From Deltaproteobacteria bacterium (GTDB lineage: Bacteria > Desulfobacterota > GWC2-55-46 > JADFVP01), in the NCBI GenBank assembly GCA_024275045.1, contig JAJRZX010000018.1, positions 1 to 44,549 on the forward strand: 44,549 nucleotides of DNA, read 5' to 3'. Below, piece by piece: positions 1-44,549 of this stretch (within the stretch, counting starts at the first letter, position 1; every line of letters begins with the position of its first letter). Under the pieces are notes generated by a model. That model had not been told where the DNA came from and ran no database searches. It saw only the letters and a program-made list of their open reading frames with translations. Position numbers and translations under genes: made by a program.

Positions 1-1140
1 CGCGGCCTCCATGTGCCACTGCGGCACTACGTCTATCATGACACGGCTGATGCTCTCAAGCACGTCTATGGCGGGATAATGTCCGCCCGAAGCAATGGCG
101 CGCGATAGCACCACATGGCCGTCAAGTATGCTTCTTGTCGTATCCCCAACAGGGTCGTTGATATCGTCGCCCTCAACGAGAATAGTATAAAAACCCGTTA
201 TGGTTCCGGCTGAGCTTGAGGTGCCTACACGCTCAAGGAGTTTTGGCAGCATGGTAAATACAGAAGGCGGGTAGCCGCGCGTGGCAGGTGGTTCTCCCGC
301 GGCAAGGCCAACCTCACGCTGCGCCATGGCAAAACGTGTCACAGAGTCCATCATCAGCAGTACGTCGCGGCCCTTGTCCCTGAAGTACTCGGCTATGGCC
401 GTAGCCATAAAAGCCGCGCGCATGCGTATAAGGGGGGGCTGGTCCGAGGTGGCCACAACCACTACGGAGCGGGCAAGCCCCTCGGGGCCAAGGTCTTTCT
501 CAATAAACTCCTTTACCTCACGTCCCCTCTCACCCACAAGGGCGATAACATTAACATCAGCAGAGGTATTTCGCGCCATCATACCCATTAGAACGCTCTT
601 GCCAACACCGCTGCCCGCGAATATGCCTATTCTCTGTCCTCTGCCAACAGTGAGAAGACCGTTCAGGGCCTTAATACCCACATCAAGGGGTTTATCAATG
701 CGTTTTCTTGTAAGGGGGTTATCGGGAGCGCAATAGAGCGGATACTCCATATCAGGCGAAATCTCGCCAAGACCGTCAATGGGCCGCCCCATGCCGTCAA
801 GGGTTCTGCCAAGAAGACGCTCGCTTACCTTTACTCGTGCGCTGTTTCGCTTTGTTACAATCTTGCTGCCAGGGCCCACGCCAAAGACCTCGCCAAGGGG
901 CATAAGCAATATCCTCTCACCTGAAAAACCCACTACCTCGCACTCAAGGCTTCCCATGCCGTCTCTTGGATATACCTTGCATATCTCGCCAACAGAGGCG
1001 CCAAAACCTATGCCCTCCATAATCAGCCCCACGACACGGGTAATCCTGCCGTTAACCCGTACGGAACGCATGGTCTTTACGGCAGAGGTATAGGTATCAA
1101 GCCTTCTCTTAAGTGCCTCTGAATACAAAAAAACCTCCAT
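1..1140 (-). CDS. fliI: Flagellum-specific ATPase FliI, 3' end cut by window edge
   Basis: FliI is the ATPase of the flagellar type III export apparatus, working at the cytoplasmic base with FliH and FliJ. The minus-strand frame is open from 1140 to the window edge, giving 380 codons of a protein usually about 440 residues long. The F1-type Walker A, AGSGVGKS, lies near residues 175-182, followed by the Walker B-like run [17 protein letters not shown]. Other family blocks such as [21 protein letters not shown] and [12 protein letters not shown] are present. The ATG at 1138-1140 is taken as the start. A TTG four codons later (1126-1128) lies 5 nt after GGAGG and could be the true start. It is the last gene visible in the flgB operon and is separated from fliH by an unusual 207-bp G-rich spacer. 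Identification is secure; the C-terminus cannot be seen. Confidence 0.96.
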
Positions 1141-1347
1141 TTTCTAAGTCTCAAAGCAGTTTTAAAAATGTTATCCTCCCCCACATCCCCGTCCCTGTTT
1201 CCCTGTAGCGCCGTACGAGATCACGCCCCGTCCCCCTCCTTCTCACCCGTCCCCCTCCTTCTCACCCGTCGCCCCTCTCCCGTCTCCCCTCTCGCCACGT
1301 CGCCCCTCTCGCCACGTCACCCCTCTCGCCCTGCCCCCGCCCCTGAC
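1141..1347 (-). repeat. G-rich imperfect tandem repeats between fliH and fliI
   Basis: This 207-bp spacer lies inside an otherwise tight operon. Read on the minus (mRNA) strand it has two short tandem families: a 19-bp unit with the core GACGGGTGAGAAGGAGGGG (about 1228-1268) and a 17-bp unit built on GACGTGGCGAGAGGGG (about 1288-1325). Many runs of three to five G occur close together, so the transcript could fold into G-quadruplexes. No open frame or promoter is evident. It resembles the short G-rich intergenic repeats seen in many bacterial genomes, but I cannot assign a family. Confidence 0.7.
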
Positions 1348-1971
1348 TCAGCTGTCTTTCAGTACGCCGACGACCTCGTCCAGCAGGCCCTCTATTGTGG
1401 CGTCCACCTCTCCGGAATCCGTCTCAATAATACATCCGCCCCTGCTTATACTCTCATCTCCCTCCATGGCTACGGTGGAGAACCCCTTTGTGTCTCTCTG
1501 AAAATCCTTGCCCCGGTCATTAAGGACCTCCATATCAGCGGGGTTAAGCCTTATGATAATCTTGCCGTTGGTAACAGAGGCCCTCAGCGCCTCTTTTACC
1601 ACGTAAAGCACGCTCTCTCTATTCATGGCAAGTTCTCTCTGAATTACCTTTCTGGCGATGCTCATGGTAAGTTCCACGGCCTCTTGCTCGCAGTGGCGAA
1701 AGAGGGTTTTCTTAAACTCACCTATCTCACCCATAAGATTGGCAAGCCCCGCGCAAAGCCCGGCAGCTTCGCTCATGCCCGCCTCAAAACCCGCCTTCTC
1801 GCCTTTAATAAAGGCCGCCCTGTATGCCTCATCAGACCTTATGTCACCGGGGTCCCTGTCTCCGGCTCTTCGCTGGGAGACCCTTCTTTCCTTGAATTTT
1901 TCAAAGATAAGCGGCGAGGCCTAGCCTTTTCCTTCTCCTTGTTCAAGTCCTTTATATACATTTGATGACAC
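1348..1971 (-). CDS. fliH: Flagellar assembly protein FliH, with an in-frame amber codon near the N-terminus
   Basis: FliH is the peripheral stator-like regulator of the export ATPase FliI. The frame ending at 1348 encodes a typical FliH C-terminal half (FKKTLFRHCEQEAVELTMSIA, then VLYVVKEALRA and IIRLNPADMEVL). Upstream the same frame continues through SPLIFEKFKERR to a GTG at 1969-1971. That GTG sits 5 nt after GGAG and would start VSSNVYKGLEQGEGKG, a plausible FliH N-terminus. The single interruption is TAG at 1921-1923, codon 17. Read through, the protein would be 207 residues, normal for FliH. No ATG, GTG or TTG occurs in frame between the TAG and the ATG at 1776. An alternative reading is a frameshift from the ATG at 1961 (MYIKDLNKEKEKARP) into this frame. 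Either way the intact N-terminus is not encoded as written. Confidence 0.85.
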
Positions 1972-2019
1972 GTAAGCTCCTTCAAAAATAACTAACAGTT
2001 CCTCCAAATGAGACTGCCC

Positions 2020-3015
2020 CTACTCGATAAGGTCTCCCTGCTTTCCTGCTCTCATTATCGTGCCGTCCTGCTCAAGTTTTCTGGCGACACCTACAACGGC
2101 TATCTGCGCTGCCTCTACATCGCTTACCCTTACGGGCCCCCGTGTCTCAATATCTTCACGTAGCATATCGGCGGCCCTCTCGGACATATTCTTAAAGAAC
2201 TTCTCCGCGAGTGTCTCATCAGCGCCTTTTAAGGCAACGGACAAGGACTCTGTATCAACTTCTTTCAGTATGGCCTGCATTGACCTGTCGTCCATCTCAA
2301 GGAGATCTACAAAGACAAACATCTTTTCCTGAATCTTCGTGGCAAGCTCGGGGCTTGACTTGTCGATAAACTCGATTATTGAGGACTCTGTGGCTGACTC
2401 CATCTGATTGAGTATCTCGGCTGCAAGCTTAACGCCCTCTACAAGGTCACCGGGTGAGTCATCAGTATCAAGGACCTGTTCTCTTACTACGGCCTCTATC
2501 TCATTCAGTGCGGCCTGCGGTATGGTCTCTATCACGGCTACACGCTGCATAACGTCTCCCATGAGAATCTCAGGGAGCTGCTTCACTACAAGTGAGGCAC
2601 GCTCAGGCGGCATAAGGGCAAGTATGATGGCTATTATCTGCGGGTGCTCACCACGAACCATATTGGCAACAGCCGTAGGGTCCATGAAAGCAAGGGCCTT
2701 GATGCCGTCACCCTCGGTTTCCTTGGCGATTTGCTCAAGAACGCGTTTTGCTTTTTCAGGGCTGAAGGTGCTCTCGATAACGTTTCTCGCAAACTCAAGG
2801 CCCTGTACCGCAAGCCCGGACTCTTCAGAGGTTGAGAGGAAATCCCTTGTTACCTCGGCGCCCACGTCATAGGCGATGGACTCCATCTTGGCGATGTTCT
2901 CGCTTACGTCCTGCACTTCCCTGTGGCTTAAAAACTGCATCACCTCAGAGGCCAGGCTCTCGCCTATATTTATAAGCAGCACCGCTGCTTTTTCTACTCC
3001 CTTGATATTCGCCAC
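2020..3015 (-). CDS. fliG: Flagellar motor switch protein FliG
   Basis: FliG is the C-ring protein that couples to MotA and to the FliF MS ring. The 331-residue length is standard. The N-terminal block (GVEKAAVLLINIGESLASEVMQFLS) and the middle-domain EHPQ motif (MVRGEHPQIIAIILALM, near residues 120-137) are present. So is the charged torque helix in the C-terminal domain (LLEMDDRSMQAILKEVDTESLSVAL, with the usual D-D-R spacing). The start is GTG, preceded by GAAGAGG. It lies 12 nt after fliF and 48 nt before fliH in the flgB operon. Nothing is unusual. Confidence 0.97.
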   Translation of the reverse strand: MANIKGVEKAAVLLINIGESLASEVMQFLSHREVQDVSENIAKMESIAYDVGAEVTRDFLSTSEESGLAVQGLEFARNVIESTFSPEKAKRVLEQIAKETEGDGIKALAFMDPTAVANMVRGEHPQIIAIILALMPPERASLVVKQLPEILMGDVMQRVAVIETIPQAALNEIEAVVREQVLDTDDSPGDLVEGVKLAAEILNQMESATESSIIEFIDKSSPELATKIQEKMFVFVDLLEMDDRSMQAILKEVDTESLSVALKGADETLAEKFFKNMSERAADMLREDIETRGPVRVSDVEAAQIAVVGVARKLEQDGTIMRAGKQGDLIE

Positions 3016-3027
3016 AGACCTCTTCTC

Positions 3028-4602
3028 TTATCTTTCCTGCATCCAACCCTTTATGACCATGGCGGCCTGTCTCGGGTTCTCCATTACCAGCTGCTTCAAC
3101 CTCTCTGTTGCCTCCAGCTTTTCCTCAGACCCTGCGCCTGACTCAAGGGCACGTTCAGAGCCCTCAAATGCCATGGGAAAACTCTTCTGAATCGTCTCAA
3201 GGGCGTCTTTTTCAAGAGTAAGCCGCTTGATAATGGGCCTTAAGACAAAGAATATGAGGAATAATACGCTAAGCCCCACGCTGCCGTACTTTACGGCCAG
3301 AGGCATAACCTTCTCAAGCATGGGCGGTGCCTCTTCTGGCAGAGGCACCGCCGTAACCGGCAGTCTGTCCTCAAAGGGAATATTCACCACGCTGATAATA
3401 TCACCACGCTCCTCATTAAACCCTACCGCGCCCTTTACCATAGCCGTAATCTTGCCAAGCTCCTCAGGTGTGCGCGCGATATATTTTCTCTTGGCGCCCT
3501 CCGGGGCATCGGCTGCAAGAGGAGCGTAACTGCCGTCAACAAGGACGGATACAGAGAGTTTATTTATCTGCCCGTATGGCTCCACAACACGTTTGACTAC
3601 CTTGTTAAGCTCGTAGTTCAGGACCTCGTCTTCTTTTTTAGAGAAGGTGCCCTGTGCGCCGCTTCTTTTGCCGCCCTTACCTGGCAGATTAGAAAGTACA
3701 CCCGGCACGCCTCCGCCACCGCCGCTGCCTCCCATGCTCTCTTTTGTCCTCTGCTCGCTCCGTACAACCTGGCTGTCAGGGTCGTAAATCTCCTCTGTCC
3801 TGTCAACACGGCGTCTCTCAAGCTCCACTGATACGCGCGCCACGGCCTTGCCGCTGCCAAAGGCCCGCTCAATCATTGACTGCACACGGGCAGCCATATC
3901 TATCTCAACCTTTTTTTTGTAATCCATCTGCGATGCGCTAAAACCACTGCCGTCCTCATCATCAGCACTCGCGGTAAGGAGCCTGCCCTCTGTATCCACA
4001 ATAGTTACATCAGCGGGGCTGAGGTTCTGCAGCCCTCCAGCCACAAGATGCACGATAGCCTTAACGTCACCGCCGCTGAGACGCGCCCCCGGGCGCAGCA
4101 TAAGCACGATAGAGGCGCGGGCCTTTTTTTCGTCCTCAAGAAAGACACCTTTTTCGGGCATCACCAGGTGCACACGGGCCGAACGTACGCCCTTGATACG
4201 CGATATGCTTCTTGCAAGCTCGCCCTGCATGGCGCGTCGGAAGTTTATCCTCTGGACAAAATCCGTCAGCCCGAAGTTGCCCTTGTCAAAGAGCTCAAAA
4301 CCCACGCCCCCGCCTCCGGGCAGACCGTCTCCGGCAAGTTCCATACGCGTCTCGTGAATCTTATCCTCAGGCACGGAAATAATTCCGCCGTCCACCTTGT
4401 AAGGTATGTTCTTGTCGCCGAGTTTTGCTATAATCTGACCTGCGTCTCCCGGGTCAAGACCGGCAAAGAGCACACCGTACTCAGTGCGCTGGCTCCAGGA
4501 GACAAGAAAGATAATGGCCCCCGCCGTTAAGGCGGCGATACTCATGAGGGCACCGAGTTTCATGGAGCTCATGGCTTTTAGCTGTTTGGATACCGGGGCC
4601 AT
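3028..4602 (-). CDS. fliF: Flagellar MS-ring protein FliF
   Basis: FliF forms the MS ring in the inner membrane and is the base on which the export gate and C ring assemble. At 524 residues it matches the family. There is an N-terminal membrane segment (LMSIAALTAGAIIFLVSW, near 16-33), the periplasmic YscJ-like domain (LFAGLDPGDAGQIIAKLGDKNIPYK through SARVHLVMPEKGVF), a glycine-rich linker near 290-315, and a second membrane segment near 430-450 (VGLSVLFLIFFVLRPIIK). A cytoplasmic tail ends in VMENPRQAAMVIKGWMQER, the FliG-binding end. It starts 4 nt after fliE. Confidence 0.97.
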   Translation of the reverse strand: MAPVSKQLKAMSSMKLGALMSIAALTAGAIIFLVSWSQRTEYGVLFAGLDPGDAGQIIAKLGDKNIPYKVDGGIISVPEDKIHETRMELAGDGLPGGGGVGFELFDKGNFGLTDFVQRINFRRAMQGELARSISRIKGVRSARVHLVMPEKGVFLEDEKKARASIVLMLRPGARLSGGDVKAIVHLVAGGLQNLSPADVTIVDTEGRLLTASADDEDGSGFSASQMDYKKKVEIDMAARVQSMIERAFGSGKAVARVSVELERRRVDRTEEIYDPDSQVVRSEQRTKESMGGSGGGGGVPGVLSNLPGKGGKRSGAQGTFSKKEDEVLNYELNKVVKRVVEPYGQINKLSVSVLVDGSYAPLAADAPEGAKRKYIARTPEELGKITAMVKGAVGFNEERGDIISVVNIPFEDRLPVTAVPLPEEAPPMLEKVMPLAVKYGSVGLSVLFLIFFVLRPIIKRLTLEKDALETIQKSFPMAFEGSERALESGAGSEEKLEATERLKQLVMENPRQAAMVIKGWMQER

Positions 4603-4606
4603 AGTA

Positions 4607-4906
4607 TTATACCTGCATCCTCATAACCTCTTCATAGGCGGCGATGAGTTTATTTCTCACCTGCACCATGAGGTTAAATGAGAGATCAGCCTTCTCAATG
4701 GCTATCATCGTCTCATGAAGGTCTTGTACCTTGCCTGAGGCAAGTCCCTCTATGCTCTTATCGGCCTCGCCCTGAAGCGTATTCACCTTTTCCAGGCTTT
4801 CCTTGAGCATGTTCTCAAATCCGCCCTTCTCAGCGCCCTGTACTTTGGATTTCAGCGCGGCGGGGTCCACCGCAATATTAAGCCCCCCCTTTATCGCATC
4901 TACCAT
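4607..4906 (-). CDS. fliE: Flagellar MS-ring/rod junction protein FliE
   Basis: FliE is the small export substrate that joins the MS ring to the proximal rod. The 99-residue product begins MVDAIKGG and ends KLIAAYEEVMRMQV. The family C-terminal pattern (DLHETMIAIEKADLSFNLMVQVRNKL) is clear. I chose the ATG at 4904-4906 because GAGGGAGAG lies just upstream; an in-frame TTG six codons earlier would overlap that ribosome-binding site. It sits 33 nt after flgC and 4 nt before fliF, the usual order flgB-flgC-fliE-fliF. Confidence 0.95.
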   Translation of the reverse strand: MVDAIKGGLNIAVDPAALKSKVQGAEKGGFENMLKESLEKVNTLQGEADKSIEGLASGKVQDLHETMIAIEKADLSFNLMVQVRNKLIAAYEEVMRMQV

Positions 4907-4939
4907 GATTCTCTCCCTCTGCAATTATCTTAAAGACTA

Positions 4940-5371
4940 CTACTGAATTATCTCCATGGCCCGCATCATCATCTCACGAGTGGCCTTGAAGGCATTAACA
5001 TTGGCCTCGTAGCTCCTTGAGGTGCTTATCATATTCACCATCTCCTCGGCAACATTCACGTTGGGGTACTTTACGTACCCGTCTGAATCAGCCCCGGGGT
5101 GCCCCGGCTCGTAGACCTTCTTTAGCGGCCTGCTGTCCTCTACTATGGAGGAGACGCGAACGCCCTCTAAAGCAGGACCGCCCACTGTGCGCATTACATC
5201 AGAGAACCCGGGTCTCTCGCTGACTGAATCAAAGATAACGTCTCTTCTGCGGTAGGCGCTGCCCTCTGCCCCGCCCGTGCTGTTGGCGTTGGCAAGGTTA
5301 CTGGATATAACGTTCATCCTGATTCTCTGGGCCTTCATGCCCGAGGCTATGACGGAGAAGATATTATTCAT
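4940..5371 (-). CDS. flgC: Flagellar proximal rod protein FlgC
   Basis: FlgC is a proximal rod subunit, exported through the type III apparatus into the periplasm. It has 143 residues, the standard length. The rod/hook N-terminal motif (IASGMKAQRIRMNVISSNLANANS) and C-terminal motif (YPNVNVAEEMVNMISTSRSYEANVNAFKATREMM) form the coiled-coil D0 domain. The ATG follows GGAGG with a 6-nt spacer. It lies 3 nt after flgB. Confidence 0.97.
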   Translation of the reverse strand: MNNIFSVIASGMKAQRIRMNVISSNLANANSTGGAEGSAYRRRDVIFDSVSERPGFSDVMRTVGGPALEGVRVSSIVEDSRPLKKVYEPGHPGADSDGYVKYPNVNVAEEMVNMISTSRSYEANVNAFKATREMMMRAMEIIQ

Positions 5372-5374
5372 GCA

Positions 5375-5779
5375 CTACCTCCCTTCCTTTATGGCTGTCA
5401 TTAAGAGGTGAAACTTTTTTCTTAGTATCTTTGATGAGACGTTATACATCATGTAGTTGCCTGAGAGACGCCCCATCTCATCCTCTACATCCACGCTGTT
5501 ATCATCAAAACCATTGTCCTCATATGCTCTGTCCACGAATTTAATATTATGCGTCTTTTGTGCAACGCCAAGATGACGGGGGTTGGTGCCGCGCAGGCTT
5601 ACGCTCATCTTGGTCTCATTCATGGCCCCGCCAAGGGCGGCTTTAAAGTCCACATCCCTTGCGCGGTAACCCGGGGTCTCGCTGTTGGCTATATTCGAGG
5701 CTATGGCCCTCTGCTCAGCAGCCCTGGCATCAAGGTTTCTGGTGAGCACCCCTATGGTTTTACCGAAAATATAGTCCAT
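5375..5779 (-). CDS. flgB: Flagellar proximal rod protein FlgB
   Basis: FlgB is the first proximal rod protein. The 134-residue product carries the rod signature ARAAEQRAIASNIANSETPGY near residues 19-39 and the partner C-terminal helix (GNYMMYNVSSKILRKKFHLLMTAIKEGR). The ATG follows GGGAGG with 5-nt spacing. It is the first gene of the operon running to fliI. A sigma-54 promoter match lies about 120 bp upstream at 5901-5916, with a 10-G tract in the leader. Confidence 0.96.
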   Translation of the reverse strand: MDYIFGKTIGVLTRNLDARAAEQRAIASNIANSETPGYRARDVDFKAALGGAMNETKMSVSLRGTNPRHLGVAQKTHNIKFVDRAYEDNGFDDNSVDVEDEMGRLSGNYMMYNVSSKILRKKFHLLMTAIKEGR

Positions 5780-5810
5780 CCAAGCCTCCCTGAAAAATAC
5801 GAGGGATTAT

Positions 5811-5820
5811 CCCCCCCCCC
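5811..5820 (-). repeat. Homopolymer of ten G in the flgB leader
   Basis: Ten consecutive C on the plus strand make a G10 run in the predicted 5' leader between the sigma-54 promoter and flgB. It is flanked by a small GGGATTATCCC-type inverted repeat. Runs of this length can slip during replication. It is outside coding sequence, so any effect would be on the leader, not on a reading frame. Confidence 0.75.
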
Positions 5821-5900
5821 GAGGACCCTTCCCTTAATAAATATCTCCCTTTTGCAGCAATTGGGGCATGTAAGGCCTAATGGTCCCCCGCAATATTAAT

Positions 5901-5916
5901 TGCAAGATTCGTACCG
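5901..5916 (-). promoter_or_regulatory. Sigma-54 (RpoN) promoter for flgB operon
   Basis: On the minus strand the sequence GGTACGAATCTTGC has GG (-24) and GC (-12) separated by exactly 10 nt and matches the sigma-54 consensus GGCACGNNNNTTGC with one difference. Transcription would begin near 5890, giving a leader of about 110 nt before flgB. Two NtrC-type activators are encoded next door, as expected for sigma-54 control. Confidence 0.85.
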
Positions 5917-6003
5917 TGATTAAGTCCCTGCTTTTACTGCATCTTAAATAGATAAATATCTGTAATGGGGCAAAAAGTTCCCTGCCGCAACGTGCAAGAG
6001 ACC

Positions 6004-7350
6004 TCAGGCAGAGGCAGCGCCTGCATACTCCTTGAGCTTATTTCTCAGTGTTCTTATGGATATCCCAAGCCTCATGGCCGCCCTTGTCCTGTTGCCGCCT
6101 GTCTCGTCAAGGGTCTTGTATATAAGGTCCCGCTCCACATCCTTAATGGTAATTCCCTGTACTGAGGTTGGCGGCGACGAGGCGGCGGTGACAGCGGGCA
6201 CATCAACAGCACCATGACCGTTACATAAAAGCAGGTGCTCTTTGGTAAGCACGGTACCGCTGCTTAAAAGCACCGAGCGCTCTATGGTGTTCTCGAGCTC
6301 GCGCACATTGCCGTCCCACCTGCGCTCCTCAAGGTAAGAGAGGGCCTCGGCGGATATGGATAGAAGGTGGCGTTTGTACCTTGCGCCAAACCTCTTCATA
6401 AAGTCCCGAGCAAGAGAGGGTATGTCTTCTCTCCTCTCGCGAAGCGGCGGAATTACTATGGGAAAGATATTAAGTCGGTAAAAGAGGTCCTCTCTGAAGC
6501 GCCCTTCCTTAACCTCGCCGCGGAGATCTCTGTTGGTAGTGGCAATAATCCTGATATCAAGTCTCTTAACCTTTTTGGCGCCAAGCCTCTCAACCTCTCT
6601 CTCCTGAATCACCCGAAGGAGCTTGGCCTGAAGCCTTACGTCCATCTCACTTACCTCGTCAAGGAGTATCGTACCCTTGTCGGCCTGCTCAAACTTACCC
6701 TCGCGTGGCGCATTTGCCCCTGTAAAAGCGCCTTTCTCAAACCCAAAGAGCTCGCTCTCAAGTAACCCGTCAGGGATGGAGGCGCAGTTAACGGCCACAA
6801 AGGGGGCCTCTCTTCTTCCGCTCTCGTCGTGAATAAAACGTGACATCAGCTCTTTGCCTGTGCCGGACTCGCCGCTTATCATCACAGTAGCGTCACTGCC
6901 TGCGGCTATCCTTGCAAAAGCAAGGGTCTTGCTCATTACAGCAGAGTTCGTGGAGATAAGCGCCCCCCTGCTCCTTAAATCACCGCCTCTTCGGCGTGCA
7001 AGGGTCTTATCTACAAGGCTCTCAAGGAGCTCAAGGTCAAATGGCTTCTGAATAAAATCAACGGCCCCTTCCTTTACCGCCTCTACGGCTTTTTTCACAG
7101 TTCCAAAGGCCGTAATGAGAAGCACAGGCGTTGTGGGCTCTATCTTCTTAACGCCCCTCATTAACTCCATGCCGTCCATGCCCGGCATCTTCATATCGCT
7201 TATTACCAGCCTGTACTTCATCTCGTGAAACATATGCAGCGCCTCTTTGCCTGAAGCAGCGGTAGAGACCCTGTACCCCTTGCGGCAGAGGGCCTCGTTA
7301 AGAGCCGTCATCATGCCAAGGTCGTCATCAACAACAAGTATGTCCTCCAT
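6004..7350 (-). CDS. flrC: Sigma-54-dependent response regulator, FlrC/FleR-like
   Basis: This is an NtrC-type activator that would drive sigma-54 transcription of basal-body genes. The 448 residues carry a receiver domain (about 4-117, phosphoacceptor D52, T80, K102), an AAA+ domain with Walker A GESGTGKE (about 160-167), the sigma-54 contact loop GAFTGA (207-212), and a Fis-type helix-turn-helix at the C-terminus (NRTRAAMRLGISIRTLRNKL). The ATG follows GGAGG. It lies 25 nt after a cytoplasmic histidine kinase gene and immediately upstream of the sigma-54-promoted flgB operon. The FlrC/FleR role is inferred from that context. Confidence 0.92.
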   Translation of the reverse strand: MEDILVVDDDLGMMTALNEALCRKGYRVSTAASGKEALHMFHEMKYRLVISDMKMPGMDGMELMRGVKKIEPTTPVLLITAFGTVKKAVEAVKEGAVDFIQKPFDLELLESLVDKTLARRRGGDLRSRGALISTNSAVMSKTLAFARIAAGSDATVMISGESGTGKELMSRFIHDESGRREAPFVAVNCASIPDGLLESELFGFEKGAFTGANAPREGKFEQADKGTILLDEVSEMDVRLQAKLLRVIQEREVERLGAKKVKRLDIRIIATTNRDLRGEVKEGRFREDLFYRLNIFPIVIPPLRERREDIPSLARDFMKRFGARYKRHLLSISAEALSYLEERRWDGNVRELENTIERSVLLSSGTVLTKEHLLLCNGHGAVDVPAVTAASSPPTSVQGITIKDVERDLIYKTLDETGGNRTRAAMRLGISIRTLRNKLKEYAGAASA

Positions 7351-7375
7351 GCAAAACCTCCGTCCTTATAAGGTA

Positions 7376-8233
7376 CTACCGGGATTGTGCCATCCCTGAT
7401 TCTTCTTTTGCCTCAGCACCGCAAGGCAGGCTAAGTACAAACCTTGTGCCCTTGCCCTGCTCTGATGTACAGGTTATGCCGCCGCCATGAGCCGTTGCGA
7501 TAGAGGCTACTATGGCAAGGCCCAGACCTGTGCCGCTGTGCCGTGTGGTGAAAAAAGGATCAAATACCCTGTCCTCAATACTCTCATCCATGCCGCAGCC
7601 CGTGTCCTCGATGATAATCTCAAGGGTATTCTCTGCTTTTATATGAGTGGATATTTTTATAGAGCCCCTATCAGTGCCGATTGCGTCAAAGGCGTTAAAA
7701 AAGAGGTTTAAAAAGAGCTGAGAGAGCAGCCCCGCGTCTGCGCTTAACTCTGTCTCGCCGTTATAAGAACAAATTATATCTACGTTATCACCGCAGCGCC
7801 CCGAACAGGTCTCAAGGGTTTTTTCAATTACATCTTTTATATCAATGACCTCAAGAGCAGGTGCAGGCCCGTTGGAAAATACGAGCATGTCCGAGAGTAT
7901 GCGGTCCAGGTTTCTTACGCTGTCAAGAATATGCCCCGCAAGGCGCTGATTCTCATCCTGGCCCGAGAGCTCGCGGCAGAGCAGAGTGGAGAATATGAGT
8001 ATGGAGCCAAGAGGGTTTCTTATCTCATGGGCTATCTTCGCGGCCATCTCGCCCATGGCGGCAAGACGTGAGGTCCTCTGCACGGCGCGGTTCTTTCCCG
8101 AGAACTCTCTCTCAAGACTGCCGAACCTGTCGCTTAACATTGCGTACTGCTGCTCAAGCTTTTGTGAGGACTTCTCAAAGTCCCTGAATGCCCTGTTCAG
8201 AAAAGCCTTGTCAATGCTCTCGTTCACTTCCAT
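7376..8233 (-). CDS. flrB: Cytoplasmic sensor histidine kinase, FlrB/FleS-like
   Basis: This 285-residue kinase has no membrane segment. A coiled-coil-rich N-terminus (about 1-55) leads to the H-box AAKIAHEIRNPLGSILIF, with the phosphorylatable histidine at 69. It continues through the N-box (LSQLFLNLFFNAFDAI) and the G1/F/G2 boxes (IEDTGCGMDESIEDRVFDPF then HSGTGLGLAIV). It is the likely partner of the adjacent FlrC-like regulator. A soluble kinase in this position resembles FlrB/FleS, which respond to assembly of the export apparatus. Its start lies 1 nt after the TPR gene, so the three genes form one operon. Confidence 0.9.
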   Translation of the reverse strand: MEVNESIDKAFLNRAFRDFEKSSQKLEQQYAMLSDRFGSLEREFSGKNRAVQRTSRLAAMGEMAAKIAHEIRNPLGSILIFSTLLCRELSGQDENQRLAGHILDSVRNLDRILSDMLVFSNGPAPALEVIDIKDVIEKTLETCSGRCGDNVDIICSYNGETELSADAGLLSQLFLNLFFNAFDAIGTDRGSIKISTHIKAENTLEIIIEDTGCGMDESIEDRVFDPFFTTRHSGTGLGLAIVASIATAHGGGITCTSEQGKGTRFVLSLPCGAEAKEESGMAQSR

Positions 8234-8234
8234 G

Positions 8235-10664
8235 TTATAACCCCTTGTTTTGAGCTATTGTAAGGGCCTCGGCCCAGTCGCCGTAGGAGTTGTCTTTTTT
8301 CTTAAGCTCCTTTACGGACCTAAGCGCCTCTTCGCCCATGCCGGCGCCTGCATAACTAAGTGATAGGCGGTACCGCGCCCACCTCTCGGTAACAGCAGAG
8401 ACCTTATCAGCCATCTCGGCAGCCTTTGAGTAAGCGTCTATGGCTGAGGCGTATCCCCCGGATAGAAATAGGGTGTCTCCGTACCCGGTCTCCGCTCTCA
8501 TAAGGCCGGTCTTGTCACCGCTGTGTTTAAACTCAGCAATTGCCTCTGAATAAAGGGACATAGCCTTGTCCCACTCGGCAAGTTCATTATAGGCACGGGC
8601 CCTCATGAGCAGAATTGGCCCCTCGGTTCTGCCGCGGCCAAGACTTATCACCTCTCTGTAATTACCCTTCAGGTACTGCGTCTCCAGGTAATAATCAGCC
8701 CAGAGAGCAGAGTTCTCTCTGCCTCTAAGATCCGGCTTTGTATCCTTAAGCAGCTTTTCCGCGGCCTCAAAGTCTCTCTGGTCAAGGTAGATTCGTGTCA
8801 GTAAAAGACCTGCCTTAACCCTTACGTTGAGGCGGCCTATTTTCTCTGCTTTGCCAAGGGCCAGAACCGCATCAGGAGTAAGCCCTATCCTCATGAGCGC
8901 TTCACCAACGCGTAAAAAATTCTCAGCCCGCTTGCCAAAGGATATCCAGTGGCCATAGCGGTAATTAACAGTTGCCAGATGAAGCCACTTTTTTTCCCTG
9001 TACAGGTCAACAACCCAGTTATAGGATATCTTTGAGCGGAGCAGCCCCACCATATCCGCACCTGTGGCAAAAGGATAACGAATAAAAAAATCATCAAGGG
9101 CCTTCATGGCCTCGCTGTGCTCACCCAGATCCTCATACACTTCTGAGAGTGATAGTAGGGCCTCAGGCGAACCTATGGACCTTGCGCCTGCCACCTCCTT
9201 ATAAAGGTCTCTTGCCTTTATGAGGATATTACCCTCATAAGCGTAATAATCGGCAAGGGCAAGCACTGCCATGGAAGAGCCCTCGCTGTCTCCGCTTTTT
9301 TGAATCGCAGTGTAACCGGCAACAGCCTCGTCAACCTCACCACGGGCAAGGGCTGTATCCGCCTCTCTAAGAGCGAAAAAAGACTCTATAAAAGACTTGC
9401 CTCTAAACCTTGATTTAAGGGACTTAAAATCACGGGCAGCGCCTTTGTAATCGCCGCGCAGCATCTTTAAATCCGCAAGTCCCATAAGGCTTAACGGGTC
9501 TCTGAGGTTCTCAAGTTTGGAGTACCTGGACCAAGCCGCCTTCAGCTCTCCCTTTAAGACCAGAGAGTTGGCAAGCCAGGCCGCGGCCTCTTCGGAGCCC
9601 TCTCTCTCCGCCTTTCTGAACCACTTGCCCGCCTCACCCACATGGCCGGAAAAAAAGAGTACCCGCCCTCTGCCAAGGGCGGCAATGGCCTTGAGTTTTT
9701 TCACGCTCCCGGCATCATATGCCATTGCATAGTAGGCCAGAGACTCGGGGTAAAGCCCCTCTCTCTCATATGATGAGGCAAGAAGAAAGTGCGCCATTGG
9801 CGTAAAATAATTATTCGATATACGCAGCAGATCCTGCTCAACCTCGGTATTGGTAAGGTCTCTCTCAGTAAGTACGATTATGTCCTGAAGGGTTCGTGCA
9901 GAGGAGATCTCCCCCTTTTCAGTAAGGGTCCTGAGGTAAAAGGGGGCGTCCATGGACTCTTCCCAGTGCGCAACTTGCGTTAACGGCAGATACTCACGCA
10001 GTTCATCAAGGGCAGGGTCAGGGATATTAACGTAGTAATAATCTTTCAGGCGGCGTACCGTCTCTACTCTATACCTCCATCTCCAGCCTTTGTTAAATGC
10101 CAGAGAACGTCCGGCTGCTCTGCCGCCTGCCCTGCGGCCGAGCTTTGTACTCTGAGGTTTCTTTGTCGTGTGAGCCACGGAGTGCTTTTTCTCGTGAGAG
10201 GGCTTTGCCGCCGCAAGGGAGCGTCCGTGAGCTTTAGAGTGTTTTACGGAGCCGGCAGAGGGGTGCGCTTTATCAGGATACATATCCACGAGAATCCTGT
10301 AAGGCTTCTCCATTGTCCAGAACCTGACCCTTGCCGGCTCCTTCTTAAGGTTCAGAAAAAAACTCGTTACACGGACTTTGTCCTTGATTCTCGTTTCAAC
10401 CTTTATGAGCCTGAAAAAATCAGTACCCGCATAACCACCGGAAAACCCGCTGGAGTCTATGCCTGAGACCAAGACCTCAAGGGTTTTGCCGGATTTTTTC
10501 GTACTGTATACGGCCTCATCCCGAAGCTCTATTACGAGCCTGTGAAAGTCACTGTGCACACCGGCCCTTGTAGAGACAATATCCCCTGCGCCACCTCCGT
10601 ATGCCGGCAGACCCGAGCAGAGTGATAGTACAGGTATTATGATAAGATACAGGATATACTTCAA
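8235..10664 (-). CDS. Secreted or periplasmic AMIN/TPR-repeat protein in the flrBC operon
   Basis: This is a protein of about 809 residues that starts KYILYLIIIPVLSLCSGLPA, a Sec signal peptide. Next comes an AMIN-like beta-rich domain (about 30-115: HSDFHRLVIELRDEAVYSTKKSG, then RILVDMYPDK). A basic, histidine-rich linker follows (HSKAHGRSLAAAKPSHEKKHS), then a long array of TPR-like helical repeats to the C-terminus (for example YPESLAYYAMAYDAG and SAIDAYSKAAEMAD). AMIN domains usually bind cell-envelope components, and TPRs mediate protein contacts. I chose the TTG start at 10662-10664: it follows GGAGGAG and lies inside the predicted transcript, whereas the longer in-frame start at 10736 lies upstream of the sigma-54 site. 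It is the first gene of the operon with the kinase and regulator. Function is unknown. Confidence 0.8.
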   Translation of the reverse strand: MKYILYLIIIPVLSLCSGLPAYGGGAGDIVSTRAGVHSDFHRLVIELRDEAVYSTKKSGKTLEVLVSGIDSSGFSGGYAGTDFFRLIKVETRIKDKVRVTSFFLNLKKEPARVRFWTMEKPYRILVDMYPDKAHPSAGSVKHSKAHGRSLAAAKPSHEKKHSVAHTTKKPQSTKLGRRAGGRAAGRSLAFNKGWRWRYRVETVRRLKDYYYVNIPDPALDELREYLPLTQVAHWEESMDAPFYLRTLTEKGEISSARTLQDIIVLTERDLTNTEVEQDLLRISNNYFTPMAHFLLASSYEREGLYPESLAYYAMAYDAGSVKKLKAIAALGRGRVLFFSGHVGEAGKWFRKAEREGSEEAAAWLANSLVLKGELKAAWSRYSKLENLRDPLSLMGLADLKMLRGDYKGAARDFKSLKSRFRGKSFIESFFALREADTALARGEVDEAVAGYTAIQKSGDSEGSSMAVLALADYYAYEGNILIKARDLYKEVAGARSIGSPEALLSLSEVYEDLGEHSEAMKALDDFFIRYPFATGADMVGLLRSKISYNWVVDLYREKKWLHLATVNYRYGHWISFGKRAENFLRVGEALMRIGLTPDAVLALGKAEKIGRLNVRVKAGLLLTRIYLDQRDFEAAEKLLKDTKPDLRGRENSALWADYYLETQYLKGNYREVISLGRGRTEGPILLMRARAYNELAEWDKAMSLYSEAIAEFKHSGDKTGLMRAETGYGDTLFLSGGYASAIDAYSKAAEMADKVSAVTERWARYRLSLSYAGAGMGEEALRSVKELKKKDNSYGDWAEALTIAQNKGL

Positions 10665-10693
10665 CAGTCTTACTCCTCCATGGTAAGTAGAGA

Positions 10694-10709
10694 CGCAACA
10701 AACATGCCA
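10694..10709 (-). promoter_or_regulatory. Sigma-54 promoter for TPR-flrB-flrC operon
   Basis: Minus-strand TGGCATGTTTGTTGCG matches TGGCACGNNNNTTGCW, with the GG and GC elements exactly 10 nt apart. The start of transcription would fall near 10683, leaving about 18 nt with GGAGGAG before the TTG start codon. The -24 element overlaps the right arm of the perfect hairpin at 10704-10729. Confidence 0.8.
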
Positions 10710-10729
10710 CGAGGGCGACCTCGTGGCAT
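10704..10729. terminator. Perfect 11-bp hairpin downstream of flrA, overlapping the sigma-54 site
   Basis: The arms atgccacgagg and cctcgtggcat pair perfectly around a 4-nt loop. On the minus strand it lies about 140 bp after the flrA-like stop and is followed by a moderately T-rich GTTTGTTG. It could end flrA transcription. Because it overlaps the -24 element of the next promoter, it could instead be an operator. The role is uncertain. Confidence 0.5.
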
Positions 10730-10867
10730 CTATCATATAAAAAACTCTTTACCTTGGCAGGAGCGGGGTTTTACGGCGCTATGAGATATACAATCTTGTG
10801 AAGGTGTAGAAGAAAACAGAGAGGAAGTCATAAGACAGACACCCCCGGCATGTTGGGGCCTTGACCA

Positions 10868-12268
10868 TCAGGAATCAAGCCTCAGCCCCTTTCTCTTCAT
10901 CTTTTCTATTAGCGTTGTCCTGTTGAGCTTCAAGAACTTGGCGGCATTTTTCTTAACACCGTGAACCATGCCCAGGGCGTTAATGATGAGGTCAGTCTCG
11001 AATTTATCCACCACGGAATTAAAGTCAAGACCTTCAGGGGAGATATAAACGCGGTAATCAAAACCTTTAACGTGTTTTCTTGATAGAAGAATAGTGGCTT
11101 TCTTGATGTTATCAGGCAGGTCGTTTTCTTCAACCATGCCCTTTTCTTTAAGAACGATAATTCTCTCTATAACATTCTCCATCTCACGCACATTACCGGG
11201 CCACTCGTACTCCTCAAAGAGCCTCATGGCATTTGGGGATACTGTGGTTACGTCTTTGTTCTTGGCCTTTGATATGGTTTTGAGAAAGTGTTTGATGAAG
11301 ACCGGTATGTCTTCTTTTCTCTCTCTTAAGGGGGGCATCTCTATTGGGATAACATTAAGGCGGTAATAGAGGTCTTCGCGGAACTTCTTTTCTTTTATGG
11401 CTTTTGTAAGGTTCTGATTTGTGGCGGCCAGCACTCGGATGTCAACCTTTATGGTCTTTCTTCCCCCCACTCTCTCAAACTCCTTTTCCTGCAGAACCCT
11501 TAGTATCTTTACCTGCAGACCCGGGCTCATGTCGCCTATCTCGTCAAGAAAGACAGTGCCCCCGCTCGCGGCCTCGAATCTGCCGATTTTAGTGGCGATA
11601 GCACCTGTAAAGGCCCCTTTTTCATGACCAAAGAGCTCGCTCTCAAGAAGGTCTTCGGGGATGGCTCCGCAGTTGATGGGGACAAAGGGCTCGCTTGACC
11701 TGTTACTGCCAAAGTGAAGGGCCCTTGCCACTATCTCCTTTCCCGTTCCGCTCTCGCCGAGGATAAGGACAGTGGAGTCCGTATCAGCCACTTTGTTTAT
11801 AATGCTTCTTACATGTTCTATTTTTTCGCTTGTGCCAAGAATACGGTCCATGAGTTTACGGCTTATATTACGTTTAAGCCTGAGGTTTTCCGCCGTAAGC
11901 TCGCTAACCTCAAAGGCTTTTTCTATGGTTACAAGAACTTCGACTTTATTGTAAGGTTTTTTGATGTACGAGAAGGCCCCTGCGTTAAGGGCCTCCATGG
12001 CCTTTTTAATGGAGCCGTCACAGGGGATGACAATGGCGCTCGTACTTGGGCTTGCACCTGTGATAGAACGCACGAACTCAATATCGTTTATACCCGTTAG
12101 GTTCAGGTCGGCTATGACAACATTTGGGGTGTTGCGGCGTATATAACTAATGGCCGCGTCAGGTTTTTTGATTGTGTTTACGAGGTAGTCCTCGGCACGA
12201 AATTTTTCTTTAAGAAATTGACACAACGAGCCGTCCTCTTCAACCAGTAGAACATTCCGTTTCCTCAT
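10868..12268 (-). CDS. flrA: Sigma-54-dependent activator, FlrA/FleQ-like flagellar master regulator candidate
   Basis: This is a 466-residue NtrC-family protein. The receiver domain (about 4-118) has E11, D12, D54 and K104, but proline (P82) occupies the usual conserved Thr/Ser position (TSAIVIPCDGSIKKAM). The AAA+ domain has Walker A GESGTGKE (171-178), the GAFTGA loop (218-223) and a Fis-type helix-turn-helix at the C-terminus (GVKKNAAKFLKLNRTTLIEKM). SD AAGGAG precedes the ATG. It stands alone, divergent from motAB, upstream of a sigma-54-promoted operon with a second two-component pair. That arrangement suggests the top-tier regulator, FlrA/FleQ. The assignment rests on context. Confidence 0.82.
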   Translation of the reverse strand: MRKRNVLLVEEDGSLCQFLKEKFRAEDYLVNTIKKPDAAISYIRRNTPNVVIADLNLTGINDIEFVRSITGASPSTSAIVIPCDGSIKKAMEALNAGAFSYIKKPYNKVEVLVTIEKAFEVSELTAENLRLKRNISRKLMDRILGTSEKIEHVRSIINKVADTDSTVLILGESGTGKEIVARALHFGSNRSSEPFVPINCGAIPEDLLESELFGHEKGAFTGAIATKIGRFEAASGGTVFLDEIGDMSPGLQVKILRVLQEKEFERVGGRKTIKVDIRVLAATNQNLTKAIKEKKFREDLYYRLNVIPIEMPPLRERKEDIPVFIKHFLKTISKAKNKDVTTVSPNAMRLFEEYEWPGNVREMENVIERIIVLKEKGMVEENDLPDNIKKATILLSRKHVKGFDYRVYISPEGLDFNSVVDKFETDLIINALGMVHGVKKNAAKFLKLNRTTLIEKMKRKGLRLDS

Positions 12269-12599
12269 GCATATCTCCTTTTATAAGAATATGATCTCGA
12301 GGATGTATCTCATGATGAGAGTGTTTAGTGTGGCGCGGGATGAATGTTCCGTGATGAGAGTTTATTGAAGGCTGTATCCTGTAACGCGGCCTTGAAGAGT
12401 CTGCCTTGTGTGTAATAAAAAAACCATCGCAGCGGCAAAACCCTGTGATAAGAGCATGGCAAAGAAAAACCCGCCAATAAAACAATTACAGATTAACCAT
12501 AAGTACAAAGTAAACCTGCAGCCAAGCACAAGTACACCATACGTACAAGATACCCCCTACAACAGAGTGCATGTTCGCCGGAATGCATCTTAGCCCTGC

Positions 12600-12771
12600 G
12601 GTAAATACAAGTCCGCAAAACAAATCCGCCCGTGTGAGATGCTGCAAGAATACAAGTGCGGACACAAAACAAGTCCGCCCAGGTGCCAGATACCCGCCAG
12701 GGTGTGGATCGGGGTTTCTCAAGGCAACCCCGATGTTCCCCCATCCCCATATACCCGCCAGGGTGTGGATC
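12600..12771. repeat. Repeat cluster with two identical 21-bp copies and a hairpin
   Basis: The sequence atacccgccagggtgtggatc occurs at 12690-12710 and again at 12751-12771, 61 bp apart. Between them, atcggggtt and aaccccgat (12708-12716 and 12726-12734) form a 9-bp stem. A second imperfect pair, tacaagtccgcaaaacaaat-ccgccc and tacaagtgcgg-acaaaacaagtccgccc, covers about 12604-12680. This looks like a piece of a dispersed non-coding repeat element. No transposase is present. Confidence 0.65.
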
Positions 12772-12910
12772 AGGGTGGTGTTTGTCAGAGTAGATTGTGC
12801 CGGGGTTTGATGTGATTCGAGGTGTGAAATTATTGTACTTAAAAGGAGGGGGACTGTCAATATGAAAATTAAATTGTCTGATTTGTGACACAGAGAGGTC
12901 TTTAGCGACA

Positions 12911-12934
12911 ATAAGAGCGGCACTGCGCTCTTAT
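12911..12934. repeat. 9-bp inverted repeat upstream of motA
   Basis: ataagagcg and cgctcttat pair perfectly around gcactg. It lacks a following T-run, so it is not an obvious terminator. It lies about 60 bp upstream of the sigma-28 promoter and might be an operator. Confidence 0.4.
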
Positions 12935-12991
12935 GTGAGGATAGGCTTGGGTTGAGAATGAGAATTCAAGAGATAGAGAAGATTTTTTTTA

Positions 12992-13018
12992 TAAAGTTTT
13001 ACTCTACACATCCGATGT
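12992..13018 (+). promoter_or_regulatory. Sigma-28 (FliA) promoter for motAB
   Basis: TAAAGTTT at 12992-12999, then 11 nt, then TCCGATGT at 13011-13018. The -35 box is a perfect match and the -10 keeps CCGAT of GCCGATAA. Transcription would start near 13025, about 90 nt before motA, as expected for a late-class motor operon. Confidence 0.85.
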
Positions 13019-13116
13019 TTTAAATAGTGGGACGGTTAGGCGGAAGGGCATATCAGCAGTGAATATACAGTTCAAAAAAAACCGCAGAATAACTTTAAAG
13101 AAAGTAAAGGACACTT

Positions 13117-13971
13117 ATGTTTCCTATCATAGGATTAGTCGTTGTCTTTGGCTCGGTTGTTGCCGGCTACCTCCTGGAAGAAGGCAACCTGGCGATTCTT
13201 GTTCAGCCCGTAGAGCTTCTTATCATAGGCGGCTCGGCAGGCGGCGCCCTTGTTATATCATGCCCCTCGAAACTGCTTTTCGGTGTTTTCAAGGCCATCC
13301 CAGGTATTATCAAAGGCGGCTCGCTTAAAAAGTCAAATTACATCTCTTTGCTTACTCTGCTCTACGGCATATTCTCGAAGATAAAAAAAGAGGGTCTTTT
13401 ATCCGTTGAAAAAGATGTGGAAAATCCCAAGACCAGCCCGCTTTTCAAGAGCTGTAAGGATATACTGAAGAACCACCACGCGCTGAATTTTCTCTGCGAC
13501 AATCTGAGGGTATTTATCATCGGCATTAAACCTACGGAGATGGAAGACCTCATGGATATTGAGATGGACTGCCATCATGAGGAAGCGGCGATAACGCCGG
13601 GGATTATTACAAAGGTAGGCGACGCGCTGCCCGGGTTTGGTATTGTGGCGGCTGTGCTGGGCATTGTTATTACCATGGGCAAGATGAGCGACGGCCCTGA
13701 GGTCATAGGGCACAGCGTTGCGGCGGCCCTTGTCGGGACTTTCCTTGGGATACTGCTGAGTTACGGCGTAGTGGGCCCCCTTGGCAGTCACCTTGAACAC
13801 AAGAACAGAGAGGACGGCAAATACATTGAGGCAATAAAGATAGCTCTTCTTGCCTTTGCAAAAGACCTGCCACCGCAGATGGCGGTAGAGGCCGGAAGAA
13901 GGACCATATTCAGTGACGCCCGTCCATCTTTTAAAGACCTTGAGGACGCTATTAAGAAGAAGAAAAAGTAA
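13117..13971 (+). CDS. motA: Flagellar motor stator protein MotA
   Basis: MotA is the ring-forming stator subunit that conducts ions with MotB and pushes on FliG. The 284-residue protein has four hydrophobic segments: two near the N-terminus (3-20 and 32-48) and two after residue 170. The conserved prolines are P172 (DALPGFGIVAAVLG) and P221 (GVVGPLGSHLE), matching E. coli P173 and P222. The cytoplasmic loop has lysines near 90 and E98 in the usual charged region. AAAGGA precedes the ATG. It is followed 36 nt later by motB and preceded by a sigma-28 promoter. Confidence 0.97.
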   Translation: MFPIIGLVVVFGSVVAGYLLEEGNLAILVQPVELLIIGGSAGGALVISCPSKLLFGVFKAIPGIIKGGSLKKSNYISLLTLLYGIFSKIKKEGLLSVEKDVENPKTSPLFKSCKDILKNHHALNFLCDNLRVFIIGIKPTEMEDLMDIEMDCHHEEAAITPGIITKVGDALPGFGIVAAVLGIVITMGKMSDGPEVIGHSVAAALVGTFLGILLSYGVVGPLGSHLEHKNREDGKYIEAIKIALLAFAKDLPPQMAVEAGRRTIFSDARPSFKDLEDAIKKKKK

Positions 13972-14007
13972 TCCCTGTACTTAAGGGAAAAGGTATAAGG
14001 TTTGGTA

Positions 14008-14811
14008 ATGGAAAATAACGAAAACCAGCCAATCATAATAAAGAAGATAATAAAAAAAGGGCACGGAGGCGGTCATCACGGCGGGGCGTGGAAGGTGGCC
14101 TACGCTGATTTTGTTACTGCCATGATGGCTTTTTTCATGGTTCTCTGGCTTGTGGCCATGATGTCCATTGAGGCCAAGAAGGACATGGCCGAGTACTTCA
14201 GGAGTTACACCATATTCGAGGGTACAGAGGCCGGAGGCGGTAAAGGCGTATCCATAATGAGCGGTAACCCAGTAATGCTTAATAAGGCGGCTGATGCTGC
14301 CGTGCCAAAACCAAGCAGCAGCGCTTCGAGCAGTATAAGCATTCTGCTCTCAAGGTCAATAAACACACATCTTCGGGACTTGAAGGATCAGATACTTATA
14401 TTTACCACCAATGACGGCGTAAGGCTTGAGCTTGTGGACCTGGATGACAGCCCCATGTTTGAGCGTGGCGGCGGCAGGCTTGTACAGAGGGGCAAAGAGG
14501 TCTTCAAGGTACTTGCGGAATCACTTAAAAAGATGCCGTACAAGATAGCCATAGAGGGTCATACAGATAGTTTCAAGTTCGCCAATAAGGAACACACAAA
14601 CTGGGAGCTTGCCGCGGAGAGGGCCAACAGCGCGAGAAGGGAGCTTGTAAAAAACGGTCTTGATGAGAAAAGAGTCTCCCGGGTATCGAGTTTCGCGGAC
14701 GTGGTGCCGCTTAACGGAAGGGACACCTTTGATCCCATTAACAGGCGTGTTAGCATCCTTGTGGAGAAGAAAAAGTTCGCCCCCGGAGCGGATGAGGATA
14801 TCTTCAGATAA
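14008..14811 (+). CDS. motB: Flagellar motor stator protein MotB
   Basis: MotB anchors the stator to peptidoglycan and carries the ion-binding aspartate. The 267-residue product has a basic, glycine/histidine-rich cytoplasmic N-terminus, then a single membrane helix with WKVAYADFVTAMMAFFMVLW, where D34 is the expected ion-carrying residue. The C-terminal OmpA-like domain contains IAIEGHTDSFKF and the helix TNWELAAERANSARRELVKNGL. ATG at 14008 is chosen because AAGG lies 7-9 nt upstream; a TTG two codons earlier is less likely. A strong terminator follows at 14841-14876. Confidence 0.97.
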   Translation: MENNENQPIIIKKIIKKGHGGGHHGGAWKVAYADFVTAMMAFFMVLWLVAMMSIEAKKDMAEYFRSYTIFEGTEAGGGKGVSIMSGNPVMLNKAADAAVPKPSSSASSSISILLSRSINTHLRDLKDQILIFTTNDGVRLELVDLDDSPMFERGGGRLVQRGKEVFKVLAESLKKMPYKIAIEGHTDSFKFANKEHTNWELAAERANSARRELVKNGLDEKRVSRVSSFADVVPLNGRDTFDPINRRVSILVEKKKFAPGADEDIFR

Positions 14812-14840
14812 GATGCGCGTTACGATATATCACGGATAAT

Positions 14841-14876
14841 AAAACCCCCTTTGAGATTATCTCAAGGGGGGTTTTT
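14841..14876. terminator. Bidirectional intrinsic terminator between motB and the PilZ gene
   Basis: A 16-bp stem (arms 14841-14856 and 14860-14875, one G-T wobble) closes on a 3-nt loop. It has a T-run on the plus strand and an equivalent T-run on the minus strand from the flanking A tract. It sits between the convergent motB and PilZ genes and can end both transcripts. Confidence 0.92.
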
Positions 14877-14951
14877 ATGGCTTATGGGTACAGTTAAAAA
14901 AAAAATTAAATGAGGTTTATCTCCATGAGAGCCAACCTCTGACACACCTGC

Positions 14952-15536
14952 TCAGTCAGTGTTTTGCCTATCGTCTGTATCTCTGCTGCCGCGGAGCATC
15001 CTTCTCTGCCAGGCAAAGATATAACGCACAATCCTCTCCCTTACCCGGTCGTCCATATCAACAAACTTTATCCCCACCTTCCAGCCACCCTCGATATTAT
15101 CGCATACCCAGACCACCTCTCCGGTGACATCAAGGTCCTGCGTCTGGTTGGGCAGAAATAATTTGATGGCCAGCTCATCGCCCTCGTTGAACTGTTTGTT
15201 GCAGAGTATCTTGAGACCCCCTCCGCTGATGTTCTCTATACGCGCCTCGGGTATCTCAAAACACCGCTCGCTTACTGTCTGTGTGAGCAGGGATTTGAGT
15301 TTACGGTTTATCTCAAGGAGCAGGTTGTACATATCAGGGTCGTCCGATGAGATGGCCTCCACCTTTCTTGAAAAAGATCTGAGCTCCCGTATATTTACGG
15401 CGGTGTCTGTAATATTCACACCCTGCTTGGCCACATAATACACGGGTATACTATCGTCTATCCTTACATACTCGCGATTATTGGAGATCATGCCAACCAT
15501 ATACATCACCTCTTCTCTCTCATTTATATTATCCAT
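14952..15536 (-). CDS. PilZ-domain protein at the end of the fliD operon
   Basis: A 194-residue protein with a C-terminal PilZ domain, a cyclic-di-GMP-binding fold. The second PilZ motif is ENISGGGLKI, near residues 102-111, fitting [DN]xSxxG. The usual arginine-rich first motif (RxxxR) is not directly before it; NREYVR lies near residue 20, before a helical insert (about 45-95). The domain order resembles YcgR-like proteins with a separate N-terminal part. The ATG at 15534-15536 overlaps the stop of the preceding gene by 8 nt, so the two are coupled. The context suggests c-di-GMP control of motility. Whether it binds c-di-GMP is unproven because the arginine motif is displaced. Confidence 0.85.
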   Translation of the reverse strand: MDNINEREEVMYMVGMISNNREYVRIDDSIPVYYVAKQGVNITDTAVNIRELRSFSRKVEAISSDDPDMYNLLLEINRKLKSLLTQTVSERCFEIPEARIENISGGGLKILCNKQFNEGDELAIKLFLPNQTQDLDVTGEVVWVCDNIEGGWKVGIKFVDMDDRVRERIVRYIFAWQRRMLRGSRDTDDRQNTD

Positions 15537-15888
15537 CTTTAGAGTACCTTTGTGATTTCACGTTAACCATAGGCGAAACATAGGCCCTGTGTGCCCTGGT
15601 ACAATGTAATAGTTTCTGCAGTTCACGGCTTGTCTCTTCAAGGGCGCCTTCCATGCATACGCGCAGATCTCCGTCAAAGACAAGTATCTGCCGTATAATA
15701 TCGTGCTCCTCTTTTCTATCGGCCTCTACGGCGCTTATCCTGCTGATTTGCGCGATAATCTCATCACGCTCAAGTATAGACCCCGCAAGTTCAGTAAGGC
15801 GGTTCTCTGAAAAGAGTCCATGCTGGGCCCTGGCAATAGCAAGTAATCTCTTTAGTAAATAAACTCTCTCACCGCTCTTAAGCTCCAT
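15529..15888 (-). CDS. FliT-like small flagellar chaperone candidate
   Basis: A small helical protein of about 119 residues beginning MELKSGERVYLLKRLLAIARAQ. It is directly downstream of fliS, overlapping it by 11 nt, and overlaps the PilZ gene by 8 nt. FliT, the FliD chaperone, is typically encoded here and has this size and all-helical character. Sequence similarity to FliT is too weak to see by eye, so the name is positional. The internal ATG at 15886-15888 is preferred to an upstream in-frame start because it makes a standard short overlap with fliS. Confidence 0.65.
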   Translation of the reverse strand: MELKSGERVYLLKRLLAIARAQHGLFSENRLTELAGSILERDEIIAQISRISAVEADRKEEHDIIRQILVFDGDLRVCMEGALEETSRELQKLLHCTRAHRAYVSPMVNVKSQRYSKDG

Positions 15889-16291
15889 ATCGCGCCCCCG
15901 CTTCAAGGGCAGGTTTTCCTGCGTTCGCGCCTGAGGCAGCAAGTGCGTCCCAGCCCTCCTTTACCTCTGCAAAAAGAGCTGTTACGCCATCTATAATCCT
16001 TACGGAGTTCTGGTTGTTGGCCTCTGCAAGACGGGCCAGAGAGTGTAGATACAGGTCTCTGAGGTTAAGGGCCACCTCGGCGCCGCGTTCCATATCAAGG
16101 GAGTTGCAGAGCTCGCTTATGATTGCAACAGACCTGTTTATGTACTGGCTTCGCTTCTCAATATCATTATCTTTTATAGCCAGCGCAGCAAGCCTGTTGA
16201 ACTTAATCACACCCTCGTAGAGCATCACCACCAGCCGTACCCTGTCAGATGTCATTACCTGAACCTTTTGATAAGCCTTAATACCCTTCAT
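15878..16291 (-). CDS. fliS: Flagellin export chaperone FliS
   Basis: FliS binds the C-terminus of flagellin in the cytoplasm and delivers it to the export gate. The 137-residue protein begins MKGIKAYQKVQVMTSDRVRLVVMLYEGVIKFNRLA, the standard FliS start. It contains KRSQYINRSVAIISELCNSLD and the LRDLYLHSLARLAEANNQNS helix. AGGAGG precedes the ATG. The order fliC-fliD-fliS-fliT is conventional. Confidence 0.96.
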   Translation of the reverse strand: MKGIKAYQKVQVMTSDRVRLVVMLYEGVIKFNRLAALAIKDNDIEKRSQYINRSVAIISELCNSLDMERGAEVALNLRDLYLHSLARLAEANNQNSVRIIDGVTALFAEVKEGWDALAASGANAGKPALEAGARYGA

Positions 16292-16303
16292 CCAACCTCC
16301 TCC

Positions 16304-17629
16304 TTAGAACCCGCCTGCGCCCAGGAACTGTCCCTGAGCCTTAAGACCTGCAAGGGTGCTCTCAAGGAGCGAGAAACGTACCCTCAGCGTGGCCTCATAA
16401 TCGCTTAACTCCTGCTCTTTCTGATTAATATTCACCACAAGAGAGGCAATGTGATCACCGAGGCCCTCCTGCTTCTTTGTAACCCTTCCGTCAACACTGT
16501 CATTCATGGATTTGGCAAGATCATATATTAGTTTTCCAAAACCCGAGGTACTGGTGCCCTCCACAAAGAGGTTTACCACGTCATCGTAGTTTGCGTTAAG
16601 GGCGTCTTTAAGGGTTGTACTGTTAAGGGACATGACACCGGTGCTGTCTCTTGTAACACCGGCATGGAGGAGCCTGTTCATGGTATTGGGCAGGCCGCTT
16701 ATGGCAGAGGTCATTATTCTGCTGAGCTCGTCTTCTATGCTTCTGGCAACAGGGTCTCCGAATAAGGTGCCTCCGGTCTTTGTATCAATATCATATCGGT
16801 TATTGGATTTTATGTAGCTCATTACAGCGTTATACCTGTCTACAAGGGCTACGACCTTTTTTTCTATCTCCCCTACGTCACGCGTTGTTGTAACGGTTAC
16901 GGGCGCGGACGCACCCGTGCTCTTCAGGTTAAGGGTAACGCCTGTAAGTACATCGCTTATGGTATTGGATGAACGCGTTACGGCCAGACCGTCTACTGTA
17001 ATGGAGGCGTCCTGGGCAGCCTGAAGCGTTGTATTAAAAGCAAGCGTGGTATCGTTCTGATTAATTGTTATCTGGTTGGCTATGCCCGTGGATTTTGCGG
17101 TAAGGACAAGACGGTATGAGGTGCCGTCGTTTACAACGGATGCGGATACGCCTGTGTTAAGTGCGTTAATGGCATCGCTGAGGCCAGTGATGGTAGTGGT
17201 GGCGTCAACGGCAACGCTCTGCATGGTGCCTGTGCCCACGGTAAAATTAAACGAACCCGCTGCTGAGGCTACAACCGTTGTTGAGGCGGCTACGCCGTCG
17301 GCGGCAATCTTATGTGATTGCGCAAGGGCGTTTACAACTATAACGGATGAACCGGCAAGGGCCGTAGTTGTGGCAGAGGCGTCAAGTATGGCGGTGGCGC
17401 TGCTTGAAGCGGTAAAAGAATCAAAACCCGTGGAGGAGCGCAGATCATTGGCCGCGGTCTCAAGGTCTGTTATACGAGCCGCAAGAGTAGTGTATGAGGA
17501 CTGCGCGTGTTCCAGGGTTTTCTTATCTGATATAAGCTGGTCAACGGGCAGACTCTTCACGTTTACAAGCTGTTGAATAATAGTATCGTAATCAATACCT
17601 GAGACGAGCCCTGCCGCAGTGATGGTCAT
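16304..17629 (-). CDS. fliD: Flagellar filament cap protein FliD
   Basis: FliD caps the filament and folds incoming flagellin. The 441-residue protein begins MTITAAGLVSGIDYDTIIQQLVNVKSLPVDQL, the FliD_N signature. Its Thr/Ser/Ala-rich middle is typical, and it ends in a coiled-coil tail (KEQELSDYEATLRVRFSLLESTLAGLKAQ). The ATG follows GGGAGG. It lies 155 nt after fliC across a hairpin. No sigma-28 or sigma-54 site is obvious in that gap, so transcription may read through from fliC. Confidence 0.96.
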   Translation of the reverse strand: MTITAAGLVSGIDYDTIIQQLVNVKSLPVDQLISDKKTLEHAQSSYTTLAARITDLETAANDLRSSTGFDSFTASSSATAILDASATTTALAGSSVIVVNALAQSHKIAADGVAASTTVVASAAGSFNFTVGTGTMQSVAVDATTTITGLSDAINALNTGVSASVVNDGTSYRLVLTAKSTGIANQITINQNDTTLAFNTTLQAAQDASITVDGLAVTRSSNTISDVLTGVTLNLKSTGASAPVTVTTTRDVGEIEKKVVALVDRYNAVMSYIKSNNRYDIDTKTGGTLFGDPVARSIEDELSRIMTSAISGLPNTMNRLLHAGVTRDSTGVMSLNSTTLKDALNANYDDVVNLFVEGTSTSGFGKLIYDLAKSMNDSVDGRVTKKQEGLGDHIASLVVNINQKEQELSDYEATLRVRFSLLESTLAGLKAQGQFLGAGGF

Positions 17630-17725
17630 AACGTCCTCCCATTTCTTAAGTAACCGGCCTCTCCCCTCGTCTCTCAGACTCTGGCTGGCCTTTTAGTCCA
17701 ATCCCCTTTTTACCCATAGGCGGGT

Positions 17726-17751
17726 GGTGAGGCGGCGCGGGCCACCTCACC
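17726..17751 (-). terminator. Hairpin between fliC and fliD
   Basis: On the minus strand, about 30-60 nt after the fliC stop, GGTGAGGTGG and CCGCCTCACC form a 10-bp GC-rich stem (one wobble) around a 6-nt loop. No T-run follows directly. It probably stabilises the fliC mRNA 3' end or attenuates transcription into fliD rather than fully terminating. Confidence 0.55.
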
Positions 17752-17784
17752 CGTAGGGGGAAAAGTCAGTGCGGCCTTCTTACT

Positions 17785-18627
17785 CTACCTTAAGAGCTGT
17801 AGCGCGCTCTGCGGCAGCGTATTTGCCTGGGCAAGTACTGAGATACCTGCCTGAACCATAATCTGGTTCTTTGTGAACGTAGCCGTCTCTGAGGCAAAGT
17901 CAGCGTCTCTGACCCTGGACTCAGCGGCCTGGAAGTTGGTGAATGTTACCTGAAGGTTCTGCAGCGCTACGTTGAGCCTGTTGGTTGTGGCGCCGTATAC
18001 GGCCCTTGCGCTGTTAACTCTGTTAAGTGCTACTGATATGGCGTCAAGTGCGTTAAGAGCGCCTGTTACGCTTGAGAGGGCCCCTGCGGCGAGACTGAGG
18101 CCAACGTTGCCTGTGGCGCCCGCACTTGTAAGGGCTACAAGACTTACACTTAACTGGTTATCTACGGAGTTCTTAAAACCAATAAACATGGTTAGCGATG
18201 AGATGGAGCCGTTAAGGAGCTTAAAACCGCCAAACTCCGTTGTACCCGCTATCCTGTCTATCTCGTTTATGAGTTTGTCGTACTCATCTTTAAAGAATGT
18301 TCTTGTGTTGGAATCAAGAGTTCCCTGTGCGGCGCTGGCTGCAAGCTCACCCATCCTTGTAATGATGTTTGTTACCTGCTCGGCGGCCTTATCACTGATT
18401 TCCATTGCGCTTACGCCGTCATTGACGTTCCGCATGGCGGCCTGAATCATCCTGGACTGACTGCGGAGCTGATCGGCTCTGGCAAGACCCGCGGCATCAT
18501 CAGCAGAGCTGTTAACCCTGTGACCTGATGACAACCTCTGAACACTTATCTTCAACATTGCGTTGGAAGAGCTGATGTTCTGCTGCGCAAGCAGTGAAGC
18601 TATGTTGGTATTAATCGTTAAAGCCAT
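17785..18627 (-). CDS. fliC: Flagellin FliC
   Basis: This is the filament subunit. The 280-residue protein has conserved N-terminal D0/D1 (MALTINTNIASLLAQQNISS, LSSGHRVNSSADDAAGLARAD) and C-terminal D1/D0 (ESRVRDADFASETATFTKNQI, ending SALQLLR). The variable centre is very short and rich in Ser/Thr/Ala, a possible site for O-linked sugars. The ATG follows AAGGAGGG. It has a consensus sigma-28 promoter and a leader of about 115 nt with CsrA-like sites. The neighbouring island with a Maf-type protein and nonulosonate genes suggests this flagellin is glycosylated. Confidence 0.97.
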   Translation of the reverse strand: MALTINTNIASLLAQQNISSSNAMLKISVQRLSSGHRVNSSADDAAGLARADQLRSQSRMIQAAMRNVNDGVSAMEISDKAAEQVTNIITRMGELAASAAQGTLDSNTRTFFKDEYDKLINEIDRIAGTTEFGGFKLLNGSISSLTMFIGFKNSVDNQLSVSLVALTSAGATGNVGLSLAAGALSSVTGALNALDAISVALNRVNSARAVYGATTNRLNVALQNLQVTFTNFQAAESRVRDADFASETATFTKNQIMVQAGISVLAQANTLPQSALQLLR

Positions 18628-18634
18628 GTTCTTA

Positions 18635-18716
18635 CCCTCCTTAGTGTGTTACGGCATCCCTGCCAGATAATTAACTGTCCGTAGAGTAAAAGGCTTCTCA
18701 GATACATCCCTCCTTT
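18635..18716 (-). promoter_or_regulatory. fliC 5' leader with candidate CsrA-binding sites
   Basis: Three GGA-containing elements lie in the flagellin leader. AAGGAGGG (18635-18642) is the ribosome-binding site. GGCAGGGATGCC (18653-18664) is a perfect 4-bp stem presenting GGGA in the loop and contains CAGGGATG, matching the CsrA core CARGGAUG. AAAGGAGGGATGT (18704-18716) is the third. The spacing resembles the two-site CsrA control known for B. subtilis hag. csrA and fliW are encoded at 39.2-39.9 kb in this window. Confidence 0.65.
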
Positions 18717-18749
18717 CACGCCCAACTCAAAACCGGACTCTTAATAATC

Positions 18750-18776
18750 TTATCGGCAGCAAGGTAAGAAACTTTA
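18750..18776 (-). promoter_or_regulatory. Consensus sigma-28 (FliA) promoter for fliC
   Basis: On the minus strand TAAAGTTT (18769-18776), 11 nt, then GCCGATAA (18750-18757) is an exact match to the sigma-28 consensus with exact spacing. Transcription should begin near 18743, about 115 nt before the fliC ATG. Confidence 0.95.
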
Positions 18777-18784
18777 ATACCCCA

Positions 18785-19393
18785 TCACATATCTCGTCGG
18801 CAGAAGACTTTTTCCTCCATTTCCTTAAGAAGAGGCGTAAACTCGTACTCCAGTATATCTGCAAGCAGCACGTTGTCCAGAGCCAGCCGGGCGTCCTTTA
18901 ACGCGGACATATTCTGAAGTATGGACTCGTAGTACTCAACGGGATTCTCTTTAAATACCTCTATCCCGTAGGCAAGTCCGCACCTGTAAAGCGCGTCCAT
19001 GGTTCGCACCATCTCTCCGGTGCTCTCAATAATAGCGCCAAGGTGGTTGTCTATCTCCCCGGAGCCGCGCCGAAGCGCTCCAGTCATATTCAGCGCAAGG
19101 TCGCAGATAAAGGTAATGTACTCCCCTGCCGTGTATATGCCCTGCAGCACTACGTGGTCAATATCGCTTGTAAAGAGGCGCAGCTCGCCGTACCTCTTCA
19201 CAGGTTCGTTAATAGCCACCCCGTCCTTCCATGCGGCGCCCTCGTTTCTGCCGTCAACCCATAACTCCATAATAAAACGGCGAAGGGGTTTTAAATCAGA
19301 CTCCACGGCATCTACAAGGTCACCCACGGTAGAGCTCCGTGTTACACCGCTGAGATCCAGCCTCGTCTCGTCAAGGTATATTTCCGTAATCAT
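18785..19393 (-). CDS. Unknown protein between Maf and flagellin genes
   Basis: A 202-residue protein that I do not recognise. It begins MITEIYLDETRLDLSGV. The first 80 residues look beta-rich (possibly beta-grasp-like, ending ELRLFTSDIDHVVLQGI). The remainder is helical (LALNMTGALRRGSGEIDNHL, VEYYESILQNMSALKDARLAL). No signal peptide, membrane segment or metal motif is visible. I use the ATG at 19391-19393 because AAGGAG lies 6 nt upstream. It is the last gene of the island, 23 nt after the Maf gene and ending just before the fliC promoter. A role with flagellin or with Maf is plausible from position only. Confidence 0.75.
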   Translation of the reverse strand: MITEIYLDETRLDLSGVTRSSTVGDLVDAVESDLKPLRRFIMELWVDGRNEGAAWKDGVAINEPVKRYGELRLFTSDIDHVVLQGIYTAGEYITFICDLALNMTGALRRGSGEIDNHLGAIIESTGEMVRTMDALYRCGLAYGIEVFKENPVEYYESILQNMSALKDARLALDNVLLADILEYEFTPLLKEMEEKVFCRRDM

Positions 19394-19416
19394 GGGAGAC
19401 TCCTTTCTTGTCTTCT

Positions 19417-21333
19417 TCACTTTTTATTAACAGCCGCCGCCATCTCACCGCGACGCTCCAAACGCATACCCCGAACCAGTGCAAGGGCCTCTGATATCTT
19501 TGGAAGAAAGAGCAGGCACATCTTACGCACCTCTTTGTATGTACGAATAGTGCGCTCAATATCCTTTCTGAACTGATCTTCCGTTGAGATATCCTCATCC
19601 TCCTTAAGGTACTGCTTCAGGTCATATGTATACTCCACAAGGGCCTCCCATAAAAAAGAGACCTCGCATACGGCCTTAAAGAGCCTGCGTTCTTTTTTTC
19701 TGATACCATCAAGTCTACCGCCAAGCTCGGTATGCAGTCCACGTGATATAAAAGCGACCTTAAGTATGCCGGCGTCTTTTATAATCTTACCCGAGAGTTT
19801 TGCCACAAGCCCTACCTTATCCTCTATGTTCGTAAAGGACTCTATAAGCCCGTTAATATCAATATCAGGAGGCGTGGACTCGCCCCTCTGAAGTATCTTA
19901 TCTACGGGCGCGCACTCTCTTAAATCTCTCTCAATAACCTCTTTAAGGGAGATATGCTCCATGCCCTTTATAAAGGCCCCTCCCTCTGTGGCGTTGTAGA
20001 CACGGATTTGCGGAAACTGCTCTTTCAGGAGGGCCGTATAACGCTCAAACCACTGATGAAAAGTTACCCAATCGTATTTACTGGCAACAGGCTCGCCGTT
20101 AACACCCTGCAGCCACTGCAGCTTGTGCGTAATGGTGCGCCGGTGCCCTGAGATATAATGCTCCTTTACCTTAACTACCCCCTTGTCCTTATCAATAACT
20201 ATTCTCTGCTTATCGTAAACCCCGCCTCCCACATGGGTCATGTCTTTATCAAAGGCCAAGTCCTGGCCGAGAAATATTATGGGGTCGCAGCCGAACATTA
20301 CCCCCATGTCAAACATGGCCGTAGTTACGGAGCCGCCGATTGAGACAAATGATTTACTGCCCCAGAGGCTTGCCTGCTGAAGGCTTAGGGCGAGAAAGGG
20401 GCTGTAGAAGATAAATTTGCCGCGGGCGTCTCTACCGAACATCTCCGGATGTGAGACCTCTGAGAGTATAAGGCGTATTTTCTTATCTGCGCCGCCGCCA
20501 TCAAAGTACTCCTCAAGGTTTACTTTTTCCCCTGATATTACCGCATGGGGGGTAATACCGTAACTGAGAAGGGACTTATACGCCGTAACAGCGGAGACAA
20601 TAAAGGCCCTGTCTTTAATCCCCGCGAGAAGAGCGACGTTTTTCCGCAGCGACGGCCCCGCGCCTACGATAATCATGGGCACGCCCTTGAACTTGTTTTT
20701 CAAAACATCCACGGATGGATATGTTGAAAAGGCGTTAAGGTTGGCGAAATAATTCATAAGCCAGTCCAGCCTTGAGTCTATCTCCGTCTTTATGCCTACC
20801 ATCTGCGAGGTATGGGCGTTCTGTATCTTAATAAGAAATTCCTTTAACTCACCCTGATACAGCAGCCTGTACGGCATGGTATGGTACCCGATAATACTGT
20901 CAATACCCTCTGTGAACTGCTGAACTCGTGCTATAAAAGGCCCTATGTAATTAGCCAGATATACTCTCTGCCCCGAGAACTCTCTGCTGAGATCTACCTT
21001 CATGAGCACGCCCTTTAGTATCTCCATGGAGGGCTCGTAGATAAAAATCTTCTGAGTTCCGCGCTTTAAGAGTGTGCGCATAAGATAACCGCAGCCAAGC
21101 CCAAAGAGGGCCACGGAGTCGGGTTTTTTTCCAAGTATCTCATCGGCCTGCTGGTCGGCCTCTTTCCAGGGCCCGTAACGGCTGTTAAAGAGACGGCCCT
21201 TGTAGGTGAGGACATACTCTTTGTTCTTGCCCCTGTAGAGCGTGGCGGTCTCTTTACTGAAGGCCCGCAGCCTCTCGGCAAGGATGCTGTCTTGTTTCTC
21301 AATGGCACGGCAATTAGACTCGAAAATCGTCAT
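19417..21333 (-). CDS. Motility accessory factor (Maf-type, MAF_flag10/DUF115) flagellin glycosyltransferase candidate
   Basis: A 638-residue cytoplasmic protein. Its centre has the diagnostic DUF115 block PMIIVGAGPSLRKNVALLAG (near 218-237), followed by FIVSAVTAYKSLLSYGITPHAVISGE and PIIFLGQDLAFDKDMTHVGG. The N-terminal part carries VALFGLGCGYLMRTLLKRG, a Rossmann-like glycine pattern. Maf proteins in Campylobacter, Aeromonas, Clostridium and Geobacillus transfer pseudaminic or legionaminic acid to flagellin Ser/Thr. It lies at the end of the nonulosonate operon, next to fliC, the usual location. AAGGAATTGAT precedes the ATG. Confidence 0.9.
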   Translation of the reverse strand: MTIFESNCRAIEKQDSILAERLRAFSKETATLYRGKNKEYVLTYKGRLFNSRYGPWKEADQQADEILGKKPDSVALFGLGCGYLMRTLLKRGTQKIFIYEPSMEILKGVLMKVDLSREFSGQRVYLANYIGPFIARVQQFTEGIDSIIGYHTMPYRLLYQGELKEFLIKIQNAHTSQMVGIKTEIDSRLDWLMNYFANLNAFSTYPSVDVLKNKFKGVPMIIVGAGPSLRKNVALLAGIKDRAFIVSAVTAYKSLLSYGITPHAVISGEKVNLEEYFDGGGADKKIRLILSEVSHPEMFGRDARGKFIFYSPFLALSLQQASLWGSKSFVSIGGSVTTAMFDMGVMFGCDPIIFLGQDLAFDKDMTHVGGGVYDKQRIVIDKDKGVVKVKEHYISGHRRTITHKLQWLQGVNGEPVASKYDWVTFHQWFERYTALLKEQFPQIRVYNATEGGAFIKGMEHISLKEVIERDLRECAPVDKILQRGESTPPDIDINGLIESFTNIEDKVGLVAKLSGKIIKDAGILKVAFISRGLHTELGGRLDGIRKKERRLFKAVCEVSFLWEALVEYTYDLKQYLKEDEDISTEDQFRKDIERTIRTYKEVRKMCLLFLPKISEALALVRGMRLERRGEMAAAVNKK

Positions 21334-21363
21334 ATCAATTCCTTGTACCAGCTCAGCTCTCTG

Positions 21364-23475
21364 TTATGATAAGTTCTTTGCGCTTACCTTAAAACTCATC
21401 TCGTTCATTCCCCGCCACACCCAGTAGGCGGTATCATCCACCTCGCCCGCGGAGTGGTAAAGACGTAAAAAAAACTTCTCACCGCATTCTCTGTAATTAA
21501 TCATTGGAAAGGTATGCACAAATCCGCGCTCACTTGATATGCAGATACTCTTTTGTTTATCCCCGAAGCTCACCCATCCCTCTGTTGCCCCGAGACACGT
21601 TGAGGCCGAGATGGCCGGGCTTACGGGTTTTTCATGTGCAAGGGTGCGGCCGGTGAGTTTAAACCTCTCAGGACCGGTACCGCCGTTTACCGTCTCAAAC
21701 CACATATCTTTACGGTTAAAAACCTCGGGCATAAAAGTAAAAATACCAAGGCGCAGGCTTGAGGCCCGCAGCCCCCGCGCGTTAAACCTGTATCTGATGG
21801 AAAACTCCTCTCCATGTACCGGGATACGGTACTCCTTTACAAGCCTGCCTATAGCCGTATCAATAACCGCGGAAACACTTACCCCGCTCTCGTCCCTTGT
21901 GATAAGGGGTTGTACGGGCAGAAGGTCCGTTGTCTTTGTACCGGCCCTGTCCGTGTGTATGAGATGGCCTGAAAAATAATCCGCTCCAAGCTCTATGGAG
22001 TCAAAGTAACCGTGTTCAAGAGTGCCAAGGAGAGGGCGCTCTGATACCTTAAGAAAACTGAGAGAGTTTACGGCAAGGCCCCTGTCTTTCAGGAGCTCAA
22101 TCTCAAGGGACTCCGTACTTAGACAAAGGCGGCGTGTATCCTCGTAAATATCCACCCCTCCCCGCCCCATCCCCATACCGCGTCCACCCACAGTACCTGC
22201 CGCCGCCCTTTTTATGGGCACGGAAAAAGCCGTTAGACCGGTGGTGCCTGTGGCGCTAAGGACCCTCTCGGCACTTGACTCAACAGACTCTTCCGCAGCA
22301 CCGGCATTCTCAAGGACAAGGGCTCCCTGTCTCTTTAGAAGCCCGGCCTTTATCATAAGCTCACCTGTCTCAAAGCTCAGCCATCCCAGACGTTCGTTTA
22401 AATAAGCAAGCTTATCATCAGCTGTATTTGTACGAAAATCACTTCCCCATACCTCGCAGAGCATCTCCCATAAGAGATCCTCACAATTCACGCCGCTCTC
22501 GCCAAGGGTCGTAAGCCTCTTATACAGACCAAGGCACCGCGCGTTCAGGTGCGCGCTGTCCCTGCCCGTCACGCTCCAGCGCAGCGGATTGTATCTCTCC
22601 TGCTTTTTGCAGACAATAGGCGTCTCAGTGGACTCAAGCCTTACGGGACGAATACGTGCGCTGTCCTTGAACTTATGGAGAAGCTCCTCAGGTCTTAGAA
22701 AGGCGAATTTCTTTTCCTTCATAAGCTCTTTTAAGAGACCTCTTATCCTCTCAAAATCACCTCGCGGTCTCTTACCAAGCCCCGGCTTATAATCAAAGAC
22801 CTCGGCATCATTTGAGTATGTAACAAAGGCCCTCTCCGTGCCCTCCCTGTAATGGGAGAGCAGGTAATCCTTGTACTCCGCCGTAGAGAGCTCGCCGTGA
22901 ACGCAGCGGCCAAACTTCTGAAAGGCAATGGAGTTGGACCAGAGCAGCCCTATACTCTCACCTGATAGCCTGCCCGAGGCTCGCTGAGGCGAATAAAGCA
23001 GTTCCTGCTCATACCCGTTATGGCGTGAACAATTATTCCAGTCCATTATTATGGCCCTGTAACCGGCCTCTTTATAAAGCCCCACAAGCCCTGCGGAAAA
23101 AGTCTGCTCATTCACAAGGGCTATTGATGGCGTGAGGCCGAGAATTTCTCTGTAGTATTTATTGCCAAGTTTAAGGTTCCTTCTGTTAACCCCTGTAGGG
23201 ATAAGAGGCATAATGGACTGGGCGTAACCTGAACCAATAAAACTGATCTTGCCCGCACTCAGTAATTCCCTGAGGCGTACGGTAAATGACGGGTCCAGTC
23301 CATGAACCTCACGAAGAGTCCATGCAGGCATCTCAATCCCTACGGGTATACCCTCCCCGGCAAGAGAGAGAATAGGCCAATAACAGTTTTTGATAACATC
23401 AGGAAACTCCTCTCTTGATATGAGAGAAAAGGCCAGATTGCAGTGAAATAATGTGTACAGATTAAGCCGTGACAT
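21364..23475 (-). CDS. Glycoside hydrolase family 57-like protein
   Basis: A protein of about 703 residues with a GH57/GH38-type N-terminal barrel. Visible motifs are LYTLFHCNLAFSLI, the GSGYAQSIMPLIP block near 80-93 and SIALVNEQTFSAGL with candidate nucleophile E123. Next come GYRAIIMDWNN and AFVTYSNDAEVFDYKPG, where an aspartate could be the acid/base. The C-terminal half is beta-rich (LSTESLEIELLKDRGLAVNSL, EEFSIRYRFNARGLRAS), as in GH57 amylases and DUF1925/1926-type enzymes. GH57 members act on alpha-glucans, and some family proteins are deacetylases or branching enzymes, so the substrate is unknown. Its position between a radical SAM gene and Maf suggests glycan trimming or processing. 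The ATG at 23473-23475 is chosen over an upstream TTG. Confidence 0.78.
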   Translation of the reverse strand: MSRLNLYTLFHCNLAFSLISREEFPDVIKNCYWPILSLAGEGIPVGIEMPAWTLREVHGLDPSFTVRLRELLSAGKISFIGSGYAQSIMPLIPTGVNRRNLKLGNKYYREILGLTPSIALVNEQTFSAGLVGLYKEAGYRAIIMDWNNCSRHNGYEQELLYSPQRASGRLSGESIGLLWSNSIAFQKFGRCVHGELSTAEYKDYLLSHYREGTERAFVTYSNDAEVFDYKPGLGKRPRGDFERIRGLLKELMKEKKFAFLRPEELLHKFKDSARIRPVRLESTETPIVCKKQERYNPLRWSVTGRDSAHLNARCLGLYKRLTTLGESGVNCEDLLWEMLCEVWGSDFRTNTADDKLAYLNERLGWLSFETGELMIKAGLLKRQGALVLENAGAAEESVESSAERVLSATGTTGLTAFSVPIKRAAAGTVGGRGMGMGRGGVDIYEDTRRLCLSTESLEIELLKDRGLAVNSLSFLKVSERPLLGTLEHGYFDSIELGADYFSGHLIHTDRAGTKTTDLLPVQPLITRDESGVSVSAVIDTAIGRLVKEYRIPVHGEEFSIRYRFNARGLRASSLRLGIFTFMPEVFNRKDMWFETVNGGTGPERFKLTGRTLAHEKPVSPAISASTCLGATEGWVSFGDKQKSICISSERGFVHTFPMINYRECGEKFFLRLYHSAGEVDDTAYWVWRGMNEMSFKVSAKNLS

Positions 23476-23508
23476 AAGCGGTATCCTTTCCTTCAAGGCT
23501 GCAGTACT

Positions 23509-25098
23509 TTAAGGGTATCTCTCCCGCATCTTAAGAAGATCGTACTTTACGAACATGCCAGAGGTCTCATAGAGGACCTTTAAAAAAATGGGCCTCTTCC
23601 TCCGCCAAACATCACTTATATAATGGGGCGCTGCCGCAGGATTGGACTTTATAAGGTGATGGGTTCTATCGGCCTCAACTATGGTTTCAATATACGTGGA
23701 GGTAAAATCCTTTGTCGTAATATTGGGTTTTACCACCTCAAGCCTATCGTAGCTGAACCCATCGGCAAACAAACCCTCTGTCTCACACCTCTTAAAGAGC
23801 TCGGTTCCGGGAAGCGGAGTAGCTATATAAATCTCCCTGCTGTCAAATAACCCGCTGTAATTGGCCATGTACAGAGACCTTCTAATGTCTTTTTTGGTCT
23901 CACCGGGAAGTCCAATGACAAAGGTGCCCGTAAGGTGTACGCCCTTTTTCTTTGCGTATCTCAGAACCTCCATGGCCTTACTCAGCTTAAGGGGTTTTTT
24001 AACTACCTTTGTAAGCACATCCTGAACCCCTGACTCTATGGCAAAACCCATGGAGACGCAGCCTATATCAACGAGTTTATCTATAAGCTCCTCATCCATG
24101 CACCAGAGCGCAAGGACCATGAAGTGAATCTCAATATTAAAACCCTGCCTCTTGAACTCATCACAGAACTCCTTTGCCCTTGTCTTGTCATGGGTAAAGT
24201 TGTCATCTATTATCATGAGTTTTTTTATCTTGTACCTGTCTATAAGAAAGCGTATCTCGCGAAATACCTCATCAAGGCTGCGCGCGCGGAACCGTCGCCC
24301 CATGGTTCTGTGCACTGAGCAGAAGACGCACGTTCCCGCGCACCCGCGCGTGGTAAGAACCGTGGGCATGGCCTGAGGCTGCCCCCATGTAACCTTATTT
24401 GGTTTATAATGACTTGAGTACTTCTCATATGGAAATAAATGCCAGGCAGGGTACGGCAATGAGTCAAGGTCCTCTATAAAAGGGCCCTGCGCGTTATTAA
24501 TTACCTCTCCGTTTTTTCTCCAGACAAGGCCCGCAACGTCCTCAAATGAGAGGGCCTCATTCTCATCACTCTTTATATTATCATTGCTCTCATTGGCGCC
24601 CTTACCGCAGTCACAATCATCACAGCCCCTGCAGCTCCCTGCCATGACCTCAAGAAGTGCGGGAAAAGACAGCTCTGCCTCTCCCTTTAAGACAAAATCA
24701 ATGACATCATTTTCCATAACCTCCTCTGCCATGGAGGTAGGGTGATTACCGCCAACCACTACTACGGCCCTGGGAAAAATCTCCTTTACGAGTCTGGCCG
24801 TCTCGTTCATGGAGCCTACCATTACGGAAAAATTACAGCTTATGCCCACAAGGTCCGGACGAAACTCCTTAATCCTCTCCCCAACTTCTTTCATGGGCAG
24901 GCCCACATCAACGTACCCATCATAAAGATGCGCCTCTCTGTCAAGCCCCTCTGTCTGACAATCAAGTATGGACACGGTATAACCTCGTGCCTCAAGCACA
25001 GATGCTAGGTACATAATCCCCATAGGCGGGTAGACTATGCGCTGGCCCGAGGTGGCTATCTTCATATTGGGCTGAAGCAGGAGTATTCTCTTTATCAT
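23509..25098 (-). CDS. B12-binding-type radical SAM protein
   Basis: A 529-residue protein with an N-terminal cobalamin-binding-like Rossmann domain (about 1-200: ILLLQPN, YPPMGIMYLASVLEARGY, DLVGISC, VVVGGNHPT). A radical SAM domain follows, with the cluster motif CAGTCVFC (C253, C257, C260). Downstream are GFAIESGVQDVL, GTFVIGLPGETKKDI and ATPLPGTELF. A cysteine-rich insert (CRGCDDCDC, near 156-164) lies between the domains and is unusual. The B12 domain lacks the classical DxHxxG, as in most of this class. Known members catalyse methyl transfers or rearrangements, so sugar or peptide methylation is possible. Its start codon overlaps the ancestral stop of the ATP-grasp gene (TGATG). Confidence 0.88.
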   Translation of the reverse strand: MIKRILLLQPNMKIATSGQRIVYPPMGIMYLASVLEARGYTVSILDCQTEGLDREAHLYDGYVDVGLPMKEVGERIKEFRPDLVGISCNFSVMVGSMNETARLVKEIFPRAVVVVGGNHPTSMAEEVMENDVIDFVLKGEAELSFPALLEVMAGSCRGCDDCDCGKGANESNDNIKSDENEALSFEDVAGLVWRKNGEVINNAQGPFIEDLDSLPYPAWHLFPYEKYSSHYKPNKVTWGQPQAMPTVLTTRGCAGTCVFCSVHRTMGRRFRARSLDEVFREIRFLIDRYKIKKLMIIDDNFTHDKTRAKEFCDEFKRQGFNIEIHFMVLALWCMDEELIDKLVDIGCVSMGFAIESGVQDVLTKVVKKPLKLSKAMEVLRYAKKKGVHLTGTFVIGLPGETKKDIRRSLYMANYSGLFDSREIYIATPLPGTELFKRCETEGLFADGFSYDRLEVVKPNITTKDFTSTYIETIVEADRTHHLIKSNPAAAPHYISDVWRRKRPIFLKVLYETSGMFVKYDLLKMRERYP

Positions 25099-25355
25099 CA
25101 GAGCGCCATCCTTAATGGTTTCTCGGTTATAATCTGCAAAGAGGAGATAGCGCGCATGGCCCTTGCCTCTGCCTCCTCCCTTGAGTCTCCCGTGGTTATC
25201 ACCATGCCAGCACGCCCCGGGTGTGAGACTACAGGCGCGAGGTTATCGCCCTCTCTTACATGAAGTCTCAGCATCTCAATGCCCGGTAAACTCCCAAGGT
25301 CCGCAAGACAGCGTATCTCTTTTACAATACCCGGCTCGGGAAACCAGAACCTCTG
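25098..25355 (-). pseudogene. C-terminal remnant of the ATP-grasp gene, beyond a premature stop
   Basis: After the TAA at 25356-25358 the same frame stays open for another 85 codons to a TGA at 25098-25100. It encodes QRFWFPEPGIVKEI, GIEMLRLHVREGDNLAPVVS and HPGRAGMVITTGDSREEAEA. This is the typical C-terminal end of ATP-grasp enzymes (the RYF-P-PG strand, then the sheet with RxGxV and the final helix). The terminal TGA overlaps the radical SAM start, as expected for an intact coupled gene. The segment has no start of its own. It is most simply the lost tail of the upstream gene. Confidence 0.85.
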
Positions 25356-26348
25356 TTAGACAAACCTGTTAAAGGCAGGTCTGTACTCATCAAGGTCCAC
25401 CTTTACGCCAAGTCCCAGCAGTATTGCCGCCTCTACGATATTCACTCCCGTTGATATTGGTATCGTATGAGTGCAAAAATACCCGCCGCTAAGCCTTGGT
25501 GCGGCCTCAATAAGCACGGGGCCGCGGCCCGTCATTACGATATCTCCCTTTATGGTCCAGTTGTCTATGCCAAAGGCGCGTGCAACCCTGAGGATAACCC
25601 TGTCAATGGCAGATAACTCTCCCGGCCAGTGACGTGCCGGCAGGTCTCCGCCGTTCTCTATGACATAAGGGGCGTACCTCTCAATATACTCATAGTTTCT
25701 ATCCGAGAGCCCCGGTGTAGCAACAGCCCCTCCTGCTACAACAGACTCTGTGCTGAGCTGCTCTCCGTCCACCCACTCCTCGGCCATGACACGGCCTGAA
25801 GGGGAGTTTTTAAGGGCCTCGAAATATGCCCACGTGGGGTCAACGCCATTACTCAGACGCACTACCCCGCGCGCCCCTCGGCTGTCCACGGGTTTTATGA
25901 CAAGGGGCTTATCCTGCGCCTCAATAAAGGTCTTAAGTTCCTCCGCTCCCTTTACAAGGGCAAACCACGGCACAGGCACGCCCATATCTTTAAAGACCTT
26001 TTTCATTAAAAACTTATCACTTGCAAGGCGCGCAGAGCTTAGAGACGGGCCCGGCAACCCCAACCCCTCGGCCACCGCTGCCACGGTTACCGGCACATCG
26101 GCGGCAGCGGATATAACCCCGTCTATGCGCCTGCCTTCATTGGATACACGCGCAAGCCTCAGAGTCTCCTCCGCATCATATGTGCTTGCCACGATACTCT
26201 CATGGGCAAGGGCAAAACCCGGCGCAGAGGGGTCTGCGTCAGATACCACGACGCGAAGCCCCATCTCACGGGCGCTCTCTATAATGGGCAGTGCCTCTAC
26301 GCCCCCTGAGATTATGAGTATGTTTTTTCCTGCCGTACTTACGGACAT
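25356..26348 (-). CDS. ATP-grasp family ligase, truncated by in-frame ochre codon
   Basis: Encodes 330 residues of an ATP-grasp enzyme, a carboxylate-amine or carboxylate-thiol ligase family. The N-terminal Rossmann-like domain (ILIISGGVEALPIIESAREMG) is followed by SSARLASDKFLMKKVFKDMGVPVPW, KPLVIKPVDSRGARGVVRLS (ATP-binding lysine), RVMAEEWVDGEQLS and the Mg-binding GPVLIEAAPRLSGG. Intact relatives are about 400-420 residues; with the downstream in-frame tail this gene would give 416. The TAA follows FNRFV and precedes QRFWFPEPG, so the active-site residues are kept but the C-terminal subdomain is lost. The gene overlaps the preceding dehydrogenase by 10 nt. It could form an amide on an amino sugar; that is speculation from context. 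Confidence 0.85.
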   Translation of the reverse strand: MSVSTAGKNILIISGGVEALPIIESAREMGLRVVVSDADPSAPGFALAHESIVASTYDAEETLRLARVSNEGRRIDGVISAAADVPVTVAAVAEGLGLPGPSLSSARLASDKFLMKKVFKDMGVPVPWFALVKGAEELKTFIEAQDKPLVIKPVDSRGARGVVRLSNGVDPTWAYFEALKNSPSGRVMAEEWVDGEQLSTESVVAGGAVATPGLSDRNYEYIERYAPYVIENGGDLPARHWPGELSAIDRVILRVARAFGIDNWTIKGDIVMTGRGPVLIEAAPRLSGGYFCTHTIPISTGVNIVEAAILLGLGVKVDLDEYRPAFNRFV

Positions 26349-27391
26349 ACCACCACCTTTACAGCCTTAGAGGTCTTTTTATGAAAGGCGATATCAAAGC
26401 CATCCATAATCTCCCTCAAGGCCACTTTATGCGTTATAAGTGCCCCTGCCTGCACCTGCCCCTCGGCAAAGAGACCAAGGGCCTTTACAAAATCCCTTCG
26501 TTTGTAACGCTGAGAGCCTCTAACCTGAATCTCTCTCTCAGTGAGGTTCTTAAGGTTCATCCTCGGCGTATTATAATGAACGCCTGAGAGTACGATAATC
26601 CCCCCCGGCTCCATGACCTCTATGGAAGTAGTAATGGAGTCGCTGCCGTAACCGCCCGCGGTCTCAAAGGCCAGATTAAAGGGCTCCTCCCCCGCGAGTC
26701 TCTCATGAGAGGCAAGAGCAGGGTCTACTGCCGCATCAGCTCCCATGGATAGAGCAAGCTCTCTCTGATACTCATGCCTTGCAAGTGCCGTTACATATGA
26801 GGCGCCTTCAATCTTAAGGGCCTTTATGGTAAGAAGCCCAAGCGTGCCGCACCCGATGACAAGGGCCCTTTTTCCTGCTACAGACCCCGCGACAGAGAGG
26901 GCGTGAAGGGCGTCTGCAAAGGGCTCTACAAGGACGGCCTCATGAAAACCCAGCTCATCGGGAATCTCAAAGACATTTGCCGCCGGCACGGCCACCATAT
27001 CGGCAAACCCGCCGGGACGGTTAAAGCTTACAAAGGCAGCGCTCTTGCAGAGGTTTTTGCGCCCGCTCTTACATAGGGCGCATTTACGGCACGGCACAAG
27101 GGGAGAGAGGCAGACTCTTGTCCCTACCTTCAGCCCCCGCACACCACGCCCCCTGTGCTCTACAACGCCGCTAATCTCGTGTCCCGCCCAGTACACGGGC
27201 ACAGGCGGGTCACGGTGAAATATATTCAGATCGCTGCCGCATATGCCGCAGGCCATTACACGGACAAGTACCTCTCCGGCCTGAGGCCCGAAAAAACTCC
27301 AACGCCGCACCCCCAGCTCTCCGGGGCCGTTAAATACAGCGGCCCTAAGCTCCAGCCGCTTTTCTGATCTCTTCTCTAAACATGTACTCAC
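26339..27391 (-). CDS. Zinc-dependent medium-chain alcohol/sorbitol-type dehydrogenase (copy 1)
   Basis: A protein of about 335-350 residues. It carries the catalytic zinc motif MACGICGSDLNIFH, the GHEISGVVE helix, the structural zinc cluster CRKCALCKSGRKNLC and the NAD-binding fold VIGCGTLGLLTIKALK. It resembles threonine/sorbitol dehydrogenases. The exact start is unclear. The GTG at 27391 gives a 47-nt overlap with the transaldolase, and the recognisable protein begins around LRAAVFNGPGELGV. It is part of the continuous operon. The substrate is probably a sugar alcohol or polyol intermediate of the island. Confidence 0.88.
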   Translation of the reverse strand: MSTCLEKRSEKRLELRAAVFNGPGELGVRRWSFFGPQAGEVLVRVMACGICGSDLNIFHRDPPVPVYWAGHEISGVVEHRGRGVRGLKVGTRVCLSPLVPCRKCALCKSGRKNLCKSAAFVSFNRPGGFADMVAVPAANVFEIPDELGFHEAVLVEPFADALHALSVAGSVAGKRALVIGCGTLGLLTIKALKIEGASYVTALARHEYQRELALSMGADAAVDPALASHERLAGEEPFNLAFETAGGYGSDSITTSIEVMEPGGIIVLSGVHYNTPRMNLKNLTEREIQVRGSQRYKRRDFVKALGLFAEGQVQAGALITHKVALREIMDGFDIAFHKKTSKAVKVVVCP

Positions 27392-28037
27392 GTCCCGGCA
27401 CCTCCTCCCAGTCTTTTAGGAATTTATCAAGATCCATATCCGTCATGGTATTAAGGAGCATCTTCTCAAGTATGACAAAAGGCACGGTTGCGATATGAAC
27501 ACCGGCCTTTGCTATCTCCACTATCTGATGAGGGTCGCGGATGGACGCGGCAATGACCTCTGTCTTTGACTCATGACGATCCAGTGCCTCCATGAGCTCA
27601 CGCACCATGCCAAGCCCGTCATAACCTCTGTCCTCAAGGCGGCCTATAAAAGGACTGATAAAATCAGCGCCCGCCATAGTCGCAAGCAACGCCTGCGTGG
27701 GTGAGAAGACAAGGGTGAGGTTAGTCTTTACGGACTCGCCGCGAATCAGTGTAAGGGCCTCCATGCCCGCGGGATTTGCCGGAAGCTTTACCACGACATT
27801 ACGTGAAATCTCAGAGAGCTTTCTTGCCTGATCCGCCATGGCCTCGGGCTCTCTGTCAACGGCCTCCAGGCTTACGGGCATGGGATACACGGTCTCGCAT
27901 ATCTCCGTGGCAAGGGAGAAAAAATCCTTTTTCTGCCTCGCTATAATAGAGGGGTTCGTGGTAACACCGCTAAGCACTCCCCATGCCTTAGCCTTCTTTA
28001 TCTCATTAATATCAGCTGTATCGAGAAATAACCTCAT
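27345..28037 (-). CDS. Transaldolase (TalC/FSA-type, probable transaldolase)
   Basis: A 230-residue TIM-barrel aldolase of the small transaldolase/fructose-6-phosphate aldolase subfamily. It starts MRLFLDTADINEIKKA and contains GVTTNPSIIAR and the Schiff-base lysine K84 in RNVVVKLPANPAG. VSLEAVD has Glu at the position where fructose-6-phosphate aldolases carry Gln, which favours transaldolase activity. The ATG follows AAGGAGG. Finding it inside a flagellar sugar operon is unusual: the enzyme moves dihydroxyacetone units or makes C-C bonds. It could supply or modify a sugar precursor. Confidence 0.9.
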   Translation of the reverse strand: MRLFLDTADINEIKKAKAWGVLSGVTTNPSIIARQKKDFFSLATEICETVYPMPVSLEAVDREPEAMADQARKLSEISRNVVVKLPANPAGMEALTLIRGESVKTNLTLVFSPTQALLATMAGADFISPFIGRLEDRGYDGLGMVRELMEALDRHESKTEVIAASIRDPHQIVEIAKAGVHIATVPFVILEKMLLNTMTDMDLDKFLKDWEEVPGREYMFREEIRKAAGA

Positions 28038-28143
28038 AGTAATCCTCCTTGTTATGCACTGGATTTAAACCGCTCTCGCTCTCTTCTATTCCCCCGCCTC
28101 TCAGACCCCATCTCACATGAACCCACTCGCGCCTTACTGCCCC
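28038..28143. other. Spacer of 106 bp within the island
   Basis: This is the only sizeable gap within the island operon. It holds the transaldolase ribosome-binding site (AAGGAGG). I see no promoter match or hairpin in it. Confidence 0.5.
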
Positions 28144-29238
28144 TTAATCAAAGTTTATGGTAATCTTACCGCCCTGCTCCTCAAGAGCGGTTAAGGCAAG
28201 ATTTATATCGTCAAGACCGTATGTACGGCTCTGCCCCTCATCAAGGTCAAGGAGGCCCCACTCGTAGAGATCAAAGATTCTCGGCATATCCCGTACAGGG
28301 TCGCTTGAGCCGTAGAGCGAGCCTATGAGCTTTTTCTCAAGGTGAAAATCAACGGCATTCAGCTCTATCTTCATAAGGGGATGCGGCGCCCCTACCATCA
28401 CCACGGTGCCGCCTCTTCGTACCGCTGCCATTGAGCCTGCGATGGTCTCCTTTGAGGCCACGCAGTCAAAGACTATATCCGGTCCCACACCGTTGGTAAT
28501 CTCATCAGTCTCCGCCTTATTAATACTATCGCCGTAGTTATCGGCAACCCCGGAGCGCCACTTTTTTTTGTCCCTCTCTATGAGTATAATCCTGCCCGCC
28601 CCCTTTAGCCTCAGGGCCTCTATTACGGCTGTACCAACGCATCCGCCGCCAACCACCATACATGTGGCGCCGCAGGTCATGGCCTCTCCTGCTGTTCTGA
28701 ATACAGCACCGAAGGCCGTTACAACAGAACACCCCGTAGCCGCCGCTATATGCAGGGGTACGTCTTCGGAGACAGGCACGCAGCCTGTCTTATACACAAC
28801 CGTATACTCGCTAAGGGAAGATACTCCGTTAAAGTGATAGATTTCTTTTTTAGTATCGCTGAACCTTGTTGTGCCGTCAGGCAGTAAACCCCTTCCACGG
28901 GGCCATGCCACGGCACTGCAGAGATGGGTCTGCTCTCTGCGGCAAAAGTAACACTCTGCGCAGTACGCGGCCCAGCTCAGCGCAACACGGTCTCCGCACT
29001 TAAGGTTTGTAACACCCGGCCCTGTCTCCACCACCCTGCCAGCGCCCTCATGGCCGAGGACAAGGGGCATGTTGTACCTTGTGTGTCCGGTAATGGCGTT
29101 AAGGTCGCTGCGGCAGAGCCCGGCCATCTCCATCTTCACAAGGACTTCATCCGGCCCCGGAGGTTTCAGACCTATCTCTCTTACAAGAAGGGGGCTCTCT
29201 TTACTCTCAAGTACCGCCGCCCTTGTGCGTATGGCCAC
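28144..29238 (-). CDS. Zinc-dependent medium-chain alcohol dehydrogenase (copy 2)
   Basis: A 364-residue protein with the catalytic zinc motif MAGLCRSDLNAITG, GHEGAGRVVETG, the structural zinc motif CAECYFCRREQTHLC and the nucleotide fold MVVGGGCVGTAVIEALR. The insertion and motif pattern resemble class III or aryl-alcohol-type dehydrogenases and differ from the copy at 26.3-27.4 kb, so they are not a recent duplication. The GTG start directly follows the stop of the methyltransferase gene (TAA then GTG) with GGAGG 5 nt upstream. The two dehydrogenases flank the transaldolase. Confidence 0.88.
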   Translation of the reverse strand: MAIRTRAAVLESKESPLLVREIGLKPPGPDEVLVKMEMAGLCRSDLNAITGHTRYNMPLVLGHEGAGRVVETGPGVTNLKCGDRVALSWAAYCAECYFCRREQTHLCSAVAWPRGRGLLPDGTTRFSDTKKEIYHFNGVSSLSEYTVVYKTGCVPVSEDVPLHIAAATGCSVVTAFGAVFRTAGEAMTCGATCMVVGGGCVGTAVIEALRLKGAGRIILIERDKKKWRSGVADNYGDSINKAETDEITNGVGPDIVFDCVASKETIAGSMAAVRRGGTVVMVGAPHPLMKIELNAVDFHLEKKLIGSLYGSSDPVRDMPRIFDLYEWGLLDLDEGQSRTYGLDDINLALTALEEQGGKITINFD

Positions 29239-30504
29239 TTAGCCCTCCTTTCTCGCAACTACGTTATATGATGCCGCAGAAAACACAGGGTCCCTGCTGA
29301 ACGTAAGGGCAAAGTCCCCTATATCCCACTTTGTTATCTCTTCTGCCGCCTCTGAGAGCGCGCCGATATCATGGCCCTGCTTTGCCGCCGCAAGGCGCCT
29401 CTTCAGCTCATACCCCTTCACATAAGTGGTATAACTCTTCTCTTTTACGGAAAACCCCGCGCCCTCAAGCATAAGGAGCATGGGCCTCTCGCCAAGGCCC
29501 TGTATATGCCAGGGCCAGATGGCCTCCTTAAGCAGTACGTCTCCATCCTCATCACGGCGGTTGTAGGGGCATACCCTGTAGGGGTAATAATCCTCCTCCG
29601 GTGTGCTCAGTATGAGTACGCCGCCTGGGGCAAGAAGTTTCCGTACATCGCCAAGCAAATGACGGGGCTCTGCAACATGCTCAATCACATCCATGAGAAA
29701 GACAACATCAAAGGTGCCTTCTCTATCCTTAAGGTCAAGGGTCTCGCCGCAGAGCACCGTAAGGTTAGGTGCATGGGAAGACCAGGTCTCACGTACAAAC
29801 TCCGCGGTATCTGCGGATTTATCAAGAAAGACAACCTCATCGGCGAACTTTGATAAGAGCAGAGAGCCGTAACCCAGACCTCCGCCTATATCAAGGACCT
29901 TTTTTCCCCGCGCAGCGTCTATGCCGTAGGCGTACTTCATGAATATTTCCAGATCATGACCAAACCCCTTTAGTATGCCGAGATTTGGGCGTTCTCCTGA
30001 TACCTTAAGGTCTTTTTTTAGATGACCAAGGGTATCGGCAACAGTGTGCAAAGTCTCGCGAACCGTCTTAATATCACCGGCCCAGGGCACTATGGGCTCT
30101 GAAGACTCGCCTTTTTCAAGAGAAAAGGCTACCTCAGGCATGGCCTCTCTCACCTTGAATAAAGATGAGTTCACGGCCACGGCCTCGGCGGCTATGATGG
30201 AGCCAAAGAGAAAGGCATTGGCCCTGAAGGTGTTAAATGGAAAGTACGCCGTATCATATGGGTCCGCCGCCTTCTCTCTCATAAAATCAAGTGATTCACG
30301 GGTCTTAATCCCGCCGTAGTACTCCTCGTCAAGAACATAGACCTCTCTGAAGGGAAAGTTCTCTGTAATGGGAGTAAAGTTCTCCCTCTGCTTGGTTAAT
30401 ATAAGCAGGTCCACAGTACCCCTGCCCTCTTTACCGAATACATACTCTACAAGAGGCAGCGCAAGAGGCAGGGATTCCGGGAGCATTATAATTGTTCCGG
30501 CCAT
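29239..30504 (-). CDS. SAM-dependent methyltransferase with an extra N-terminal domain
   Basis: A 421-residue protein. The class I methyltransferase fold begins near residue 200 (VLDIGGGLGYGSLLLSKFAD, then DVVFLMDVIEHVAEP and LLAPGGVLILSTPEEDYYPY). The first 190 residues are a separate domain (MAGTIIMLPESLPLALPLVEYVFGK, then AYFPFNTFRANAFLFGSIIAAEAV). Its spacing recalls a GT-B-like or heptosyltransferase-like half, but I cannot assign it. The ATG follows AAAGGGGG. It overlaps the next upstream methyltransferase by 19 nt. Likely acts on a sugar hydroxyl or amine. Confidence 0.82.
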   Translation of the reverse strand: MAGTIIMLPESLPLALPLVEYVFGKEGRGTVDLLILTKQRENFTPITENFPFREVYVLDEEYYGGIKTRESLDFMREKAADPYDTAYFPFNTFRANAFLFGSIIAAEAVAVNSSLFKVREAMPEVAFSLEKGESSEPIVPWAGDIKTVRETLHTVADTLGHLKKDLKVSGERPNLGILKGFGHDLEIFMKYAYGIDAARGKKVLDIGGGLGYGSLLLSKFADEVVFLDKSADTAEFVRETWSSHAPNLTVLCGETLDLKDREGTFDVVFLMDVIEHVAEPRHLLGDVRKLLAPGGVLILSTPEEDYYPYRVCPYNRRDEDGDVLLKEAIWPWHIQGLGERPMLLMLEGAGFSVKEKSYTTYVKGYELKRRLAAAKQGHDIGALSEAAEEITKWDIGDFALTFSRDPVFSAASYNVVARKEG

Positions 30505-31439
30505 TTGTCCCCCTTTACTCCGTATATTACAAGTTCTCTACCGATATTGTGTTTTGCCATAAGCGCGTACATCTCTTTTTTAAAACCCTTCAGAGGCGGT
30601 GTTGAGAGCATGGTATCGAGATTTTTTCTTAACTTGTGACACTCTCTGCCAAGCCTCTCATCACCTACGTAGTTTCTGCCCATGAGAAGAAAAAGATCCA
30701 TTGGAAAAGTGGCAGATACCTCTACGGCGGTAAAACCCGCCTTTTTTATAAGGGCCTTCATGGAGGCAAAGGAAAAATAATTTATATGATGAGGCACAGA
30801 GAGCCAGTACGGGTTGTAACCAAGTGAGTCGCGCAGCACCTTCTGTACGGGGCTGTAATCATTTGGCACTACGGCGCAGATAATGCCGCCATCGCAAAGA
30901 AGTTCATAGGCTCCTTCCAGTACATCAAGGGGGTGGGTAACGTGCTCAAGTACCTCGCTAATATGCACGGCATCAAAACCAAACCCCTCGGCCTTAAGCT
31001 TAGGGCCGCTGAAAAACTCGTTCTTCACGGTAAGGCCCTGTGCCTCGGCATACCCGGCCGCAAGTCTTGAGGGCTCCACGCCAAGGCACTGCCAGCCCCT
31101 GCCGGTTGCGCGCTTTAGAAAAAACCCCGGGCCGCAGCCAATATCAAGTACCCGGCGCTGCCTGCCAGAGAGCCTTGACTCCATAAACTCAAGACGCTCG
31201 TCATAGACAATATTCCACCACTCAAGGTCCTTTAGAACGCCTTTTATAAAACCGGGTTTTTCATCGCTGAAGTACTGCTCTCTGTATATACGTTCCACAT
31301 CCCCCGCATCAGGCAGGGGATCAATATGTACGAAACCGCAGGTAATGCAATCCACTACGCTGTAGCCGTCCTTCTCATCTACAAGCAGACCACTGTGCTT
31401 GCTCTCTGCCACCCTCTCTCTGCAAGCCGAAGTTCTCAC
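30486..31439 (-). CDS. SAM-dependent methyltransferase with N-terminal Cys motif
   Basis: A 317-residue class I methyltransferase of the sugar-modifying type. The N-terminus carries CRERV...VVDCITCGFVHIDPLP, a probable zinc-binding ribbon common in O-antigen and NDP-sugar methyltransferases. The fold follows as VLDIGCGPGFFLKRATGRG, DAVHISEVLEHVTHPLDVL and GGIICAVVPNDYSP. A histidine-rich YWLSVPHHINYFSFASM segment resembles sugar C- or O-methyltransferases. The GTG start overlaps the PseG-type gene's stop by one base. Confidence 0.86.
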   Translation of the reverse strand: MRTSACRERVAESKHSGLLVDEKDGYSVVDCITCGFVHIDPLPDAGDVERIYREQYFSDEKPGFIKGVLKDLEWWNIVYDERLEFMESRLSGRQRRVLDIGCGPGFFLKRATGRGWQCLGVEPSRLAAGYAEAQGLTVKNEFFSGPKLKAEGFGFDAVHISEVLEHVTHPLDVLEGAYELLCDGGIICAVVPNDYSPVQKVLRDSLGYNPYWLSVPHHINYFSFASMKALIKKAGFTAVEVSATFPMDLFLLMGRNYVGDERLGRECHKLRKNLDTMLSTPPLKGFKKEMYALMAKHNIGRELVIYGVKGDKWPEQL

Positions 31440-32440
31440 TAACGCGACCCTCCACGTTTATATAACTCCGCTATAATGGAAGCTATCCTCCAGGCGCCCT
31501 TGCCGTCAGTAAGAAGGCGCGCCTGCTCCGATACATCTCGCCAGTACCCGGCATCCTCAACAAACCTCCGTGCCGTGCTCTGGATTTCCCAGTCCGTAAC
31601 TGACTGATGAAAACCAAGGGATACCCCTGCCTTCATGCTCTTAAGGGTGTTAAGGTCTTTCTCGTCCTCAAGGTAATTGGATAAAATAATTGGAGGCACG
31701 CCCATAAACGCCAGCTCATAGACAGTGGTTCCAAGGGCGGTAAAGGCTATATGCGAGGCCGCCATAAGAGGGGCCATATCCTTAACACCGTGACGGAAGG
31801 TAATCTTGCCCCAACCATCTTCTTTAAATGGCTCCATTGTCTTCATGAAGGGATAATCAGGGCCAAGTACAACGGTCATGTGAATATCCTCCATATCATA
31901 GAGGGCTTTTAGCACCTTTAGCGTAATGTTCTTTGCGTCGCACCAGCCCATGGTGACAAGTATCTCAAGAGGAAGGCTGTGTACGCGCGGTCTCATGGTT
32001 TTCTGGGCGTGGAAAAAATTCTCACCCACTATTACGAACTTACTCCCCGCGTATGGGTCCTTACCCGGAGCATCAGCCATAAGGGCAGAGGGCGTAATGG
32101 AGAGGTCCGCCACACCAGAGGCCTTTGTGGTATTATCAATGAGCAGTACCTTTGAGCCTTTTTTCTTAAAGGACTTTACATACTCCGAGACATCGTCACC
32201 GGTATCCATTACCACAACCCCTGCCGGGCCCTCGGCAAGTGCGGGTCTGCCTGTCTTGTACCTGCTCCAGCTGAAACCATTCTCCTCCACAAGCCCGGTG
32301 GCGGAGTTCTCGCCGTCAAAGAGAAAATACACGGGCATATCCATCTCTTTCAATGCTCGCGCCACGTTTAAGCTTCTCATTACATGACCTATGCCGGTGG
32401 CGCCGCCGCCTTTGGCCAGAAACTTTATGTACTCAGACAT
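31439..32440 (-). CDS. pseG: PseG-type nucleotide-sugar hydrolase / SpsG-like
   Basis: A 333-residue GT-B-fold protein. The N-terminal GIGHVMRSLNVARAL (near 16-30) is the PseG/SpsG signature, with a catalytic His at position 19. In the pseudaminic acid pathway, PseG removes UDP from UDP-2,4-diacetamido-2,4,6-trideoxy-altrose. The C-terminal half has FRHGVKDMAPLMAASHIAFTALGTTVYELAFMGVPPIIL, where the TxxE pattern binds the nucleotide. Neighbours pseB, pseC and a NeuB-family synthase support the assignment. SpsG-like sugar transferases share the same fold, so substrate specificity is not certain. Confidence 0.85.
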   Translation of the reverse strand: MSEYIKFLAKGGGATGIGHVMRSLNVARALKEMDMPVYFLFDGENSATGLVEENGFSWSRYKTGRPALAEGPAGVVVMDTGDDVSEYVKSFKKKGSKVLLIDNTTKASGVADLSITPSALMADAPGKDPYAGSKFVIVGENFFHAQKTMRPRVHSLPLEILVTMGWCDAKNITLKVLKALYDMEDIHMTVVLGPDYPFMKTMEPFKEDGWGKITFRHGVKDMAPLMAASHIAFTALGTTVYELAFMGVPPIILSNYLEDEKDLNTLKSMKAGVSLGFHQSVTDWEIQSTARRFVEDAGYWRDVSEQARLLTDGKGAWRIASIIAELYKRGGSR

Positions 32441-33450
32441 GCCTTTAACTCCTTTTTTACAGAATCCCTGAGGGACGATTCCCTTACCTTCATGGCAAGC
32501 TCCAGTGTCTTAATACCCTCGGTAAGTCCGGCCTCTACAGGCAGACCCTCATCAAGGGCAGATAAAAAACACTCCATCTCACGTACGTACATTGAGTTAA
32601 CATCAAAGGGAATCCTGCGCGTCTTCCACTTGCCTCCATTACCGATGTTTATCTCCTCCACTCCCTTTAAGACATCAAACCTCATGGTGCCTTTCTCGCC
32701 CACTATGACCATCCTGTGCTGATCGGCCTGCTGGAGAAAATCACTCTGCCACGATACGTACGTGCCTGAACAAAACCTCATTACCCCAAGGGCCATATCC
32801 TCAACATCCATCTGCAGTGGGCTTAGCTTTGCCATAAAGGCCTTAACCTCTGAGACCTCTCCAAAGAGCCACCTCAGGTTGTCAAGGCCGTGTATGCTCG
32901 TCAGCAGCACTCCGCCTCCAAGTTCCGCGCGCGCCGCGTACTCAAGCCTGTAGTCCTCGTCCCTGTGCCAGTAAGGCAGGTAAAAACCGCCGAAATAATT
33001 AACATGATAAACCGTGCCGATAATGCCTGAGTCCAGCCGTTCCTTAATGGCCTGCATCACGGGATGGAACCTGTAACACATGCCCATCATTGCGGTAATG
33101 CCCTTTTTTGCAACCATCTCACTGAGCTCATCCACACCCTCAAGGCTCATTGAGAGGGGTTTTTCGATAAATAAATGCACACCCTTTCGCGCAAGCCTCA
33201 GGGCAAAAGAGAGATGCAGGCTCGTTGGCAGGCATATAAGGGCGGCAAAAGGGCGCGCCTCAAGGGCCTTGCTGAGGTTCTTTACCATCACAGGGCTGCA
33301 GAGCCCCGCGGCGGCCTCACGAAGTCGGCTCTCGTCTTTATCAAGAAGGATAAAATCCTTCACACCAAGGGCACTGAGGTTGGCGATGTGCCGCCTTCCA
33401 ATAGAGCCGCAGCCAAGTATAAGAAAGTTTTTTTTACCTGAATCCGTCAA
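32425..33450 (-). CDS. Gfo/Idh/MocA-family NAD(P)-dependent oxidoreductase
   Basis: A 341-residue protein with an N-terminal Rossmann fold (FLILGCGSIGRRHIANLSALG), the family motif EKPLS (GVHLFIEKPLSMSLEGVDELS) and the C-terminal domain (YRFHPVMQAIKERLDSG, GGGVLLTSIHGLDNLRWLFGEV). Members oxidise or reduce sugar carbons, for example in nonulosonate and amino-sugar pathways. A TTG start with GGAGG 7 nt upstream fits. It overlaps pseG by 16 nt and lies 4 nt after the aminotransferase. Confidence 0.88.
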   Translation of the reverse strand: MTDSGKKNFLILGCGSIGRRHIANLSALGVKDFILLDKDESRLREAAAGLCSPVMVKNLSKALEARPFAALICLPTSLHLSFALRLARKGVHLFIEKPLSMSLEGVDELSEMVAKKGITAMMGMCYRFHPVMQAIKERLDSGIIGTVYHVNYFGGFYLPYWHRDEDYRLEYAARAELGGGVLLTSIHGLDNLRWLFGEVSEVKAFMAKLSPLQMDVEDMALGVMRFCSGTYVSWQSDFLQQADQHRMVIVGEKGTMRFDVLKGVEEINIGNGGKWKTRRIPFDVNSMYVREMECFLSALDEGLPVEAGLTEGIKTLELAMKVRESSLRDSVKKELKACLST

Positions 33451-33454
33451 ATCC

Positions 33455-34764
33455 TCACCTCCTGCTCCTGAAAACCTCTCGAACTATCTGCCCCTCAAGA
33501 AAAGACGCGGGGCTGAGGCTCTCAAAGGCGCTTCGTACATGGCTGAATGCCTCGTAACAGACCTCTATGGTCTTATCAATATCAGCGTTGCTGTGAGAGT
33601 AGCTGATAAAGAGCGGCCCGCCGAAGAGCACCCCTCTTTTTACCGTCTCCTGCAAAAAGAGGCTCCGCATAACAGGGTCTATCTCTCCGTTATCATTACG
33701 AAAAGCAAGCCCGGCCCTTGGTGGTCGCCCTGAGATTTCCAGGTTAAGCCCCCACTCCGCCGCCCCCTTCCTAAGCCCCTTGTGAAGCCTCTCGCCCTTT
33801 TCCCATATGTGCTCGATAACAGGCTCAGCCATAACAGTCTCAATAGTAGCCTTGGCAGCGGCAAGCCCCGTGGTGTCCCCGGAAAAGTCATGGAAAAAAA
33901 GACCTCATCAAGCACCGACATGAACTCGCGTTTACCTACAAGGGCCGATACGGCCATGCCGTTGCCCATGCCTTTACCAAAACACGCCAGGTCTGGCACA
34001 ACGTCGAATAACTCCCCTGCCCCGCCAAGTGAGTACCTGAAACCAGTTACCATCTCATCAAGTATAAAGAGGGCACCGTGTTTTTTACAGAGCTGCGCCA
34101 CGTCCTGTAAGAAGTTTCTCCTTGAGCCGAGGTTTATTACCGGGTCTGCCCCCGGGACCTCCATTATCACTGCGGCGATCTGGCCGGGATACTCATCAAA
34201 GAGCGCCGTAAGGGTCTCTATCCTGTTGTACTCAAAGGCGTGAATAAGCTCACCCGTAGCGGCAGGGATGCCGCGGTTTCTCGGCGTGGTCACGGCGTAC
34301 CAGTCCTGACAGCCGTGGTAGCCCGAGTATGCTATGTGGTCTCTACCCGTACAGCCCCTTGCAACCCTTACGGCGGCGCTTGTAACATCAGAGCCGTTTT
34401 TAGCAAATCTCACCATCTCGGCGCATGGTATAATCTCAGTAAGCAGCTCCGCAAGCTCCACCTCAAGAGGATGCATAAGTGTAAAGGTAGTGCCCTTTCT
34501 CATCCTCTCCACTACGGCCTCAACTACGCTCTTATACCCGTACCCAAGAAGAATGGGCCCCAGGGCCATGGGATAATCAATATACTCGTTGCCGTCTACA
34601 TCACGGACATGAGAGCCCTGGCCTGAGGTAAGGTACATGGGGGTAGCCCCGAATACAAACTGGTCCGGGCCCTTGCTAAGGGTCTGAGTGCCCGCGGGTA
34701 TCACCCTCTTTGCCCTCTCCCAGAGTGCCTCGGAGGCAGGATACCGGGCATTGGATGTTGTCAT
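33455..34764 (-). pseudogene. Class III aminotransferase (glutamate-1-semialdehyde aminotransferase-like), 1-base frameshift
   Basis: The N-terminal frame (from 34764, ATG after GAGGTGAACTC) encodes NARYPASEALWERAKRVIPAG, VRFAKNGSDVTSAAVRVARG, FILDEMVTGFRYS and the PLP-lysine block DLACFGKGMGNGMAVSAL. After DEVFFSMTF it runs out of frame. A second frame supplies SGDTTGLAAAKATIETVMAEP, GERLHKGLRKG and LFLQETVKRGVLFGGPLFIS to the stop at 33455. The span is 1310 nt; one added base gives 437 codons. The loss is most likely one T in the T4 run at 33883-33886. Intact, it would transfer an amino group to a sugar aldehyde or ketone. Confidence 0.9.
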
Positions 34765-34768
34765 GAGT

Positions 34769-35626
34769 TCACCTCTGTTCCTTTGCCATAAGGTTATCCG
34801 AGGTCCCGCGAGCTCGAACAAGCCCCGCGGCGGCAAGGGCATCGCGGGTTAGAGATTTGCTGTACCCCTCGTTCCTCATGGTAGATGAATTTATCTTTAA
34901 TAAACCGGTATTTGCAGAAATAAACTTAAGTACTTCCTCAAAGTAAAAAATCCTCAGCGGACAGGCAAAACCCGCAAATATCCTGCGTACGAACTCAAGG
35001 TCACGGGCATCGTCAACAGTCCAGCGCATATGAGAGAGGTCCTCGGAGTGGCTCATGGAGCGCACATTAAAAGCACTTGTATTCTTCCAGATATAAGGCG
35101 TAACGTGCTCTCTCTCAGAGGGCAGAGAGGCCTCAATAAAAGCCCTCTCAAGGGCCTCTACGGAAAAGACCTCAGTATCAAGTCCATCAGGGAATGAGCT
35201 GTCAAGCCCTATGTAGTCCACGTCCTCGCCGCTGCTCCTGCGGCAGAGAAAATCCTCAATCACCCTCTCAACAAGAAGGGGGTCTATCATGGGGCAATCC
35301 GCCGTAACACGCACCACAGTGTCTGCGCCATGGGCAAGGGCCGCGCCGTGGTAACGCGCAAGCACGTCATCAAGGGAACCTCGATACAGGAGAACACCTG
35401 CGTCCGCGGCCCAGCGCACAAGTATGTCATCCGAGGGGTCCGTGCTTGTGGCAAGTACGACCTTATCGAGGTTTCTTACTGAGTGGAGGCGGTTTACAAC
35501 GTGCCATAACATGCTTCTGCCGCTGATATCACTCAGCACCTTTCCGGGCAGCCTCTCTGAGCTCATCCTTGCCTGCACAATGGCCACCACCCCACGTCTT
35601 GCATCATCAGCGGGCTTTATCTGCAT
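34769..35626 (-). CDS. SpsF-type cytidylyltransferase (CMP-nonulosonate synthetase candidate)
   Basis: A protein of about 285 residues. It begins with the nucleotidyltransferase signature VVAIVQARMSSERLPGKVLSDI and contains VVLATSTDPSDD, LYRGSLDDVLARYHGAA and VRVTADCPMIDPLLVERVIEDF. This is the SpsF/NeuA/PseF-like fold. The C-terminal 45 residues extend beyond typical SpsF. In the pathway it would activate the nonulosonate with CTP. The ATG at 35624-35626 follows GGGAGG and overlaps the synthase stop by 10 nt. Confidence 0.88.
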   Translation of the reverse strand: MQIKPADDARRGVVAIVQARMSSERLPGKVLSDISGRSMLWHVVNRLHSVRNLDKVVLATSTDPSDDILVRWAADAGVLLYRGSLDDVLARYHGAALAHGADTVVRVTADCPMIDPLLVERVIEDFLCRRSSGEDVDYIGLDSSFPDGLDTEVFSVEALERAFIEASLPSEREHVTPYIWKNTSAFNVRSMSHSEDLSHMRWTVDDARDLEFVRRIFAGFACPLRIFYFEEVLKFISANTGLLKINSSTMRNEGYSKSLTRDALAAAGLVRARGTSDNLMAKEQR

Positions 35627-36660
35627 AGGTCCTCCCATCCAAGGGGCATGTCCTTTGTAAGGTCTCTGGCGGCCCTCATGCCAAGGACATCTTTCAGGGC
35701 CTTTGGTTTCAGCCCGTAGGCGTGGCGCACCACCTTCACCATCTCACCCGTTATAAGGGTCTCTTTCTTAATATCCATATTCACGTATATACCGCGTCTC
35801 GCCCCTGTCCGCTCAACGAGCTCCGCCTGAGAGGGCTGCTTAATGGGGCTTCCCATGGCTTCTTCAAGGCGCCTTGCCTCTGAGACCATAATCTTGAACT
35901 CCTCGGGCTCCATTGAGCAGCCATGATCAGGACCGCTCATCTTTCTATCAAGGGTAAGGTGCTTCTCAATAATCTTGGCCCCCATTGCAACGGCGCCCAG
36001 CGAGACGGCAAGACCGGGGGTATGGTCGGAGATGCCAACGGGACAGCTGAAACGCTCTGCCAGGGTGGCCAGTGCGCGTAGATTTACGTTTTTGAAATCC
36101 GGCGGGTACAGGGACGAACAATGGAGCAACGCTATCTCAGCGGCACCTGCCTCAGTAAGTATGGAGACGGCCTCCTCAACCTCGTTCATGTACGAGGCCC
36201 CTGTAGATAAAATCACGGGTCTGCCGTAAGAGGCCACTACCCGCAGGAGCGGCTCGTTGTTAATGTCTCCCGAGGCTACCTTGAACGCCTTTACACCGGC
36301 AAGATAAAGGAGCTCCGCCACCTGCGTGCTAAATGGCGTGGAGATAAAGTCCATACCACGGGACTCGGCAAGGGTCTTAAGCTCAAGGTGCCAGGGCCAG
36401 GGTATGCTGAGATTCTCAAGTACGGCAAAGGCCGGCTCGCTCTCCCAGCCGCCCCTGCCGTCAGGGCGAAGGGGGTTTACAAGGCCCTCGGCAGTAAAGG
36501 ACTGAAATTTTACGGCAGAGGCCCCGGCAAGGGACGCTGCCTCAACAAGCTCTCTTGCAAGCTCAAGGCTTCCGTTATGATTGGAACCTGCCTCGGCTAT
36601 TACGTAGACGCCTGCCTTACCGCCAATACAGTGGTCTCCTATCTTTATCTTTTTTTTCAT
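35617..36660 (-). CDS. pseI: NeuB/PseI-family nonulosonate (sialic/pseudaminic acid-type) synthase
   Basis: A 347-residue synthase that condenses phosphoenolpyruvate with a 6-carbon amino sugar. The TIM barrel starts YVIAEAGSNHNGSLELARELV and contains AVKFQSFTAEGLV, DFISTPFSTQVAELL, FKVASGDINNEPLL, LHCSSLYPPDFKNVNL, GISDHTPGLAVSLGA and IIEKHLTLDRKMSGPDHGCSMEPEEF. The C-terminal SAF/antifreeze-like domain (about 285-345) begins GARRGIYVNMDIKKETLI. ATGA couples it to pseC (4-nt overlap). The neighbouring pseB, pseC and pseG favour the PseI assignment over NeuB proper. Confidence 0.93.
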   Translation of the reverse strand: MKKKIKIGDHCIGGKAGVYVIAEAGSNHNGSLELARELVEAASLAGASAVKFQSFTAEGLVNPLRPDGRGGWESEPAFAVLENLSIPWPWHLELKTLAESRGMDFISTPFSTQVAELLYLAGVKAFKVASGDINNEPLLRVVASYGRPVILSTGASYMNEVEEAVSILTEAGAAEIALLHCSSLYPPDFKNVNLRALATLAERFSCPVGISDHTPGLAVSLGAVAMGAKIIEKHLTLDRKMSGPDHGCSMEPEEFKIMVSEARRLEEAMGSPIKQPSQAELVERTGARRGIYVNMDIKKETLITGEMVKVVRHAYGLKPKALKDVLGMRAARDLTKDMPLGWEDLCR

Positions 36661-37859
36661 ACCGCCTTCTTTCTCTTTAATGATTGGACCCTTGCAAGGG
36701 TGGATATTACTGTCTCCGCCACATACCTTACGGTCTTATCTGAGAGTGAGGGGAATATTGGAAGGCTTGCCGCCTCTGCGCTGAAGCGCTCGGCCTCGGG
36801 GTAATCACCTCGGTGGTAATTAAAACGCCTGCGGTAATAGGGCTGAAGATGTACGGGTATATAATGGACCTGCAGGGCTATGCCTTTTTCCAGCATAAGC
36901 GCGAACCAGCGCTGCTTGCTTATGCCAAGGCCCTTGAAATCAACCCTTACGGGGTACAGGTGCCACGCGCTCTCTCGGCCTCTAACCTCTGAGGGGGTCT
37001 TTAGCATATCCCCGTGGTGCGCAAAAAGTCTCTTGTAAAGGGCCGCTATCTCCTGTCTTCTCTTTATAAAAGAATCTATTTTTTTAAGCTGCGCCAACCC
37101 CAGTGCGCATTGAATATCGCTTAACCTGTAATTAAAACCAAGAGACCTCATCTCATAGTGCCACGGGGGCCAGAGTTTACCCTGAGGCGCGGTCCTGGTA
37201 ATGCCGTGGGAACGAAGTTCCTTAAGCCTCATGTAGAGGCCCCTCTCGTTGGTGGTTACGGCGCCGCCTTCGCCTGTTGTAATGGACTTTACGGGATGAA
37301 AGCTAAAGGCACTCATATCAGAGCCATAACAGCCCCCCACCTTGTGCCACTTGCCAAAGATGTCCTGCCACCTCGCGCCAAGGGCGTGACAGGCGTCCTC
37401 GATGATAAATACATCTCCCTGACCAGCGCACTCACGAAGCCTCTCCATATCAATGGGAGCGCCGCCGTAATGCACGGGAAGAATGGCGCGCACATCATCG
37501 GCCATTATCTCCTCAAGCCTCTGTATATCCATGGCCCCGGTAGAGGACTCAATATCAACAAAAACAGGGGTGCCGCCTGAGTAAAGCACAGCGTTTGGCG
37601 TGGCCACAAAGGTATTGGGTACTGTTACTGCCCTGCGGCCGTCACTTAGCCCCGCGGCAAGGCAGGCAAGATGAAGGGCAGCAGTACCGCTTGAGCAGAC
37701 TACGGCGTATCGAGCTCCCGTGTACTCGGCAATGGCCTCCTCAAATGCCTCTACACGCGGGCCCTGAGTAAGACAGGGCGCACCAAGGACCTTAAGTACA
37801 GACCTTGTATCTTCCCCGTCTATTGTTTGGCCTCCGTATGCGATAGGTCTTTTTGACAC
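36657..37859 (-). CDS. pseC: UDP-4-keto-hexosamine aminotransferase PseC
   Basis: A DegT/DnrJ/EryC1-family PLP aminotransferase of about 400 residues that makes UDP-4-amino-4,6-dideoxy-AltNAc. It has ARYAVVCSSGTAALHLACLAAGL, FIIEDACHALGARW, the PLP-lysine motif FSFHPVKSITTGEGGAV and the C-terminal HYIPVHLQPYYRR. The GTG at 37857-37859 is the likeliest start, giving SKRPIAYGGQTID. A TTG three codons earlier is possible. It overlaps the 3' end of pseB by 68 nt, longer than usual. The pair pseB-pseC is diagnostic of the pseudaminic acid pathway. Confidence 0.92.
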   Translation of the reverse strand: MSKRPIAYGGQTIDGEDTRSVLKVLGAPCLTQGPRVEAFEEAIAEYTGARYAVVCSSGTAALHLACLAAGLSDGRRAVTVPNTFVATPNAVLYSGGTPVFVDIESSTGAMDIQRLEEIMADDVRAILPVHYGGAPIDMERLRECAGQGDVFIIEDACHALGARWQDIFGKWHKVGGCYGSDMSAFSFHPVKSITTGEGGAVTTNERGLYMRLKELRSHGITRTAPQGKLWPPWHYEMRSLGFNYRLSDIQCALGLAQLKKIDSFIKRRQEIAALYKRLFAHHGDMLKTPSEVRGRESAWHLYPVRVDFKGLGISKQRWFALMLEKGIALQVHYIPVHLQPYYRRRFNYHRGDYPEAERFSAEAASLPIFPSLSDKTVRYVAETVISTLARVQSLKRKKAV

Positions 37860-38835
37860 CGCGATCAAACTCCCTGATGATTTTGTTAAGCTGAAACCTG
37901 TCGAGCTTCATCTTGTTAGTATCACTGGAAAAGGTAAAACCCTCGGGTACGGCGGTACCGTCTGTCTTTTTTTCCTCGCTCCACCATGAGAAATGAGGCT
38001 GAACAACAAAGTGATCCTCATACTCAAGGGTGAGCCTGCCGTCCTCTTTTGAGATAAGCACCTCGTGAAGCTTCTCTCCGGGACGTATGCCTATGAGGTT
38101 GAACTTGCAGTCCGGCACAATGGCCTTCGCAACATCCACTATTGGGGTGCTGGCGATTTTCGGGACAAAGATCTCGCCGCCGCGCATGCGTTCCAGAGAC
38201 TTAAGTACAAAATCAGCGCTCTCCTCAAGGGTTATCCAGAACCTTGTCATACGCATATCAGTAATGGGCATGACACCTGTTTTTTTCATCTTTAAAAATA
38301 ATGGAATAACACTGCCGCGGGACCCTGCCACGTTGCCGTAACGCACAACAGAGAAACGCGTGGGCTTGCCTCCCGCATAGGAGTTGCCTGAGACAAAGAG
38401 CTTATCAGAGCAGAGTTTTGTGGCACCGTAGAGGTTAACGGGGTTCACGGCCTTGTCCGTGGATAAGGCAACCACCTTTTTAACCCCCGTGTCCATTGAG
38501 ACGTCTATTATGTTTTTGGCCCCGAGGATATTGGTCTTAATAACCTCAAAAGGGTTGTACTCTGCGGCAGGGACCTGTTTAAGGGCCGCGGAGTGAATCA
38601 CATAATCAACACCCTCAAAGGCCCTGTAGAGCCTCTCCTTATCCCTTACATCACCGAGAAAAAACCTGAGAAGCGGATTCTTGAACCTCTCACTCATCTC
38701 GTACTGCTTTAACTCGTCGCGACTGAGAATGATGAGCCTTTTGGGGCTGCATCGCTTGAGAATCATCTCAGTAAGCTTATTGCCCAGAGAACCTGTGCCG
38801 CCTGTTATTAAAATCGTCTTGTCTTCAAGAAACAT
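37792..38835 (-). CDS. pseB: UDP-GlcNAc 4,6-dehydratase (inverting) PseB
   Basis: A 347-residue extended short-chain dehydrogenase that performs the first step, forming the UDP-4-keto-6-deoxy intermediate. The cofactor motif is TGGTGSLGNK (11-20). The catalytic triad region is LSTDKAVNPVNLYGATK with T126, D127, K128, Y136 and K140. NYF-type partners (VVRYGNVAGSRGSVIP, GEKLHEVLIS) are typical of PseB/FlaA1. The ATG follows GGAGG, and a sigma-54 promoter is about 35 bp upstream. The last 24 residues lie inside the overlap with pseC and look non-homologous; see findings. Confidence 0.94.
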   Translation of the reverse strand: MFLEDKTILITGGTGSLGNKLTEMILKRCSPKRLIILSRDELKQYEMSERFKNPLLRFFLGDVRDKERLYRAFEGVDYVIHSAALKQVPAAEYNPFEVIKTNILGAKNIIDVSMDTGVKKVVALSTDKAVNPVNLYGATKLCSDKLFVSGNSYAGGKPTRFSVVRYGNVAGSRGSVIPLFLKMKKTGVMPITDMRMTRFWITLEESADFVLKSLERMRGGEIFVPKIASTPIVDVAKAIVPDCKFNLIGIRPGEKLHEVLISKEDGRLTLEYEDHFVVQPHFSWWSEEKKTDGTAVPEGFTFSSDTNKMKLDRFQLNKIIREFDRGVKKTYRIRRPNNRRGRYKVCT

Positions 38836-38868
38836 GGATAGACCTCCTTTTTCTCTCTCTTAATACAA

Positions 38869-38884
38869 TGCAACTTACATGCCA
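38869..38884 (-). promoter_or_regulatory. Sigma-54 promoter for pseB-led glycosylation operon
   Basis: Minus-strand TGGCATGTAAGTTGCA matches TGGCACGNNNNTTGCW with GG and GC exactly 10 nt apart. Transcription would start near 38858, about 23 nt before the pseB ATG. It places the sugar island in the sigma-54 class of flagellar genes. Confidence 0.85.
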
Positions 38885-39172
38885 TAGTACTAAAGGCACC
38901 TGCGATAATAATTTTTCAGGAATGAGAGAGGTTTTTATGTAGGTAGAAGAGGGATTAAAGAGGATATGCAGGTTTAAAGACAAAAACGTGACTATGCCGG
39001 GGGCACTGTGTCTGACAGAAAGAGAGACAGAGGGCCATTGGAAAGAAGGGTGGAAAAAAAGATTAATCAAGAGAAGCTTAGAGGGTTAAAAAGACAGAGG
39101 CCTCAAACAATGTAAGAAAAGAGGAATATTTTACCCCTTACTGCCGCGCAGGCCCTGCCATAAAAGCAGACT
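38885..39172. other. Intergenic region between fliW and the sigma-54 promoter of pseB
   Basis: About 290 bp without a gene. It is A/G-rich on the plus strand. I see no further promoter match and no strong terminator; gcaggccctgc near 39150 is a weak inverted repeat. Binding sites for an activator such as FlrA/FlrC may lie here but cannot be named. Confidence 0.5.
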
Positions 39173-39667
39173 CTACTTAGCGACGCGGCCTGCCTCGGCA
39201 GCTCCGGCGGCAGCGGCAAGCTCTACCATGAACTTACAGGGATATTTATCGCGGTCTATTATGCACTGCATGGCGCTCATGTTCTCGCTGTTAAAGAGAA
39301 TAGGTGCCTTGAGATTAAGGCTCACAGAGCCCTTGAGGAGCGATGCCGCCACCATTACAAAAACAACAATAGACTCAGTGCCAGCGGCAGAGAGTTTCGT
39401 AAGGTAACGTTCTCTATAGGGCACGGTGTAACCCGCCTTAAAGAGACCGGGAAAGGTAAGTAAAAAAGCCACCTCAGGGTCTTCAAGGGATTGGAGCCAC
39501 TTGAAGACGCCGTCGCTGTCATGGTCTATGAGGACAAAATTACGAAGTCCCTCAAAACCAGGCAGCGGGCTTACAAAACGAATAACCATATCCTCGCTCA
39601 CCTGCATTGGGCCGAATCGGGCCGAAGGAAACTCCGTCGTACTCTTAATCCCATTTTCGCTCTTCAT
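39173..39667 (-). CDS. fliW: Flagellar assembly factor FliW
   Basis: FliW binds flagellin and antagonises CsrA, linking filament assembly to flagellin translation. The 164-residue protein has the family pattern [74 protein letters not shown] and a C-terminal DRDKYPCKF. The ATG overlaps the csrA stop (ATGA), so the two are coupled. Confidence 0.95.
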
Positions 39668-39894
39668 GACCGCTCTACCTCCCTATCTACTGTTAATATA
39701 TCCACAGGACTCACTTTTGATGCGGCCCTGTTCTCGCTCTGTATCTTAAGGTAGACCTCTTCTCTGTGAATGGAGCGCCCCTGCGGGGCCTCGATGCCGA
39801 GTTTTACCTGATGATCCTTTAACTCCACAACTACCACCTTAATATCATCATCAATTAATATTGCCTCATTGAGCTTTCTCGTTAATACCAGCAT
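39664..39894 (-). CDS. csrA: Carbon storage regulator CsrA
   Basis: CsrA is a dimeric RNA-binding translational repressor. The 76-residue product begins [18 protein letters not shown] and contains [23 protein letters not shown], with R44 the conserved RNA-contact residue. It is slightly longer than E. coli CsrA (61), with an acidic tail. It is in the flagellar operon with fliW, as in Bacillus and many Desulfobacterota. GGAGG precedes the ATG. Confidence 0.96.
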
Positions 39895-39937
39895 GGCGCC
39901 CTCCCTGGCTACTGTTTAATGGAGCTCCGCATTAACT

Positions 39938-39964
39938 CCGGGGTCTTGGTAATAAAACCCCCGG
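39938..39964 (-). terminator. Possible weak hairpin between flgL and csrA
   Basis: CCGGGG and CCCCGG arms pair around a 15-nt loop with partial further pairing. No T-run follows on the minus strand, so it is unlikely to terminate and may be a leader structure for csrA. Confidence 0.3.
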
Positions 39965-39997
39965 GGCTCGTGATGAGTATCGTCTGTTGATGAAGTA

Positions 39998-40879
39998 TTA
40001 AAGGAAGTTCAGGATGCTCTGACTGAGTATCTTGGCAGATGAGCTCATGGCCGCGTTAAGGGCCACGTTGCCAAGCTGAAGCTCTGATATCACCTGCGTG
40101 ATATCAGAGTCCTCAATGCCTGATATGCTTATCTTAAGATCAAGCTTAAAGCGTGACAATGATTCTCTTGTACTGGAAAGCCTTAGGTTTCTGCCGCCCA
40201 CATCAGCCGTGGCATTGGAGACCTGAGTGGAGGCAGTCTCAAGAGTAGTGATAGACGCGGCAATACCCGCGGAATTATTGGCGTTAAGGGCTGAGATGAG
40301 GTTAGTGACAATGGCGAAGATATCCACGCCTCCGCCTGTACCCTTAAAGACTTTGTCGCCGTTCACACCAAGGGTCATGGAGCTGTTGGCGTTTATGTTT
40401 ATTACACGCTCACCTGAGTCGCCGTTGTAGACCCCCGCAGCGTCAAAGGGCTGCGTATCCGTCTTGTTCCCGGCAAATATATACCCCCCCTCAAAGCTGG
40501 TGTTGCCAAGAGAGCGCAGTCCCTCAAAGAGGGACTGCGCCTCAATGGCCGCAACCTTTCTCATGTCCTGAGTAGCCGTATCCGTGGCGTTAAGCACGGC
40601 AAGCTCCTTCAGCCTTGTGAGCATATCAGTGCCGTCAGAGAGTGCGTTCTCCGCTACGCCGAGATAGGATATGCCTGAGTCCACGTTTCTCTCGTACTGA
40701 TCAAGCCTTGATAAGAAAGACTTGGAGTCAAGGAGTTTTCCAACCCTTGCAGGATCGTCCGACGGGGTAGAGAGCTTCTTGCCTGTAGCAAGCTCGCGCT
40801 GCGTCTTAAAGAGGCTCTGATACTGCCTGTTGATATCCTTTATATAAGTCTCGTAGAGCACATTTGTAGTTACCCGCAT
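39998..40879 (-). CDS. flgL: Flagellar hook-filament junction protein FlgL
   Basis: FlgL (HAP3) is the junction protein nearest the filament. The 293-residue protein begins MRVTTNVLYETYIKDINRQYQSLFKTQRELATGKKLSTPSDDP, the FlgL form of the D0/D1 domain. The matching C-terminus is EDSDITQVISELQLGNVALNA. It lies 10 nt after flgK. Confidence 0.96.
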   Translation of the reverse strand: MRVTTNVLYETYIKDINRQYQSLFKTQRELATGKKLSTPSDDPARVGKLLDSKSFLSRLDQYERNVDSGISYLGVAENALSDGTDMLTRLKELAVLNATDTATQDMRKVAAIEAQSLFEGLRSLGNTSFEGGYIFAGNKTDTQPFDAAGVYNGDSGERVININANSSMTLGVNGDKVFKGTGGGVDIFAIVTNLISALNANNSAGIAASITTLETASTQVSNATADVGGRNLRLSSTRESLSRFKLDLKISISGIEDSDITQVISELQLGNVALNAAMSSSAKILSQSILNFL

Positions 40880-40889
40880 AAGAGACCCC

Positions 40890-42530
40890 TTACCTTATAT
40901 TAAGCAGCGTATTAAACATCTCATTGGCCGCGCTGAGCAGCCGAGCCGATGCCTCAAAGGCCTTCTGCAGCTTAATCATGTTAATAGCCTCCTCATCAAG
41001 GGAGACCCCTGATACAGAGGACCTCTGAATCTCTATCTGCGCCAGCACAGCCTCTTTTACGGCGGCGTTATTCTCAGCGTCATTGGCCTTTGTGCCTGTA
41101 TCAGAGACAAGGCCCTGATAAAAAGAGGCAAGGGTAACGCCCTGCACAAGTGGTTGGTCTCGAAGCCCGGAGAGGGAGATGGCGTTAGTATTGTCTCCGG
41201 GAATCCCCGCAAGGGTAGATGAGGCCGCTATGGCAGAGGTGTTAGTTACAGATACGCCCATGTTCATGGCCGCGCTCTTTGTAGCGCTGATACTAAAGAC
41301 ATCACCGCCCGCCGGTGGTGTGGGGCTGTCTGTTACGGTAACGCTTATGCCCTCAAAGTTTATGGCTGCCCCTGATGTATAAGTGCCGGAGGTTACCACT
41401 GAGTTGCTGCCAAGGTTTACCACAATGTAGTTGGAAGACCCGGAAAAACGTATCTCATAATCATCAAGGGTTAAGGCCGCGGGGTCTGTAACTGTGCCCC
41501 CTGAGATAAGCGCGCCCCCAAGGTTGCGGCTCATCTTCGCGGTATCAATGTTCATGGGGGTGAAAAAATCACGCCCCGTGCCTGCGTCAAGTCCGTATCC
41601 CGCCCTGTGCTGTACGTTTACCTCTTTTATAATCGTAGCCGAGAGCAGATTGATACTCTCAAGGGCCCCTGTGAGATCGTTCCTGCCGTTAATAAAACCT
41701 TTCAGTGTTCCTGACTTTATAGTCCGCGCAAGATTGGCCCCCTTGTACGTAACCTCGGTTAGAAGATTGTTATCACCGTTAACCGAGACTGTAAGTGCCG
41801 TGGAGGTAACGCCTGATACAAGGGAAAAACCGCCGTCCGTTACAACATCCACTACGCCGGGAGAGCTCTCTATGGTGGTGATGCCGATTTTATCGGCAAG
41901 CTCTCCAAGGAGAACATCTCTCTTGTCCTTAAGGTCGTTACTGGATGAGCCTGTTACGTCAATACCTTGAATCTCTTTATTCAGTGCAGCTATCTGCGCC
42001 GAGAGCGTGTTAATATCAGCTGTAATACCGCGAATCTCGCCGTTTACATTGCTTATCTCACGCCTTATGCGCGAATCCACGCCCTTAAAGGCTTCGGAGA
42101 GCACAATACCGCTTGAGAGCACGGCCTGTCGTGCGGGACGAGATGACGGGTCCAGGGAGAGCTCCTCAAAGGAGTTGAAAAAATCATCAAGGGGTTTGCT
42201 TATACCTGCGCCGCCAAGGTCGTTAAGCACGCCCTCAAGGTCTTTTAAGATCCCGGCGTGTGAGGTCTCGGCAGAGAGCCCGCTGCGGGCGTCGTTTAAC
42301 TGAAGCGCGATAAACCTGTCGTAGACCCTCTCTACGCCGCTTACATCAACTCCTGTACCAAAAAAATGCCCCCCGAAACTCACGGGGTCCTTGGAGGTAA
42401 GCACGGCCCTCTGCCTTGTATAACCCGGTGTATTTACATTGGAGATATTATGCGAGGTTACGTTAAGGGCCTCCTGAGAGGCGTTTATACCGGTCCTCGC
42501 TATCTCAAAAACTCCGTTAAGAGACGGCAT
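40890..42530 (-). CDS. flgK: Flagellar hook-filament junction protein FlgK
   Basis: FlgK (HAP1) is the junction protein on the hook. A 546-residue protein that begins PSLNGVFEIARTGINASQEALNVTSHNISNVNTPGYTRQ, the classical FlgK motif. It contains LDDFFNSFEELSLDPSSRPARQAVL and ends with VSLDEEAINMIKLQKAFEASARLLSAANEMFNTLLNI. I chose the ATG at 42528-42530 because AAGGGGG lies just upstream; the longer in-frame start lies inside flgN. It sits 1 nt after flgN. Confidence 0.96.
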   Translation of the reverse strand: MPSLNGVFEIARTGINASQEALNVTSHNISNVNTPGYTRQRAVLTSKDPVSFGGHFFGTGVDVSGVERVYDRFIALQLNDARSGLSAETSHAGILKDLEGVLNDLGGAGISKPLDDFFNSFEELSLDPSSRPARQAVLSSGIVLSEAFKGVDSRIRREISNVNGEIRGITADINTLSAQIAALNKEIQGIDVTGSSSNDLKDKRDVLLGELADKIGITTIESSPGVVDVVTDGGFSLVSGVTSTALTVSVNGDNNLLTEVTYKGANLARTIKSGTLKGFINGRNDLTGALESINLLSATIIKEVNVQHRAGYGLDAGTGRDFFTPMNIDTAKMSRNLGGALISGGTVTDPAALTLDDYEIRFSGSSNYIVVNLGSNSVVTSGTYTSGAAINFEGISVTVTDSPTPPAGGDVFSISATKSAAMNMGVSVTNTSAIAASSTLAGIPGDNTNAISLSGLRDQPLVQGVTLASFYQGLVSDTGTKANDAENNAAVKEAVLAQIEIQRSSVSGVSLDEEAINMIKLQKAFEASARLLSAANEMFNTLLNIR

Positions 42531-42531
42531 A

Positions 42532-43020
42532 TTAAACCCCCTTTCTAAGCCTCGCGCCTTTAACGGCCTTGCCGTCAACAAGGCCCGTGGACTGATATGT
42601 GCCCCTTACAAAAAAGGCCTCAAGAAAATCAAGGCTGCGGCCAAGATTACTGAGGCTCTCTGCTATGAGCAGATGATTGCTCTTATTCAACTCCGCCACA
42701 CGCTCCATAGCTTCAGAGAGCTCACCTGCGGTCTCTTTAAGAGCAGACTTTTCCTTCCCTGCACTCAGGGCCATAAGTGCCTTAAGTCCCTTCTGTGCTT
42801 TTTGCCCCTTTTTCTCAAGCAGAGATGAGACCGCTTCAACACGTCTCGCAGATATGCTGCTTAAGCCCGCGAGTAAAGGGTCTTTAGCGGACAAGACCTC
42901 GTAAAGATACATGAAATCCCTTGAGATAACGGCCTTACGCTCCTCTTCAAGGACCGATTGAAGCTTTACATACATATCGGTCTCCATGGAGAGTCGCTCT
43001 AAGAGAGAACCAGTATCCAT
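42532..43020 (-). CDS. flgN: FlgN-type flagellar export chaperone
   Basis: A 162-residue, wholly helical protein between flgM and flgK, where the FlgK/FlgL chaperone FlgN is normally found. Sequence features fit FlgN: LLERLSMETDMYVKLQSVLEEERKAVISRDFMYLYEVLSAKDPLL, then a long helix ending in AELNKSNHLLIAESLSNL. It lies 3 nt after flgM and 1 nt before flgK. Confidence 0.88.
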   Translation of the reverse strand: MDTGSLLERLSMETDMYVKLQSVLEEERKAVISRDFMYLYEVLSAKDPLLAGLSSISARRVEAVSSLLEKKGQKAQKGLKALMALSAGKEKSALKETAGELSEAMERVAELNKSNHLLIAESLSNLGRSLDFLEAFFVRGTYQSTGLVDGKAVKGARLRKGV

Positions 43021-43023
43021 GGA

Positions 43024-43341
43024 TCAATCGGTGCGATGTGAGGTCTTGTAAAAGTTTATGGCATTCTTGATGATGCCCTCGGCTATCTTGGCGGACTTCA
43101 TATTATACTTGCCCTCGTCAATAGCGTTCTTTATGCGCTCTATCTTCTCTTCCCTCACATCAGGGGAAGCCTCTACGAGTTTTCTGAGATTAGCGAGCTT
43201 TTTGGCCTTGCCAGAGACATTTACCCTGTCAATCACCTGAGCGGCCTTGGCCTTTCGCGGACGCGCCTTAAGCTCCGGCCTGCTGCTCTCCTGAAGCTTT
43301 ACAGATGCATCGAGTAATGGGTTCTTCCCGGTAATTTTCAT
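43024..43341 (-). CDS. flgM: Anti-sigma-28 factor FlgM
   Basis: FlgM holds sigma-28 inactive until it is exported through the completed hook. A 105-residue protein that starts MKITGKNPLL after GGAGG. It has the FlgM C-terminal region DRVNVSGKAKKLANL, EEKIERIKNAIDEGKYNM and AEGIIKNAINFYK. The GGAGG to ATG spacing of 5 nt decides the start over an in-frame codon 12 nt upstream. A sigma-28-like promoter lies upstream at 43378-43405, giving the expected late-class control. Confidence 0.93.
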   Translation of the reverse strand: MKITGKNPLLDASVKLQESSRPELKARPRKAKAAQVIDRVNVSGKAKKLANLRKLVEASPDVREEKIERIKNAIDEGKYNMKSAKIAEGIIKNAINFYKTSHRTD

Positions 43342-43377
43342 ATATACCTCCACTTAATTGTTCCGGTCATACTTAAG

Positions 43378-43405
43378 TTAACGGTTATGACCTTCAGAAA
43401 CTTTA
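43378..43405 (-). promoter_or_regulatory. Sigma-28-like promoter for flgM
   Basis: On the minus strand TAAAGTTT (43398-43405) is a perfect -35 box, followed by 12 nt and ACCGTTAA (43378-43385), 6 of 8 matches to GCCGATAA. The spacer is one longer than ideal. The predicted start leaves about 35 nt before the flgM ATG. Confidence 0.7.
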
Positions 43406-43483
43406 GTTTTTTCTATATAAATACATTAACTGCAAAAAAAACCCTTTTTATCGGTAAATCAAACATTATTTAAGAGGTAAGCA

Positions 43484-43508
43484 CCGGGCCGCCATAAAGG
43501 CGGCCCGG
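43484..43508. terminator. Strong GC hairpin after the flgM-like gene
   Basis: ccgggccgcc and ggcggcccgg form a perfect 10-bp stem around ataaa. The flanking agag/ctct bases extend the structure on both sides. On the minus strand it starts 17 nt after the stop at 43526 and no long T-run follows, so it may be a terminator of the flgI-flgJ transcript or a processing hairpin. Confidence 0.65.
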
Positions 43509-43525
43509 CACGGTGCCTCTCTTAA

Positions 43526-43852
43526 TTATAAGGGATGAGCATGACTCTTATAAAAATCAACGGCACTCCTCATAAGATACCCGGCGGCCCGTACGCCCCC
43601 GGCTCCGAGACGGCTGTCATTGATATTTTCCTTAAACTCCTCAATTCTCTCTGCCCTGCCCTCCGGGGTAAGCCTGGCGGGGTTAGTGAGATTGCCGAGC
43701 CTTCTTGCCTTTGCCGAGAGATTAACCCTGTGGGCCGCATTGGAGACTCTGCCCTTATTAAGGTTTACACCAAACTTGGCCTTAAGCGCATCTCTGCCGC
43801 CGTGGAGCTTGGCGGCTATATTCATCATCTGATTCTGAGCGGCTACTTTCAT
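43526..43852 (-). CDS. Second FlgM-like protein (divergent paralogue)
   Basis: A 108-residue protein whose C-terminal half aligns with FlgM: HRVNLSAKARRLGNL against DRVNVSGKAKKLANL, RAERIEEFKENINDSRLGAG against EEKIERIKNAIDEGKYNM, and YLMRSAVDFYKSH against GIIKNAINFYKTSH. The N-terminal half differs from FlgM. It is 185 bp from flgM, separated by a hairpin and a sigma-28-like promoter, so it belongs to the flgI-flgJ transcript. It may be a second anti-sigma-28 factor, or a divergent copy with another target. Confidence 0.8.
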   Translation of the reverse strand: MKVAAQNQMMNIAAKLHGGRDALKAKFGVNLNKGRVSNAAHRVNLSAKARRLGNLTNPARLTPEGRAERIEEFKENINDSRLGAGGVRAAGYLMRSAVDFYKSHAHPL

Positions 43853-43863
43853 GTTTTCCTCCT

Positions 43864-44265
43864 TTATTTATTACTGTTTATGTTAAGTTGACGTTGATAC
43901 TCAAAAAAATCCATCTTAAAAGCCTGCCCATCTGCCTGCGGTATATTTCTATCTTCTACAGTGCCCTCATTTGCCTTAAAACCCTGAGTCAATATCTTGC
44001 CGAGGCCAAGGCCCGTACCCGCGGCCATTATCTTTGAAATCTCCCAGTCAAAGAGCGAGGTATATACGTCCTCTCTCATGCCGTCGCCAAGAAGATCGCT
44101 CTTTACAATGGTAGAGCGCATGGTTTTGAGCATATGGTTTATAAAAAGGGCCTCGAAATCAACAACGGCTTTTTTTACCTTCTCCGCCTTTACCTGTGCT
44201 TTAGTAGTCTTCGCAACACCCTTCAGCGGCAAATCATTGGAGAGAAGAGGACCCACATCACTCAT
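43864..44265 (-). CDS. flgJ: Rod-binding protein FlgJ (N-terminal domain only)
   Basis: A 133-residue protein with the FlgJ rod-binding domain: VDFEALFINHMLKTMRSTIVKSDLLGDGMREDVYTSLFDWEISKIM, then GLGLGKILTQGF. There is no glucosaminidase domain; the separate-domain form is common outside Enterobacteria. It is preceded by flgI and followed by the flgM-like gene. Confidence 0.92.
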   Translation of the reverse strand: MSDVGPLLSNDLPLKGVAKTTKAQVKAEKVKKAVVDFEALFINHMLKTMRSTIVKSDLLGDGMREDVYTSLFDWEISKIMAAGTGLGLGKILTQGFKANEGTVEDRNIPQADGQAFKMDFFEYQRQLNINSNK

Positions 44266-44279
44266 CTGCGTACCTTCCT

Positions 44280-44549
44280 TTATATAATCTCAATCTCCGC
44301 ATGAAGCGCCCCTGCCGCCTTCATGGCCTCAAGTATGGCTACAAGGTCCCGCGGTGTCACGCCTACGAGGTTAAGGGCTCGAACTACGTCCTTTAGACGC
44401 ACTGCCTGCGGCAGCACTATGAGGCGTGACTCCTTTTCCTTTACCCCGAGTACGGCCTGCGGCTGAACCACGGTTCTGCCCGCGGCCAGCTCATTTGGCT
44501 GTGAGATAAGGTACTGCGTCTTTATCTCAATGCTTATGTCTCCATGAGA
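44280..44549 (-). CDS. flgI: Flagellar P-ring protein FlgI, 5' end beyond the window
   Basis: Only the C-terminal 89 codons are in view. They contain HGDISIEIKTQYLISQPNEL, VVQPQAVLGVKE and LPQAVRLKDVVRALNLVGVTPRDLVAILEAMKAAGALHAE, the conserved FlgI C-terminus. FlgI forms the periplasmic P ring around the rod, which marks a Gram-negative cell. It lies 14 nt upstream of flgJ. Confidence 0.95.
   Translation of the reverse strand, partial: SHGDISIEIKTQYLISQPNELAAGRTVVQPQAVLGVKEKESRLIVLPQAVRLKDVVRALNLVGVTPRDLVAILEAMKAAGALHAEIEII

Follow-up and report, generated by a model that had tools for sequence, protein, structure and literature searches.

A diverged second FlgM-like gene between flgJ and flgM in a deltaproteobacterial flagellar cluster

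The window analysed here, the whole 44,549-nucleotide stretch of a Deltaproteobacteria draft genome, encodes two FlgM-like proteins close together on its minus strand, namely an ordinary FlgM (P0002) and a diverged homologue (P0001) specified by an extra gene directly behind flgJ. We tentatively propose, as a plausible reading rather than a firm one, that P0001 arose in this lineage as a tandem paralogue of FlgM, is made from the rod/ring operon and acts as an early inhibitor of sigma-28, while P0002 provides the sigma-28-driven feedback. The basis of this proposal is seen directly in the data: the homology of the two proteins, the location of the extra gene, a sigma-28-type promoter on P0002 only, a single FliA in the genome and the uniqueness of the pair among the relatives searched.

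Results

The gene order on the minus strand is flgI, flgJ, P0001, a hairpin, a sigma-28-type promoter, P0002, flgN, flgK, flgL, csrA and fliW, where flgL, csrA and fliW were identified by eye from their translations. The ORF of flgI is present as its 3' part (44280..44549), truncated by the contig end. flgJ (43864..44265) is a short form of 133 aa carrying the rod-binding domain only (PF10135), flgN (42532..43020; PF05130) encodes the export chaperone, and flgK (40890..42581) was recognised by BLAST to the FlgK of relatives. The FlgJ proteins of class relatives are mostly ~257-285 aa long with a C-terminal M23-like peptidase motif, which is absent from the flgJ of the window; the P0001 gene occupies the position where the C-terminal peptidase domain of FlgJ would come next. 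A long run of genes of sugar-nucleotide, NeuB-like, glycosyl- and methyltransferase type (19417-37868) separates the flagellin/fliD region from fliW-csrA-flgL and was judged by eye to be probably involved in flagellin glycosylation.

P0002 (43024..43341, minus strand) is a canonical FlgM, the anti-sigma-28 factor. It probably starts at the ATG at 43341, preceded by a GGAGG ribosome-binding site and giving 105 aa; the GTG at 43353 (109 aa) overlaps this site. The protein scores 62 bits against the Pfam FlgM family PF04316 (cut-off 25) and 60.7 bits against the NCBIfam family TIGR03824 (cut-off 40.75). It lies in the conserved flgI-flgJ-flgM-flgN-flgK place, and both the synteny and the sigma-28 promoter that mark flgM are found. 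In character P0002 resembles FlgMs that come from different families of the class (42% to that of locus L007) and groups with them, unlike the FlgI and FlgK of the window, which look order-like by identity.

The P0001 gene (43526..43852, minus strand) is an intact ORF of 108 aa with an ATG start and an AGGAGG ribosome-binding site, 11 bases past the flgJ stop. Its codon score of 0.456 per codon is at the level of the neighbouring genes (best shuffle -0.08), and the other reading frames at this place have no gene-like score, which rules out an antisense artefact. P0001 reaches 22.3 bits (E 1.5e-4) against the Pfam FlgM profile and 20.6 bits against the NCBIfam one, under the cut-offs of 25 and 40.75 bits, respectively. 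BLAST aligns it with P0002 from residue 1 with 31/104 identities (30%, E 3e-16), and hhalign against FlgM gives E 1.4e-5. P0001 obtains 25.3 bits (E 7.6e-7) from a leave-out profile, made from the FlgMs of relatives and including neither protein of the window; none of 1000 shuffled versions of P0001 scores above 8.3. On the BLAST alignment, the leave-out profile against shuffles and the codon score, the pair is more than a chance finding. On these sequence grounds P0001 is truly homologous to FlgM, if diverged and under both curated cut-offs, and the two clustered FlgM-like proteins of the preliminary description are confirmed in substance, with this qualification for the 108-residue one, which the profile searches did not show to be unlike FlgM. 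A search by sequence for PDB relatives of P0001 gave none that was convincing.

The common motifs quoted in that description are all there, i.e. RVNLSAKA/RVNVSGKA, RAERIEEFK/REEKIERIK and DFYK/NFYK. The N-terminus had been taken as the main difference between the proteins, which does not clearly hold: the identity is about 27% before the RVN motif and about 34% after it (hand count on the BLAST alignment), and P0001 departs from other FlgMs chiefly in the last third, where G-x-Y and K-V-A are lost. Among the 10 columns invariant in 13 FlgMs, it retains M, K, S, R, K and A and alters G5, D38, G77 and Y79 (P0002 numbering). S46, R66, K74, I77 and A90 are retained, so that the conserved core V-x-[LI]-S-x-x-A and the R and K of helix 2 are present; the G-x-Y step ahead of the last helix reads S-R-L in P0001, although G77 and Y79 are invariant in the 13 other FlgMs. 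We conclude from this column pattern that P0001 preserves the first motif for sigma binding and helix 2 (R..K..K..I) but is altered where the last helix is entered. The AlphaFold models of the pair are of low confidence, as expected for FlgM (mean pLDDT 58 and 68); in both, three helices are predicted at the C-terminus, with matching order.

A sigma-28 promoter of the type TAAAGTTT-N11/12-GCCGATAT precedes flgM in 27/27 related loci with a readable flgJ-flgM gap. Its counterpart in the window, TAAAGTTT-N12-ACCGTTAA (43405-43378, minus strand; exact pattern match), precedes P0002, not P0001, and is the only sigma-28-type match in the region; P0001 is preceded by no promoter of its own. The flagellin promoter TAAAGTTTCTTACCTTGCTGCCGATA at 18751-18776 provides a sigma-28-type comparison. 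No sigma-54 sites were found near the pair, the pattern being under chance level in the window. A strong hairpin (43472..43521, minus strand) lies in the interval from P0001 to the flgM promoter, with a z of -5.1 and 0/200 shuffles folding as well. It occurs as a single copy in the genome and hence is not a repeated element. It could be a terminator or a processing site; it has no clear T run and is not called by the terminator scan, so termination after P0001 is only suggested. Since the sigma-28 promoter stands before P0002 only and the hairpin lies between the genes, P0001 is most simply read as the 3'-terminal gene of the flgI-flgJ operon. The promoter of this operon is outside the window, and we therefore infer the 'early' class of P0001. 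The separate transcription proposed earlier is thus supported for P0002 by its own promoter, while the end of the P0001 transcript is indicated by the hairpin at most.

Uncultivated 'Deltaproteobacteria' MAGs are the nearest named relatives. FlgM is present in 40 of the 63 genomes of the window's class, and the other 62 genomes contain no second FlgM match. In the readable loci of relatives, flgM comes directly after flgJ at a distance of 77 to 241 bases; no extra FlgM-like ORF lies between the two genes in the loci read, and no second one within 1.5 kb of the FlgM loci examined. Of the 395 phylum genomes sampled, 33 apart from this one have at least two FlgM matches, and none of these 33 has a tandem pair. 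The survey of relatives that the preliminary description suggested hence shows the pair in no relative searched. A peptide-pattern search of genome contigs gave no P0001 orthologues, no further FlgM was found elsewhere in this genome, and a search within the literature available gave no account of two FlgM. The FlgM profile is weak for P0001-like proteins, so the survey could miss very diverged copies elsewhere.

The best match of P0001 anywhere is P0002 (55 bits), and the runner-up has 26. Among 111 loci with an FlgM match, the FYK C-terminus is common to these two proteins only. They are sisters in an 87-row tree with support 94/94; in a 30-row tree the support drops to 58/48, and all alternatives survive the AU tests. 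The branch of P0001 is very long in the trees. The favoured origin would be a tandem duplication within the lineage, after which P0001 changed fast.

The genome has one FliA-type sigma (sigma-28) and other sigma-70-family genes. The reading frame of its only fliA, as assembled, is interrupted in region 4 by a TAG, YYFN*LTLKEIG (L036 1390-2289, minus strand; G000:C12:2218-3006). The site reads E-L-T in the two relatives compared over their tails, and the fliA matches of relatives have no internal stops. Other genes of the window end with TAG, so it is a stop codon here. This TAG may be an assembly error, a strain variant or a true loss of region 4 from sigma-28, and if the TAG is real, sigma-28 may be non-working in this genome. 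An aminotransferase-like gene of the window (33455-34842) is seemingly split into overlapping frames, 33679-34842 and 33455-33832, in a frameshift-like manner, which together with the TAG of fliA may point to assembly errors.

Discussion

Our preferred reading is that P0001, whose gene was inserted after flgJ and ahead of the flgM promoter for sigma-28, would be made with the rod/ring operon through co-transcription with flgI and flgJ, ahead of hook-basal body completion, and would most likely bind and hold sigma-28 (FliA) at this early stage. P0002, expressed from its own sigma-28 promoter, would be the usual autoregulated and presumably exported inhibitor, so that the early and late supplies of FlgM may be divided between two genes. 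The earlier suggestion that one of the proteins inhibits sigma-28 early fits the promoter standing before P0002 only, with both the binding of P0001 and its early expression predicted. The proposal is weakened because P0001 scores under the cut-offs, has lost invariant columns and has a very long branch, the hairpin is without a T run, and fliA has a TAG. We speculate further, and consider it doubtful, that the pair forms a two-gene checkpoint, in which the early, operon-coupled paralogue holds FliA through rod/ring building and, once secretion has switched, hands over to the late, autoregulated FlgM, the two following separate rules for export or release.

The in-frame TAG of fliA makes a close and serious rival of the hypothesis that P0001 is a duplicate no longer able to bind sigma-28 strongly, and now decaying or close to neutral, a possibility to be kept in mind even if we think it somewhat unlikely. 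Such decay would also account for the very long branch, the disappearance of G-x-Y and, in the last helix, of the motif K-V-A, and the knowledge of P0001 from one genome only. However, the frame is intact with a good codon score and a strong ribosome-binding site, and the sigma-binding motif and helix 2 are retained.

An alternative hypothesis, which we regard as improbable, could be that P0001 still binds sigma-28 while its export is lost or altered, which would make it a fixed cytoplasmic brake or an export competitor and no assembly sensor. The N-terminal stretch MKIGGKKPGVGTDNYVKK, conserved in the FlgMs of the order, is absent from both P0001 and P0002. However, the alignment of P0001 with FlgM runs from residue 1, and FlgM export signals are poorly defined by sequence. 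The different N-terminal export signal of the preliminary description finds little support here, as both proteins start with MK[I/V]...N and both are without MKIGGKKPGVGTDNYVKK. Its other suggestion, a different sigma target, is very improbable: the last helix of P0001 is changed and other sigma-70-family genes exist, but with a single FliA-type sigma a second sigma-28 is an unlikely target, no match hints at another target, and P0001 retains V-N-L-S-x-K-A, the sigma-28 motif, and sits inside the flagellar operon.

The position of P0001 is unusual, but the system is not of a new kind: a known regulator is seen here in a variant specific to one lineage. As it stands, we have one lineage's diverged duplicate from a single draft genome. 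Like the 33 other multi-FlgM genomes of the phylum sample, this genome encodes more than one FlgM-like protein; the copies in those genomes are on different contigs or far apart on one contig, in contrast to the tandem pair here. P0002 is a full member of the FlgM family (PF04316, TIGR03824). The pair agrees with the family in size, in its place beside flgN-flgK, in V-x-[LI]-S-x-x-A and in the helix R..K..K..I. P0001 differs by its scores under the curated cut-offs, by lacking G-x-Y and a sigma-28 promoter, and by being an extra gene behind flgJ.

The single flgM of Salmonella has two promoters, giving an early supply from the basal-body operon and a late sigma-28-driven supply, the same two supplies that we propose for the pair. 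In Salmonella both promoters serve one gene, whereas here two diverged genes may split the roles. If our proposal is true, the two-promoter supply of Salmonella is divided in this lineage between two proteins, and each role can be tested separately.
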